Shown: piece after piece, positions 1-27,175 of the stretch | How positions within the stretch are numbered: the first letter of the stretch is position 1 | How the letters are laid out: each line of letters starts with the position of its first letter | IMG/VR virus record: IMGVR_UViG_3300033149_006339 | Location: 1 to 27,175 of that record | Length of the DNA: 27,175 nt | Origin: a virus | Direction: 5' to 3' (one strand) | The notes under the pieces: generated by a model | The model's input: only the letters and a program-made list of their open reading frames with translations | The model's database searches: none | Told to the model about the DNA's origin: nothing | Made by a program: the position numbers and the translations under genes

Positions 1-756
1 ATCTGATTTTCTTTCTATAAGTTTCCAGTATAATCTTAGTGTTTTGGTCCCACTTTTTTCAGCGTAGATTTTCCAGTCATATACTCCAGCTATTAGCTTA
101 TCAGGTTCATTCTGATTGGGAGCTATCCAGCCAGCAATAGATTCCCCGTCTGATAAAGATGATGAGGAGATACTTTGTTCCGAACCTGCTGAAGCAGTCA
201 AAGACGTTAATCTTAAGTTACCAATTCCAGAAGCGGTATCCAGCATATAATATCTGGCTCCTAGAGCTGTAACAGCTTCATCCACGTATTGTTTATTAGT
301 AGCATGCAGAAAATCGGTTGGAGCGTTTTCTAAAATCACAAATGGTTCTAATGTAATATCAAATCCAGCAGAAGCTACAGTAAGATTAGCATCAAGAGTC
401 ATAGCATCAACAATCTCATCAAAATCTATAGAGTTAGAAGCTACTGTTCCAGTATTATCAGTTCCCCAAACAGGAACGCCGCCAGAAACCTTTAACACTT
501 GCCCAGCTGAACCAACAGGTAATTTACTCAAAACACTAGCACTAGACGCATAAAGTATGTCCCCGGTAGTATATGAAGAAATTCCAGTACCACCCTGATA
601 AGGAAAGAAAACAGAAGCACCTACAGGACCTCCTAACCTAAAATCGTTTTTTTGCTGTTTTATCCAAAATAAGGAAGCACCCACCAAAGAAAGAACAACA
701 ACCCCAATTATGAAAAATATTTGTATTTTATTCAGTTTTTTAATTTTTTTAGGCAT
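1..756 (-). CDS. Fibre-like protein with N-terminal membrane anchor (partial)
   Basis: The frame is open from an ATG at 756 through the window edge (252 codons seen, C-terminus missing). Residues 1-12 are lysine-rich and residues about 13-31 form a hydrophobic segment (IFFIIGVVVLSLVGASLFW), which reads as a single membrane anchor with a short basic cytoplasmic end. After it comes the pattern GGTG-x-Y-x-GDILYAS...L-x-KLPVG-x-GQVLKV-x-GGVPVW, a unit known from phage tail-fibre and surface-fibre proteins, then a segment FLHATNKQYVDEAV, also typical of fibre proteins. The start overlaps the end of the preceding gene by 8 nt, so translation is probably coupled. The anchor is odd for a virion protein; it could instead sit on the infected cell. 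Confidence is high that it is a gene, moderate for fibre-like. Confidence 0.75.
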   Translation of the reverse strand, partial: MPKKIKKLNKIQIFFIIGVVVLSLVGASLFWIKQQKNDFRLGGPVGASVFFPYQGGTGISSYTTGDILYASSASVLSKLPVGSAGQVLKVSGGVPVWGTDNTGTVASNSIDFDEIVDAMTLDANLTVASAGFDITLEPFVILENAPTDFLHATNKQYVDEAVTALGARYYMLDTASGIGNLRLTSLTASAGSEQSISSSSLSDGESIAGWIAPNQNEPDKLIAGVYDWKIYAEKSGTKTLRLYWKLIERKSD

Positions 757-1081
757 CTCTCAAATACCAAGCTCTAATAACAGACCCAGTAGGCGGTGCT
801 GTATTAAAAGTTATGGTATTACCAGATAAAGTATAATCCTCTCCCCCAGAAGCCATTAATTGGCCATTAACGTATAATTTTAAGGAACTTGCAGGAGAAG
901 GTGTTGCAGATAAAGTAAAGGTTTGATTCGAACCATTAATACTCCCGGAGGGAGTTTCGTTTTGGTAATTGCCTTGTTGTAAATTCTCCACCATCGCTTC
1001 CTCGGCGGCGGTCATACCCCCCGGATAAATAGCTGGAGACAATAACCCTCCGGGAAGATTTGGTGCAAGTAATTTTGCCAT
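749..1081 (-). CDS. Small tail/fibre-associated beta protein
   Basis: This is a 110-residue protein. Its second half (about residues 45-107) matches a pattern common in phage fibre and baseplate proteins: NG-x-NQTFTL...P-x-S-x-LKLYVNG...G-x-DYTLSGNTITF...P-x-GS-x-I-x-AWY, a short immunoglobulin-like or beta-sandwich repeat. The first 40 residues are glycine/proline-rich and contain an acidic helix (AAEEAMVENLQ). It lies 2 nt downstream of the coiled-coil gene and overlaps the next gene by 8 nt, so it belongs to the same late operon. No enzymatic motif is visible. A virion adhesion or fibre-connector role is inferred from the motif and position. Confidence 0.75.
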   Translation of the reverse strand: MAKLLAPNLPGGLLSPAIYPGGMTAAEEAMVENLQQGNYQNETPSGSINGSNQTFTLSATPSPASSLKLYVNGQLMASGGEDYTLSGNTITFNTAPPTGSVIRAWYLRDA

Positions 1082-1083
1082 AG

Positions 1084-1776
1084 TTATTTAGACATCTCTT
1101 TTAATTTTTTGAGAATGTCTTTTCTAATTGGTACATTGGGCTTGAACTCTTCAAAAACTACTGGCGCTTTTTTACCTCTTTCTCTGTAATTTTGAACTAT
1201 TCTTCTAATATAAAAATAAATTTTATTTCTATAATCTTGTGTATCTTCATAGGTTTTTAAAATATCATTCATCAATCTACCAGCTAATTTTCTTACATTT
1301 ATTTCTTGTTTTTTCTTCTTTTCTAATTTTTCATTGAGTATATTAAACTCTCTTGAAATCTTATTCTTTTTCTCCTTTATATCCTCTATATCTTTTAACA
1401 AACCCTTATATTTCTTATTAATTTCTGATAATTCCCTGTTAATTCCAACCAACAACTCCTTTTTTTCTTTCAATTCTTTAATTTGATTATCCAGTTCCTC
1501 AATTTTTTTTCTCTTACTATAAATTCTTTCATCTAATATTCTCATTTCCTTTTCTGATTTTTGTCTATTTTTCATTATTAATTTAGCTTCTTTTATCCCT
1601 TTCTGCTTTAATGTCGAAACTTTACCCTGTAAAATTTGGAATTTATTTTGTAATTCTTGATATCTTTTTTGCTCATATTCTATCTTTTCTTTAACTACTT
1701 GAAGCTTCCTTGTCTCGTCTTCAACAAGTGAGTGTAATTCCTCAATCTTTTTTTTATAACTCTTAATCCCGTTCAT
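1084..1776 (-). CDS. Long coiled-coil protein, late operon
   Basis: This is a 230-residue protein, very rich in K and E, with continuous heptad-like stretches from about residue 5 to 165. It predicts a long coiled coil, followed by a basic segment (about 170-205) and a C-terminal tail containing FEEFKPNVPIRKDILKKLK. No signal peptide or membrane segment is seen. The start codon overlaps the stop of the preceding gene (TAATG), indicating coupled expression. It is too short for a tape-measure protein of a long tail. A fibre shaft, trimerisation unit or assembly chaperone are possibilities. The family is not recognised. Confidence 0.7.
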   Translation of the reverse strand: MNGIKSYKKKIEELHSLVEDETRKLQVVKEKIEYEQKRYQELQNKFQILQGKVSTLKQKGIKEAKLIMKNRQKSEKEMRILDERIYSKRKKIEELDNQIKELKEKKELLVGINRELSEINKKYKGLLKDIEDIKEKKNKISREFNILNEKLEKKKKQEINVRKLAGRLMNDILKTYEDTQDYRNKIYFYIRRIVQNYRERGKKAPVVFEEFKPNVPIRKDILKKLKEMSK

Positions 1777-2345
1777 TAAACTATTGCCCCTGCTCTTGCA
1801 ACACGGACAAAATGCATATCCAAATTAGATGTAACATTATTAGTTATTTCAAGTGCCTGAGGCTTAGTCCCAACCCTTTCCGTATGAGTAGCTACCACCG
1901 TGTCATTGATCAAAAACTTAACCTGATCCTCTTCCCAAATAATTCGATATCTAGCTATAGCTCCGGTCCAATCAGTATCCCAAGTTAAAGCAGTCTCTTG
2001 AGTATTTCCAAAATCATCAGCAGAAACAGCTTTAAAATTACCATCAGTATCTATTTGAAAATAAGCACAACTAACACTCGTGTCCTTAGAATTTCTTAAT
2101 CCCCATGCCTGATTAGTGGAGGCACCCGGATCTGCAGGAACACTCAGGGCAAATTCAAAATCTCCATATATGTGCTGAAGAAATGAATGCAATCGGGCAC
2201 TTGAAACCCTAACAACAACAACATCGCCAGTAGAATCAGTGGCTATTGTGCCCTTTGTTTCAGCCCAAAAAGTTGTATCGCCTCTTTTTATACGGGCATC
2301 ATAAGTATACCCGTCTCTTTTATCTTGTTCCCAAATTGGTTCCAT
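1776..2345 (-). CDS. LamG/concanavalin-like adhesin protein
   Basis: This is a 189-residue protein composed almost wholly of alternating beta strands. Features such as WAETKGTIATDSTGDVVVV, FEFALSVPADPG, ACAYFQIDTDGNF-like spacing and ARYRIIWEEDQVKFLINDTVVATHTE resemble concanavalin A-like (LamG or GH16-type) jelly-roll modules found in phage receptor-binding proteins. The phrase I-W-E-x-D-x-V-x-F-x-I-N-x-x-V-V-x-T-H is the typical strand that closes such folds. No catalytic acid pair (ExDxxE) is visible, so binding is more likely than hydrolysis. It overlaps the coiled-coil gene by 3 nt. A carbohydrate-binding virion decoration or fibre module is inferred. Confidence 0.65.
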   Translation of the reverse strand: MEPIWEQDKRDGYTYDARIKRGDTTFWAETKGTIATDSTGDVVVVRVSSARLHSFLQHIYGDFEFALSVPADPGASTNQAWGLRNSKDTSVSCAYFQIDTDGNFKAVSADDFGNTQETALTWDTDWTGAIARYRIIWEEDQVKFLINDTVVATHTERVGTKPQALEITNNVTSNLDMHFVRVARAGAIV

Positions 2346-2347
2346 AG

Positions 2348-3691
2348 TTAATTAAAATAATTAGATTTAATTAATTGTTCTTTGAGCTTGTCGACCACAA
2401 GCTCTTTATTATATCCTTGCTGTGTTCTCTCAAAAGCAGCAAAGTCGTTTCCTATAATTATTGGCTTAAGAAAAGGCCCTAAAAACCTTCCTATTAATTG
2501 AACCGTTTCACTACGACCATCAACATAAACTATCCCTCCCGGCTTAATATTATCTATAATTCTGAAAATATCTCCGTTCGGAAATCTAGCAAGGTGTCCA
2601 TTGTGTAAGAAATCTCCCGGACCATCTATTATCACCATATCCCATTCTCCCTCAGGTAAATTTTTGTATCCAGAAAATTTTGTTTCCGGAACCTCCTCCA
2701 GCTCAAATACCTCTGGTTCACAATGCACTATATTAACTGGTTTACCCACAACTGAATATATAAATGGTCTAGCTATTTTTATACATTTTTCAAATTGCTC
2801 TACCGATATCACCTCGGCATCGGGTAAAATATATTTTAAAACCGCCGCTGAGGCACCTATGCCAGTTCCTAAATCTAAAACCTTTTTAGGTTTATATTCC
2901 ACAGCAAACCTTGCTAAATTCAAAGCATCATTCAAGGATATTATCCATTTGCCCTCTGGATGAGAAGCAAATCTTTTCCAAATCTCTCTTATCCCCAAAA
3001 CATCCGTTGTTCTTAATCCTTTTATTTTTTCTGGTCCCAAATGAACCACCCTTAAAGGATTGGTATCTCTTCTTTTGAGTTTCTTTACCACTGGCTTACC
3101 AAACTTCTCAGAAAGTTGAAGAATCTGTTCATAAGCTAAATTATATCCATATAGCCTATCCCCTCCGTATCTTTCTTTATTTCTTAAAAGTTCTGATTCG
3201 TTGCCGTGAATAGAAACCTTTACCCCCATACCAGTAGCAATTCCCAACCAATACTCAACACATCCCTTTTCATAAAAATATTCTGTCCCAGAAGATTGAT
3301 TAACTCCCCATATTTGAAGCTCCTCTACTCCTCTTAAGAGAGCATAACAAATCATATAAGCAATTGTATTGTTAAAATAAGGAATTCCAAATTCTCTAAT
3401 AGCTTCCTCAATAGGAAAAGCTTCTGATTTTGGAATTTCTTCATACTTGTAAGGCCCAATAAAGGGAATATTTAATTCATTTATTTTGTTAATAACATCA
3501 TCTATTTTCCAGATACCCGACGTGACCGACGGCATTTCATCTACAACATCCATTATAAACACTCTATCTAATTTTTTATTGGCAAAAATTAAACCATTTA
3601 ATCCCCAAACCTCAAATTCGTCGTTATCTGGACATTTTTCCCAACCTTTTCCCTTGCCTAAAATTCTTATCTTTTTTGAATTTTTAACCAT
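2348..3691 (-). CDS. Two-domain protein with C-terminal SAM-dependent methyltransferase
   Basis: This is a 447-residue protein. The N-terminal part (about 1-175) has a nucleotide-binding-like start (RILGKGKGWEKCP...EVWGLNG) and alternating alpha/beta elements. It resembles Rossmann-type domains found near glycosyltransferase-like phage genes, but the family is not certain. The C-terminal part (about 230-435) is a class I methyltransferase: motif I VLDLGTGIGAS at 271-281, an acidic residue ending strand 2 (ISVEQ, E298), and motif IV DMVIIDGPGD at 351-360. A G-rich stretch follows motif IV (IKPGGIVYVDG). The substrate cannot be read. The gene lies between a beta-helix protein and adhesins, so modification of a virion surface component is possible. 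It is preceded by a GC-rich hairpin and a GAGG-like motif about 16 nt before the ATG. Confidence 0.75.
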   Translation of the reverse strand: MVKNSKKIRILGKGKGWEKCPDNDEFEVWGLNGLIFANKKLDRVFIMDVVDEMPSVTSGIWKIDDVINKINELNIPFIGPYKYEEIPKSEAFPIEEAIREFGIPYFNNTIAYMICYALLRGVEELQIWGVNQSSGTEYFYEKGCVEYWLGIATGMGVKVSIHGNESELLRNKERYGGDRLYGYNLAYEQILQLSEKFGKPVVKKLKRRDTNPLRVVHLGPEKIKGLRTTDVLGIREIWKRFASHPEGKWIISLNDALNLARFAVEYKPKKVLDLGTGIGASAAVLKYILPDAEVISVEQFEKCIKIARPFIYSVVGKPVNIVHCEPEVFELEEVPETKFSGYKNLPEGEWDMVIIDGPGDFLHNGHLARFPNGDIFRIIDNIKPGGIVYVDGRSETVQLIGRFLGPFLKPIIIGNDFAAFERTQQGYNKELVVDKLKEQLIKSNYFN

Positions 3692-3713
3692 TATTTAATA
3701 TCCCAACCTCGGT

Positions 3714-3740
3714 GGCTGGGGAGCATAAAGCCCCCCAGCC
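3714..3740 (-). other. GC-rich intergenic hairpin
   Basis: GGCTGGGG (3714-3721) and CCCCAGCC (3733-3740) form an 8-bp perfect stem with an 11-nt loop, lying between the beta-helix gene and the methyltransferase-fusion gene. On the minus strand no U-tract follows, so it is not a canonical terminator. It may be a stability or partial-termination element that lowers expression of the genes after the capsid genes. Confidence 0.6.
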
Positions 3741-3748
3741 TCAATTCG

Positions 3749-4684
3749 TTAAGTACTAGTAACTGTAGTAGGAACTATTCCTCCTCCTTCACCAGTATCA
3801 TTGTTAATATAATTTTCTAACCATTTAGTTGCACCAGTTTTAACTAAAGCATTGATATCCGCTTGAGTGTCGCCGCTTCCTAATCCATTATAGGCAACTA
3901 ATCCCTTCGTGTTAGAATGAGAAATCCCAATAGTTAAACCAGCGGTATCAGAATTATTAACTGAATTTTCCTTAATTAATAATCCTGAAGATGCAGCAGT
4001 ACTATCAGATTCTATTCCTGCACCAGAAAATTCTCCAGTAATATAATTTTTCTTAACCTTGACAAAATCAGCACCGCCAACAATCAAAACACCGGTCTCT
4101 GGACCAGTTGTATCCTCCATTGCGATTTCATTATCCTCTATTAAAGAATGATCACCATTGGCAGTCACTCTAATAGTAGTAATGAAATCATCACCGTTGC
4201 TATCAAATTGAAATGAACATCTCTTAATAGCACAAGCTGCACCATTTACATCTACGCCTCTGGTTATACCACTAACTGACGCTAACAACCTAAAGTTTTC
4301 CAAATGAATATTGTCAGTATCTAAAGATACTGAACCGGAAGTAGCGTCAAATTGCAAAGTTGGTCTATTATTACCACTTCCCAAACCAATAAATTTCACC
4401 CCATTAACATTAATAGCCTTATCACTGGTAATAGACTGGGAATATCCGGGCATTACAAATACCACATCACCCTTGCCAGCTCTAAGGTTAGCAAGAAGAG
4501 TAGTATCAAACATATCCGAATAAACCCTTACCACACCATCCTTATCAGGAGGAAATTCATTAACAAAATCCACAAAAGAAGTATCATCTGTATCACCAAC
4601 AAAAAATACCTTAGACAAAGGAGAAACATCGGGTAATATTTTGGAGATTGCTCCCCATCTTGATAATTGATTTTCTCTAGCCAT
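3749..4684 (-). CDS. Right-handed beta-helix virion protein
   Basis: This is a 311-residue protein, directly downstream of the major capsid gene. From about residue 75 to 280 it shows repeated short rungs typical of pectate-lyase-like parallel beta-helices (VKFIGLGSGN, IHLENFRLLA, CAIKRCSFQF, SLIEDNEIAM, VKVKKNYITG, LLIKENSVNN). N-terminal residues (SRWGAISKIL...SKVFFVGD) could be a virion-attachment part. No obvious catalytic D/D/K set of a lyase is seen. The closeness to the capsid gene and the hairpins on both sides suggest a head-associated fibre or spike made at a different level from capsid. A tailspike is the alternative. Shine-Dalgarno signal: only AAGGAAAG about 20 nt before the ATG. 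Confidence 0.75.
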   Translation of the reverse strand: MARENQLSRWGAISKILPDVSPLSKVFFVGDTDDTSFVDFVNEFPPDKDGVVRVYSDMFDTTLLANLRAGKGDVVFVMPGYSQSITSDKAINVNGVKFIGLGSGNNRPTLQFDATSGSVSLDTDNIHLENFRLLASVSGITRGVDVNGAACAIKRCSFQFDSNGDDFITTIRVTANGDHSLIEDNEIAMEDTTGPETGVLIVGGADFVKVKKNYITGEFSGAGIESDSTAASSGLLIKENSVNNSDTAGLTIGISHSNTKGLVAYNGLGSGDTQADINALVKTGATKWLENYINNDTGEGGGIVPTTVTST

Positions 4685-4733
4685 GATAAATTTGATTATT
4701 ACGGCTTTCCTTTATAGCGAGGATTGCCCGCTT

Positions 4734-4763
4734 GGCGGGGCGGGGATTAAACCCCGCCTCGCC
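4734..4763 (+). other. 12-bp GC-rich hairpin after the capsid gene
   Basis: Positions 4734-4745 pair with 4752-4763 (12 bp, one G-T wobble at 4738/4759) around a 6-nt loop, ATTAAA. It lies in the 100-nt gap between the capsid and beta-helix genes. Neither side is followed by a T-run, so intrinsic termination is unlikely; RNA processing or transcript stabilisation downstream of the capsid cistron is plausible. In the minus-strand (late) transcript the 4738/4759 pair would be A-C, leaving 11 of 12 pairs. Confidence 0.6.
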
Positions 4764-4784
4764 TAGGAGGACTAGCTGCAGTTA

Positions 4785-5798
4785 TCATGCCGCACCATCC
4801 CCTGATGAGAATTTTATCCAAACCCCATTCAAAATAGCTATGCCGTAACCTGCACGTGTCCCGAACAACCAATCATCCGTAGAGAAATCTTCACCTTGAT
4901 CGGCTTGAGGAGACTTCAAGTGTGGTTCTTCCCAAATTGCTAAATGAGCAGTGGAAAGTTGGCTTGAAGCAATTCCCCAATAATGCCTCTTAGAGGTGTC
5001 AATTCCTCCAGCTGCGGTTGTTGGAATAAGCGGCAGGATTACGTGTCTGTACTTTCCTCTGTAAACGTTCATTACGCCTGAGTTAGGACCTTCAACCTCG
5101 GCAGTAGATTGAAGATACTCTCTGGCCGCGTTTACATCGGTGGGGTCTGCAGTAGTCCAAAGGATGTCATACAATCCCGGCGTAACTGGTATAAGTTCCC
5201 CCATGTGGTTGAACGTCTGCTCTGTTACCAACCTTTCAAGTCCTTCCAAGGCACCTCTAGAAATTCTGGGGTTACCCGCCAGACGATTCCTATAAGTGGT
5301 AGAAGAACCTCTTAGGGTATGAACAGTACTAAACAGAGCCAAACCATCACCGGTTGACACATCAACTGATCTTCCGTCTCTATCTGTATAAGAGGTGGCA
5401 GTACCGAAAGTGATTCGGTGGGTCAAATCAAGCTCCATCCTGTTTACAGGTAATCTAGCAAGATTAGTTAAACGATTAACTACTTCAGGGTATTTGTTGC
5501 GAGTTCTCATTTCATAAGTAATTGAAATGTCTTTCGCAACCCTGTAAACAGTTAATGTTTTAGTATAACCTTGCTGTACCTTAGCCCTTCCAGCCTGTTG
5601 ACCCTCACCCTTATAATCAGCATAGAGCTCGAGGTCAATCTCAGTGTACTGTTTACTTTCACCAGTATTCGCCGGAACATTTTCAACCTTGAACAAGCCT
5701 GATGACCTTGCAGACGTATCGGTCATCTCAAGCGCTCGTTCAAAGATGACATCCGCAAGCTGAACGAATACATTAAGCGATACGGTATTTAAATCCAT
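4785..5798 (-). CDS. Major capsid protein (Mu gpT-like, HK97 fold)
   Basis: This is a 337-residue protein. The sequence resembles the Mu-like major head subunit gpT group of HK97-fold capsid proteins. It has an N-terminal helix (about 9-25), a glutamate-rich segment with TGESKQYTEIDLELYADYKGEG-like spacing, and a central motif TGDGLALFSTVHTLRG (about 149-164) that matches the DG-x-ALFS-x-x-H signature of that group. Long beta strands follow, near YRHVILPLIP and RHYWGIASS. There is no obvious N-terminal scaffold domain, consistent with a separate scaffold-like gene at 8116-8799. It follows the decoration-like gene by 15 nt, so both should be driven from the promoter at 6531-6559. No Shine-Dalgarno sequence is seen. 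Confidence 0.9.
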   Translation of the reverse strand: MDLNTVSLNVFVQLADVIFERALEMTDTSARSSGLFKVENVPANTGESKQYTEIDLELYADYKGEGQQAGRAKVQQGYTKTLTVYRVAKDISITYEMRTRNKYPEVVNRLTNLARLPVNRMELDLTHRITFGTATSYTDRDGRSVDVSTGDGLALFSTVHTLRGSSTTYRNRLAGNPRISRGALEGLERLVTEQTFNHMGELIPVTPGLYDILWTTADPTDVNAAREYLQSTAEVEGPNSGVMNVYRGKYRHVILPLIPTTAAGGIDTSKRHYWGIASSQLSTAHLAIWEEPHLKSPQADQGEDFSTDDWLFGTRAGYGIAILNGVWIKFSSGDGAA

Positions 5799-5813
5799 CT
5801 CAAACGAGCGCTA

Positions 5814-6266
5814 TTAGGTATCAAGGTCGTGCGTTGCTGGTTTTCGCAACGTAGTTCTAGCAAACCGACCGCGAACCTTTGTAGAACTGACTACCTGAGT
5901 AATTAAGAAGTGTGGAACGCTAGAATCATCAATATCAACAGTGGCTCTCGGATTTGTGGTATCTCCTGTATCTATGGCACAGAATCTACCAACATCTGTA
6001 TCCGTAGCACCACCGTCTGAATCTGTTTCTACCTCCCACACAACATCCTCAGAAGCCATCAATACGGGGACTTCGTCTGCTGAATCAGTAGTAGCAATAG
6101 TCTTCCTAGCAACTCCGATAAGTTTATCATCGGAATCGTTAGCAGGAAGACCAAGTTGTCCACTAGTATTGATTACAACAGCACTACCGTCAACTATCTT
6201 AAGGTCGGTATCCCCCTTAGTAAAGTACTCAACGGCCGGCTTTCCCTTGTACACTCTGAAAGCCAT
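5814..6266 (-). CDS. Capsid decoration/stabilisation-like protein
   Basis: This is a 150-residue, strand-rich protein. The pattern GDTDLKIVDGSAVVINTSGQLGLPANDSDDKLIGVARKT matches small head proteins encoded next to capsid genes (DUF2190/decoration-like), where a hydrophobic turn precedes a D-x-x-x-G-V-A segment. The C-terminal third (VSSTKVRGRFARTTLRKP) is basic. Position between the scaffold region and the capsid gene supports the role. The start at 6266 has the best Shine-Dalgarno in the window (AAAAGG about 12 nt upstream) and lies after a long structured leader, so this is probably the first cistron of the capsid mRNA. Confidence 0.7.
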   Translation of the reverse strand: MAFRVYKGKPAVEYFTKGDTDLKIVDGSAVVINTSGQLGLPANDSDDKLIGVARKTIATTDSADEVPVLMASEDVVWEVETDSDGGATDTDVGRFCAIDTGDTTNPRATVDIDDSSVPHFLITQVVSSTKVRGRFARTTLRKPATHDLDT

Positions 6267-6288
6267 AATATAATAGCGCCTTTTGTTA

Positions 6289-6520
6289 AATTACAATGGG
6301 CCGTAATTGTGGCTCGACCTAACCACAGACCCGCCTTGTCTACGTTTTACAGGGTGTCTCCCCGGGACAAGGGATTTTACTTACAAGGTCTTTTCTGACC
6401 TGCAATGCGGATTTACAGGAATCGAACCTGTATTTTTTCCAGTAACCCGTTTTCTATAAAAAACAAACGGACACCCCTATATAAGGTCAGTGTCCGTCCG
6501 TTCTTCGGTTGGGACTATTT
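6289..6520 (-). ncRNA. Structured leader of the capsid operon with T-arm-like hairpin
   Basis: The 300-nt gap before the decoration gene holds an ordered series of stems. They are 6490-6496 with 6468-6474 (7 bp), a tRNA T-arm look-alike at 6415-6431, 6397-6401 with 6386-6390, 6366-6372 with 6334-6340 (7 bp), 6323-6326 with 6309-6312, and 6303-6308 with 6289-6294 (6 bp). The T-arm look-alike has stem ACAGG/CCTGT and loop TTCGATT, an exact GGTTCGATTCC B-box. The segment 6470-6476 is also complementary to 6352-6358, so two mutually exclusive folds exist. A complete tRNA or tmRNA could not be assembled. The RNA would start near 6520 from the promoter at 6531-6559. It could be a leader riboregulator, a standalone ncRNA, or a decayed tRNA. 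Confidence 0.6.
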
Positions 6521-6530
6521 ATTTAATTTT

Positions 6531-6559
6531 ATTATAAACTATTTCAAAAATAAAATCAA
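6531..6559 (-). promoter_or_regulatory. Strong sigma70-type promoter for capsid operon
   Basis: On the minus strand TTGATT (6559-6554) and TATAAT (6536-6531) are separated by exactly 17 nt. The predicted start is near 6524-6520, just before the structured leader. It would give the capsid and decoration genes their own transcription unit inside the late block. Confidence 0.75.
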
Positions 6560-6569
6560 TACCAGTTAT

Positions 6570-6761
6570 TCACAGTTCTTCCATTTCTGATAAATCTTCG
6601 AATCTTTCAGCTATTTTTAATCTATATGGCAAACCATGTCTTGTTAAAATCTTAATTTCTGCAAATCTATATTTATTTCTAATAGCAAAAATCAACCTCT
6701 TTTCATTCTCGTGAAGTTCTCCTAATTCTATAGTTAATTTTTTTTCTTTATTTTCATTCAT
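6570..6761 (-). CDS. Small DUF2292/YezD-like protein
   Basis: This is a 63-residue protein. The order is a basic/acidic N-terminus, a helix (HENEKRLIFAIRNK), then FAEIKILTRHGLPYRLKIAERFEDLS. This resembles the small YezD/DUF2292 pattern (helix, then a strand-turn-strand with HDG and a final E-x-x/ER). The function of that family is not known. The start overlaps the preceding gene by 8 nt. It ends 9 nt before the capsid promoter's -35 element, so this gene closes the upstream transcription unit. Confidence 0.6.
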   Translation of the reverse strand: MNENKEKKLTIELGELHENEKRLIFAIRNKYRFAEIKILTRHGLPYRLKIAERFEDLSEMEEL

Positions 6762-7146
6762 TTTCTTTATTGGTTTGACTACCCTGAGACTGCATTTTTA
6801 AAACCTTATCAACATCAGACATGGTTCTTTTTCCCAATTCTTTTCCCCATAAAACTTCGTGGGCTTTTTTATTATTATATTCCAATGAACTCTTGACAAG
6901 ATTAAATAAATAATCTAATTGTTCCATTTTTATATCCCAATCTAGCAAAACCTGCAATATATCCTTTGTAACCGCACCAAGTTGCTTATCCCATAAAGCA
7001 GTCAAATCCATTGGTTTTTTAGTAATAGAAACCTCACTCATTTTCTTGGATATTTTTTCCGTTTTTCCCCCACCGAAATCTAACACAATATGATCCCCAT
7101 CTTCTGTCATGGATTTTATTTTATTATCTCCATAAAACTTAGACAT
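6754..7146 (-). CDS. Unrecognised 130-aa late protein
   Basis: This family is not recognised. Residues 1-35 look strand-rich (MTEDGDHIVLDFGGGKTEKI). Residues 45-100 are helical (LTALWDKQLGAVTKDILQVLLDWDIKMEQLDYLFNL). The tail is polar and Q/N-rich (SQGSQTNKENE). It has no cysteines, no membrane segment and no signal peptide. It sits between scaffold-region genes and the capsid promoter, so a head assembly or connector role is possible but not shown. Confidence 0.6.
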   Translation of the reverse strand: MSKFYGDNKIKSMTEDGDHIVLDFGGGKTEKISKKMSEVSITKKPMDLTALWDKQLGAVTKDILQVLLDWDIKMEQLDYLFNLVKSSLEYNNKKAHEVLWGKELGKRTMSDVDKVLKMQSQGSQTNKENE

Positions 7147-7147
7147 A

Positions 7148-7327
7148 TTAAGATTTTATTTTTCTCGCTTCACTAAAAGCAATAGCTATAGCCTGATCCT
7201 TGTCTGTAACTATTTCCCCACTTGAACTTCTTAACTTTCCTAATTTAAATTCATGCATAACCACCTCAAATTTTTCTCTTTGGGCTGGTGTTAATTTTAT
7301 TTTCGCTCTTTTCTTTTTCTCAGCCAT
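7148..7327 (-). CDS. Small DUF6496-like basic protein
   Basis: This is a 59-residue reading frame from ATG 7327 to TAA 7148. After a lysine-rich start, it carries the pattern VVMHEFKLGKLRSSSGEIV-x-DKDQAIAIAFSEARK, which matches the DUF6496 signature (VMHEFK-x-GKLKSGSG...QAIAIALSEA). Proteins of this type are common in phages and in metagenomic bacteria; their function is unknown. It lies 2 nt downstream of the neighbouring gene's stop and just before the next gene, in line with the tight late operon. Confidence 0.75.
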   Translation of the reverse strand: MAEKKKRAKIKLTPAQREKFEVVMHEFKLGKLRSSSGEIVTDKDQAIAIAFSEARKIKS

Positions 7328-7329
7328 AA

Positions 7330-7620
7330 TTATTCAAATAAATTTTTAGGAACATGCATAGTAATCCCTCCTTCCATTTTACAATGAAAATGGGTTTTCG
7401 TATGTCCTTTCTCTAAAATCTTAACCACCTGAACATTCTGAAAAACGGGCAATTTCTTTTCTTCTTTCTTTGCTTCTTTCACTATATCCACCTTAACCTC
7501 TTTTTTATCGCTCTTTTCCTTAACGGTTAATTTCTTGGCAACATTCCCCCTTCCAGATCTTTTCGTCGATTTCTTAACTTTTGTTTTTGCTTTAGTTTGC
7601 GATTTTTTCTTTCTAGGCAT
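7330..7620 (-). CDS. Lysine-rich small protein, late operon
   Basis: This is a 96-residue protein counted from ATG 7620. An in-frame upstream ATG at 7662 would overlap the previous gene and add a hydrophobic stretch, so 7620 is preferred. Residues 1-65 are a highly basic low-complexity region (K, S, T, R). Residues 70-96 form a compact end (VFQNVQVVKILEKGHTKTHFHCKMEGG). The end resembles no family known to me. The basic tail suggests nucleic-acid contact, for example with packaged DNA, but this is inference. Confidence 0.55.
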   Translation of the reverse strand: MPRKKKSQTKAKTKVKKSTKRSGRGNVAKKLTVKEKSDKKEVKVDIVKEAKKEEKKLPVFQNVQVVKILEKGHTKTHFHCKMEGGITMHVPKNLFE

Positions 7621-7621
7621 A

Positions 7622-8119
7622 TTAATTAATATAAGTAGAATCAATGGTATATTTTTTACCATCTTCGGTTTCGACCTTTAATATAGTTTGACCACCCTGT
7701 TGAGTGGTAGAAATTAATTTAACAGGAATTTTTTCTGTTTTATTTACAAATTCAACATAGGGTACAACTTCCTTTTCTCCATCCTCAAAATACAATTCAA
7801 TTTCCTGTTTTTCCCTCCATTTTCCTTCACTATCCTTCCAGACCATATTTGTAATCATTTTCCAAGAAAGAATAATCTTTCCCTTATAAACACTTAATCT
7901 ATAAATCTTGGGACTTTCTTCCTTATGAGTAGTTTCCCAATGAGCCAATCTTCCTCTATCTGCAATCTCTGTAAGTTTTTTAATCTCTTTTTCCTGCTGT
8001 TCAACTCTACTAATCAATCTTTCTAAAGCCTTCTTATCGACTTCTAACATCTCTTTTTTCCCTTTATTTTTATTCTCCTGCTTTTCCTCATTTGTGGTTT
8101 TATTTTTTTCATCTGTCAT
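7622..8119 (-). CDS. Unrecognised protein with coiled coil and beta C-terminus
   Basis: This is a 165-residue protein. A polar, lysine/asparagine/glutamate-rich N-terminus (1-25) is followed by a short coiled coil (about 27-55), then a strand-rich domain (residues 70-165: RLSVYKGKIILSWKMITNMVW, QEIELYFEDGEKEVVPYVEF, QTILKVETEDGKKYTID). The start overlaps the end of the scaffold-like gene by 4 nt. The layout resembles small head or connector accessory proteins, but I do not recognise the family. Confidence 0.6.
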   Translation of the reverse strand: MTDEKNKTTNEEKQENKNKGKKEMLEVDKKALERLISRVEQQEKEIKKLTEIADRGRLAHWETTHKEESPKIYRLSVYKGKIILSWKMITNMVWKDSEGKWREKQEIELYFEDGEKEVVPYVEFVNKTEKIPVKLISTTQQGGQTILKVETEDGKKYTIDSTYIN

Positions 8120-8799
8120 ATTTGTTTTTTCTGTTTGGCTTTCTGAGAATATTTTTCAATATCTTCATCAGAAACACCAAACTTTTTACCTAATTCAATT
8201 ACTTCTTGTGAAGATGGTTCTTTTGTTTTGGGTGCTTCGCCACTAAACGTTCCCCTAACTACACTTAAAGGATCTGGTGCAAACTTTCCAGTAGCTAAAA
8301 GATAAGCATCCTTCAATGTCTCTCTAGCTTCCTGTTCATTGTCAACGTTTCCCCCTAAACGATTATAGTGATATTCAATTTTTTTCTTAAGCTCATCATC
8401 TCCCTCAGCTAAAGCCCCAATCATAGAATCAATTTGAGATTTAAATATTGAGGTTCTTATATTCCTAACCTCTTGAGAAAATTCTTCCTTTAAAACATCT
8501 CTTTCCTTGGAAAGATTCTGAAGCTCAGTCTCCAATTTTTTTATCTGAGCACGAGCTGCGGCCCAATCCTTAGTTCCTTCTCCTGATTTCTCCAGAGTTT
8601 CCTCAGCAGCACTAAGCCTGAGTCTCATCTCTTCAACCTCTTTTTCTTTTTCAGCTAATTTTTCCTGAAATTCTTTTTCAGCTTCCTCTTTTGCTGAAGC
8701 AACGGCCTTTTCTTTTTCTTCTCCAATCAAAGCCTCAACTTCTTCATCTGTAAGAACCTCAATTTCTTTTCCTTCTTTATCAACTATTTTTTCTGGCAT
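8116..8799 (-). CDS. Scaffold-like protein
   Basis: This is a 227-residue protein. Residues 15-105 are a long charged coiled coil (EEVEALIGEEKEKAVASAKE..., KELETELQNLSKERDVLKEE). A helical part (about 110-175) follows, then a flexible stretch with P/S/E (GEAPKTKEPSSQE) and a short basic C-terminus (about 205-227, KQKKQI). This organisation, an acidic coiled coil ending in a small basic helix, and the position between portal and capsid genes fit phage scaffolding proteins. There is no protease motif. It begins 2 nt after the preceding gene. Confidence 0.7.
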   Translation of the reverse strand: MPEKIVDKEGKEIEVLTDEEVEALIGEEKEKAVASAKEEAEKEFQEKLAEKEKEVEEMRLRLSAAEETLEKSGEGTKDWAAARAQIKKLETELQNLSKERDVLKEEFSQEVRNIRTSIFKSQIDSMIGALAEGDDELKKKIEYHYNRLGGNVDNEQEARETLKDAYLLATGKFAPDPLSVVRGTFSGEAPKTKEPSSQEVIELGKKFGVSDEDIEKYSQKAKQKKQI

Positions 8800-8800
8800 A

Positions 8801-9016
8801 TTACATCTTTTTAAGCGTCTTAGCCAAAGCGGCTCTACGCTTTAAAAGCGTTGTTACTTTAATTTTCTTACCCCTAAAAGTAATTGTGTCGCCTGTTTCC
8901 GCCGACCTAATCTTATTTAAAACAGAAACAGGAATTTTCTTTTCTTCTGGAACACCCAGCATTTTACTTAAACTACCCGGCTTTTTAATAGCTTTTTGTA
9001 TCCACTTTTTAGCCAT
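8801..9016 (-). CDS. Small KWIQKAIKKPG-type protein
   Basis: This is a 71-residue basic protein. It opens with KKWIQKAIKKPGSLSKMLGVPEEKKIPVSVL and ends with KRRAALAKTLKKM. This pattern (WIQ-x-AI-KKPG-x-L-x-x-LG...IP...L...RA-x-LA-x-TL) is a recognisable small family found in many phages near portal and head genes. Its function is unknown to me. The start codon overlaps the previous stop (TAATG). It is a good lineage marker. Confidence 0.75.
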   Translation of the reverse strand: MAKKWIQKAIKKPGSLSKMLGVPEEKKIPVSVLNKIRSAETGDTITFRGKKIKVTTLLKRRAALAKTLKKM

Positions 9017-9435
9017 TATTCTGTTTCAGGAATCAAACCGTATTTATCAAAAGATTCTTTCGGTTTGATATTTTCCTGATGTCTTGAATTTAATATTCGA
9101 AAACGGTCCTCAACAAGACCAATACCGTTGATAGTCCCCCTACCGACCAATGACTTCTCCCAATCCTTAACCTGAGAAGCCACATAGAGGGCCTGTTGAG
9201 CTAATAAATACTTTATCTCTCTTTTAAAAACTCTACTATTGAATATAATTGATGCCTCTGCCTCATACTCTTTTCTGTCTTGCTCCGATAAACCATTTAA
9301 ATATTCATCAATATCCTCGGGATTAATTGATTGAAGATAGTATCTATTAGCTAAAAAGTAAGCCTCGTCTTTTTTCTGGCTTTCATCGTCTTTTTTATTA
9401 TTTTTCTTAAACAAACCCCTTATCCATTCAATCAT
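9016..9435 (-). CDS. Unrecognised 139-aa protein after portal
   Basis: The family is not recognised. It is helical throughout: a basic N-terminus (GLFKKNNKKDDESQKKDE), a helix-rich body with YFLANRYYLQSINPEDIDEYL and EYEAEASIIFN, and a C-terminal polar tail. There is no membrane segment or cysteine. It overlaps the portal stop (ATGA), so translation is coupled to portal. A head-completion, adaptor or portal-associated role is a guess from position. Confidence 0.6.
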   Translation of the reverse strand: MIEWIRGLFKKNNKKDDESQKKDEAYFLANRYYLQSINPEDIDEYLNGLSEQDRKEYEAEASIIFNSRVFKREIKYLLAQQALYVASQVKDWEKSLVGRGTINGIGLVEDRFRILNSRHQENIKPKESFDKYGLIPETE

Positions 9436-11426
9436 GTCGCTGGCATCCCAACACTAAGATTTATTCTGGGCCTCTCAACCCTTCTTTCTGCCGGAGGCGA
9501 AGTAATGGTTCCCTCTGTCCTTCTTCCTCTTCCTTCTGAAAGCTGTTCCTGACCTAACCCCCTAACAGGCTTAACTTTCTTAAATAATTTATCAGAATTT
9601 TCCTCCCAATTAACCGCAAATCTCTCACCCAAGTAAGCCCAATCAACCTCAATACCCTTATCTGGCCTATCAAACAACATAACATCAGCCAGCATTTCTC
9701 TAAACATAAGCTTACTTGTGGGTGAGGTTCTTTTTTCTCGCGGTATAATAGAAACATTAAACTGATAACTTAAATTCTTAATAACATCAGCATTTAATTC
9801 TACAATTCTAGTGGGAATTCCTGTTTCTTGGCTAACCCTTTCCTCTTCTTTAAACAACTCAAAAGCACTCTTAGTTTCATCAGTTACCTTTACTTTTCTT
9901 TGTCCAACACCAACTCCACTAATAGGAATTTTCCTACTAAAGGATCTGAATTTTCTCTTCAAAACTCCTTTAACTTCATCGATTACCTCATCCACCGGAT
10001 CAAACCAATGTTCAAAAATATTCTTAATCCTCAAAATAGATAATTTCTTTTCAAGCATAGCCATAACAAATATAACCAAACCAAGCACCAGCCGAGCCTG
10101 CCTCTGAACTTCAATTATCTGAGTGGCAGTCGGCGTTCCTTGTGGTTGCTGACCCGTAAATGTAGGATTAACCGTTAATTGATCAATATTATTTTTAATA
10201 ATTTCCAGAACAGCCGCTTCAGCATTGGTCAATCCCCTAGCATCGGGCAACATAGGCTTTAATTGATCTGGATCAACACCATGGGAAATAACTCCCGGCA
10301 TCAAAACCCTTGAAGACAAAACCCTTCCAGTTAAGTTACCCAATGGCGGTTTAAACGATTGCTGAGTTTTCAAAACCATCAATCTTAACATTTCATCCCA
10401 AACAGCAACCTGAAGACGAGTAACAGAAGGAAATGATTTACCATAAGCAAAGTGCGGAGAAATTATTGAAAAAACTTGTTTCACTATTGAATAATCGCCA
10501 TGCTTCCAAGGCATAGGAAATCCAATAGGCAACATCGGAATAGAGTTTATTATTATTTGAAACTCGTTATTGGGCTTATCCTGATATTTAATAATTTCCA
10601 CCTGTTCATTCCTAATATCAGTTAAAAGCCAATTAGAATTATAAAGAGTATTCTCCCCTTCTTTCGAGGGCTGAAAATTCTTTCTATATTTACTCACATA
10701 TTTCCATCTCTCCCAAGTGCCATAAATTTGTTCAGCCACCGAATAAGGCAAAATCTCAACAGTAAAAATATACGGTTGTTTATCCATTTCAAACTGGGTA
10801 ATATCTCCAAGATAAACTTTTTCATTTTGTATTATTTCTCTTGAGCAACCCTCAAACACTTTTTCTAATCTCTGAGTCCATTTAGCTGTACTACCATCAA
10901 AAGATTTAGTAAACGTTTTTTTAATTCCTATTTTTTCAACCCAATCCTCATTAACAAAAACAGTTCCTTGTTCCATTAAGGTATACTGCCTCAACAACTT
11001 CTTTTCTTCGTCCTTATCCAATTCTTCTGTTTTCCAAATAATATCCTCTATAGACTGCCCCAAACCCGCAATTTCAATATTATCCTTATCATAAACATTA
11101 ACATCAGGACTTAAATCTAAATTATTAACTGCGGCTAAAATAGCAAACATTTTTTGCCTTATAGTCCCTGATTGATAATTGGTTTCTTCCCTATTCTGCC
11201 TCGGCTGAATATAAGAATTAGCAAGTTTCCTGTTTTCCTCACAGTATTTAATATAAGTCATTCCATCAAACTCAACTCTAGTCTGATCACGGGCATTTTT
11301 CGCTCTTGTTAATTTTTTCTGTAAATTACTTAAATATTCCTTTTCTTCGTCGGTATATTCCGGTTTCAAAGTTTCCTTGGGTTTTTCAAGTAATTGTGAT
11401 TTTAATTTTAAATCTTTTTCTGCCAT
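9432..11426 (-). CDS. Portal protein
   Basis: This is a 664-residue protein immediately downstream of TerL. Size, position and composition fit a large portal of the P22-like or podovirus type. The N-terminal region (about 30-130) has the helical clip-like segment FDGMTYIKYCEENRKLANSYIQPRQNRE. The centre (about 320-470) carries a long hydrophobic helix before many polar residues. Residues about 400-450 (LEIIKNNIDQLTVNPTFTGQQPQGTPTATQI) look like the wing/crown region, where GT-x-TATQI is a motif seen in many portals. The start is ATG 11426, after a palindrome array. It ends in ATGA overlap with the next gene. No frameshift is seen. Confidence 0.85.
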   Translation of the reverse strand: MAEKDLKLKSQLLEKPKETLKPEYTDEEKEYLSNLQKKLTRAKNARDQTRVEFDGMTYIKYCEENRKLANSYIQPRQNREETNYQSGTIRQKMFAILAAVNNLDLSPDVNVYDKDNIEIAGLGQSIEDIIWKTEELDKDEEKKLLRQYTLMEQGTVFVNEDWVEKIGIKKTFTKSFDGSTAKWTQRLEKVFEGCSREIIQNEKVYLGDITQFEMDKQPYIFTVEILPYSVAEQIYGTWERWKYVSKYRKNFQPSKEGENTLYNSNWLLTDIRNEQVEIIKYQDKPNNEFQIIINSIPMLPIGFPMPWKHGDYSIVKQVFSIISPHFAYGKSFPSVTRLQVAVWDEMLRLMVLKTQQSFKPPLGNLTGRVLSSRVLMPGVISHGVDPDQLKPMLPDARGLTNAEAAVLEIIKNNIDQLTVNPTFTGQQPQGTPTATQIIEVQRQARLVLGLVIFVMAMLEKKLSILRIKNIFEHWFDPVDEVIDEVKGVLKRKFRSFSRKIPISGVGVGQRKVKVTDETKSAFELFKEEERVSQETGIPTRIVELNADVIKNLSYQFNVSIIPREKRTSPTSKLMFREMLADVMLFDRPDKGIEVDWAYLGERFAVNWEENSDKLFKKVKPVRGLGQEQLSEGRGRRTEGTITSPPAERRVERPRINLSVGMPAT

Positions 11427-11440
11427 AAATAATTAATAAA

Positions 11441-11488
11441 GTTAATCAATTAACAAAGTTGATCAATCAACAAAGTTGATCAATCAAC
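11441..11488 (-). repeat. Three-unit 17-bp array of GTnnATnnATnnAC palindromes
   Basis: Three 14-bp palindromes, GTTAATCAATTAAC (11441-11454) and GTTGATCAATCAAC (11458-11471 and 11475-11488), are separated by AAA, so the period is 17 bp. A degenerate fourth unit may overlap the portal start codon (11424-11437). It lies in the gap between TerL and portal. Arms of 6 nt with a 2-nt centre suit a protein operator or an RNA hairpin. Confidence 0.8.
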
Positions 11489-11496
11489 AAAAATTA

Positions 11497-13032
11497 TTAA
11501 ATTTCAAACAAAGCATAAGGATTAAAATCTTCTTTTGAAATAACCGAATCCTTTTCTTTGTCTATTCTTAGATCAACCCCATGATAGAAAGTCATAAAAA
11601 ACGCATCTCCCCTGTCAGGACTTCTCCCTAATTTTGTTTTAAGCTTAGGCTTATGGAGAATCTGTCTCTTACCCGAAAGATTGTTCCTGTACATAAAAGC
11701 TAAAATATCCTTCCTTAACTCATCGCCATATATAGTCCCCCCTCTTAAAAACCATTCTCTGGCCCTAAAACAACATTCAGCCCTTTTATTTAAAAACGTT
11801 TCCTCGTCACTGGGTTTTTCAGCCCAGTTCATAGCCGTAGCATTCATCCTCTGGTCAAGTAGTACAAGATCAGACTTAACATTCGCGCCTATTCCGAAAT
11901 TATCAATAACAATATCATAGGGATCAACATTATGTTCTCTGACAATATCTAATGTTCTGGCAGCAATTTCCTTGGAATTAGATACTTGTTCTATGGCGAC
12001 AACCCTAGCAAAGTAGTTATCGCGCAAAACCCAAACCGTCAGATTATCCCCTTCTCCCGAGGGATCAATCCCTAAAACCTTTCTTCCGGGACTGAATTTT
12101 ATAGGATCAACACTTATATGAATATCTTTTTCTGTCAGAAGCGGTATCCATCCCTGATCATCCATCTGCTCAGAAGCAGGAAATCCCCCGAGAACCCTGA
12201 TCCTGTATTCATCAGAATCTCTTCCCCATTTTTTCAACATTCTCTCTATATATCCCTCTTCAACTATCGGAGACTCCTCGGAATTGAACGACAAACAGGT
12301 CCAGTATTCTCTGTCTGAATGATGACTATCGTAAAAATACCCGGTATTCCTCGTTCCATTTCCTATCAGGATAACCAGAGTGTTGGGACCGGTTAGGGAC
12401 CCCTCGGCAGACCTGAAAATTTCATCGGGCACGGCGCTTGATTCATCAACGACTAGAAATACAAAATCGCCATGTAACCCCGCAATCGCCTCAGGATTTT
12501 CCTTTCTTGCTGTTCTGGCTCTGGCAAACCAAGTATCGGGCCTTTCCTTAACCCTTATATATCCCGCCTGATAATCAAACAAATCCAATTCCTTAACTTC
12601 ATCAGGCATTCTATCCAGCCACTTACTAACCTCTTTCCATAAAACATCGTGAATCTGTTCCGAGGTAGGAGCCGTAGCTCCTATCTGAGCATCGAGGTGA
12701 CAAAACAGATACCAGATAATCAACCAAGACAAGCAGCTCGATTTACCTGTGCCATGGCCTGATACCACACTTATCTTATTTTTCCCGGTCCTTATCGCAT
12801 CCTCAACGGCCAGCAGAAGCAACCACTGCTGCCACGTCACATGTTCTCCAAGCCTAAACTTTTCAAAGTGCCATTCCTTTATCTTGTCATAATCCCTGCT
12901 TTCTATATATCCTTCAACCTCAGCCTTATATTCTTCTTTAACCGGCTGAGGACTCAAGCCCCACATTTTCTCTATAAAGTAAATGGGACTTTTCTGAAAC
13001 TTTTTCATTATTATCTTGTCTATTATTTCCAT
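11497..13032 (-). CDS. terL: Terminase large subunit
   Basis: This is a 511-residue ATP-driven DNA-packaging motor and headful/cos nuclease. Walker A is SGHGTGKS (91-98), Walker B FLVVDES with D196/E197, and the coupling motif is ILIGNGT (221-227). The C-terminal RNase H-like nuclease carries acidic residues at GIDPSGEGD (D323), VIDNFGIG (D377) and SPDRGDAF (D473, D476). N-terminal residues (SPIYFIEKMWGL) match the usual start of the family. It overlaps the TerS gene by 95 nt in another frame, so the start at 13032 or an in-frame ATG at 13008 is likely, not far downstream. Confidence 0.95.
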   Translation of the reverse strand: MEIIDKIIMKKFQKSPIYFIEKMWGLSPQPVKEEYKAEVEGYIESRDYDKIKEWHFEKFRLGEHVTWQQWLLLLAVEDAIRTGKNKISVVSGHGTGKSSCLSWLIIWYLFCHLDAQIGATAPTSEQIHDVLWKEVSKWLDRMPDEVKELDLFDYQAGYIRVKERPDTWFARARTARKENPEAIAGLHGDFVFLVVDESSAVPDEIFRSAEGSLTGPNTLVILIGNGTRNTGYFYDSHHSDREYWTCLSFNSEESPIVEEGYIERMLKKWGRDSDEYRIRVLGGFPASEQMDDQGWIPLLTEKDIHISVDPIKFSPGRKVLGIDPSGEGDNLTVWVLRDNYFARVVAIEQVSNSKEIAARTLDIVREHNVDPYDIVIDNFGIGANVKSDLVLLDQRMNATAMNWAEKPSDEETFLNKRAECCFRAREWFLRGGTIYGDELRKDILAFMYRNNLSGKRQILHKPKLKTKLGRSPDRGDAFFMTFYHGVDLRIDKEKDSVISKEDFNPYALFEI

Positions 13033-13459
13033 TGTTTATATCGACTAATAATTTAGCCAAAGAAAAATTACCCTGAATATTTACATTTTTTGGTTTTCCT
13101 AAAACACGATCAAGGGCATAAATAATCGCATTGAGCGACGGAGGGGTTTTGTAATATTTAATAACCTTATTGTCTTTATCAACCTTGACAGCAACATGGA
13201 CCCCTTCAATCAATTCAAATAACTTATCCGTTATCCATTTTCCCCTATTTCCAATCCTTTTAACTACTCTTTCCTCTAATTTTTTCCTAACATCCTGTCT
13301 CCTGCCAGCAATAACTTTTGTGTTTCCTAAATAATATTCTGTAACTAATTTTTCAAGACCTTTATTAGAAGCATCAGTTATTACCATATCCTCTCCTCTT
13401 CGCTCTAATAATTTTCTAATTTCTCTAACTTCTTTTGCAGATTGGCTTATTTTTGGCAT
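12938..13459 (-). CDS. terS: Terminase small subunit
   Basis: This is a 173-residue protein just upstream of TerL. Residues 1-45 (SAKEVREIRKLLERRGEDMVI) and 60-100 (RRQDVRKKLEERVVKRIGNRGKW) look like the N-terminal DNA-binding/helical part. Residues about 115-140 (KYYKTPPSLNAIIYALDRVLGKPKN) give the oligomerisation/linker helix expected for TerS, and the end is a polar tail overlapping TerL for 95 nt. The start is ATG 13459. The upstream region holds terminator, palindromes and a large inverted repeat that could be the packaging site it recognises. Confidence 0.75.
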   Translation of the reverse strand: MPKISQSAKEVREIRKLLERRGEDMVITDASNKGLEKLVTEYYLGNTKVIAGRRQDVRKKLEERVVKRIGNRGKWITDKLFELIEGVHVAVKVDKDNKVIKYYKTPPSLNAIIYALDRVLGKPKNVNIQGNFSLAKLLVDINNGNNRQDNNEKVSEKSHLLYRENVGLESSAG

Positions 13460-13470
13460 TAGTTAATAAA

Positions 13471-13519
13471 GTAAATAAATTTACAAAATTAATTGATAAA
13501 TAAAAGTTAATTGATTAAC
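13471..13519 (+). repeat. Palindrome array upstream of TerS
   Basis: GTAAATAAATTTAC (13471-13484) and GTTAATTGATTAAC (13506-13519) match the GTnnATnnATnnAC rule. A decayed unit (13488-13501) lies between them at the 17-bp period. The array sits 11 to 60 nt before the TerS start codon, between it and a terminator. Confidence 0.7.
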
Positions 13520-13522
13520 AAA

Positions 13523-13547
13523 AACCCCAAGGATGAACCTTGAGGTT
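13523..13547 (-). terminator. Rho-independent terminator before terS
   Basis: On the minus strand AACCTCAAGG pairs with CCTTGGGGTT (10 bp including one G-U), with a 5-nt loop, followed by TTTGTT. It would end leftward transcription coming from upstream just before the terS leader, so packaging genes would need readthrough or their own promoter. A candidate promoter on the minus strand is TAGATT-17-TATAAT at 13640-13612. Confidence 0.7.
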
Positions 13548-13567
13548 AATGTCAGGTAATCTGAATA

Positions 13568-13754
13568 TAGAAACCATCAACTTTTCGGGCAGATTATTAA
13601 ACACAAATAAAATTATATTTTTTTCACTACGCAGAATCTATACGATGGCCAGCGATCGCATAATTCTCCGTAATGAAAAATCAATAAAGTTAATTAATCA
13701 ACAAAGTTGATCAATCAACAATTTTATTAACAATCTACCTATGGATGGTTTCTA
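13568..13754. repeat. Nested inverted-repeat region (possible pac site or origin)
   Basis: Three nested arm pairs share one centre. The outer pair is 13568-13578 with 13744-13754 (11 bp perfect). The middle pair is 13591-13600 with 13727-13736 (9 of 10). The inner pair is 13620-13637 with 13663-13680 (16 of 18). The inner loop contains GCGATCGC. It lies between TerS and the nuclease gene, with no ORF. This is the usual place of a packaging initiation site, but a replication origin or structured RNA is equally possible. Confidence 0.6.
13689..13719 (+). repeat. Two-unit palindrome array
   Basis: GTTAATTAATCAAC (13689-13702) and GTTGATCAATCAAC (13706-13719) are separated by AAA (17-bp period). 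They lie inside the nested inverted-repeat region, in the right half. The first unit has one mismatched arm position. Confidence 0.7.
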
Positions 13755-13755
13755 C

Positions 13756-13785
13756 GTATCGCTAGTACACCAACCCTAACGATAC
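13756..13785 (+). other. Stem-loop with ACACCAA loop
   Basis: GTATCG (13756-13761) pairs with CGATAC (13780-13785). After one mismatch, TAG pairs with CTA, leaving the 10-nt loop TACACCAACC. The loop resembles the ATACACCARA loops at 15438, 17794, 19066 and 19441, but shifted by one position. The transcribed strand is not known here. Confidence 0.5.
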
Positions 13786-13811
13786 ATCATACCTATTATG
13801 AAGTATATATC

Positions 13812-13851
13812 AAAAAATAAAAAAAGTCAAGGTTTTATTGTGGATAACCTT
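13812..13851 (-). terminator. Terminator at end of VRR-NUC gene
   Basis: On the minus strand AAGGTT (13851-13846) pairs with AACCTT (13834-13829) and is followed by GAC and a T-rich tract. The stem overlaps the stop codon (13829-13827). Its loop contains TTATCCACAA, an exact DnaA-box match, probably by chance. Confidence 0.65.
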
Positions 13852-14165
13852 ATATTATTCCACCATTTTTTAAATTCTGAAAAATCTTTAGCCACAAACG
13901 ACAATCCACCGAAGTATTCTATATTCTTTAAAAAACCTTTTTGCTCTAAAGAAAGCCTGTCTTTTCCTATTTTAACCTCTATCGCTACTAACCGGCCATA
14001 AGGTGGAATTATTGCCAGTATATCTGAAACACCTTTTTTAGAGGCCACCCTCCATCTATTTATACGGGAATCAAACAAACCAGTAGATGAAGCCCGCCAC
14101 GCATAGCCACCTGTCTTGTAAATATAATTGATTATATCATTGGTTAATTCATTTGCTTTTGACAG
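13827..14165 (-). CDS. VRR-NUC-type endonuclease
   Basis: This is a predicted structure-specific or PD-(D/E)XK-like nuclease of the VRR-NUC family. The frame has GGYAWRASSTGLFDSR..., then KKGVSDILAIIP (the G-V-SDI motif with catalytic D), LVAIEVKIGKDRLSLEQKGFL (E-x-K catalytic pair followed by LS-x-EQ), and a C-terminal GGLSFVAKDF. All core elements are present. No in-frame ATG precedes the conserved YAWR segment. A TTG at 14078 would delete it, so a non-ATG start is inferred; I place it at CTG 14165, 1-2 nt from the predicted transcription start. A Holliday-junction or repair nuclease role is inferred from the family. It stands alone between two terminators/promoters. Confidence 0.75.
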   Translation of the reverse strand: MSKANELTNDIINYIYKTGGYAWRASSTGLFDSRINRWRVASKKGVSDILAIIPPYGRLVAIEVKIGKDRLSLEQKGFLKNIEYFGGLSFVAKDFSEFKKWWNNIRLSTIKP

Positions 14166-14173
14166 ATATAGTT

Positions 14174-14202
14174 AGGATACAATAATTTAGAATTTTAGTC
14201 AA
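14174..14202 (-). promoter_or_regulatory. Promoter for the VRR-NUC gene
   Basis: Minus-strand TTGACT (14202-14197), 17 nt, TATCCT (14179-14174). The predicted start (about 14167) falls 1-2 nt before the inferred CTG start, so the message would be leaderless. Confidence 0.55.
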
Positions 14203-14253
14203 GTTGATAAATCACGAGCATGGATGGGGATTTTTCCCTAGAAATAAAGGAAA

Positions 14254-14309
14254 GGGAGTTGGGGATTGGGAGTTGGGGATTGGGAGTTGGGAGTTGGGAG
14301 TTGGGGATT
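14254..14309 (+). repeat. G-rich heptamer tandem array (8 units)
   Basis: Eight contiguous 7-bp units follow the order GGGAGTT, GGGGATT, GGGAGTT, GGGGATT, then three GGGAGTT, then GGGGATT. Every unit has three or four Gs, so G-quadruplex formation is possible on this strand. It lies in the divergent non-coding region between the leftward nuclease gene and the rightward early genes. A role in replication initiation or control is possible; heptamer arrays of this kind also occur as neutral repeats in other bacteria. Confidence 0.85.
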
Positions 14310-14371
14310 GAAAATTATTGGTCTTGACTTTTTCCTAAGAGCAGGTTCTAATACAGATAGCTGATTCTTAT

Positions 14372-14395
14372 ATATATGTATATATATACATATAT
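14372..14395. repeat. 24-bp AT-only-type palindrome
   Basis: A perfect 24-bp palindrome centred at 14383/14384, AT except for one G and one C at 14378 and 14389. It lies 60 nt from the heptamer array. Easy melting or cruciform extrusion suits an unwinding element. The rest of 14310-14578 holds no ORF that I support, only AT-rich sequence and a 10-nt A-run near 14435. Confidence 0.7.
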
Positions 14396-14578
14396 TTTTT
14401 TTTCAATATTAGGGTAACATACAAGTTAACGTTAAAAAAAAAACATTTAGGGTATACTCCTCTCTACGATAGGGCTAACTGATTTTGTATAAATATAGTA
14501 AAAATGAGGGTTTTTGCTATTTACAAAATTAAAAGATGTTGTGTAATTTATTATCTGAGGGGGTGTTGATAACTACTA

Positions 14579-14619
14579 TTGACAAATTTTGGTAGAGAGT
14601 TACCATATAGATATGGTAA
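14579..14619 (+). promoter_or_regulatory. Early promoter with overlapping palindromic operator
   Basis: TTGACA (14579-14584), 16 nt, TACCAT (14601-14606). A 20-bp palindrome (arms 14600-14608 and 14611-14619, TTACCATAT/ATATGGTAA) covers the -10 region and the ATG at 14613. The transcript would begin at or next to the ATG, giving a leaderless message. The protein encoded is a ribbon-helix-helix type, so auto-repression is likely. Confidence 0.65.
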
Positions 14620-15017
14620 AGAAACATAAAATCTTCCTAATGATGTCGGATCGTGAAAAGGAAATCTTGGAAGCTATTAAGGAGAAATTAGGTGGTAATA
14701 CCTCTGAAATTATTAGAGGACTTATTAGAGAGAAATATGTCAAGATGTTTCCTGAATATACTCAAGCTAAGAAAGAGAAGACTCCTAGACAGAAATTTTT
14801 TGATTCTCTTGAGTTACAGGAGCCTAAGAAACTTTGTGAATTTTTAGGTGGTGAGATAGTGATAGATGAGGGAATAGAAAAGTGTTTTAAAGGTAAAGTA
14901 ACTCCTTATGGTAGAAGTGGAACTTATTTAGATTTAAAGAAAAGTGTTTTGGTTCCAGAGATAAAGGCCAGATTTAATGCTGGTGAGATAGATATACCAG
15001 AAGAATTTTTAAAATAA
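14613..15017 (+). CDS. Ribbon-helix-helix regulator
   Basis: This is a 134-residue protein counted from ATG 14613; the upstream in-frame TTG (14589) lies inside the promoter and is rejected. Residues 3-11 form a short strand (KKHKIFLMM), 12-26 a helix (SDREKEILEAIKEKL) and 29-44 the second helix (NTSEIIRGLIREKYVK), the classic MetJ/Arc/CopG fold with the N-T-S-E-I-I motif. The C-terminal 80 residues (about 55-134) are an unrecognised domain with KLCEFLGGEIVID and GRSGTYLDLKK. It is the first gene of the rightward region, under an operator-bearing promoter and closed by a terminator at 15043-15072, so it is probably a phage repressor or early regulator. Confidence 0.75.
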   Translation: MVKKHKIFLMMSDREKEILEAIKEKLGGNTSEIIRGLIREKYVKMFPEYTQAKKEKTPRQKFFDSLELQEPKKLCEFLGGEIVIDEGIEKCFKGKVTPYGRSGTYLDLKKSVLVPEIKARFNAGEIDIPEEFLK

Positions 15018-15042
15018 ATTGGCCATAACATCTTTTGGCCAC

Positions 15043-15072
15043 ACCCCCCTATTTTTTGAGGGGGTCTTTTTT
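15043..15072 (+). terminator. Rho-independent terminator after RHH gene
   Basis: ACCCCC (15043-15048) pairs with GGGGGT (15060-15065), 11-nt loop, followed by CTTTTTT. It separates the regulator gene from the next promoter at 15274. From 15073 to 15273 there is no ORF I can support. The stretch holds a small hairpin (GTTAGA/TCTAAC at about 15086-15102), a CCCCTAA/TTAGGGG pair (15074-15080 with 15198-15204), and a GC-rich patch near 15115. Confidence 0.8.
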
Positions 15073-15273
15073 ACCCCTAACTTCTGTTAGATAGTCTCTA
15101 ACCTTGACCACCTTTTCGCGCGGGGGTCGGCTCGTTTTCTGTTTTTATGGAAACATTGATAAACTTTAGTAAAAAATAATAAAAAAACAAAATGATTTTT
15201 AGGGGTTAGGTAAAAATATAGTAAAAATGCGATTTTTAGGTTCGCTTTATATAATGAAATGCGTTATTAACAC

Positions 15274-15301
15274 TTGACAGATTTTCTGGGTTTGATATAC
15301 T
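15274..15301 (+). promoter_or_regulatory. Promoter for structured RNA/early transcript
   Basis: TTGACA (15274-15279), 16 nt, TATACT (15296-15301). The predicted start at A15308 coincides with the first paired base of the RNA described next. Confidence 0.75.
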
Positions 15302-15307
15302 CCCTTT

Positions 15308-15479
15308 AGAGAGTTTAAAAAAAAAGGAATTAAAAAATATAAAATATAGAGGCCAACAAGTAAGAAAAACATCTGGGCTTTAATCTATATTTTATATTCC
15401 GGCCACTAAACACTGGCCACTAAACAAGAGTTTAAACACACACCAAAGTTTAGATTCTTGTATCTCTTTTAAACTCTCT
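15308..15479 (+). ncRNA. Structured RNA closed by a 13-bp end helix
   Basis: P1 pairs 15308-15320 with 15467-15479 (13 bp, perfect). P2 pairs 15336-15350 with 15384-15398 (15 bp, perfect, 33-nt loop). P3 pairs 15424-15437 with 15448-15461 (14 bp including G-U pairs) around the 10-nt loop ACACACCAAA. A 12-nt direct repeat (GGCCACTAAACA, 15401 and 15415) lies between P2 and P3. G-U pairs appear only on this strand, so the RNA is the plus-strand one. The 5' end equals the predicted transcription start. It may be a discrete ncRNA or the first part of the leader of the gene at 15587. After it (15480-15557) only small hairpins are seen. Confidence 0.7.
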
Positions 15480-15586
15480 CCGGGAGTCGCAATTGAATAA
15501 ATTGCCCTTCTCTTTTAGGGTTTTCTCGGAGGTCAACGTAGTAAAACCTTTAAATTACCAGTTAACCGCTGGCTGGTTCATTAAAA

Positions 15587-15895
15587 ATGGCAATTAAAAT
15601 TGTATCTACTAAAACATTTAATAAACCATATTGGAATAAAAACGATATTGAAAACTGGTTGATTAAAAATGGAGTTAAAAATAATGATTATGTATCTATA
15701 GATGGAGTTAATAATAGAGTTTATGATGTTCTTAAAATTCAAGAAGTTAAAGAATATATCCCTGCTATACCTAAAATTAAATTGAAACTAAAAAGAATAG
15801 TAAATAAATATGGTTGTCAATATCAAGTTTATTATAAGATATTAAAAACTTGGAACGATGAGGTTGAAAATAGTTTTTATTTGAGAATATATTGA
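15587..15895 (+). CDS. Unrecognised 102-aa early protein
   Basis: The family is not recognised. It is lysine/asparagine-rich and looks mixed alpha/beta. Residues 1-35 (IKIVSTKTFNKPYWNKNDIENWLIKNGVKN) and 40-60 (SIDGVNNRVYDVLKIQEVKEY) show a strand-turn-helix order. The C-terminal part (PKIKLKLKRIVNKYGCQYQVYYKIL) is basic. No Shine-Dalgarno sequence precedes the ATG; a boxA-like GGTTCATTAAAAA runs up to the start codon. The leader segment 15558-15576 is complementary to 15911-15928 behind the stop. A nucleic-acid-binding small early protein is a guess. Confidence 0.6.
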   Translation: MAIKIVSTKTFNKPYWNKNDIENWLIKNGVKNNDYVSIDGVNNRVYDVLKIQEVKEYIPAIPKIKLKLKRIVNKYGCQYQVYYKILKTWNDEVENSFYLRIY

Positions 15896-15900
15896 AACTA

Positions 15901-15932
15901 TATCCCGGCTCCACCAGCGGGGGGCTGGGATA
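15901..15932 (+). other. Hairpin whose loop can pair with the gene's own leader
   Basis: TATCCCGGC (15901-15909) pairs with GCTGGGATA (15924-15932, one G-U). The loop contains CCACCAGCGG (15911-15920), complementary to CCGCTGG-c-TGG (15566-15576) just before the start of the 102-aa gene. No T-run follows. Confidence 0.55.
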
Positions 15933-16623
15933 CTCTCCACCTTAACAACTGATTATAAACTCTATTATAGCGGTTCTTATTTATGACTAAAAAAGCAATG
16001 ATTAAATATATTTCATCTTTTGAAATCTACCCTACAATGAATAGCTGGAATAGAAAATATGGCTATTCCTTCAATGTTAAAATTTATAATTTACCATTAA
16101 AAGATGAAGAAAAAAATAAATTATATGAAATCATAGGAGATGAAAATTTATCAGAGTGTTTTTATACAGATATTTATGATTTAATTGAAGTATGGAGATA
16201 TGCGAATATTAAATTGTTTGGGGTGCATAGAGATGAAAATATTAAAAATATAGAATATCCTAATTTTACAGCTTTTCTTAACGGCAGAAGTTCAGGACAT
16301 TTAGTTTTAGGTAAATGGAACGGCTACAATTATTGTGGTTCTGGCTGGTGTTTCACAGAGGAGGAATTAAAAGATATGTCTAAAGAAGATGTAAGATATA
16401 TTTACAAAGTATTAAGAGAATTTGAAAAATTATATAAAAGCATTATCAAATTATGTAGATATTATGCCAACCGCAAAATAGAAGAAAAGACAATAGAGGA
16501 AGTAAAAACAATAAAATATAAAACCTTTACTGATTAAATTATTAACTCAATCGTGGGTTAATTACAACATCCGCTAACACCGCAATTGATAGAGTTTATA
16601 ATTAGCTTTTAGGGTGGAGAGTA
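15931..16623 (+). other. Gene-bracketing RNA complementarity (about 39 bp) around the 184-aa gene
   Basis: Upstream segments 15931-15945, 15949-15967 and 15970-15974 are complementary, in the right nested order, to 16609-16623, 16587-16605 and 16579-16583. They give 15, 19 and 5 base pairs, separated by a symmetric 3 by 3 internal loop and a small inner loop. The three non-Watson-Crick positions are all G-U on the plus strand. The helix ends 8 nt before ATG 15983. The 16538-16608 stretch also holds a local hairpin (ATTAAC/GTTAAT). Confidence 0.75.
15983..16537 (+). CDS. Unrecognised 184-aa early protein
   Basis: The family is not recognised. The protein is rich in aromatic residues and appears globular, alpha/beta. 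Conspicuous motifs are FLNGRSSGHLVLGKWNGYNYCGSGW (about 95-118; NGRSSGHLVL is typical of small phage proteins of unknown role) and a C-terminal helical, lysine-rich part (about 125-184). There are three cysteines but no clear metal site. Its start has no Shine-Dalgarno; GGTTCTTATTT directly precedes ATG. The gene is enclosed by the long complementary arms described separately, so its translation or mRNA stability is likely structure-controlled. Confidence 0.65.
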   Translation: MTKKAMIKYISSFEIYPTMNSWNRKYGYSFNVKIYNLPLKDEEKNKLYEIIGDENLSECFYTDIYDLIEVWRYANIKLFGVHRDENIKNIEYPNFTAFLNGRSSGHLVLGKWNGYNYCGSGWCFTEEELKDMSKEDVRYIYKVLREFEKLYKSIIKLCRYYANRKIEEKTIEEVKTIKYKTFTD

Positions 16624-16632
16624 GATAATAAC

Positions 16633-16654
16633 AAAGAACATCGGCGGGTTCTTT
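16633..16654 (+). other. Leader hairpin with ATCGGCGG loop
   Basis: AAAGAAC (16633-16639) pairs with GTTCTTT (16648-16654), loop ATCGGCGG. The loop can pair (8 bp, one bulged G) with CCGCCGGAT in the loop/stem of the terminator at 17206-17240. The hairpin ends 9 nt before ATG 16664, and its 3' arm is part of a boxA-like GTTCTTTAAAAAC. Confidence 0.65.
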
Positions 16655-16663
16655 AAAAACAAT

Positions 16664-17161
16664 ATGCAATTTAATTTCGCAACTTTAAGGCAATACTTGC
16701 AAGATTTATTTTTTAATCCTAACAACAACATCAAAAGACACGCTAAAGGATTATTAAAAGAGATAGATAAAGACAATAAACTAAAAGATGAGATTGACAC
16801 CTTGCTTGTGGTAAAAGATGATAAAGAAGTTTTAATTGATATATGGAGGAGGAAGGAGCGTTTATACTGGACAGAACAAGCTGAACAGGCAGCAAAAGAT
16901 ATTTTTAATTCAATGATAGATAAATATGACAAAGATTATACAGAAAGGCAAAAAGATGATTATTTTAATGATTACGCAATGGAATATATAGAAGGATATT
17001 TTACCTATTATCACACAGCTTGGGAGTATTTAATGGTTGCATCTCCGGAATATGAAGGCGAAGTGTTTGATACTACTTCACCGGTAGATAACCAAATCAC
17101 ACAGCTGGCAATTACAACCTTCACAAACCAAGTAAGAGATTATTATGACAGAATAAAATAA
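16664..17161 (+). CDS. Unrecognised 165-aa acidic helical protein
   Basis: The family is not recognised. It is strongly helical and acidic with repeated polar helices (residues 25-60, KRHAKGLLKEIDKDNKLKDEIDTL) and aromatic-rich parts around 95-125 (YFNDYAMEYIEGYFTYYHTAWEYL). There is no signal peptide or membrane helix. Acidic, aromatic small early proteins of phages often mimic DNA or bind host proteins, but nothing specific shows this. The leader hairpin and the downstream terminator carry complementary loops, so expression of this gene and of the one behind it may be coupled. Confidence 0.65.
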   Translation: MQFNFATLRQYLQDLFFNPNNNIKRHAKGLLKEIDKDNKLKDEIDTLLVVKDDKEVLIDIWRRKERLYWTEQAEQAAKDIFNSMIDKYDKDYTERQKDDYFNDYAMEYIEGYFTYYHTAWEYLMVASPEYEGEVFDTTSPVDNQITQLAITTFTNQVRDYYDRIK

Positions 17162-17205
17162 TTTATATTATTCTCTTCTTATCTCGTGGGTATAACCCAC
17201 TACAT

Positions 17206-17240
17206 AAAAAGACACTATGACCGCCGGATAGTGTCTTTTT
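17206..17240 (+). terminator. Strong rho-independent terminator
   Basis: AAAAAGACACTAT (17206-17218) and ATAGTGTCTTTTT (17228-17240) form a 13-bp perfect stem with loop GACCGCCGG and a U-run in its 3' arm, and the sequence after it is AT-rich. A further small hairpin (GTGGGT/ACCCAC, 17186-17200) precedes it. It lies between the 165-aa gene and the 144-aa gene, which has no clear own promoter, so readthrough or antitermination is needed. Confidence 0.85.
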
Positions 17241-17275
17241 ATTATTTTATTAACTTTTACAGCTCTTTAACTTAA

Positions 17276-17710
17276 ATGTCCGGTAGCGATGATTGGTTTA
17301 AATTTATGACTACTACTAATGGCTTTACTAAAATAAACAATACCCAGCGCAAGGCGTTTGCTCAACTTATAGAAAATAAAACAGGTAAAAAAAGAGATGA
17401 TGATGATTTTGAAATATTAAAAGAAAAAGAAATGAAAAAAGAATTAGAGCGTTTAAGGAAAAAATACAAAAAAGAAATTGAAATTTATTTAAAAGGGAAA
17501 CAAGCAGAAAGAAAATTAGAAAAGGTCGGTTTATATACAAGTGGTGATGAAATTGAATTAGGTTGGAGATTAAAAGAAAAAATTGAAGCAAAGATTAAAT
17601 CAAAAAACAACCATTATAAAGAAAAAGCTATCAGGGATATTTGGTCGGTTCAAACATTGGAGGAAGCTAAAAAAATTGTAGATGATTACTTCTCCCTGTT
17701 CATAGATTAA
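17276..17710 (+). CDS. Unrecognised 144-aa lysine-rich coiled-coil protein
   Basis: The family is not recognised. Residues 1-30 include SGSDDWFKFMTTTNGFTKIN; residues 40-85 are a charged helix/coiled coil (KRDDDDFEILKEKEMKKELERLRKKYKK). The rest is helical with a C-terminal IDDYFS-like aromatic end (IVDDYFSLFID). There are no cysteines, membrane segments or enzyme motifs. The ATG lies inside the boxA-like/complementary arm 17261-17284, and no Shine-Dalgarno precedes it. It probably needs readthrough of the terminator 17206-17240. Confidence 0.6.
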   Translation: MSGSDDWFKFMTTTNGFTKINNTQRKAFAQLIENKTGKKRDDDDFEILKEKEMKKELERLRKKYKKEIEIYLKGKQAERKLEKVGLYTSGDEIELGWRLKEKIEAKIKSKNNHYKEKAIRDIWSVQTLEEAKKIVDDYFSLFID

Positions 17711-17716
17711 ACCATT

Positions 17717-17766
17717 GTAGATTTATTTACTTTTGTAGATTTATTTACTTTTGTAGATTTATTTAC
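17717..17766 (+). repeat. Three-unit palindrome array (GTAGATTTATTTAC)
   Basis: Three identical units, GTAGATTTATTTAC, at 17717, 17735 and 17753, separated by TTTT (18-bp period). It belongs to the same GTnnATnnATnnAC family as those near portal and TerS, in reverse orientation (A-run on the other side). It follows the 144-aa gene stop by 6 nt. Confidence 0.8.
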
Positions 17767-17781
17767 TTTTATTTAAATTAT

Positions 17782-17815
17782 CTATTGGCTGTTATACACC
17801 AAAAACAGCTAATAG
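17782..17815 (+). ncRNA. Stem-loop with ATACACCAAA loop
   Basis: CTATTGGCTGTT (17782-17793) pairs with AACAGCTAATAG (17804-17815), 12 bp with one G-U, around the 10-nt loop ATACACCAAA. It is one of five such stem-loops in the window. The stem is unrelated in sequence to the others. Confidence 0.7.
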
Positions 17816-17878
17816 GTTGGCTAATTAACTCAATCAATCACTCGCCGGACATTTAAGTTAGGGAGTTATAATTTGGTT

Positions 17879-17909
17879 GTAGGTTTATTTACTTTGTAGG
17901 TTTATCTAC
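17879..17909 (+). repeat. Two-unit palindrome array
   Basis: GTAGGTTTATTTAC (17879-17892) and GTAGGTTTATCTAC (17896-17909), separated by TTT (17-bp period), 11 nt before the ATG at 17920. It is the second unit group of the family in this intergenic stretch. Confidence 0.7.
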
Positions 17910-17919
17910 TTTCATAATT

Positions 17920-18075
17920 ATGGAATATCAATATCAGCAAAAAAACTTTAATGAAACCTTGATTAAAAAGCAACATAAAAAAGATTGCCGGCTGTTTATT
18001 TTGGGAATAGCCGGCGTGGTCGTTTATTACATTATAATGGCGCTTCTGTTTTGTCGGGAAGCGTGCGTATTATGA
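17920..18075 (+). CDS. Small single-pass membrane protein (51 aa)
   Basis: This is a 51-residue frame (ATG 17920 to TGA 18075). Residues 1-23 are polar (QYQQKNFNETLIKKQHKKD), residues about 25-44 are a hydrophobic segment (LFILGIAGVVVYYIIMALLF), and the end carries two cysteines (LLFCREACVL). It reads as a small membrane protein, N-terminus in the cytoplasm. The stop overlaps the ATG of the next gene (ATGA), which supports it as real. The role is unknown; small membrane proteins in this position can be lysis-timing or exclusion factors. Confidence 0.55.
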   Translation: MEYQYQQKNFNETLIKKQHKKDCRLFILGIAGVVVYYIIMALLFCREACVL

Positions 18076-18308
18076 GGGTTGGAGAAAAAGTAAAAGTTAT
18101 CAACACTCATATTAAAAACAAGCCCCGCGCTTTTGCCGGAGTGTTGGAAAAAATCGGGCGGTTTAGGTCGGGGTTTGTTTATGGTCGTGTTTACAATTCT
18201 GATACAGGGGAAAGATATTACTTTGCTATTACTGATGTCTATCCCCTGAATAATAATGAAAAACCGCAGGAAAAACAACAAACAGCGCAGGGTAATATGC
18301 TTTTTTAA
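18072..18308 (+). CDS. Small beta-barrel/KOW-like protein with clamp-motif-like end
   Basis: This is a 78-residue protein from ATG 18072 (ATGA overlap with the previous gene); a longer start at 17985 lies inside that gene and is rejected. Residues 1-60 look like a small beta-barrel (EKVKVINTHIKN...FAGVLEKIGRFRSGFVYGRVYN...YYFAITDVYPL), with the EKVKVI...GVLEKIG pattern of SH3/KOW-like folds. The tail is a flexible linker ending in QGNMLF at the very C-terminus. That resembles sliding-clamp-binding peptides (Q-x-x-[LM]-[LF]-F-like), and a clamp-like gene lies two genes on. This link is inference. Confidence 0.6.
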   Translation: MRVGEKVKVINTHIKNKPRAFAGVLEKIGRFRSGFVYGRVYNSDTGERYYFAITDVYPLNNNEKPQEKQQTAQGNMLF

Positions 18309-18411
18309 AGGAAAGGCAAAAGATTTAATGCCGTTTCTTAAAGTTTTGGCTCGTGAATATGAAAACGGGCTGGTCGGTTATATTAATGGCAAGTATATTT
18401 ATCTTAACTGA
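18256..18411 (+). CDS. Small basic protein (51 aa)
   Basis: This is a frame from ATG 18256 (overlapping the previous gene by 53 nt) to TGA 18411; an internal ATG at 18328 is preceded by AGGAAAGG, one of the better Shine-Dalgarno matches, and would give 27 residues. The longer product has an RR/KK-rich start then GKAKDLMPFLKVLAREYENGLVGYING. The end (about 25-51) looks like a short alpha-beta piece (FLKVLAREY, GLVGYINGKYIYL). No family is recognised. Either start may be used. Confidence 0.45.
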   Translation: MKNRRKNNKQRRVICFFKGKAKDLMPFLKVLAREYENGLVGYINGKYIYLN

Positions 18412-18429
18412 TAGATATATTTATAAATT

Positions 18430-19041
18430 ATGCTTTACAATAAATTTAATTTAGAAGTTAGTAAGTTTGCAGGAGATAGTTATGGTTCTAAACCAGAGTT
18501 AGGGGGAGTGTTCTTTACTTCTCGGGCGACAGCGGCAAGCGATGGTTATAAATTGATAGAAGTTAGTGTTCCAAGCGAGTTGAAGCCGGAGGAATACCCG
18601 AGTGTTAACGGAAAGAAAGCGATGAGGGGTTGCCGCCCGTTTATAGTGCCGGCGCCGGCGTTGAAGGAAATTAAGATAAATAATGGTAGTTCGTTGCCAA
18701 TATTGAATTGTATAGGTGTTGGTCATTTAGATAAGGAAAAGGTGGAGTTTTTAAATACCAACCTTGATGAGAGTGAAATTAAAACTATTAAAAAAATAGA
18801 AGCAAAGTATCCGGATTATCAGCAGTTGTTTAATCAAGAAAAGCCAGTATTGGAAATATCGGTTAATGCTAAATACTTAAAAGAAATAATGGACTTTATG
18901 AGTAAATTCGTTGATACGGGGTCAAAAGAAGTAAAAATAAAACTTTATGGTTCAAATAAGCCGATTATGTTTACAGCGGAAAATAACAGCACTCGCCAGA
19001 AAGTTCGGGCTTTGTTGATGCCGATTACTACAACTAAATAA
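18430..19041 (+). CDS. Short DNA sliding clamp-like protein
   Basis: This is a 203-residue protein, whose C-terminal part (about residues 130-200) resembles the last domain of bacterial beta clamps (DnaN): PVLEISVNAKYLKEIMDFMSKF, KEVKIKLYGSNKPIMFTAENN, then the near-terminal RALLMPI that corresponds to the Y-x-LMPM-x-L end. The N-terminal part contains RATAASDGYKLIEVSVP, like the a-TDG-y-rL strand of clamps. At 203 residues it is much shorter than DnaN (about 370), suggesting two rather than three domains. It may be a phage clamp or a clamp paralog interfering with the host clamp. No Shine-Dalgarno sequence is seen. It lies just before a large structured RNA. Confidence 0.65.
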   Translation: MLYNKFNLEVSKFAGDSYGSKPELGGVFFTSRATAASDGYKLIEVSVPSELKPEEYPSVNGKKAMRGCRPFIVPAPALKEIKINNGSSLPILNCIGVGHLDKEKVEFLNTNLDESEIKTIKKIEAKYPDYQQLFNQEKPVLEISVNAKYLKEIMDFMSKFVDTGSKEVKIKLYGSNKPIMFTAENNSTRQKVRALLMPITTTK

Positions 19042-19050
19042 GGCGCTTGA

Positions 19051-19460
19051 TGTTGCCGGTTATACATACACCAGAGTATAGTCGGCAACAATGAGGCGCT
19101 TTGTAAATTTATTTACCTTAACATCAATAATTATTAAGACAAACAGAGAATGGTTAAGTTCGGTTGTCGGTTAAACTCACCGCGCCATTAAAACTTAATG
19201 CTGGCTGTTTGCTTGAAATTATTGATTGCGCCTCAACCTTGACATCAGCTTGTTTAAGCCGGTAATGCCCTTTCCGTTAATAAGGGCTGGCGTATCGGAA
19301 ATAGACGATTGGGCATAGGGCAACCGCAGAGCTTGGGACTATGAGGGAAACCTCCTCTCAAGCGGCAACTCTATTGTGATTTACCCGGTATCACATAAAT
19401 AGAACCGGGAGCGTTGCAGAGGGGCGCAATGAGTTTAAATATACACCAAAATTTAAACTC
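19051..19460 (+). ncRNA. About 410-nt structured RNA with pseudoknot
   Basis: Elements in order are as follows. Stem-loop 19051-19090 (15 bp, two G-U; loop ATACACCAGA). Palindrome unit GTAAATTTATTTAC (19103-19116). A 22-bp helix 19123-19146 with 19205-19226 (two bulged As). A closing helix 19226-19234 with 19421-19429 (one G-U). Hairpin GCTTGGGA/TCTCAAGC (19331-19338 with 19356-19363) with an inner GAGG-GAAA-CCTC tetraloop. An H-type pseudoknot: 19375-19380 with 19390-19395, and 19384-19389 with 19404-19409. Hairpin 19431-19460 (10 bp, loop ATACACCAAA). All wobble pairs fit plus-strand RNA. There is no ORF I can support in 19042-19542. A standalone RNA or a large leader of the next genes; no match to a named class is known to me. 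Confidence 0.7.
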
Positions 19461-19542
19461 GTTAAAAATCTGTCTTTAAAATTTGAATATCAAAAGCGTC
19501 CGGCTTAAAGCGGTGAGGCGTTTTTTGGTATTCGCTTTGTTT

Positions 19543-19749
19543 ATGAAAAAAAATAAAAAAACATTTTATCATAACATTTGCTCTATAGAGCATTGTGGAA
19601 AAATAGCTCGCTTTAGAGAATTCAGAATATATGAAATTTGGTCGTTAGATGAAGAAGGAGATGTTAAAAAAATGATTTATAAAGAAAATGAATGTGATGA
19701 GGATTTGGCATTGTGCGAGGAACACGCTCGTGAAGCGGGCTGGATATAA
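19543..19749 (+). CDS. Small zinc-ribbon-like protein
   Basis: This is a 68-residue protein from ATG 19543; the longer frame from TTG 19483 starts next to the RNA's last hairpin and adds a basic stretch of little sense. Pattern: a lysine-rich start, then CSIEHCGKIARF (C-x4-C), an intermediate strand region, and ECDEDLALCEEHAREAG (C-x2-H). The C-x4-C...C-x2-H arrangement is a zinc-binding motif seen in small phage and bacterial proteins. Its role is unknown. It ends just before the palindrome that precedes the helicase gene. Confidence 0.65.
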   Translation: MKKNKKTFYHNICSIEHCGKIARFREFRIYEIWSLDEEGDVKKMIYKENECDEDLALCEEHAREAGWI

Positions 19750-19750
19750 A

Positions 19751-19764
19751 GTTGATCAATCAAC
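19751..19764 (+). repeat. Single GTTGATCAATCAAC palindrome before helicase start
   Basis: A perfect copy of the unit seen near portal and TerS, preceded by AAA, ending 4 nt before the ATG at 19769. If it forms a hairpin in the mRNA it lies where a ribosome binding site would be; if it binds a protein it may be an operator. Confidence 0.75.
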
Positions 19765-19768
19765 AATC

Positions 19769-21391
19769 ATGATACTAACCAAAGAGGATAATTTAATAGG
19801 AATTAAATTTGATTATAACTCCAGACTGGTAAATTTAGTTCGGAGTTTGTCTTATAGGCAGTATAATCCGGAAAAAAAGATGTGGACTATTCCGTTGGCT
19901 GGCTCTGAAGCATCTCTTCGGAGGTTGCTTAGGGCGGGATTTAAAATGGACAGCGAATTGGAAGATGCGTTAATACAAGAAAAAGAATTGAACGATGAGA
20001 TTAAAAAATTGATTAGCCGGTCTTCAGCAGAATTTCCTACCTCTCTTCCTCTGCTTAACTATCAGAGGGTGGGGGCGAAGTTTTTGGATAAGATTGGCAA
20101 TGGTTTGCTTGGCGATAGTATGGGGCTGGGAAAAACTATTCAGGCGTTGGCGATATTGGAAAAAAACAAGCCGGAAAAAGTTTTGATTATATGTCCGGCT
20201 ATATTAAAACATCAATGGAAATCAGAAATTGAGAAATTCGGTTTGGGTTGGTCGGTGGTTATTATTGAAGGAAATATCAGAGAGAGGAGAGAATTGTGGA
20301 AAAAAGAAGCTATGGTTTATGTGGCTAACTACGAATTATTGTTAAGGGATTTTGAAATGATGAATATGAGAAATTGGGATTATATTGTGGCTGACGAAGC
20401 TCATAGGATATCTAACCCGTTTGCTAAGCAGAGTAAGGCAATCAAAAGATTAACAAGCAAAAAAAGACTGGCTTTGACTGGTTCGCCTATAAGCAACAGG
20501 GCTGATGAATTGTGGAATATATTAGATTTTTTAAATCCCGGATGTGTCGGAAATTACTTTGAGTTTGTAAACAGATATTGTATTAAAAATCAATGGGGGG
20601 GAATTTTTGCTTATCAAAATTTAGAGGAGCTCAAGGAAAAAATAAAAAGATATATGATTAGGAGAACCAAGGAACAGGTTTTAAAAGAGTTGCCGGATAA
20701 AATAATTACCGAAATGCCGTTCAGGTTAAGCGACGAGGAAAGGAGTTTATATTCCTACATAAAAGAGGAAATTTTATATGAAATTAAAAAATCGGATATA
20801 AGCAAGATAGAAAATCCGATGAGTATTCAGCAGACATTGGTTAAGTTATTACGGCTTCAACAGGTGGTTAATTCAATGGAATTGGTTGGGGAAAGGCAAA
20901 AATCAAGCAAATTGGAGCTTTTAAAGGAATTATTGGAAGAGGGAATAAACAATGGGCAGAAAGCATTGATATTTACTAAGTTTGAAAAGATGACACCTAT
21001 TTTAGCCAGAGAGTTAAAGGAATACAATCCGGTTATTATTAGCGGAAAAATAAATGAAAAAATAAGACAGCAATATGTAAAAGATTTTAATGAAAAAGAA
21101 GATAATAAAATTCTCATAAGCACAAGTGCCGGTAATTACGGATTGAATTTGCAGAGAGCCAACCTCGTATTCCATTATGACCAAGAGTTTTCATTGGCGA
21201 AAATGGAACAAAGAACCGGCAGGGCTTATCGGATTGGACAAAAAAATAAGGTTTTTGAATATCATCTTTTGGCTAAGGGAACGGTGGATTATCACTTCAG
21301 AAGGATTGTCAGGAGAAAAGCCGAACTTTCTGGCACGGTTCTCGGCGATACGCCGATAACAATGGCAGAAGTTCAGCAATTATTACTATGA
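19769..21391 (+). CDS. SNF2-family (SMARCAL1-like) helicase/translocase
   Basis: This is a 540-residue protein from ATG 19769; a longer frame from 19688 overlaps the preceding gene and lacks sense, so the later start is chosen. The N-terminal part (1-60: GIKFDYNSRLVNLVRSL-x-x-RQYNPEKKMWTIPL) matches HARP-like modules of SMARCAL1-type proteins. Motif I is GDSMGLGKT (115-123), motif II DEAH (199-202), motif III LTGSP (226-230), motif V STSAGNYGLNLQ (441-452) and motif VI QRTGRAYRIGQ (471-481). It is an ATP-dependent DNA translocase, probably for annealing or fork remodelling during phage replication. Its end overlaps the recombinase start (ATGA). Confidence 0.9.
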   Translation: MILTKEDNLIGIKFDYNSRLVNLVRSLSYRQYNPEKKMWTIPLAGSEASLRRLLRAGFKMDSELEDALIQEKELNDEIKKLISRSSAEFPTSLPLLNYQRVGAKFLDKIGNGLLGDSMGLGKTIQALAILEKNKPEKVLIICPAILKHQWKSEIEKFGLGWSVVIIEGNIRERRELWKKEAMVYVANYELLLRDFEMMNMRNWDYIVADEAHRISNPFAKQSKAIKRLTSKKRLALTGSPISNRADELWNILDFLNPGCVGNYFEFVNRYCIKNQWGGIFAYQNLEELKEKIKRYMIRRTKEQVLKELPDKIITEMPFRLSDEERSLYSYIKEEILYEIKKSDISKIENPMSIQQTLVKLLRLQQVVNSMELVGERQKSSKLELLKELLEEGINNGQKALIFTKFEKMTPILARELKEYNPVIISGKINEKIRQQYVKDFNEKEDNKILISTSAGNYGLNLQRANLVFHYDQEFSLAKMEQRTGRAYRIGQKNKVFEYHLLAKGTVDYHFRRIVRRKAELSGTVLGDTPITMAEVQQLLL

Positions 21392-21954
21392 AAGCCCCCA
21401 AGATAAAAATTAAATATTTAGATGCTGAACAGATTAGAGAAATTATAAGGGGAATACCCGCCACTGAATCGGGTTTGATGTATAAAACCCTGATTGTTGT
21501 TTTATTTACTACAGGATTAAGAATTAGTGAAGCGCTTAATTTAAAAATTAAAGATTTAAAACTTGATTCTAAGATAACTCAAGAGCTTGCTGTTGTGGGA
21601 AAGGGCGGATATACAAGAACGGTATACTTTAGTCCGGATACATTAAAAATGATAAAGAAATGGCTTAGTGTAAGAAAAGGAAAAAAATACAATAAACCAG
21701 ATAAGAGGGACAGGGTTTTTCCTGTCAGTGTTAGGTCTGTTCAAAAACAGATTAAAAAATGGGCTGACTGGGCCGGATTTGAAGCTACCCCTCATACTTT
21801 TAGGCATTCTTTTGCGGTTCACACCTTGTCAAAATTGGGAAATTTAAGATTTACTCAGGAATTTTTAGGGCATAAGAGTATTCTTAATACTCAAATCTAT
21901 ACTCAAATAACCAATAAACACTTACGAAAAGCTCATGAAGAGATTTTCACTTAA
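21388..21954 (+). CDS. Minimal tyrosine recombinase (catalytic domain only)
   Basis: This is a 188-residue protein with the whole catalytic set: R45 (TTGLRISEAL), K72 (VGKGGYTR), H136/R139 (HTFRH), H162 (LGHKS), and the nucleophile Y171 (TQIYTQ). The usual N-terminal SAM-like core-binding domain (about 80-100 residues) is missing, so it is much shorter than XerC/XerD. It may be an invertase/resolvase type, a dimer resolution enzyme, or an integrase that relies on partners. It is translationally coupled to the helicase. No attachment site can be identified. Confidence 0.8.
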   Translation: MKAPKIKIKYLDAEQIREIIRGIPATESGLMYKTLIVVLFTTGLRISEALNLKIKDLKLDSKITQELAVVGKGGYTRTVYFSPDTLKMIKKWLSVRKGKKYNKPDKRDRVFPVSVRSVQKQIKKWADWAGFEATPHTFRHSFAVHTLSKLGNLRFTQEFLGHKSILNTQIYTQITNKHLRKAHEEIFT

Positions 21955-21960
21955 TCATTT

Positions 21961-22173
21961 ATGAGAAAAGAATTTCATTATTTAATGTATTGTAAAGAGT
22001 GTGGAAAAGAATTTTCGGAAAAGGAAAAAAATCCTCGTTTTCCTTATTTATGTCCGGAACATGTTGAAAAAGCTATTAAAAGAAAGAAGATGCTTGAGAG
22101 ACTTCATCGGATTCGGAAATATTCTGTGATTCTTCCGCGTTTTCTTCGTCGAGCAGGTCGCTCTCCTTTTTGA
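21961..22173 (+). CDS. Small zinc-finger protein
   Basis: This is a 70-residue frame; ATG 21985 (residue 9) is an alternative start. Pattern: MYCKECGKEFSEKEKNPRFPYLCPEHVEKAIKRKK, a C-x2-C...C-x2-H zinc-ribbon type site, followed by a lysine/arginine-rich helix. The last 33 residues are encoded antisense to the acidic tail of the ATPase gene (98-nt convergent overlap), so they look less constrained. Its role is unknown; a small accessory nucleic-acid-binding protein is inferred. Confidence 0.6.
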   Translation: MRKEFHYLMYCKECGKEFSEKEKNPRFPYLCPEHVEKAIKRKKMLERLHRIRKYSVILPRFLRRAGRSPF

Positions 22174-23353
22174 TTTTTTCAAATTTACGGACCAATTCTA
22201 TATATTTATCTTTCATTTTCCAGCGATCGCCATAGGGTCCGACACCTTTGGCTCTTTCTGCTACTTCAAGAGCAACCAATTCCTCTAATCTATATCTGAC
22301 CGTAGTGGTCGGCCGGTCTATTTTAGTGGCTAATCCGGTAGTAGTTAGTTCATTGTATTTTGCCAGTTCTTGAATTATAAGTCGCTTAGATGACGGTATT
22401 GAGTCAAGGGCTATTTTGTAAAGAATATTATGGTCTTCTGGCTGAAGTTCCATTTTGCCGGTTTCGTTGAAATTAACAACAGAAAGCGCTCTGGCCATGG
22501 TTTGTAGGGCGGCCGCCATTCTGGTTGGCATCTCCGGCGGGTAAACCTCTGTTATTTCCTGTTGGGGGCTTCTCCAGTTTCTTTCCACTTCGGATCTTAC
22601 TCTTGTTGAAAATTCAGCCAGAGATATCAGGTCTTTTTTTAATGTTTCGGGAATCTTGACTTTTTCCTTGGGTATTTCCGCGTTTTCTATATATTCCTTG
22701 GTTAAATCAGCCAGCCATCCTCTTTTTTCATCAAGTTCGCCGCTTTCTTGATTTTCCATGCTTTTGTTCGCCGCGGCTTTGGCTTCGGGTTGAATGAAAT
22801 TATAAAACAAAAATCTTTCGCCCATTGAAACATAATCCTTTTTCTTACTATGGATAGCATAGGTAGAGCCGGCAATTACCGTCACCTTGCCTGCCCACTC
22901 TTGTTTTTTGCCCGTTCCGAATTGTTTTATATATCTTCCATCGTAAATTTCTCTCATTTGAGCCATTAAAACAGATTTTGTATCTTTATTCTCTGATAAA
23001 ATTGAAGTTAAATCTTTAAATGTAATAATGCCGTTTTGTTCCTGATCGGTTCCTTTGGAAAGGTTGTGAAGTAGAGAAGCGCTTTCGCCGCCCTTGCTTA
23101 TTCCGGATAAAAATGTATTGGCGGTTAGGGTGGAAAGAGGATGAACATATTTGCATTTAGACAAAGCATTTATTATTTCGCTTTTTCCCCCAGCCGAAGG
23201 AGCCACGATAATTAGCCATATCGGATCAGATTTTAAAAGATGAGAAACATACAAGGAAACCAAGACCTTGATAATATAAGGGTCCTCCAAGAGATATACA
23301 CTTCCAAAAGCTTCTCTAAGTTTTTGAAGAGTAATTTTGTTTTTTTCTTCCAT
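22076..23353 (-). CDS. P-loop ATPase with C-terminal winged helix (replicative helicase-like)
   Basis: This is a 425-residue protein. Walker A is APSAGGKS (51-58); a Walker B-like strand is NGIITFKDL (107-115). Residues 120-200 include an AAA-like core with MAQMREIYDGRY and FGTGKKQEWAGKVTVIAGSTYAI; R in MGERFLFYNF may be the sensor/arginine finger. The C-terminal region (about 316-372) is a winged helix, TGLATKIDRPTTTVRYRLEELV, followed by an acidic low-complexity tail. This organisation fits ATPases found next to CHC2 primase domains in phages and integrated elements. It sits 4 nt downstream of such a gene, so helicase or helicase-loader function is inferred. Confidence 0.75.
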   Translation of the reverse strand: MEEKNKITLQKLREAFGSVYLLEDPYIIKVLVSLYVSHLLKSDPIWLIIVAPSAGGKSEIINALSKCKYVHPLSTLTANTFLSGISKGGESASLLHNLSKGTDQEQNGIITFKDLTSILSENKDTKSVLMAQMREIYDGRYIKQFGTGKKQEWAGKVTVIAGSTYAIHSKKKDYVSMGERFLFYNFIQPEAKAAANKSMENQESGELDEKRGWLADLTKEYIENAEIPKEKVKIPETLKKDLISLAEFSTRVRSEVERNWRSPQQEITEVYPPEMPTRMAAALQTMARALSVVNFNETGKMELQPEDHNILYKIALDSIPSSKRLIIQELAKYNELTTTGLATKIDRPTTTVRYRLEELVALEVAERAKGVGPYGDRWKMKDKYIELVRKFEKIKKESDLLDEENAEESQNISESDEVSQASSFF

Positions 23354-23357
23354 AATT

Positions 23358-24038
23358 TTATTTATTTATTAAACGACGGACTGCGGTTATGAAATCGCAT
23401 CCGTCTCTTTTCATTATAAAATCTATTGAATCCCCGGCTTCATTGCATCCATAACAATAAAAATGATTGTCCTTTAGATAAATCGCAAAGGAAGGATTTT
23501 TTTCCGGGTGAAAAGGACACAATCCCCACATTATATTGTTTTTCTTTTTTAATTGGCCGAAATAAAGAGAGTCTATGGGTATTTCCCGGGCTCGTTGAAT
23601 ATCAAAATCTGTTATCTTATTTGAATTTTGCTTGATTTCTTTTTTGTTTGGTCTTTTAAGTAGCGCTAAGTAAAAAGAATTTCTTTTTATCTTTTTTTCT
23701 TTATTTTCTTTAAGTGGTTCTAAAAATATTATATCTCTTACGAGAGTCCAGAACCACCTATCTTCCGGATTAGATTTAGAAAGAATTTTATTATTAAAAT
23801 TTATTCTTGTTTCTTCTGCTTGTTTTAAATCTTCTTTCCATTTTTTTATTTCTTGTTTGAGTTTTTTCTTAAGGTATGGTTTGGCGGCTGGAAAAATTTT
23901 TAACAATTCTTGAAAAGTATATCGGGGTTGAGACTCAAGCCATTGCTTTTCCAGTTTGTCAGCCAACATTATTTCTTCTTCATCATAAAGTCCGTATTTT
24001 CCTACATATTTATTTATTGACCAAAGATAATAAAGCAT
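23358..24038 (-). CDS. CHC2 zinc-finger primase-like protein
   Basis: This is a 226-residue protein. The C-terminal part (about 170-225) is a DnaG-type CHC2 zinc finger: WGLCPFHPEKNPSFAI, C174 and H177, then FYCYGCNEAGDSIDFIM, C195 and C198. The N-terminal 165 residues are helical and lysine-rich, unrecognised. No TOPRIM catalytic domain is present, so the polymerising part may lie elsewhere or be supplied by the host. In normal DnaG this finger is N-terminal, so its position at the end is unusual. It starts leftward from a divergent promoter region, with a DnaA box nearby. Confidence 0.8.
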   Translation of the reverse strand: MLYYLWSINKYVGKYGLYDEEEIMLADKLEKQWLESQPRYTFQELLKIFPAAKPYLKKKLKQEIKKWKEDLKQAEETRINFNNKILSKSNPEDRWFWTLVRDIIFLEPLKENKEKKIKRNSFYLALLKRPNKKEIKQNSNKITDFDIQRAREIPIDSLYFGQLKKKNNIMWGLCPFHPEKNPSFAIYLKDNHFYCYGCNEAGDSIDFIMKRDGCDFITAVRRLINK

Positions 24039-24061
24039 ATTTAATTAAACAATTCGTTAAG

Positions 24062-24070
24062 TTATCCACA
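24062..24070 (+). promoter_or_regulatory. DnaA-box match in divergent intergenic region
   Basis: TTATCCACA, an exact match to the bacterial DnaA box, lies between the leftward primase gene and the rightward HTH gene, next to an AT-rich stretch and the promoter at 24080-24108. A near match (TTATCCACT) occurs at about 24245. A single box is weak evidence for an origin. Confidence 0.5.
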
Positions 24071-24079
24071 GATTTTAAT

Positions 24080-24108
24080 TTGACGGCAGTTTAATTATAA
24101 CATACAAT
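24080..24108 (+). promoter_or_regulatory. Promoter of rightward replication genes, leaderless
   Basis: TTGACG (24080-24085), 17 nt, TACAAT (24103-24108). The start codon ATG 24116 is 7 nt after the -10 element, so the predicted transcript begins at the ATG. A minus-strand TATAAT is present at 24099-24094 for the primase gene. Confidence 0.65.
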
Positions 24109-24115
24109 ATAAAAT

Positions 24116-24334
24116 ATGGGTATACCTAAAGCTGTTGATAAGTCCAAAAAGAATAAGCGGAGGGGGGTTAAAAAAGATATTCATAAATATCCCTATTTAG
24201 TTGAAATTAGGAATGAATTAATATTAGATCTTAAAAAAAGAGGATTATCCACTCAAAATATATCAGTTATATTTTCGAGCGGATTGTCCAAGGGTCGAGT
24301 CAGTCAAATAATTAAAAATAAATTTAATAAATAA
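24116..24334 (+). CDS. Small HTH regulator
   Basis: This is a 72-residue basic protein. Residues 1-25 are a lysine/arginine-rich tail. Residues 30-66 contain a helix-turn-helix: EIRNELILDLKKRGLSTQNISVIFSSGLSKGRVSQII, where LSTQNIS and the recognition helix KGRVSQII fit HTH domains of phage repressors or of sigma-like proteins. It is the first gene of a rightward operon with the SSB-like and nuclease genes (gaps of 2 nt and overlap of 1 nt), under its own leaderless promoter. A transcription regulator of the replication genes or an origin-binding protein is inferred. Confidence 0.65.
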   Translation: MGIPKAVDKSKKNKRRGVKKDIHKYPYLVEIRNELILDLKKRGLSTQNISVIFSSGLSKGRVSQIIKNKFNK

Positions 24335-24336
24335 CC

Positions 24337-24789
24337 ATGACTAAAAACGACGAATTTCAAGAAGTTAAATCCTCAGTTGTTTCTTGGGGAAAAGTCGGCG
24401 ATTATATTCAGGGCACACTGGTTGATATAAGAATTCGCGAGGTTCAAGACGAAAAAAAGGGTTTGGTTAGGAAAAATGTATATGAAATTCTTGCTGATGA
24501 GGGACAATATCACGAAATCGATGAAAACAGGAATCCAGTTGAACCGCCGATTAAATGTGAAAAAAATGATTTTTATCAAGTATGGGGCGGAAGAGAGATT
24601 ATAGATAATGGTATGAGAAAAATAAAGATCGGCCAGAAAGTAAGAATTGTTTTTACAGAACAGCTTGAACCGAAAAAGAAAAATTATTCTGGATTTAAGA
24701 TTATTAAAGTATATGCCGGACCAATGGATGAAGAGTGGTTGAATAATCAATATCAAGAAGCGGAACCTGATGTTAATCCCGGATTTTAA
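24337..24789 (+). CDS. OB-fold/SSB-like protein
   Basis: This is a 150-residue protein. The body is strand-rich, as in OB folds (SWGKVGDYIQGTLVDIRIREV, NVYEILADEGQYHEI, FYQVWGGREIIDNGMRKIKIGQKVRIVFTEQL, GFKIIKVYAGPM), with aromatic residues in strands. The end is acidic (EAEPDVNPGF) and finishes with phenylalanine, like the C-terminal tip of SSB (D-D-x-I-P-F). It is directly coupled to the nuclease gene (TAATG). A single-stranded DNA-binding protein of phage recombination is inferred; the family is not certain. Confidence 0.6.
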   Translation: MTKNDEFQEVKSSVVSWGKVGDYIQGTLVDIRIREVQDEKKGLVRKNVYEILADEGQYHEIDENRNPVEPPIKCEKNDFYQVWGGREIIDNGMRKIKIGQKVRIVFTEQLEPKKKNYSGFKIIKVYAGPMDEEWLNNQYQEAEPDVNPGF

Positions 24790-25535
24790 TGAAATTAGAA
24801 TTTAAAACAAAATATAAGGTTGAATTAGCTCCTACTCTTAGCGGTCATTGGTATAAAGTTTGGAAAATAAGTCCTAAGGGCAAAGAAAAATTTATAGGAT
24901 ATTATCCTTCAAGCACGACTATTTTGTTAGCTTATCCCCAGAGTCAATATTTAACAGAGTGGATAGGAAAAGTAGGCTGGCACGAAAGTCAAAGGATTAA
25001 ATCAGAAGCCGGAGAGAAGGGAACGAGAGTCCACGCGGCGATTGACAGATTAGAGGAAGGTTATACATTGTTTGCAACAGAATATTCTTGGGAGGAATTT
25101 CATAAAATACATTCTTTTGTTAAGTGGTATAATGATTATAAACCCGAATTAATAGCAAAAGAAATTCCAGTGTTTAGCAGAAAAGGAAGATATGCCGGTC
25201 GATTAGATAGAATTTATATAATTGATGGTCAATATACTTTATTAGATTTTAAAACAAGCTCCGGAATTCATGAACATTTTCCCTTGCAGTTTGCCAGTTA
25301 TGCCAATGCAGTAGAAGAAAATACAGATATTAAAATAGTTCAAACAGCGGCTTTGCAGTTAGGGGCTAAAAATAAAAATGGATACAGGTATATTGTTTAT
25401 CCGGACTGGAAAGAGCATTATAAGATTTTTAAGCATGTAAAGAAGGTATGGGAATATGAATATTTTGATTCTAAGATCAATCCTAAAAAACCGCCAGTGT
25501 TGGATTTGCCAGACAAGCTTAAACTTGAAAAATAA
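24789..25535 (+). CDS. PD-(D/E)XK (RecB/Cas4-like) nuclease
   Basis: This is a 248-residue protein. Motifs: H82 in GTRVHAAID, E125 in AKEIPVF, D140 in YAGRLDRI, D153 and K155 in LLDFKTS, and Q167 with Y171 in QFASYANAV. This order (H, E, D, DxK, QxxxY) is that of the RecB/AddB/Cas4-type exonuclease domain. There is no helicase domain. In phages such nucleases with an SSB-like neighbour act in recombination, end resection or host-DNA breakdown. The start overlaps the SSB-like stop (TAATG), so the two are a coupled pair. No cysteines of an iron-sulphur cluster (as in Cas4) are visible. Confidence 0.85.
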   Translation: MKLEFKTKYKVELAPTLSGHWYKVWKISPKGKEKFIGYYPSSTTILLAYPQSQYLTEWIGKVGWHESQRIKSEAGEKGTRVHAAIDRLEEGYTLFATEYSWEEFHKIHSFVKWYNDYKPELIAKEIPVFSRKGRYAGRLDRIYIIDGQYTLLDFKTSSGIHEHFPLQFASYANAVEENTDIKIVQTAALQLGAKNKNGYRYIVYPDWKEHYKIFKHVKKVWEYEYFDSKINPKKPPVLDLPDKLKLEK

Positions 25536-25547
25536 TAAATTTAATTC

Positions 25548-25754
25548 ATGGGTCGATTTAATTCATTAATAAACAATAAACTTATTATGCAATATATATT
25601 TCAAGAAATTACCCAGAATCCGAATTCAGTGGATGCGCCGGTAGTTCCAAGCGAAGATCAGAACGATAATTCCTCAGAAGAAAATCAAGAGTCGACACAG
25701 GAAGAAACCCCGGCAGAAGAATCAACAGAAACCGAAACTGTATCTACTGAATAA
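25548..25754 (+). CDS. Short acidic low-complexity protein
   Basis: This is a 68-residue frame; an internal ATG at 25587 is an alternative start. After a short start, residues 20-68 are an acidic stretch rich in E, S, T and N (SEDQNDNSSEENQESTQEETPAEE). It has no globular pattern and lies 12 nt after the nuclease gene. Acidic tails of this kind can mimic DNA or bind basic partners. The role is unknown; confidence that it is translated is moderate. Confidence 0.5.
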   Translation: MGRFNSLINNKLIMQYIFQEITQNPNSVDAPVVPSEDQNDNSSEENQESTQEETPAEESTETETVSTE

Positions 25755-25762
25755 TTTAGTTC

Positions 25763-25974
25763 TTTTCAATGCCCCCGACCGGTATTCTGGATCTGAAGGG
25801 AATTATCCCTGTCACGGCTATCCTTAAAGCCGTAATCAGATCTGGAATATACGAGTCTGAATAGGGTATCAGTTTGTCTGTAGAGGACGAACACTGGATT
25901 TAAACCAGTCGCCCTTAAACCAACATAAAACAACCAAATCCTTTTATTGCCCTATTCAGAGGGGGCATTGAAAA
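25763..25974 (+). ncRNA. 212-nt multibranched structured RNA
   Basis: P1 pairs 25763-25776 with 25961-25974 (14 bp, perfect). Arm A: 25784-25796 with 25836-25848 (13 bp, two G-U), carrying two small hairpins (AGGGA/TCCCT at 25797-25810; ACGGCT/AGCCGT at 25814-25833). Arm B: 25856-25866 with 25950-25960 (11 bp, abutting P1), carrying hairpins 25872-25878 with 25886-25892 (one G-U) and ACTGG/CCAGT (25893-25897 with 25905-25909), then about 40 nt unpaired. All wobbles fit the plus strand. No ORF covers it. Unknown class. Confidence 0.75.
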
Positions 25975-26008
25975 CTAATTTTGAGAAAGCAATTTATTTT
26001 CTTAAGAA

Positions 26009-26038
26009 GGTCGTAAAGAATTTATAATTTAATTTAAA
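26009..26038 (+). promoter_or_regulatory. Repeated upstream element GGTCRTAAARAATTTATAATTTAA
   Basis: A near-identical copy occurs at 26304-26327 and a shorter one at 26990-27006 (which overlaps the end of the 97-aa gene). Each precedes a gene start by 2 to 15 nt. The TATAAT within the first two could be a -10 box, but no TTGACA-like -35 lies at the right distance. It may be a shared promoter or translation signal. Confidence 0.4.
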
Positions 26039-26041
26039 TCT

Positions 26042-26284
26042 ATGGAATTAAAATACTATCAATGTGAAATTTGTGAAAAGAGAGTATTTTCTAAAGAAGA
26101 GTTAAGAAAAGAAAATTGGTTAGAAATGGGGGGTGGAATGTTAGGAGGTATAATGGTTTGGTTAGATAAACCTCGTTGTAGGGGTGGTGGTTATATCCAT
26201 CGTGTTGGACTAACGAGTAGAGAATATCATTTTTGCTCAATAGATTGTTTAATAAAAGCATTAAAAGCTAAGAAAAGTATTTAA
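26042..26284 (+). CDS. Small zinc-binding protein
   Basis: This is an 80-residue protein. Cysteine pairs: CEICEK near residue 8 (C-x2-C) and FCSIDC near 65 (C-x4-C), with another C in PRCRGGG around 45. The four-cysteine spacing suggests a zinc ribbon or treble clef. The middle has a glycine-rich segment (GGGMLGGIMVWLDKP) and a basic loop. I do not recognise the family. A repeated upstream element precedes it. Confidence 0.55.
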   Translation: MELKYYQCEICEKRVFSKEELRKENWLEMGGGMLGGIMVWLDKPRCRGGGYIHRVGLTSREYHFCSIDCLIKALKAKKSI

Positions 26285-26335
26285 TTATAATTTAATTTAA
26301 AAGGGTCATAAAAATTTATAATTTAAATAATTCCT

Positions 26336-26659
26336 ATGTCTTACTGGTTTGAAACAAAAAAATTAAGAGTTGGTAAAGAAAAAGATAGAAGAAGAAAATT
26401 AACCGATGAAGAAAGACAGACTATTAAAGATTTATATCAGATGGGTTTTAAAATTAGAGAAATTGCTAGAATATTTAAGAAAAGATGTTGTAGACGAAAT
26501 ATACAATTTATTCTTTTTCCAGAAAGGTTAAAAAGACAATATGTTTATAGAAAAGAAAGAAATTGGGATTATGATAAAGAAAGACATAAAAAAGGTATGA
26601 AAAGTTACAGGAATTATCTAAAAAGTATTTATGGTTTAATAGGGAAAGGAATTACTTAA
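26336..26659 (+). CDS. HTH-containing small basic protein
   Basis: This is a 107-residue protein. The N-terminal half (about 15-48) is an HTH: RKLTDEERQTIKDLYQMGFKIREIARIFK, a resolvase-like or homeodomain-like helix-turn-helix, then a basic stretch (KKRCCRRNIQFILFPERLKRQ). The C-terminal half (about 70-100) contains the repeated-looking pattern RNWDYDKERHKKGMKSYRNYLK. The C-terminal part resembles small proteins common in viral metagenomes. It may bind DNA; no nuclease motif (HNH) is visible. Confidence 0.55.
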   Translation: MSYWFETKKLRVGKEKDRRRKLTDEERQTIKDLYQMGFKIREIARIFKKRCCRRNIQFILFPERLKRQYVYRKERNWDYDKERHKKGMKSYRNYLKSIYGLIGKGIT

Positions 26660-26702
26660 TTCTGAAATTATAAGTTATAAAAAATAAATCTTCAGAATAA
26701 AT

Positions 26703-26996
26703 ATGAATATCAAAAACATTAAAGATTTAAAAACTATATCAAAAGCAATTTGGGAAGAGGTTAGAAAACAAGCAAAACCAGACGGGGTTCATATTCAACC
26801 TGTAATCTATCCCGATGGTAATTTAGTAATAGATGCTGATATAGAAATAAACAATAAAAGATATGCCAAGTGTATTGAATTCCCTAAAAACTACAAAGAT
26901 TTTTCTTCTACTGAATTGAAAAAAGTTATTAAAAATTTAGTAAAAGAATTAAGAAATATTTGTTTAGAAACTAAAAAATTATTAACAAAGTCGTAA
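26703..26996 (+). CDS. Unrecognised 97-aa early protein
   Basis: This is a 97-residue protein, lysine/isoleucine-rich, mixed alpha/beta: a helix (about 1-25, KDLKTISKAIWEEVRKQ), strands (HIQPVIYPDGNLVIDADIEIN...AKCIEFP) and a C-terminal helix (TELKKVIKNLVKELRNICLE). No family is recognised. A hairpin (TTCTGA/TCAGAA) precedes its start. The stop overlaps the third copy of the upstream repeat. Confidence 0.55.
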   Translation: MNIKNIKDLKTISKAIWEEVRKQAKPDGVHIQPVIYPDGNLVIDADIEINNKRYAKCIEFPKNYKDFSSTELKKVIKNLVKELRNICLETKKLLTKS

Positions 26997-27037
26997 AAAA
27001 TTTATGAAATCCAAAACCCAAACCTTAATTGAAAATT

Positions 27038-27175
27038 ATGAAAAAGAAAAATAAAACAACCTGGGAAGAAGAGTTTGATGAAAGATTTAAATTTTTTGAT
27101 TTAGAAATAGATGGAAAAAGAATATTTCCAAATCACCCTGAATATTATAAAGAGATTATATTATTTATCCATAAA
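27038..27175 (+). CDS. Partial small protein at window edge
   Basis: An open frame from ATG 27038 runs past the window end (46 codons seen). It starts KKKNKTTWEEEFDERFKFFDLEIDGKRIFP, an acidic/aromatic opening (WEEEFDERF) often seen in small phage proteins of unknown function. A short upstream frame (27004-27054, 16 codons) begins just after a copy of the repeated upstream element and overlaps it in another frame; it may be a leader peptide or be meaningless. Function is unknown. Confidence 0.45.
   Translation, partial: MKKKNKTTWEEEFDERFKFFDLEIDGKRIFPNHPEYYKEIILFIHK

Follow-up and report, generated by a model that had tools for sequence, protein, structure and literature searches.

Complementary hairpin loops on opposing transcripts of a tailed phage: a candidate kissing antisense circuit between a late leader RNA and the early region

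Several phages control their own gene expression by RNA. The CI RNA of P4, which targets seqA and seqC, and the c4 RNA of P1 and P7 are short phage RNAs that pair with two or more complementary sites in the transcripts of their own phage and shut down early expression (PMC4825925). Lambda OOP and aQ as well as P22 sar are further regulatory RNAs encoded by phages, with targets among the messages of the same phage (PMC12197685), and the put RNAs of HK022 comprise approximately 70 nt with two stem-loops that are similar in both early operons (PMC9378689). Contacts between hairpin loops are known from RNAIII of Staphylococcus aureus, a long structured RNA whose hairpin loops kiss the loops of several mRNAs, e.g. 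rot (PMC8383071), and from the large folded phage RNAs GOLLD and ROOL with their intermolecular kissing loops (PMC12286853). The text of a 2025 review on phage-derived small RNAs does not mention kissing interactions (PMC12197685).

The locus considered here lies in a virus record of 27,175 bases from a tailed phage, which was analyzed over its entire length (the window). This phage is small, tailed and integrase-bearing. Its late genes run leftward and comprise the capsid gene (5798-4785), the portal gene (9432-11426, assigned by similarity to the gene following TerL in relatives), TerL (13032-11497) and, upstream of the latter, ORF 13459-12938, which judging from its position probably encodes a putative TerS. 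The early genes run rightward and encode a ribbon-helix-helix protein at 14616, followed by three small ORFs, a sliding clamp-like protein (18430-19041), an SNF2 helicase and an integrase. Four hairpins with a common loop are found in the early region, and a fifth hairpin ahead of the terminase genes carries the complementary loop on the opposite strand.

By analogy, the arrangement would work most like the P4 CI RNA combined with the loop–loop targeting of RNAIII, and it is assigned to neither family. As for P4 CI, one RNA would meet multiple sites in early transcripts of the same phage. The P4 CI RNA, however, is processed from the transcript that it controls, whereas the candidate RNA described here is separate, is encoded on the opposite strand and comes with a predicted promoter and terminator of its own at a length of about 278 nt; processing from the 5' part of the controlled operon, as in P4 CI and c4, is not seen. 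Also unlike P4 CI, both partners display their pairing bases in hairpin loops, and there are four sites. The targets of RNAIII are located at or near ribosome-binding sites, whereas the loops found here lie 93-140 nt upstream of start codons or past a stop codon, and the resemblance is one of action, the two RNAs not being homologous as far as tested. OOP, aQ and sar address one message each, OOP and aQ from the strand opposite their own gene, in contrast to the four sites at a distance of 1.6-5.7 kb that a shared loop could address in this phage. Lambda nut boxB and HK022 put are likewise hairpins in early phage transcripts, yet the present hairpins lack an association with boxA, their copies are not all of the same sense and the two-stem layout of put is absent. 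GOLLD and ROOL, finally, form homo-oligomers, whereas pairing here would join different RNAs.

Four early-region hairpins with a common loop

The plus strand encodes four hairpins that share a 10-nt loop with the consensus AYACACCARA. Hairpin 1 (15424..15461) presents the loop ACACACCAAA at 15438-15447 on a 14-bp stem, and the intergenic hairpin 2 (17780..17817) presents ATACACCAAA at 17794-17803, also on 14 bp. Hairpin 3 (19051..19090) is located directly 3' of the stop codon of the clamp gene, with the loop ATACACCAGA at 19066-19075 on a 15-bp stem, and hairpin 4 (19428..19463) again carries ATACACCAAA, at 19441-19450 on 13 bp. The four loop positions and the loop length of 10 nt had already been recognized in an initial annotation of the sequence, and RNAfold forms the 10-nt loop in 4/4 cases. 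Stem lengths are counted here as unbroken pairs including G.U, with zero mismatches; of the earlier values, those for the first and third stem (14 and 15 bp) stand, while the second, given as 12 bp, measures 14 bp and the fourth, given as at least 10 bp, measures 13 bp.

The sharing of the loop is far above chance. Within the window, TACACCA occurs four times on the plus strand, each time inside one of these hairpin loops, and is absent from the minus strand (0 occurrences). At most four hairpins share a loop 6-mer at one offset, whereas none of 400 dinucleotide shuffles exceeded two: four shuffles contained two loop-sharing hairpins and the others one or none. When the four hairpins are aligned as homologues, both sides change in 12/12 stem pairs and all 48/48 cells are paired, a result equalled by none of 500 shuffles. 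The shuffles and the covariation of the stems thus lend good support to the initial proposal that a constant loop on a variable stem marks a selected binding site for RNA or protein.

The same annotation spoke of unrelated stems. The stems do differ and covary, but the wording is slightly overstated because those of the hairpins at 15438 and 19441 are similar, with 88% identity across 25 nt. Since these two stems are alike, some copies may derive from duplication, as would be expected of a functionless, recently spread hairpin repeat; alternatively, single-stranded DNA hairpins for replication or integration could be considered. Both are very improbable explanations. Changes in the diverged stems are compensated, while the loop has stayed the same, and the four plus-strand hairpins contain 7 G.U pairs and no mismatch on this strand, but are mismatched if read on the minus strand. 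As all non-Watson–Crick pairs are G.U on one particular strand, the hairpins are expected to act as RNA rather than DNA.

The surroundings of the hairpins agree with the earlier description of sites at structured RNAs or between genes. Hairpin 1 is the last of three hairpins enclosed by the P1 stem of a structured 5' leader (15308..15480, plus strand), which follows a predicted sigma70 promoter for an early transcript (TTGACA-16-TATACT, 15274..15301, plus strand, 11/12 consensus positions with extended −10). The P1 stem (15308-15320/15467-15479) has a pairing probability of 0.96, and the fold of the leader reaches a z score of −7.34 (15308-15490). An alternative fold of this leader (from 15306), suspected from the repeated GAGTTTAAA, was not populated in the model. 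The intergenic hairpin 2 is found just inside the 3' arm of a long-range inverted repeat on the plus strand (17257..17871, arms 17257-17283/17845-17871) that surrounds ORF 17276-17710. Hairpins 3 and 4 both belong to a non-coding structured stretch 3' of the clamp gene (19042..19540, plus strand, MFE −165.7 kcal/mol, z −6.07), in which hairpin 3, 7 nt past the clamp stop codon, lies at the 5' end and hairpin 4 towards the 3' end. In relation to the next start codon, plus-strand hairpins lie 93-140 nt upstream of three ORFs.

A complementary loop on the minus strand

The initial annotation listed a further hairpin at 13766 as a shifted variant of the same family. This reading is not upheld, as the hairpin (13754..13787) fits the minus strand, where its loop (13766-13775) reads GGUUGGUGUA. 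On the minus strand, its 12-bp stem contains 2 G.U pairs and no mismatch, as opposed to 2 C.A mismatches on the plus strand, and its energy amounts to −15.3 kcal/mol versus −7.6 kcal/mol. Because the stem fits the minus strand, the RNA loop would be the complement of the other four. The assignment of the hairpin to the minus strand is based on the two wobble pairs together with a predicted promoter, terminator and fold.

The promoter and terminator would delimit a structured RNA of 278 nt (13519..13796, minus strand) upstream of the terminase genes, predicted to be a late leader RNA or an sRNA. Its MFE is −105.3 kcal/mol with a z score of −10.66 on the minus strand versus −7.31 on the plus strand, which makes it the strongest fold of the window; when both strands of the record were scanned over its full length, the top-ranked segment fell within it. 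On one side, it is flanked by a predicted sigma70-type promoter (TTGACT-17-TATACT, 13802..13830, minus strand, 10/12 consensus positions), on the other by a predicted intrinsic terminator (AACCTCAAGG-TTCAT-CCTTGGGGTT-TTTG, 13523..13547, minus strand) ahead of ORF 13459-12938 and TerL. Promoter-like and terminator-like sites are common by chance; the promoter scan returned 37 promoter-like sites versus 30 expected, and the minus-strand promoter alone is weak evidence. The 13766 hairpin is the first of the 278-nt RNA, approximately 8 nt after the predicted start site. Its loop is unpaired with a probability of 0.85-1.0, and all five loops are predicted to be unpaired within their own RNAs.

The minus-strand loop GGUUGGUGUA can form 8 bp with three of its partners (one end pair being G.U in the case of 19066) and 7 bp with 15438, with duplex energies of −9.3 to −10.1 kcal/mol across the four targets. 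A 10-mer drawn at random with the base composition of the window would contain such an 8-nt complement with P = 0.00017. The motif TTGGTGTA is absent from the whole plus strand. Since the fifth loop, read on its own strand, complements the other four, an RNA–RNA site fits better than an RNA–protein site, and from the sequence two complementary loop sets on opposing transcripts would be the better reading than a repeated protein site.

The strongest rival is nevertheless recognition of the UACACCA loop by a protein of phage or host origin, be it in the context of a translational operator, antitermination or a processing factor, with the 13766 hairpin as a fifth copy on the plus strand or a chance complement. 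Such a protein typically leaves a constant loop on a stem that varies freely, and the A residues at loop positions 1 and 10 are constant, yet would stay unpaired in a kissing complex. The minus-strand fit of the 13766 hairpin and the complement that it carries there speak against this explanation, as does the plus-strand reading of the same hairpin, with the motif offset by a single base and ACC in place of AAA at the end of the loop. Moreover, none of the ORFs scanned was recognized as an RNA-binding protein of a known family. On balance, a loop-reading protein appears rather unlikely, though plausible.

Some of the hairpins had also been placed just before boxA-like motifs and likened to the boxB of nut sites. 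BoxB-like antitermination elements of the nut type, or cis-acting antitermination RNAs of the put type, could account for the location of 15438 within approximately 130 nt of a predicted early promoter, and the succession of promoter, structured RNA and terminator in the leftward leader matches an antitermination-controlled late operon. The motifs next to the hairpins, however, resemble boxA no more than neighboring non-coding sequence does (mean best score 7.25/12 vs 6.76 in the non-coding control, P = 0.24). In addition, copies of boxB and put are alike on the transcribed strand, whereas one copy is complementary here, and the two stem-loops of a put RNA of approximately 70 nt are not seen, the loop alone being common to the sites. 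For an N-like arginine-rich protein, no family match was obtained among the ORFs scanned, although N proteins are short and diverse and may escape such a scan. The analogy with boxB finds no support, and antitermination elements of either type are considered improbable.

Searches for relatives and known RNA families

Searches with the TerL sequence led to one viral relative (L005), a hand-made peptide pattern to 19 more and a clamp pattern to another (G022). The relatives reached share 30-63% identity in TerL or, for G022, 45% in the clamp, and are without the loop family and without dispersed complementary loops in non-coding sequence. Loop conservation, proposed at the outset as a check on the hairpin family, thus finds no support among them, but these relatives are distant and the outcome is not decisive. 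In G022, the late leader and the early hairpins do not pair convincingly. No closer relative was retrieved from viral contigs, bacterial and archaeal genomes, phages or plasmids; the clamp, ORF 17276 and SNF2 yielded no relatives as queries in viral contigs, and two scans of bacterial and archaeal genomes gave no prophage relative. Only a single record (L006) matched the loop pattern in viral contigs, and its match forms no hairpin; the excess of TACACCA in this record (31 vs 6 in the reversed control) resembles the complement of a TGGTGTATAAT-type promoter sequence and has no connection with the hairpins. None of 26 other phage records searched contains the loop family, and the same type of hairpin scan in 25 other phage records revealed no dispersed non-coding hairpin family with identical or complementary loops. 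In a blastn comparison of the structured stretches with phages, just a 33-nt match at the AT-rich edge of the leader was obtained, which is taken as chance.

Three of the hairpins reside within strongly folded stretches (z −6 to −11), and ornate phage RNAs make use of intermolecular kissing loops (PMC12286853). The hairpins could therefore serve ornate RNAs as tertiary or quaternary contacts by which these assemble with one another through kissing loops, in the manner of GOLLD, ROOL or OLE. This is a highly doubtful scenario: no Rfam family, with GOLLD, ROOL and OLE included, reached its gathering score in the window, with the best hits by E-value in 13400-19800 attributable to chance, the RNAs are unlike each other outside the loop, and 17794 is a solitary intergenic hairpin.

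A possible kissing circuit between late leader and early transcripts

The directly visible components, i.e. the hairpins with their strand preference, the complementarity of their loops and the structured minus-strand RNA, could be the two sides of a kissing antisense circuit in which a late-leader RNA faces the early transcripts, and we consider the chances of this interpretation to be even. In such a circuit, a leftward RNA of 278 nt would start from the predicted promoter at 13830-13802, stop at the predicted terminator at 13547-13523 and present the loop GGUUGGUGUA in its first hairpin. The predicted rightward early transcripts would present AYACACCARA in four hairpins, and the loops would pair over 7-8 bp. 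A kissing contact of 8 bp between two 10-nt loops, which would leave one of them without an unpaired base on its 3' side, should be sterically plausible. Most likely, the leftward RNA would build up as a short terminated transcript and bind the early transcripts once their hairpins are made, which may alter elongation or stability. Since the targets are 93-140 nt away from start codons, a direct block of ribosome binding is unlikely; these positions, together with that 7 nt past the clamp stop codon, would rather suggest an effect on elongation or cleavage by RNase III. Pairing in vivo, the role of the leftward RNA as the effector and the outcome are what we infer from this arrangement, and the sequence would fit the opposite direction, an action of early RNAs on the late leader, just as well.

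More tentatively, and with somewhat less confidence than in the circuit as such, the leftward RNA may be envisaged as a hub: the 5' hairpin of the late leader would kiss four dispersed early sites, and activity of the late promoter would then switch the early region directly and jointly, with RNA as the sole means, or else the early transcripts would sponge or control the late leader. To examine the predicted pairing, synthetic RNAs would suffice, with no need for the host.

To our knowledge, most regulatory RNAs described in phages to date address a single message or the operon from which they originate. If the circuit holds true, one loop would address four sites in the early region from an RNA that heads the late operon, and thus constitute an RNA counterpart of the protein-based switch from early to late expression. 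The occurrence of matching loops between the early genes and of a complementary loop ahead of the packaging genes suggests a home-made RNA switch that links early and late infection.

Loop-like sequences in other phages

The phage record G022 encodes a clamp 45% identical to that of the window, and its region 3' of the clamp gene (L065 5645-6002, minus strand) is, like the window's, strongly folded, reaching -123.5 kcal/mol across 358 nt. This region also holds a hairpin with a 10-nt loop, whose sequence differs from that of the window's family. TACACCA, the core of the loop common to four plus-strand hairpins of the window, is strongly enriched in the 70-kb phage G001 (L068-L071). Several of its occurrences there are complementary to TGGTGTATAAT, which looks like a promoter motif of the extended -10 type.

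Repeat families and putative operators

TTGTAGATTTATTTACTTT repeats, with six copies on the plus strand and one inverted in the window, lie at 17715-17769, 17877-17912 and 19101-19119 as well as at 13468-13486 (minus strand). They are probably DNA operators, perhaps those bound by the ribbon-helix-helix protein encoded at 14616. A second family, AAAGTTGATCAATCAACAA, occurs at 11448-11492, 13684-13722 and 19748-19767, with one copy contained in the 278-nt structured minus-strand RNA.

Early ORFs and their flanking repeats

Upstream of the ORF starts at 15587, 15983 and 16664, GGTTCATTAAAA, GGTTCTTATTT or GGTTCTTTAAAAA is found in place of a Shine-Dalgarno sequence. ORF 15983-16537 is bracketed by a 35-nt inverted repeat (89%; 15931-15965/16589-16623), so that the entire gene could occupy the loop of a single long RNA stem. 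The inverted repeat 17257-17283/17845-17871 could create the same gene-in-loop arrangement for ORF 17276-17710, and processing by RNase III is possible.

Follow-up and report, generated by a model that had tools for sequence, protein, structure and literature searches.

Known systems of RNA pairing

Pairing between the two untranslated regions of a bacterial mRNA is found in icaR of Staphylococcus aureus and in hok, where long-range pairs join the 3' UTR to the 5' UTR close to the start of translation, and the icaR pairing is cleaved by RNase III. Only a few individual cases of such 5'-3' closing, with short pairing, are known among bacterial mRNAs. Duplexes or hairpins within one transcript are also formed by rRNA processing stems and by the RNase III sites of the T7 early region, while kissing of antisense RNAs is used in plasmid control by CopA/CopT and the pT181-type attenuators. 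Large structured RNAs are encoded by phages as well, as in the ornate GOLLD and ROOL RNAs which are held by kissing loops (PMC12286853), and a structured RNA in early phage transcripts is known from HK022 putRNA (PMC9378689).

The window analysed here is a virus record of 27,175 bases from a tailed phage, with 35% G+C. It carries a terminase gene (11497-13032, - strand), an SNF2 helicase gene (19688-21391, +) and an integrase gene of the tyrosine recombinase type (21388-21954, +), and no tRNA genes were found in it. A rightward operon is preceded by a promoter-like TTGACA-16-TATACT at 15274..15301 (+; identified by pattern only, with 11 of 12 matches) and opens with a structured leader at 15299..15586 (+), which folds with z = -8.3 on the + strand and -4.3 on the - strand. 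Two genes of this operon, which encode proteins of 184 aa (15983..16537, +) and 144 aa (17276..17710, +; no known family), are each bracketed by long complementary arms. By eye, most genes in the window have no clear Shine-Dalgarno sequence and their starts are preceded by A+T-rich leaders, for example at 15587, 15983, 16664 and 17276.

The predicted 3'-5' UTR pairing near a translation start resembles the fold-back of icaR and hok. In contrast to these mRNAs, the phage has much longer helices, of about 34 and about 24 bp, and one of them occurs at each of two neighbouring genes; moreover, a Shine-Dalgarno sequence is not seen and neither product is a small toxin of the hok type. With the rRNA stems and the T7 RNase III sites the locus would share duplexes within one transcript that release separate pieces, but the T7 sites are local hairpins in contrast to the long-range helices observed here, and the stems of rRNA operons bracket rRNA where the phage helices bracket mRNA. 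Loop-loop complementarity and an intrinsic terminator-like hairpin downstream in the late leader recall CopA/CopT and pT181, except that the putative interaction would set a single late loop against four early ones, whose stems are mostly unlike. The structures differ from GOLLD and ROOL in that they surround protein genes, lack neighbouring tRNA genes in the window and have no Rfam match; a search of Rfam, including GOLLD, ROOL and OLE, returned chance-level matches only for any family. HK022 putRNA is likewise a structured early phage RNA, a likeness compared through Rfam only.

Predicted helix around the 184-aa gene

The arms of the first helix are located at 15931..15967 and 16587..16623 (both +), which agrees with the long complementary arms that the initial annotation placed around this gene. 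Near the gene no inverted repeat is longer, and the arms also come first in the inverted-repeat list for the window. RNA duplex prediction gave segments of 15, 19 and 5 bp separated by 3x3 and 2x3 internal loops, at -55.6 kcal/mol for the sense duplex vs -50.1 kcal/mol for the antisense duplex. Among stems spanning 200-1500 nt, this stem was the strongest in the window with a score of 68, compared with shuffled maxima of 38.5 ± 3.5 and 39.7 ± 3.2. None of the ten other phage pieces that were scanned identically exceeded its own shuffles by as much as this window. Furthermore, the gaps flanking the gene pair with z = -8.0 (0 of 200 shuffles).

When the transcript 15302-18430 was folded as a whole, the predicted ensemble gave both main segments a pair probability of at least 0.8 at nearly every pair, and about 34 pairs are firm. 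The outer segment GCGGT at 15970..15974 (+), with its partner ACCGC at 16579-16583, is confined to the isolated duplex; its probability in the full transcript is 0 and it pairs elsewhere, so that only the segments of 15 and 19 bp stand of the three that had been described. The internal loops had also been called symmetric, which is true of the 3x3 loop but not of the 2x3 loop. Similarly, the statement that every non-Watson-Crick position is a G-U holds for the three such pairs within the helix (15942/16612, 15951/16603 and 15966/16588), but the 3x3 loop adds one C-U and one A-C mismatch. The start codon is covered only partly in the predicted transcript, and the helix would join both ends of the mRNA beside it, as had been proposed.

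A strong hairpin with loop ACCAGCGG (15901..15932, +; -20.6 kcal/mol) is located directly before the 5' arm. We also noticed that a segment of gene 1, 15711-15727, can pair with 15952-15968 of the 5' arm (-20.7 kcal/mol, 16 of 17 nt); this fold might compete until the 3' arm is synthesised.

Predicted helix around the 144-aa gene

The 144-aa gene, which lies in the same operon, is enclosed by the second-strongest stem of the window (score 54), a stem that the initial annotation did not mention. The 5' arm of this stem (17257..17284, +) contains the ATG start codon of the gene and its 3' arm lies at 17844..17871 (+). This helix has a length of about 24 bp, its sense and antisense duplexes are predicted at -49.0 vs -43.5 kcal/mol, and the gaps flanking the gene pair with z = -5.0 against shuffles. 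In the partition function of the 15302-18430 transcript, the probability of both helices is close to 1 along most of their extent and the 144-aa start codon is essentially always paired. The arms of this helix and those of the first have unrelated sequences.

Each of the top two stems thus brackets exactly one gene of one operon, and both exceed the shuffles made. Elsewhere, gaps that are not neighbours pair with z of at most -2.5, and one further neighbouring pair of gaps, which is A+T-rich and holds repeats, reached -2.9. Bracketing of gene 1 is weak but suggestive (z = -2.9, 2 of 200 shuffles) and that of gene 3 is not significant (z = -1.0), apart from a 6-nt loop complementarity between the hairpin at 16633..16654 (+, loop ATCGGCGG) and the terminator-like hairpin at 17204..17242 (+, loop GACCGCCGG) which lies between genes 3 and 4.

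The 3' arm of the second helix sits between two tracts of tandem repeats, TTGTAGATTTATTTACTT (about 3 copies, 17715-17770) and TTGTAGGTTTATCTACT (about 2 copies, 17877-17912), both of which are possible iterons.

Hairpins with shared and complementary loops

Four hairpins on the + strand carry a nearly identical 10-nt loop, A[T/C]ACACCA[A/G]A. They are located at 15424..15461 (loop ACACACCAAA), 17780..17817 (loop ATACACCAAA), 19051..19090 (loop ATACACCAGA) and 19428..19463 (loop ATACACCAAA). Their stems of 13-15 bp are perfect if G-U pairs are allowed; those at 15424 and 19428 are partly alike and the others are unrelated. Four of the eleven ACACCA sequences in the window sit in the loops of such 13-15 bp hairpins, and stems of 12 or more are found at 0.13% of window positions.

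On the - strand, a late (leftward) leader spans 13826 to 13460. It is framed by a promoter-like TTGACT-17-TATACT at 13802..13830 (-; 10 of 12 matches, again a pattern match only) and by a terminator-like hairpin at its end (13523..13547, -). The first hairpin of this leader (13754..13787, -), just after the promoter-like site, has a loop, GGTTGGTGTA, which is complementary to the shared ACACCAA loops of the early hairpins over 7-8 nt. A second late hairpin (13638..13663, -) has the loop CGCTGGCC, which is complementary over 6 nt to ACCAGCGG, the loop of the early hairpin at 15901-15932. When the late loops were shuffled, both matches together had p = 0.00125. Complementary loops could also result from inverted copies of a single hairpin family, and a kissing function is therefore only putative. 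The hairpin at 13754 had been considered as a fifth + strand ACACCA hairpin and was dropped, as its wobble pairs make the - strand the likely RNA.

Bias towards the transcribed strand

Non-Watson-Crick positions in both arm pairs comprise seven G-U, two A-C and one C-U when read on the + strand. For the arms alone, the ratio of G-U to A-C (7:2) is modest (p about 0.09). The four early hairpins contain seven G-U and one A-C, and the oppositely placed late hairpin, if read on the + strand, contains three A-C, one other mismatch and no G-U. Arms and hairpins taken together have 17 G-U vs 3 A-C on the transcribed strand (binomial p about 0.001). Of 16 non-coding gaps, 14 also fold better relative to shuffles on the transcribed strand (p about 0.002 by sign test), a comparison from which the gap 14080-14588 between divergent genes was left out. 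As an example, the late leader folds with z = -11.4 on the - strand vs -6.5 on the + strand.

The wobble bias and the folding bias both point to selection on the transcribed RNA. Together with the second bracketed gene in the operon, they favour the view in the initial annotation that the arms were selected as RNA rather than as DNA ends. DNA-level origins are still possible, given the A-C mismatches and the modest ratio of G-U to A-C in the arms (7:2).

Proposed function and alternative explanations

The arms, the second wrapped gene and the matching hairpins suggest that the virus uses RNA folding to control these genes. Our preferred explanation, to which we give a little less than an even chance, is that the fold-back 5'-3' helices limit translation to the nascent mRNA, serve RNase III processing, or both. 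In the rightward transcript, the arms would pair the 5' with the 3' untranslated region of the 184-aa gene, and the 144-aa gene would have its own helix; 5'-3' UTR pairing is thus predicted for two genes. Since such a helix can close only after the RNA polymerase has passed the gene, the nascent mRNA would be translated first. The finished copy would then be folded shut, beside the start codon of the 184-aa gene and over that of the 144-aa gene. A closed helix of more than 20 bp would also be a candidate substrate for RNase III, for which a duplex of about 20 bp or more is expected; the 15 + 19 bp and about 24 bp predicted here reach this length, and cutting would free the gene as a separate short message.

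It is possible, although we consider it rather unlikely, that the helices are instead parts of a larger RNA-RNA control system or scaffold in which structured early and late leaders are joined by loop-loop kissing. Given the terminator-like hairpin at the end of the late leader, the early RNA could switch late transcription in the manner of plasmid-attenuator antisense RNAs. This would account for the concentration of ACACCA in hairpin loops (4 of 11, against 0.13% of positions with stems of at least 12), the late-early loop matches over 8 and 6 nt with their low shuffle p of 0.00125, the promoter-like and terminator-like sites that frame the late leader, and the strong folding of both leaders (z = -8.3 and -11.4). 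However, complementary loops would also arise from function-free inverted copies of one hairpin family, no Rfam family is matched, and the kissing loops have no direct link to the gene-bracketing arms. A combination, where the early shared-loop hairpins kiss the late-leader loops and switch the terminator while the 5'-3' helices close fully transcribed early genes, appears unlikely. Alternatively, the genes might have been brought in by small mobile DNA elements, with the arms as their terminal inverted repeats. In favour of this, each arm pair encloses a single gene, the outer ends of the first pair carry TA dinucleotides as the only candidate for a target-site duplication, and the tyrosine recombinase gene (21388-21954) is located about 4 to 5 kb downstream. 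We regard such an origin as quite improbable: the two pairs are unrelated to each other, no transposase lies inside, the second pair extends into coding sequence, and the G-U and strand biases favour RNA. Moreover, the first pair (15931-15967/16587-16623) matches only itself in the window, with no further copies.

The structures could serve transcription antitermination, either as rRNA-like leader-spacer helices with boxA or as put-like leaders, in keeping with two sites that closely precede genes, a mismatch-free boxA-like match at 16648 and the GCTCTTTAAC at 17262, and with the terminator-like hairpin between genes 3 and 4. Yet boxA-like motifs are not enriched in the window (42 found vs 43.9 expected) and the GCGGTTCTT of the arm is itself a weak match, so the boxA overlap that had been noted for the arm did not hold up and we find antitermination very improbable. 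Chance complementarity could be expected to some extent in an A+T-rich genome (35% G+C) with many short inverted repeats, but shuffled maxima reach only about 39 ± 3 where the two stems score 68 and 54, and the flanking gaps pair with z of -8 and -5, which leaves it barely credible.

If the preferred explanation of fold-back helices is true, a phage operon in which two genes have a long helix each, among hairpins that share a loop on changed stems, would make it possible to test clearly whether phages use RNA folding to time gene expression. It would also provide a defined loop as a query for other phages.

Relatives of the locus

Other phages encode distant relatives of the 184-aa protein, at about 30-36% identity, which have the motifs YPT[ML]NSWN and NGRSxGxLVL in common with it. 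No comparable arms were observed at the loci of these relatives and the arms therefore belong to this operon rather than to the gene family. In viral and genome collections, no close relatives of the 184-aa, 165-aa and SNF2 genes were found; the terminase has one relative there, on a 5-kb fragment (L004) that is without this region. The collections searched yielded no homologous operon. The arms are known from one genome, and a DNA similarity search against phages and plasmids returned nothing useful. The structure model of the 184-aa protein is modest (pLDDT 70.5) and had no PDB match at E 0.001 or better.

Host hints and other structured gaps

Two GCGATCGC palindromes (13652-13659 and 22223-22230), of which 0.01 are expected, hint at a cyanobacterial host, as does a heptamer array of GGGAGTT/GGGGATT at 14254-14310. 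The hint is weak because the first palindrome lies inside a late-leader hairpin. In addition, two non-coding gaps on the + strand were observed to fold strongly. The gap 19042-19482 (441 nt, -145.7 kcal/mol, z = -7.0 on +) is framed by two of the ACACCA-loop hairpins and is possibly an unknown structured RNA, and the gap 25536-26041 (506 nt) folds with z = -6.1 on the + strand and -3.2 on the - strand.

Follow-up and report, generated by a model that had tools for sequence, protein, structure and literature searches.

The question raised by this locus is whether two complementary stretches that bracket a gene for a 144-aa protein act in RNA, as a long-range duplex hiding the start of the gene, or in DNA, as the borders of an invertible segment; both readings had been put forward in the initial annotation. 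The window is the whole 27,175-base virus record (GC 35%). Among the minus-strand genes, which extend up to 13459, are a terminase relative, a 664-aa ORF assigned as the portal from its position, and a weak major-capsid match. On the plus strand, genes begin at 14.6 kb and encode, among others, a weak ribbon-helix-helix candidate, a clamp-like protein, an SNF2 helicase and a tyrosine recombinase (Table 1). By eye, no clear Shine-Dalgarno sequence was found upstream of the 36 listed starts, and promoter-like sites are not clearly enriched in the region (37 found versus 29.8 expected, sd 6.1). Two further stretches stand out as side observations: a tandem 14-nt G-rich repeat (GGATTGGGAGTTGG) at 14249-14318, upstream of the ribbon-helix-helix gene, and 25751-25900, structured on the plus strand (z -5.7) within a 500-nt intergenic gap.

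Table 1. Coordinates of genes, predicted RNA elements and promoter-like sites in the window
Feature	Position	Strand	Remark
Intrinsic terminator of late leader (predicted)	13523..13547	-	
Putative late-leader / small RNA	13523..13795	-	structure, promoter-like site, terminator
5' hairpin of late leader, 12 bp, loop GGTTGGTGTA	13754..13787	-	complementary to H-a to H-d loops
Promoter-like TTGACT-17-TATACT of putative late leader	13802..13830	-	
Weak ribbon-helix-helix candidate	14613-15017	+	
Promoter-like TTGACA-16-TATACT	15274..15301	+	inferred transcript start ~15305
102-aa gene leader, structured	15305..15586	+	15305-15560 z -7.4
H-a, 14 bp, loop ACACACCAAA	15424..15461	+	
Hairpin, loop ACCAGCGG	15901..15932	+	7 nt complementary to 15566-15572 by eye; 6 nt to late-leader loop
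Arm 1, 37-position duplex	15931..15967	+	
184-aa ORF	15983..16537	+	distant gut phage contig relative
Arm 2, 37-position duplex	16587..16623	+	
7-bp hairpin before 165-aa gene, loop ATCGGCGG	16633..16654	+	
15-bp terminator-like hairpin, then T-rich stretch, loop GACCGCCGG	17204..17242	+	absent from terminators listed
Arm 1, long-range duplex	17257..17284	+	GCTCTTTAAC at 17262-17271, ATG 17276
144-aa ORF	17276..17710	+	alternative in-frame ATG 17309
H-b, 14 bp, loop ATACACCAAA	17780..17817	+	in 144-aa domain, 26 nt 5' of arm 2
Arm 2, long-range duplex	17844..17871	+	
H-c, loop ATACACCAGA	19046..19095	+	
H-d, 13 bp, loop ATACACCAAA	19428..19463	+	
188-aa tyrosine recombinase	21388-21954		XerC/XerA-like catalytic part; no N-terminal part matched
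Primase-like gene	23358-24038	-	

The pairing itself is as it had been described. Along their full length 17261-17284 and 17844-17867 pair at 24 of 24 positions (20 Watson-Crick and four G-U pairs, no mismatch), with a perfect 16-bp core formed by 17268-17283 and 17845-17860, and arm 1 does contain both GCTCTTTAAC and ATG 17276. Outwards, 17257-17260 and 17868-17871 contribute three more pairs and one C-A mismatch, which brings the duplex to 28 positions in all. It scores 52.0, whereas 400 dinucleotide shuffles of 15270-17950 reach 45.0 at best and 32.1 on average (Gumbel p ~1e-4), and the highest score among 15 shuffles of 14300-19700 is 39.5. When the whole early transcript is folded, 24 of the 28 pairs have a probability above 0.5, and the partition function of 15305-17930 keeps the duplex at a mean pair probability of 0.87. 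The duplex is real and above chance; the fold energy of 17240-17930 reaches only z -2.1, one of 20 shuffles being equally stable. The ORF that it encloses encodes a charged protein, rich in lysine and glutamate, for which a single-sequence model is all-helical at low confidence (mean pLDDT 57.8). The gene also contains a promoter-like site on the minus strand (17702-17675, 9/12), such sites being about as abundant as chance would give.

The further claim that the duplex hides the start codon holds in silico for ATG 17276, the opening of which costs 3.6 kcal/mol without arm 2 and 29.0 kcal/mol with it; it does not extend to the in-frame ATG 17309, which is hardly affected (7.7 and 10.6 kcal/mol, respectively). 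At the 184-aa start, adding the downstream arm raises the cost from 9.1 to 11.8 kcal/mol. Since these other starts are little changed, the lock is strong for one start only, ATG 17276, and weak for ATG 17309 and the 184-aa start. For ATG 17276 the message thus carries a 3' element complementary to its own translation start. The true start of the 144-aa gene could be ATG 17309, largely free of the lock. On the nascent message, closure would be delayed by translating ribosomes.

The 144-aa gene had been counted as the fourth in a row with such an arrangement. A long duplex does bracket the 184-aa gene as well as the 144-aa gene, while none was found at the 102-aa and 165-aa genes, where we observed only loop complementarities of 7 and 6 nt. 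The 184-aa duplex spans 37 positions and scores 66.5, compared with 52.0 for the 144-aa duplex; the partition function of 15305-17930 retains it at a mean pair probability of 0.90, and the fold of 15890-16665 reaches z -7.1. The start of the 184-aa gene lies outside arm 1, just inside the loop closed by the stem, and is not buried. At the 102-aa gene, CCGCTGG (15566-15572) is complementary, by eye, to the loop at 15914-15920, and before the 165-aa gene 6 nt of the loop at 16640-16647 are complementary to the loop of 17204-17242 (letter-shuffle p 0.011); both are suggestive only. Besides, 15711-15724 in the 102-aa gene is perfectly complementary over 14 nt to 15955-15968 in arm 1 of the 184-aa duplex, a match near chance that would make it a possible earlier-transcribed competitor for that arm. 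The broader expectation of a common plan in the early region, at the level of RNA, is borne out by the second duplex, the structured leaders and the repeated hairpins described below.

Both duplexes might nevertheless be stems for processing or stability only, at which RNase III would cut the early polycistronic RNA into monocistronic messages, with occlusion of the start being incidental or the true start being 17309. Stems bracketing the rRNAs are RNase III cleavage sites, and the geometry here is in line with such a role: the duplexes have 28 to 37 positions and each brackets one gene, the 184-aa start is unburied outside its stem, and ATG 17309 would give the 144-aa gene the same layout. 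However, ATG 17276 falls within the perfect 16-bp core, where the duplex is paired best, and a role of RNase III in the host is putative; we therefore regard a pure processing stem as rather unlikely.

The boxA-like motif noted in arm 1 invites a different explanation, in which GCTCTTTAAC would be a working boxA and would promote transcription antitermination through the terminator-like hairpin 17204-17242. The 10-nt motif is present and comes after this hairpin, CTCTTTAA occurs once on the plus strand of the contig, and a boxA-like GTTCTTTAAAAAC precedes the 165-aa gene. However, TTCTTTAA occurs seven times on the plus strand, mostly inside minus-strand coding regions, there is no boxB-like partner, and arm 2 is left unexplained. 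The identification of the motif as boxA is putative. With one match, and no clear Shine-Dalgarno sequence at the 36 starts, the boxA reading is weak and antitermination appears improbable.

Whether the arms act as RNA or as DNA can be judged from their wobble pairs: a role in RNA predicts an excess of G-U on the transcribed strand, and the helix scan that we used for this purpose scores G-T and A-C alike. Helices of the early region (n=19) contain 24 G-T versus 9 A-C (p 0.014), of which 6 and 2, respectively, come from the two duplexes; three control stretches give 6/9, 10/18 and 19/23, or 35/50 in total. Helices of the putative late leader, read on the plus strand, contain no G-T and 8 A-C (p 0.008); on the minus strand these 8 become G-U pairs, the pattern to be expected of an RNA from that strand. 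A count over the named helices (16 G-U, 2 A-C) is left aside as a test, since a scan favouring G-U supplied most of them. In the competing view, the tyrosine recombinase encoded at 21388 would invert the segment 17268-17860, with the arms as its recombination sites. In agreement with this, the perfect 16-bp inverted repeat has a spacing of 561 nt, and the 188-aa recombinase, which has the size of FimB-type invertases, is weakly similar to DNA invertases, with an E of 2.3e-12 and a score well short of the family cut-off. The sites are nevertheless not the near-identical inverted repeats of one recombinase. As DNA, the arms mismatch at 5 of 28 positions, four of which are G-U on the plus strand, and the unrelated pairs of the 144-aa and 184-aa genes have at most 5 nt in common, a misfit with sites of a single recombinase. 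Moreover, inversion would leave a headless ORF, and no promoter facing that ORF was found. The lean to G-U on the plus strand and the lack of a common core thus argue for RNA rather than an invertible segment, and we consider this alternative of the initial annotation very improbable. Still less tenable is a small one-gene mobile element with the arms as its terminal repeats: a single ORF does lie between inverted repeats in two cases, but no target-site duplication (by eye) or transposase family match was found, the termini of the two cases are unrelated, and the gut-phage contig with the 184-aa relative shows no bracketing repeats.

In addition to the duplexes, four plus-strand hairpins with 13 to 15 contiguous pairs (H-a to H-d) have a common 10-nt loop, AYACACCARA, on stems that differ, those of H-a and H-d being partly alike. 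Among the plus-strand hairpins of the whole contig, only four combine a 10-nt loop with 12 or more contiguous pairs, and all of them carry this loop; the minus strand has two hairpins of that class, one of which, at 13775, bears the complementary loop GGTTGGTGTA. Shuffled contigs give 0.85 such hairpins on average over both strands, with a maximum of 4 in 100 shuffles. H-c and H-d are held within 19041-19541, a 500-nt noncoding stretch (z -6.7) between the clamp-like gene and the helicase operon. The sole match to the AYACACCARA loop in IMG/VR was discarded as chance, as it falls inside a coding gene of an unrelated phage.

The complementary loop belongs to a putative late-leader RNA, directly 5' of the minus-strand gene at 13459, the first of the late genes. 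The fold of 13520-13830 reaches z -10.4 on the minus strand versus -6.1 on the plus strand, and the most structured of 1,082 tested 150-base windows is 13601-13750 on the minus strand (z -8.1). Among ORFs of at least 20 aa inside the leader on the same strand, the longest has 23 aa (13613-13684), and a 29-aa ORF (13515-13604) overlaps the leader end. Searches of the 27175 bases against Rfam at gathering score returned no match, and weaker searches for known RNA families were also empty; group I introns and ribozymes were dropped as candidates on this account. The loop GGTTGGTGTA is complementary over 8 nt to two of the four target hairpins, over 7 nt plus a G-U pair to H-c and over 7 nt to H-a, and a second leader loop, CGCTGGCC, has 6 nt of complementarity with the loop of hairpin 15901-15932. 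When the loop letters are shuffled, the probability that either of the two leader loops matches any of the four target loop types over 8 nt is p 0.006, and that of such a match plus another of at least 6 nt is p 0.0005, both values being optimistic because the loops were noticed before the test. Loop-loop pairing extends over 7-8 nt only. Judging by this complementarity, the late-leader RNA would possibly help in shutting off early genes.

Two other sequence features touch the leader. A stretch of 20 nt at 19748-19767, directly before ATG 19770, likely the helicase start, is perfectly complementary to 13703-13722 of the putative leader RNA, a match that may merely be a shared DNA operator. The palindromic 14-mer GTNNATNNATNNAC recurs at 11441-11490, 13471-13519, 13689-13721, 17717-17768, 17877-17912, 19103-19116 and 19751-19764, the two copies at 17877-17912 being variants; its context is mostly AAA..AA and tandem spacing is often 17-18 bp. 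Copies lie directly 5' of the starts 11426, 13459, 17920 and 19770 and also within the late leader. They are operator-like sites, with the weak ribbon-helix-helix candidate as a possible ligand.

Relatives of the region were sought at several levels. For the 144-aa protein, neither 50,697 phage records nor a peptide-pattern search of IMG/VR yielded a match; no relative of the 567-aa helicase or the 203-aa clamp-like protein was found in IMG/VR, and scanning the same database with a motif of the 184-aa protein was likewise fruitless. One 4,985-bp contig encodes a terminase 63% identical to that of the window, and it does not reach the early region. Scanning species genomes with the terminase alignment gave no relative, and a motif scan of these genomes yielded 8 loci, all without a tblastn match to the terminase of the window. 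When 15270-19560 was compared with phages by blastn, nothing was returned, and blastn of the late-leader region returned one 27-base match (E 0.3), taken as chance. The 165-aa protein had two weak matches (E 0.6). The 184-aa protein has a relative on the gut phage contig MT837153 (E 6e-6, 30.6% identity over residues 2-109); that contig has 11 listed inverted repeats, none of which flanks the gene, so that here a member of the family occurs without the arms. As no relative with the region was found, the whole case comes from one contig.

Known systems resemble the locus in parts. In PMC6733600, which also mentions the MS2 maturation-gene leader, the hok and aapA type I toxin mRNAs are described as forming a 5'-3' long-distance interaction, which nucleolytic 3' trimming can release; as in those mRNAs, a far-downstream element here pairs with the translation start of its own message. 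The differences are that the product is a charged 144-aa protein and not a small hydrophobic toxin, that there is neither a clear Shine-Dalgarno sequence to mask nor an established cis antisense RNA covering the gene, and that the gene lies in a phage operon. The MS2 maturation gene is translated only until a slower, stable fold closes, a leader-local cloverleaf. Translation only before closure of a stable fold is likewise proposed here, but in a DNA phage transcript rather than an RNA phage, and with the closing partner 3' of the stop codon. In satellite phage P4, the CI RNA pairs with seqA and seqC in the early transcript, according to PMC4825925. The predicted RNA of our locus is similarly complementary to repeated sites of an early transcript; however, whereas CI originates from the same leader transcript and works through termination, this RNA would come from the opposite strand, with its own promoter-like site and terminator, and its contact would be loop to loop. 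The locus belongs to neither the hok/aapA nor the P4 CI type, as there is no small hydrophobic toxin and the RNA is not from the target leader. The kissing loops of ColE1 RNA I and RNA II are complementary hairpin loops of similar size, but RNA I is a cis-antisense RNA with complementary stems, whereas here the complementarity is in loops only and involves four targets. The 6S RNA of lambda PR'-tR' is a short terminated RNA from the head of the late operon, as predicted for the late leader, and it is not known to pair with repeated early hairpins. The phage small-RNA review PMC12197685 names 6S among phage sRNAs, and neither there nor elsewhere in the literature covered, which included few subscription papers and no preprints, did we meet the present arrangement, so that its novelty is provisional.

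We give about even chances to an overall reading in which early genes are shut off at the RNA level, by fold-back closure together with contact from a late-leader RNA; its functional steps, transcription and kissing in vivo among them, we infer. In the early plus-strand transcript of a tailed phage, the duplex would serve as an RNA element. After transcription of about 570 nt past the start codon, arm 2 would fold onto arm 1 and place the 144-aa gene in one domain, with ATG 17276 buried. The protein would then be made mainly from nascent or trimmed message, in a time window before closure, and the closed 28-position duplex would bar new ribosomes and offer a lasting double-stranded site for RNase III-type cleavage, window and stem alike being read from the geometry. 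The 184-aa gene would likewise be closed by its 37-position duplex, with its start just inside the stem. Concomitantly, the structured RNA from the head of the late operon would kiss the four shared-loop hairpins, one of them within the 144-aa domain, and would help to switch early genes off once late transcription begins; such contact may repress, stabilise or titrate, and its direction is presumed.

The complete scheme, an early-to-late switch of a tailed DNA phage made by RNA, in which a late-operon RNA kisses four hairpins, duplexes close the domains, one of them burying a start codon, and early translation stops when the domain is complete and late transcription sets in, is tentative and somewhat doubtful in our view. 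Fold-back locks spanning a whole gene are chiefly known from the mRNAs of type I toxins and from RNA phages. If true, the scheme would place two such locks in one early operon of a DNA phage, beside a family of near-identical loops and a complementary late-leader RNA, and RNA-only timing of phage development would become open to direct test. It would also caution that structured intergenic RNA may carry regulatory logic in uncultured phages where protein annotation gives nothing.

Follow-up and report, generated by a model that had tools for sequence, protein, structure and literature searches.

A common-loop hairpin family along the right arm of an uncultivated phage and a complementary opposite-strand loop suggest gene control by RNA–RNA recognition

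The window analyzed here is a virus record of 27175 bases with 35% G+C. Its left arm carries packaging genes on the minus strand, including the large terminase (11497-13032) and a probable capsid gene (4785-5798, a weak match). The right arm is read mostly from the plus strand and contains a gene resembling a DNA polymerase processivity factor (the clamp-like gene, 18430-19041), a SNF2-type helicase gene that starts at 19769 or alternatively at 19688 and ends at 21391, a tyrosine recombinase gene (21388-21954), and small basic ORFs at 21961, 24116 and 26336. No tRNA gene is found in the whole window, and the record may be a fragment. In 37 of the 38 genes examined, the stretch checked for each gene lacks a Shine-Dalgarno-like motif, pointing to a host that initiates translation without one.

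Between the clamp-like gene and the next start codon, the ATG at 19543 of a small ORF, lies a stretch (19042-19542) that is gene-free, as a preliminary description of this DNA had noted when it proposed a structured RNA at 19051-19460. A structured RNA is indeed present and is stronger than described there, and its interval should be widened to about 19042-19527. Extension in the 3′ direction reveals a pairing of 19228-19262 with 19500-19521 followed by a tract of six U (U6), so we place the end of the RNA near 19527. This element, RNA D (19042-19527, plus strand), thus begins at the clamp-like gene's stop codon and extends to the U6 tract, about 16 nt upstream of ATG 19543, with z -5.9 on the plus strand and -4.0 on the minus strand. 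Folding against dinucleotide shuffles gives z -5.5 (plus) and -3.8 (minus) for 19042-19482, and -7.7 (plus) and -2.6 (minus) for 19042-19542. In a scan of 182 plus-strand segments over 13401-27000, with z values that are coarse at 15 shuffles per segment, the best segment (z -7.3) and the third best (z -5.2) both fall in the RNA D stretch.

The named parts of the preliminary description are recovered with one correction. A 22-bp helix pairs 19123-19146 with 19205-19226 at pair probabilities of 0.81-1.0; it is built of 10+5+7 pairs with two single-base bulges and, with its inner hairpin, occupies 19123-19226. The closing helix joins 19092-19099 (TGAGGCGC) to 19228-19235 by eight perfect pairs. 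The GAAA tetraloop (GAGG-GAAA-CCTC, 19343-19354) caps an 8-bp stem in the hairpin at 19331-19363. The H-type pseudoknot lies at 19375-19409 on the plus strand (S1=6, S2=6, L1=3, L2=0, L3=8). No other 6+6 bp pseudoknot of this geometry occurs on either strand of the window. Pseudoknots of the same geometry and any composition arise 0.73 times per shuffled window, and those with at least 7 G/C among the 12 stem positions in none of 200 shuffles (plus strand scanned). Hairpins near the two ends, h4 (19052-19089) and h5 (19427-19464), had been credited with identical loops. Both hairpins are present, and their loops, AUACACCAGA and AUACACCAAA, agree at 9 of 10 positions rather than fully. An outer stem of h4 pairs 19042-19048 with 19094-19100. 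At 19103-19116, RNA D also contains a copy of a small box, GTARR-TTTA-YYTAC, which occurs seven times in the window (17717, 17735, 17753, 17879, 17896 and 19103 on the plus strand and 13471 on the minus strand); its sequence changes preserve pairing, and two of the seven copies lie just 5′ of a start codon.

The strand 19228-19262 of RNA D has two alternative partners, an early one at 19092-19099 and a late one at 19500-19521. The longer helix formed with the late partner is absent from the preliminary description; it competes with the closing helix and is equalled in 2 of 1000 shuffles. Folds of RNA D forced to use the late or the early partner have energies of -163.0 and -161.5 kcal/mol, respectively, a gap of 1.5 kcal/mol, and the late arm runs into the U6 tract. 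When growing prefixes of the RNA are folded, the early partner is preferred at eight of ten 3′ ends before the late arm is complete (the exceptions are 19465 and 19482), and the late partner at 3′ ends 19521 and 19527. At 19545 neither is dominant (probabilities 0.11 and 0.04), probably because a local terminator-like hairpin takes over (19488-19533, plus strand), which has U6 inside its 3′ strand and a 3′ arm in common with the long-range helix. A consensus terminator scan of 17900-20000 reports no terminator, this hairpin included. In the energy model, RNA D looks like an attenuator.

The end hairpins h4 and h5 belong to a family of four. The preliminary description missed this relationship, and also the opposite-strand loop that is complementary to theirs. 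The family occupies three gene-free plus-strand stretches, with members at 15424, 17780, 19052 and 19427, and each has a stem of 13-14 bp of differing sequence and a common 10-nt loop, AYACACCARA. Hairpin h2 (15424-15461, 14 bp, loop ACACACCAAA) lies in a structured leader, RNA B (15303-15530, plus strand, z -7.4 plus and -3.9 minus), which precedes the ORF at 15587-15895. Ahead of RNA B is a promoter-like sequence, TTGACA-16-TATACT (15274-15301, plus strand, 11 of 12 matching positions), and h2 is 123 nt downstream of its -10-like element (15296-15301). Hairpin h3 (17780-17817, 14 bp) lies in the gap 17711-17919, region C, and has the same loop as h5; h4 has 14 bp and h5 has 13. Pair probabilities of the four hairpins in context are 0.75-1.0.

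Seven plus-strand hairpins in the window combine a strong stem with a 10-nt loop, and four of them carry ACACCA at loop positions 3-8. Across 400 shuffles, the largest set of such hairpins sharing a loop motif has no member in 7 shuffles, one in 392 and two in 1. This count is the fair test of the family: the alignment of h2-h5, with pairing in 55 of 56 stem cells, variation on both sides of all 14 pairs and 8 of 10 loop columns invariant, gives pair counts that are biased toward structure by the way the members were detected, namely as hairpins. The stems have no common sequence except between h2 and h5. On the plus strand h2-h5 are nearly free of mismatches owing to G-U pairs, and on the minus strand they are mismatched or absent from the hairpins listed. 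The wobble pairs thereby assign h2-h5 to the plus strand and the hairpin h1, described below, to the minus strand.

A second strongly folded element, RNA A (13518-13796, minus strand, about 280 nt), is flanked by a VRR-NUC-like ORF and by the ORF that precedes the large terminase. Its fold score (z -12.4 on the minus strand, -7.4 on the plus strand) is the strongest measured in this analysis. RNA A is preceded by a promoter-like sequence, TTGACT-17-TATACT (13802-13830, minus strand), with 10 of 12 matching positions, a level that is common, with nine such matches in 5.6 kb of plus strand. It ends in a terminator-like hairpin, AACCTCAAGG-TTCAT-CCTTGGGGTT (13523-13547, minus strand), followed by a T-rich tail. 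At its 5′ end, starting 13 nt past the -10 of the promoter-like sequence, is h1 (13752-13789, minus strand, loop GGUUGGUGUA), whose 10 central pairs have probabilities of 0.99-1.0 and which is less well paired on the plus strand owing to G-U pairs.

The loop of h1 holds the 8-mer UUGGUGUA, which is perfectly complementary to UACACCAA in h3 and h5; it matches h4 over 7 nt plus one G-U pair and h2 over 7 nt. Computed energies of the duplexes with the h2-h5 loops are -9.3 to -10.1 kcal/mol. A strong hairpin presenting the 8-mer is found in 14 of 4000 shuffles, and an h1-like hairpin with either 7-mer in 91 of 3000. This complementarity is suggestive rather than overwhelming. Plain pairing energy fails to single out the four loops: of the 54330 ten-base stretches in the window, 567 reach -9 kcal/mol or better when paired with the h1 loop. 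Outside the loops, perfect complementarity between RNA A and regions B, C, D and E extends to at most 8-9 nt, no better than the loops themselves.

The window holds other repeats as well. The palindrome GTTRATYRATYAAC has seven copies (11441, 11458, 11475, 13506, 13689, 13706 and 19751), in tandem before the ORF at 9432-11426 and also just before the likely SNF2 ATG. The tandem repeat GGGAGTTGGGGATT (14254-14310) has four copies, and its G-rich strand is the plus strand. Region E (25755-25985, plus strand) is a strongly structured gene-free stretch (z -10.0 plus, -7.2 minus) closed by the long helix TTTTCAATGCCCCC/GGGGGCATTGAAAA and has no Rfam match.

The preliminary description likened RNA D to the large phage RNAs GOLLD and ROOL. 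That it is a large, complex, non-coding phage RNA element is supported. Kinship with GOLLD or ROOL is not: the window contains no tRNA, and the whole 27175 bases have no Rfam match at the gathering score, GOLLD and ROOL included. Between 18900 and 19650, a search up to E = 10 returns only chance matches to unrelated families, neither GOLLD nor ROOL among them, and we reject membership of RNA D in these or other Rfam families for want of a covariance-model match. Regions A, E and B give sub-threshold matches only (Hrs12, E 0.16; a sobemovirus frameshift element, E 0.09).

Searches for relatives covered collections that may omit near relatives of the record. No DNA homologue of the region is found in phages, and one 40-nt plasmid hit, in a Pantoea record, is a chance match. 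Pattern scans yield no relative with the clamp, the SNF2-type helicase or the 425-aa ORF as neighbor proteins; tblastn finds none in phages for the clamp or the 425-aa ORF, and the SNF2-type helicase has 1393 distant phage matches. Scans for the small box (47 single matches) and for the pseudoknot core (36 matches, none with the full pseudoknot) likewise give no relative. With the terminase, the whole protein or a two-row alignment finds one relative and a fragment search seven; 105 relatives were confirmed, of which 80 were kept. A further one is a MAG contig titled Aenigmatarchaeota, a label from which we claim no host. Against 84 terminase-relative loci, the right-arm proteins (14589-24789) have no match at E 1e-3, which is weak evidence for absence of the right-arm genes because many of these loci are short, and blastn of regions A-E returns only short, low-complexity or chance pieces. 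The early region of one terminase relative has folded gene-free stretches of its own, unrelated to those here (minus strand, 9030-9210 and 9560-9960, z -4.2 and -2.6).

The hairpin family was pursued with a covariance model, R1, built from h2-h5. In the window it recovers its four source hairpins, as its construction dictates, and no other sequence scores above 15.1 bits. Among the sources of relatives, one of 43 has a match, in the terminase relative L101 (15663-15699, 29.6 bits, E 0.0022). Only one copy is present there; its loop is AUAACCAAA, a T-rich tail comes next, and the hairpin could be no more than an ordinary terminator. Further sources give 0 of 49 and 0 of 75. A survey of the window and 85 names, some overlapping, finds no family of at least three hairpins with a common loop 6-mer (at least 2 G/C) in the other loci examined, and a literature search, weak because mostly off target, found no paper on AYACACCARA hairpins. 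None of the relatives examined contains RNA D, RNA A or the hairpin family. RNA D may be only a low-level, poorly conserved mRNA leader; besides being absent from relatives, it lacks a strong promoter of its own, and its U tract ends 16 nt upstream of the next gene.

Taken together, these features suggest, short of proof, that the phage controls its own genes by RNA–RNA recognition. The statistics establish, at the level of the sequence, the fold of RNA D, the strand bias of folding, the hairpin family, the loop complementarity and the two competing helices; from these we infer that RNAs A and D are produced and meet, that their meeting affects termination, and that it has a biological role. 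Our tentative proposal, which we put somewhat below an even chance, is that RNA D is a riboregulatory element read in trans by RNA A, an antisense-loop RNA resembling the P4 CI RNA. Strongly folded and acting in cis, RNA D would belong to the replication operon of the right arm; its terminator-like end lies 16 nt upstream of the next gene. Hairpin h2 in the operon leader, h3, h4 and h5 would be docking sites of one kind. Their most likely ligand would be RNA A, made as an RNA in its own right from the other phage strand and docking with its loop UUGGUGUA by loop–loop (kissing) pairing. Docking would alter transcription or translation continuing through the right arm, the likely output being read-through at the terminator-like end of RNA D, before ORF 19543 and the SNF2 gene, and it may serve as an early-to-late or lysogeny switch.

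For RNA A in this role we count the promoter-like sequence with 10 of 12 matches, the 5′ position of h1, the z of -12.4 and the terminator-like hairpin; for a switch, the two nearly equal folds of RNA D that share one strand and the second arm that runs into U6; and for the docking switch as a whole, the tyrosine recombinase gene downstream. Against it, the loop begins and ends with an invariant A that does not pair with h1, which a protein ligand explains equally well, h1 can be read as a fifth, imperfect plus-strand member of the family, and the competing folds of RNA D come from energy models only. Carried to its full extent, the proposal describes a temperate phage that makes its early/late or lysogeny switch by RNA instead of a repressor protein. 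One free RNA from the packaging side would read, with its kissing loop, four standardized hairpin ports in the replication operon; a switchable terminator element of 485 nt would contain two of these ports. We regard this fuller version as rather unlikely.

RNA hairpins can serve as protein-binding sites, boxB for lambda N and the operator hairpin for a coat protein. A distinct possibility, also short of probable, is that h2-h5 are binding sites of a phage-encoded RNA-binding protein and that the h1 complement arose by chance. Bound to the nascent right-arm transcript, the protein would let the polymerase pass terminators, such as the terminator-like hairpins at 17204-17242 and 19488-19533 on the plus strand, or would repress translation. 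The uniform length and variable sequence of the stems with a near-invariant loop fit this reading, as do the two invariant A that do not pair with h1, the placement of sites in the leader and upstream of the two terminator-like hairpins of the same operon, and the several small basic ORFs. No known antiterminator family is recognized among the ORFs scanned, however, and this reading leaves unexplained why the strongly folded RNA A begins with a hairpin whose loop is complementary (14 of 4000 shuffles). As the ligand of the h2-h5 loops, such a protein is nearly as likely as RNA A.

It is improbable, in our judgement, that processing of RNA D sets free a stable RNA of about 340-480 nt, a machine or multimer like GOLLD or ROOL with h4 and h5 as its ends. 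Its size, pseudoknot, GNRA hairpin and stable fold, and a core bracketed by h4 and h5, are in keeping with this, but it has no Rfam match, its end is 16 nt from the next gene, the same hairpin occurs singly in RNA B and region C outside RNA D, and the loops are not self-complementary, the complement of ATACACCA being absent from the plus strand. The hairpins might also act in DNA as sites for phage recombination, replication or packaging, given the tyrosine recombinase gene and the several other palindromic repeats in the genome. This we consider very improbable, as the wobble pairs favor one strand per hairpin, the strand read with the genes, and the stems have no common sequence beyond that between h2 and h5. 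If RNA A docks on h2-h5 as proposed, a single loop–loop code with several addresses would wire a phage gene network. The P4 principle would then reach to standardized hairpin ports, and the RNA switch would be compact and directly testable. With a protein as ligand, the hairpins would be a new family of phage RNA operators. Either reading would give a function-oriented reason for one large unexplained RNA of uncultivated phages.

RNA D resembles GOLLD and ROOL as a large, folded phage RNA, and ROOL also in having a pseudoknot. In the account given in PMC12286853, both are large folded phage RNAs with loop–loop contacts, and ROOL contains pseudoknots. GOLLD and ROOL often lie near tRNA islands and form homo-oligomers, whereas here the window holds no tRNA, the loops are not self-complementary and Rfam gives no match. 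The arrangement of h2 between a promoter-like sequence and the terminator-like hairpins at 17204-17242 and 19488-19533 recalls antitermination sites. The lambda nut sites (boxB) are RNA hairpins in the leader and along the early operon, ahead of terminators. The put sites of HK022 are likewise described as RNA hairpins in the leader or early operon ahead of terminators (PMC9378689). The system here differs from nut and put: its stems are 13-14 bp long, its loop has 10 nt, one arm carries four copies and a complementary loop lies elsewhere, with no antiterminator protein among the families matched. The recognition of loop by loop, and the UUGG of the h1 loop that fits YUNR, bring to mind plasmid antisense RNAs. 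Those systems use kissing loops with a YUNR turn, whereas here one RNA matches four sites that are not encoded opposite to it. As with the P4 CI RNA, a phage RNA is complementary to more than one site of the phage's own operon transcript, the h1 loop pairing 8, 8, 8 (one G-U) and 7 nt with h3, h5, h4 and h2, respectively. The P4 CI RNA, as reported in PMC4825925, binds the operon transcript by base pairing at its two targets, seqA and seqC, and thereby causes premature termination. It is processed from the transcript it controls, whereas RNA A would be made from the other strand and has a separate promoter-like sequence, and every target here is a uniform hairpin loop. By analogy, the RNA A system would thus work like the P4 CI RNA, yet it is not a member of that type because it is encoded on the other strand; the likeness claimed is one of mechanism.

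Follow-up and report, generated by a model that had tools for sequence, protein, structure and literature searches.

ROOL and GOLLD are elaborate structured phage RNAs of unknown function, and the 212-nt element analysed here resembles them in both respects (PMC12286853). As described there, many GOLLDs exceed 800 nt, and they often lie near tRNAs, whereas the DNA studied here contains no tRNA or tmRNA (0 ARAGORN matches) and no match to the Rfam models of ROOL or GOLLD. The sRNAs derived from mRNA 3' ends (PMC9438474) are closer in position, since the element, too, lies on the 3' side of an operon with no promoter of its own seen, but it has no terminator poly-U end. Correia/NEMIS, ERIC and RPE elements are, like ours, short sequences with terminal inverted repeats whose transcripts fold by pairing of the 5' and 3' ends, and it has been suggested that the NEMIS transcripts of Neisseria serve as substrates for RNase III, with effects on neighbouring mRNAs (PMC2229807). 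Compared by description with that account, the element differs in its single copy, its length of 212 bp with two branched arms, and its ends (TTTTC...GAAAA), which lack the 5'-TA termini of the Correia/NEMIS kind and any abutting target duplication. Its kind, a structured phage or 3' UTR RNA, may be called already known, with no described family matched.

The window, that is, the whole stretch of DNA analysed, comprises all 27,175 bases of the viral contig in record IMGVR_UViG_3300033149_006339. Its leftward genes are structural and packaging genes, with terminase and capsid assigned from ORFs and PHROG/Pfam matches and a 664-aa ORF that we read as the portal; its rightward genes are replication-type and include an SNF2 helicase, an integrase-like recombinase, and an exonuclease. 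The element, at 25763-25974 on the + strand, sits in a 287-nt gap (25755-26041) directly behind the replication-type operon. The features of this region are listed below, with the gene run taken from ORFs and the arms and hairpins from the MFE structure and the helix list.

24116-25754, +, upstream gene run: HTH-like protein, conserved 150-aa protein, exonuclease, small acidic protein
24789-25535, +, phage exonuclease gene (PHROG 298, E 2e-32)
25548-25754, +, small acidic protein gene; stop codon 8 nt before P1
25763-25776, +, 5' strand of P1, the 14-bp closing helix; perfect inverted repeat, pair probability 0.95-0.99
25780-25853, +, arm A: P2 carrying hairpins P2a and P2b
25780-25796/25836-25853, +, P2: 17 bp, one bulge, three G-U pairs
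25797-25801/25806-25810, +, P2a hairpin of arm A
25814-25819/25828-25833, +, P2b hairpin of arm A
25856-25960, +, arm B: P3 carrying P3a and P3b
25856-25868/25948-25960, +, P3: 13 bp with an 11-bp perfect core
25872-25879/25885-25892, +, P3a hairpin of arm B
25893-25897/25905-25909, +, P3b hairpin of arm B
25910-25947, +, 38-nt A/C-rich strand inside arm B with a single G; predicted unpaired in MFE and centroid
25961-25974, +, 3' strand of P1; 100% complementary to the 5' strand, adjoining the P3 3' strand with no gap
26000-26041, +, A/T-rich leader of the next gene, containing the motif GTCGTAAAGAATTTATAATTT
26042-26284, +, next gene downstream; start 67 nt past the end of the element

A sequence-only reading had placed the element behind a small acidic protein gene, which is correct, and in a gap free of ORFs, which holds for the + strand (none of at least 40 aa) but not for the - strand, where a 55-aa TTG ORF (25766-25933) without a PHROG match occurs. 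The GC content of the element is 0.43, compared with 0.19-0.37 in the measured neighbouring genes and gap pieces. Scanned as a pattern, GTCGTAAAGAATTTATAATTT was not above chance. A similar leader, GTCGTAAARAATTTAT, precedes successive downstream genes at 26009, 26304, and 26990 (+), with a pattern count not above shuffles.

Folding of 25763-25974 (+) gave an MFE of -88.8 kcal/mol and an MFE structure identical to the centroid. Shuffles of the element had a mean of -47.8 (sd 4.3), and 0 of 200 were as stable (z -9.59); with 0-200 nt of flank added, the mean pair probability was 0.95-0.96. An energy scan of the window and phage loci, some of which overlap or duplicate one another, covered 916,836 bases in 8,511 windows of 212 nt (17,022 strand-windows), 13 loci having been dropped beforehand (L001, L003-L010, L015, L016, L106, and L107). 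The element had the lowest composition-corrected energy of all; the second-ranked fold, at 10177 (+) of L097, was rejected as a structured RNA, being a coding Cys-rich repeat. When the whole window was dinucleotide-shuffled 100 times, 8 of the shuffles contained some perfect inverted repeat of 14 bp within 250 nt, so the closing helix alone is not decisive; the nested helix set is. The compact, closed, multibranched fold with a perfect 14-bp closing helix proposed from the sequence was thus confirmed, as were its two arms, whereas the five further helices it counted are in fact six (P2, P2a, P2b, P3, P3a, and P3b). Because the 3' strands of P1 and P3 are contiguous, these helices can stack end to end, and we infer that they would form one 27-bp rod.

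The assignment of a strand is less clear-cut. That all wobbles fit one strand was borne out, with 6/6 G-U pairs compatible with the + strand. However, both the - strand of the element (-87.1 kcal/mol, z -8.75) and single-stranded DNA (z -8.56) come close to it in folding, which makes the strand evidence weak; in this model-based comparison the + strand is favoured.

No Rfam 15 family matched the window at the gathering threshold, in keeping with the earlier view that the RNA belongs to no known class, and a search of 25600-26100 with E up to 10 returned only chance-level matches, the best far below gathering. A fold this extreme that has no Rfam relative makes the element a promising candidate for an RNA with a function in the phage. 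Retron ncRNAs are closed by an a1/a2 helix; no reverse transcriptase was found among the seven neighbouring proteins (24116-26996) with PHROGs and Pfam. In consensus scans, which miss other promoter types, there was no sigma-70-like promoter within 200 nt upstream of the element, nor did anything terminator-like follow it. Read-through from upstream is thus the simplest source of a transcript.

We tentatively prefer the explanation, to which we give somewhat less than an even chance, that the element forms a folded 3' UTR on the mRNA of the replication-type operon, whose last gene is that of the acidic protein, and that the P1/P3 rod is protective or cut by RNase III. Read-through from this operon would yield a + strand transcript, which would fold as predicted, with P1 and P3 presumably stacked over 27 bp along an uninterrupted 3' strand and the forked arm A branching off the rod. 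The rod would either block 3' exonucleases or, on the model of the NEMIS proposal, be cut by RNase III. Either way, the mRNA of the operon would gain a fixed 3' end and be insulated from the separately led downstream genes; if RNase III cuts, the folded piece would persist as a by-product RNA. A fold far beyond chance and robust to flanks speaks for this, as do its start 8 nt past the stop codon that closes a + strand gene run, the wobbles that all suit that strand, the GC content above that of the measured neighbours, the lack of anything promoter-like in the 200 nt upstream, and the downstream genes' possession of their own leaders. On the other hand, the - strand and DNA fold nearly as well, no terminator-like site follows the element, a 212-nt two-armed fold is more than a simple protective 3' end needs, and RNase III cutting enters by analogy only.

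The location 67 nt upstream of the gene at 26042-26284, on the same strand, would also suit a role in controlling that gene, as its 5' leader or as a riboswitch-like element. We regard this as very unlikely, since no Rfam riboswitch matches, no promoter-like site lies ahead, and a separate A/T-rich leader intervenes; nor is there a terminator-like site between element and gene.

To the sequence-only reading the element looked like a discrete phage RNA, which was not borne out by the flanks, devoid of promoter-like and terminator-like sites, or by Rfam. In its fuller form, this would be a trans-acting RNA, expressed alone or cut from the operon mRNA, that works, by pairing or protein binding, through the 38-nt A/C-rich strand or through loops of the arms. 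The compact closed fold does offer an accessible single-stranded region, and the phage may well use structured RNAs, because it has other strongly folded gaps, one of them with a promoter and a terminator (see below). As an antisense to 41 of the phage's own start regions, however, the 38-nt strand reached a best value of -15.1, which 154 of 200 shuffles equalled or bettered, and no relative was found; a discrete trans-acting RNA is a serious rival, but we consider it rather unlikely.

With exonuclease profiles we found two phages close to this one: L015/L095, at 70% identity, and L016/L096, at 57%. A profile of the AAA-type protein (22076-23353) led to these two contigs and to no others. They have in common with the window the 150-aa protein encoded near the exonuclease (30% with L015). 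In the window, L015, and L016 alike, the exonuclease is followed by a small acidic ORF, but homology between the acidic proteins of the window and L015 was tested and not seen, so it is the exonuclease and the 150-aa protein that establish the correspondence of place. The distance from the acidic gene to the next start is so short, 4 nt in L015 and about 30-65 nt in L016, that neither has a counterpart of the element there. Nothing resembling it was found behind the exonuclease genes of these two nearest phages, and it is therefore not a conserved part of the operon, a point that also weighs against the 3' UTR explanation.

In phages, blastn of the element gave no match, and in plasmids only a 22-nt A/T-rich match to Borrelia/Borreliella plasmids (E 0.8). 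We ran the covariance search that the sequence-only reading had suggested with R1, a model built from a single sequence, the element, and no credible relative emerged. Over 100 sources (0.92 Mb of phage loci), namely the window and 99 of 102 loci, with L001, L015, and L016 omitted as contained in others, R1 found the element itself and one 11.9-bit match (E 1.5). On whole records it matched 1 of 10, the element's own, and nothing elsewhere in the records of the two near phages. With filters off, R1 aligned to 15006-15216 of the window (211 nt, 11.8 bits, E 0.011), which we rejected as a paralogue because the alignment loses most of P1, P2, and P3 and the stretch folds only at z -2.5. Genome draws, which were arbitrary as to host, gave 0/8, 0/13, 0/261, 1/257, 0/259, and 0/257 in 1,055 genome searches with some genomes shared; the lone match, a 48-nt partial with E 0.0099, was rejected as expected by chance over 257 genomes, and the sequence around it looks to us like a coding gene. 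Scans for relatives with the single exonuclease, SNF2 helicase, and phage AAA protein brought nothing new, and neither did terminase scans, with one 4,985-base contig (L002). In the phylum of the genome of L006, the AAA-type protein profile matched in 2/251 genomes, and in 0/247 and 0/249 further on; within one order it matched in 2/156, one already among the 2/251. Two of the three loci concerned, L110 being the third, are AAA proteins without the phage's neighbouring genes and were discarded as a trace of the host. With no sequenced homologues, comparative methods would miss such an RNA.

An RNA fold would also follow from inverted-repeat make-up if the element were a passenger, a MITE-kind DNA element with terminal inverted repeats inserted behind the acidic gene. 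Its perfect, 100% complementary 14-bp terminal repeat, its GC content above the surroundings, and its absence from the corresponding place in L015 and L016 would all agree with this, and a 6-nt TAATTT lies beside both ends. The TAATTT copies, however, do not abut the repeats but stand at unequal distances from them, 5 and 1 nt, in A/T-rich surroundings, and two nested branched arms exceed the needs of a simple inverted repeat. The window holds no second copy, and no stretch of the viral collection contained both 13-nt ends, matched exactly and spaced 170-200 nt apart, these searches covering the window and that collection while MITE copies would be expected in the host genome. The left-end 18-mer had 8 genome-contig matches, about the chance expectation, and R1 matched in 0 of these 8 genomes. 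We judge a passenger unlikely, though a serious rival. Absence from relatives and raised GC would allow a recent acquisition whether the element is a 3' UTR, a discrete RNA, or a passenger; raised GC would also be expected of a selected fold in an A/T-rich genome.

Among the other folded gaps of this phage, 13522-13798 (-) has a fold of z -10.06 and lies between a nuclease gene and a gene that we read as small terminase (terS). The fold is preceded by a promoter-like TTGACT-17-TATACT (13830-13802) and closes with a terminator-like hairpin (13547-13523); over the whole region, 10 promoter-like sites were found versus 10.3 expected, which is not above shuffles. On this prediction, 13522-13798 is likely a stand-alone structured RNA gene. 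In the near phage G003, L103 5341-5542 (+) is an apparent positional counterpart. It has TTGACT-16-TATAAT, its fold (z -9.5) consists of hairpins in a row, and the last hairpin, which the terminator scan did not list, carries a T run; the two look like occupants of the same place. The site beside packaging genes presumably recalls, by analogy, the phi29 packaging RNA. Further multibranched folds occur at about 15299-15482 (+) and 19036-19470 (+), with z -8.0 and -6.5, the former directly after TTGACA-16-TATACT (15274-15301).

It is conceivable, though quite unlikely in our estimation, that several large multibranched RNAs in the gaps of this phage lineage form a set (13522-13798 on the - strand; about 15299-15482, 19036-19470, and 25763-25974 on the +) as a new kind of phage RNA equipment, of which the 212-nt RNA would be a member acting in folded form in replication or packaging. 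If the whole set is expressed, this small-genome phage would join the few in which large structured RNAs are known. The RNA on the terminase side, having a positional counterpart, offers a direct route to testing that expression.

Four + strand hairpins, at 15424-15461, 17780-17817, 19046-19095, and 19428-19463, have unlike stems and a common 10-nt loop, ATACACCAAA, or one change from it; they are the only ones with ACACCA in the loop among 126 strong hairpins surveyed on both strands of 106 sequences (the window and 105 loci; 978,532 bases). The first hairpin of the 13522-13798 RNA, at 13753-13788 (-), has the 10-nt loop GGUUGGUGUA, which is complementary over 7-8 nt to each of these four loops, so that kissing-loop control is possible on sequence grounds. 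By eye, repeated 14-bp palindromes of the GTARATTTATYTAC and GTTRATYRATYAAC types, which look like operators, were seen at 13480, 17715-17770, 17890-17910, and 19105, and at 13505-13725. A G-rich tandem run of GGGAGTTGGGGATT-like units at 14253-14310 (+) possibly forms a G-quadruplex.
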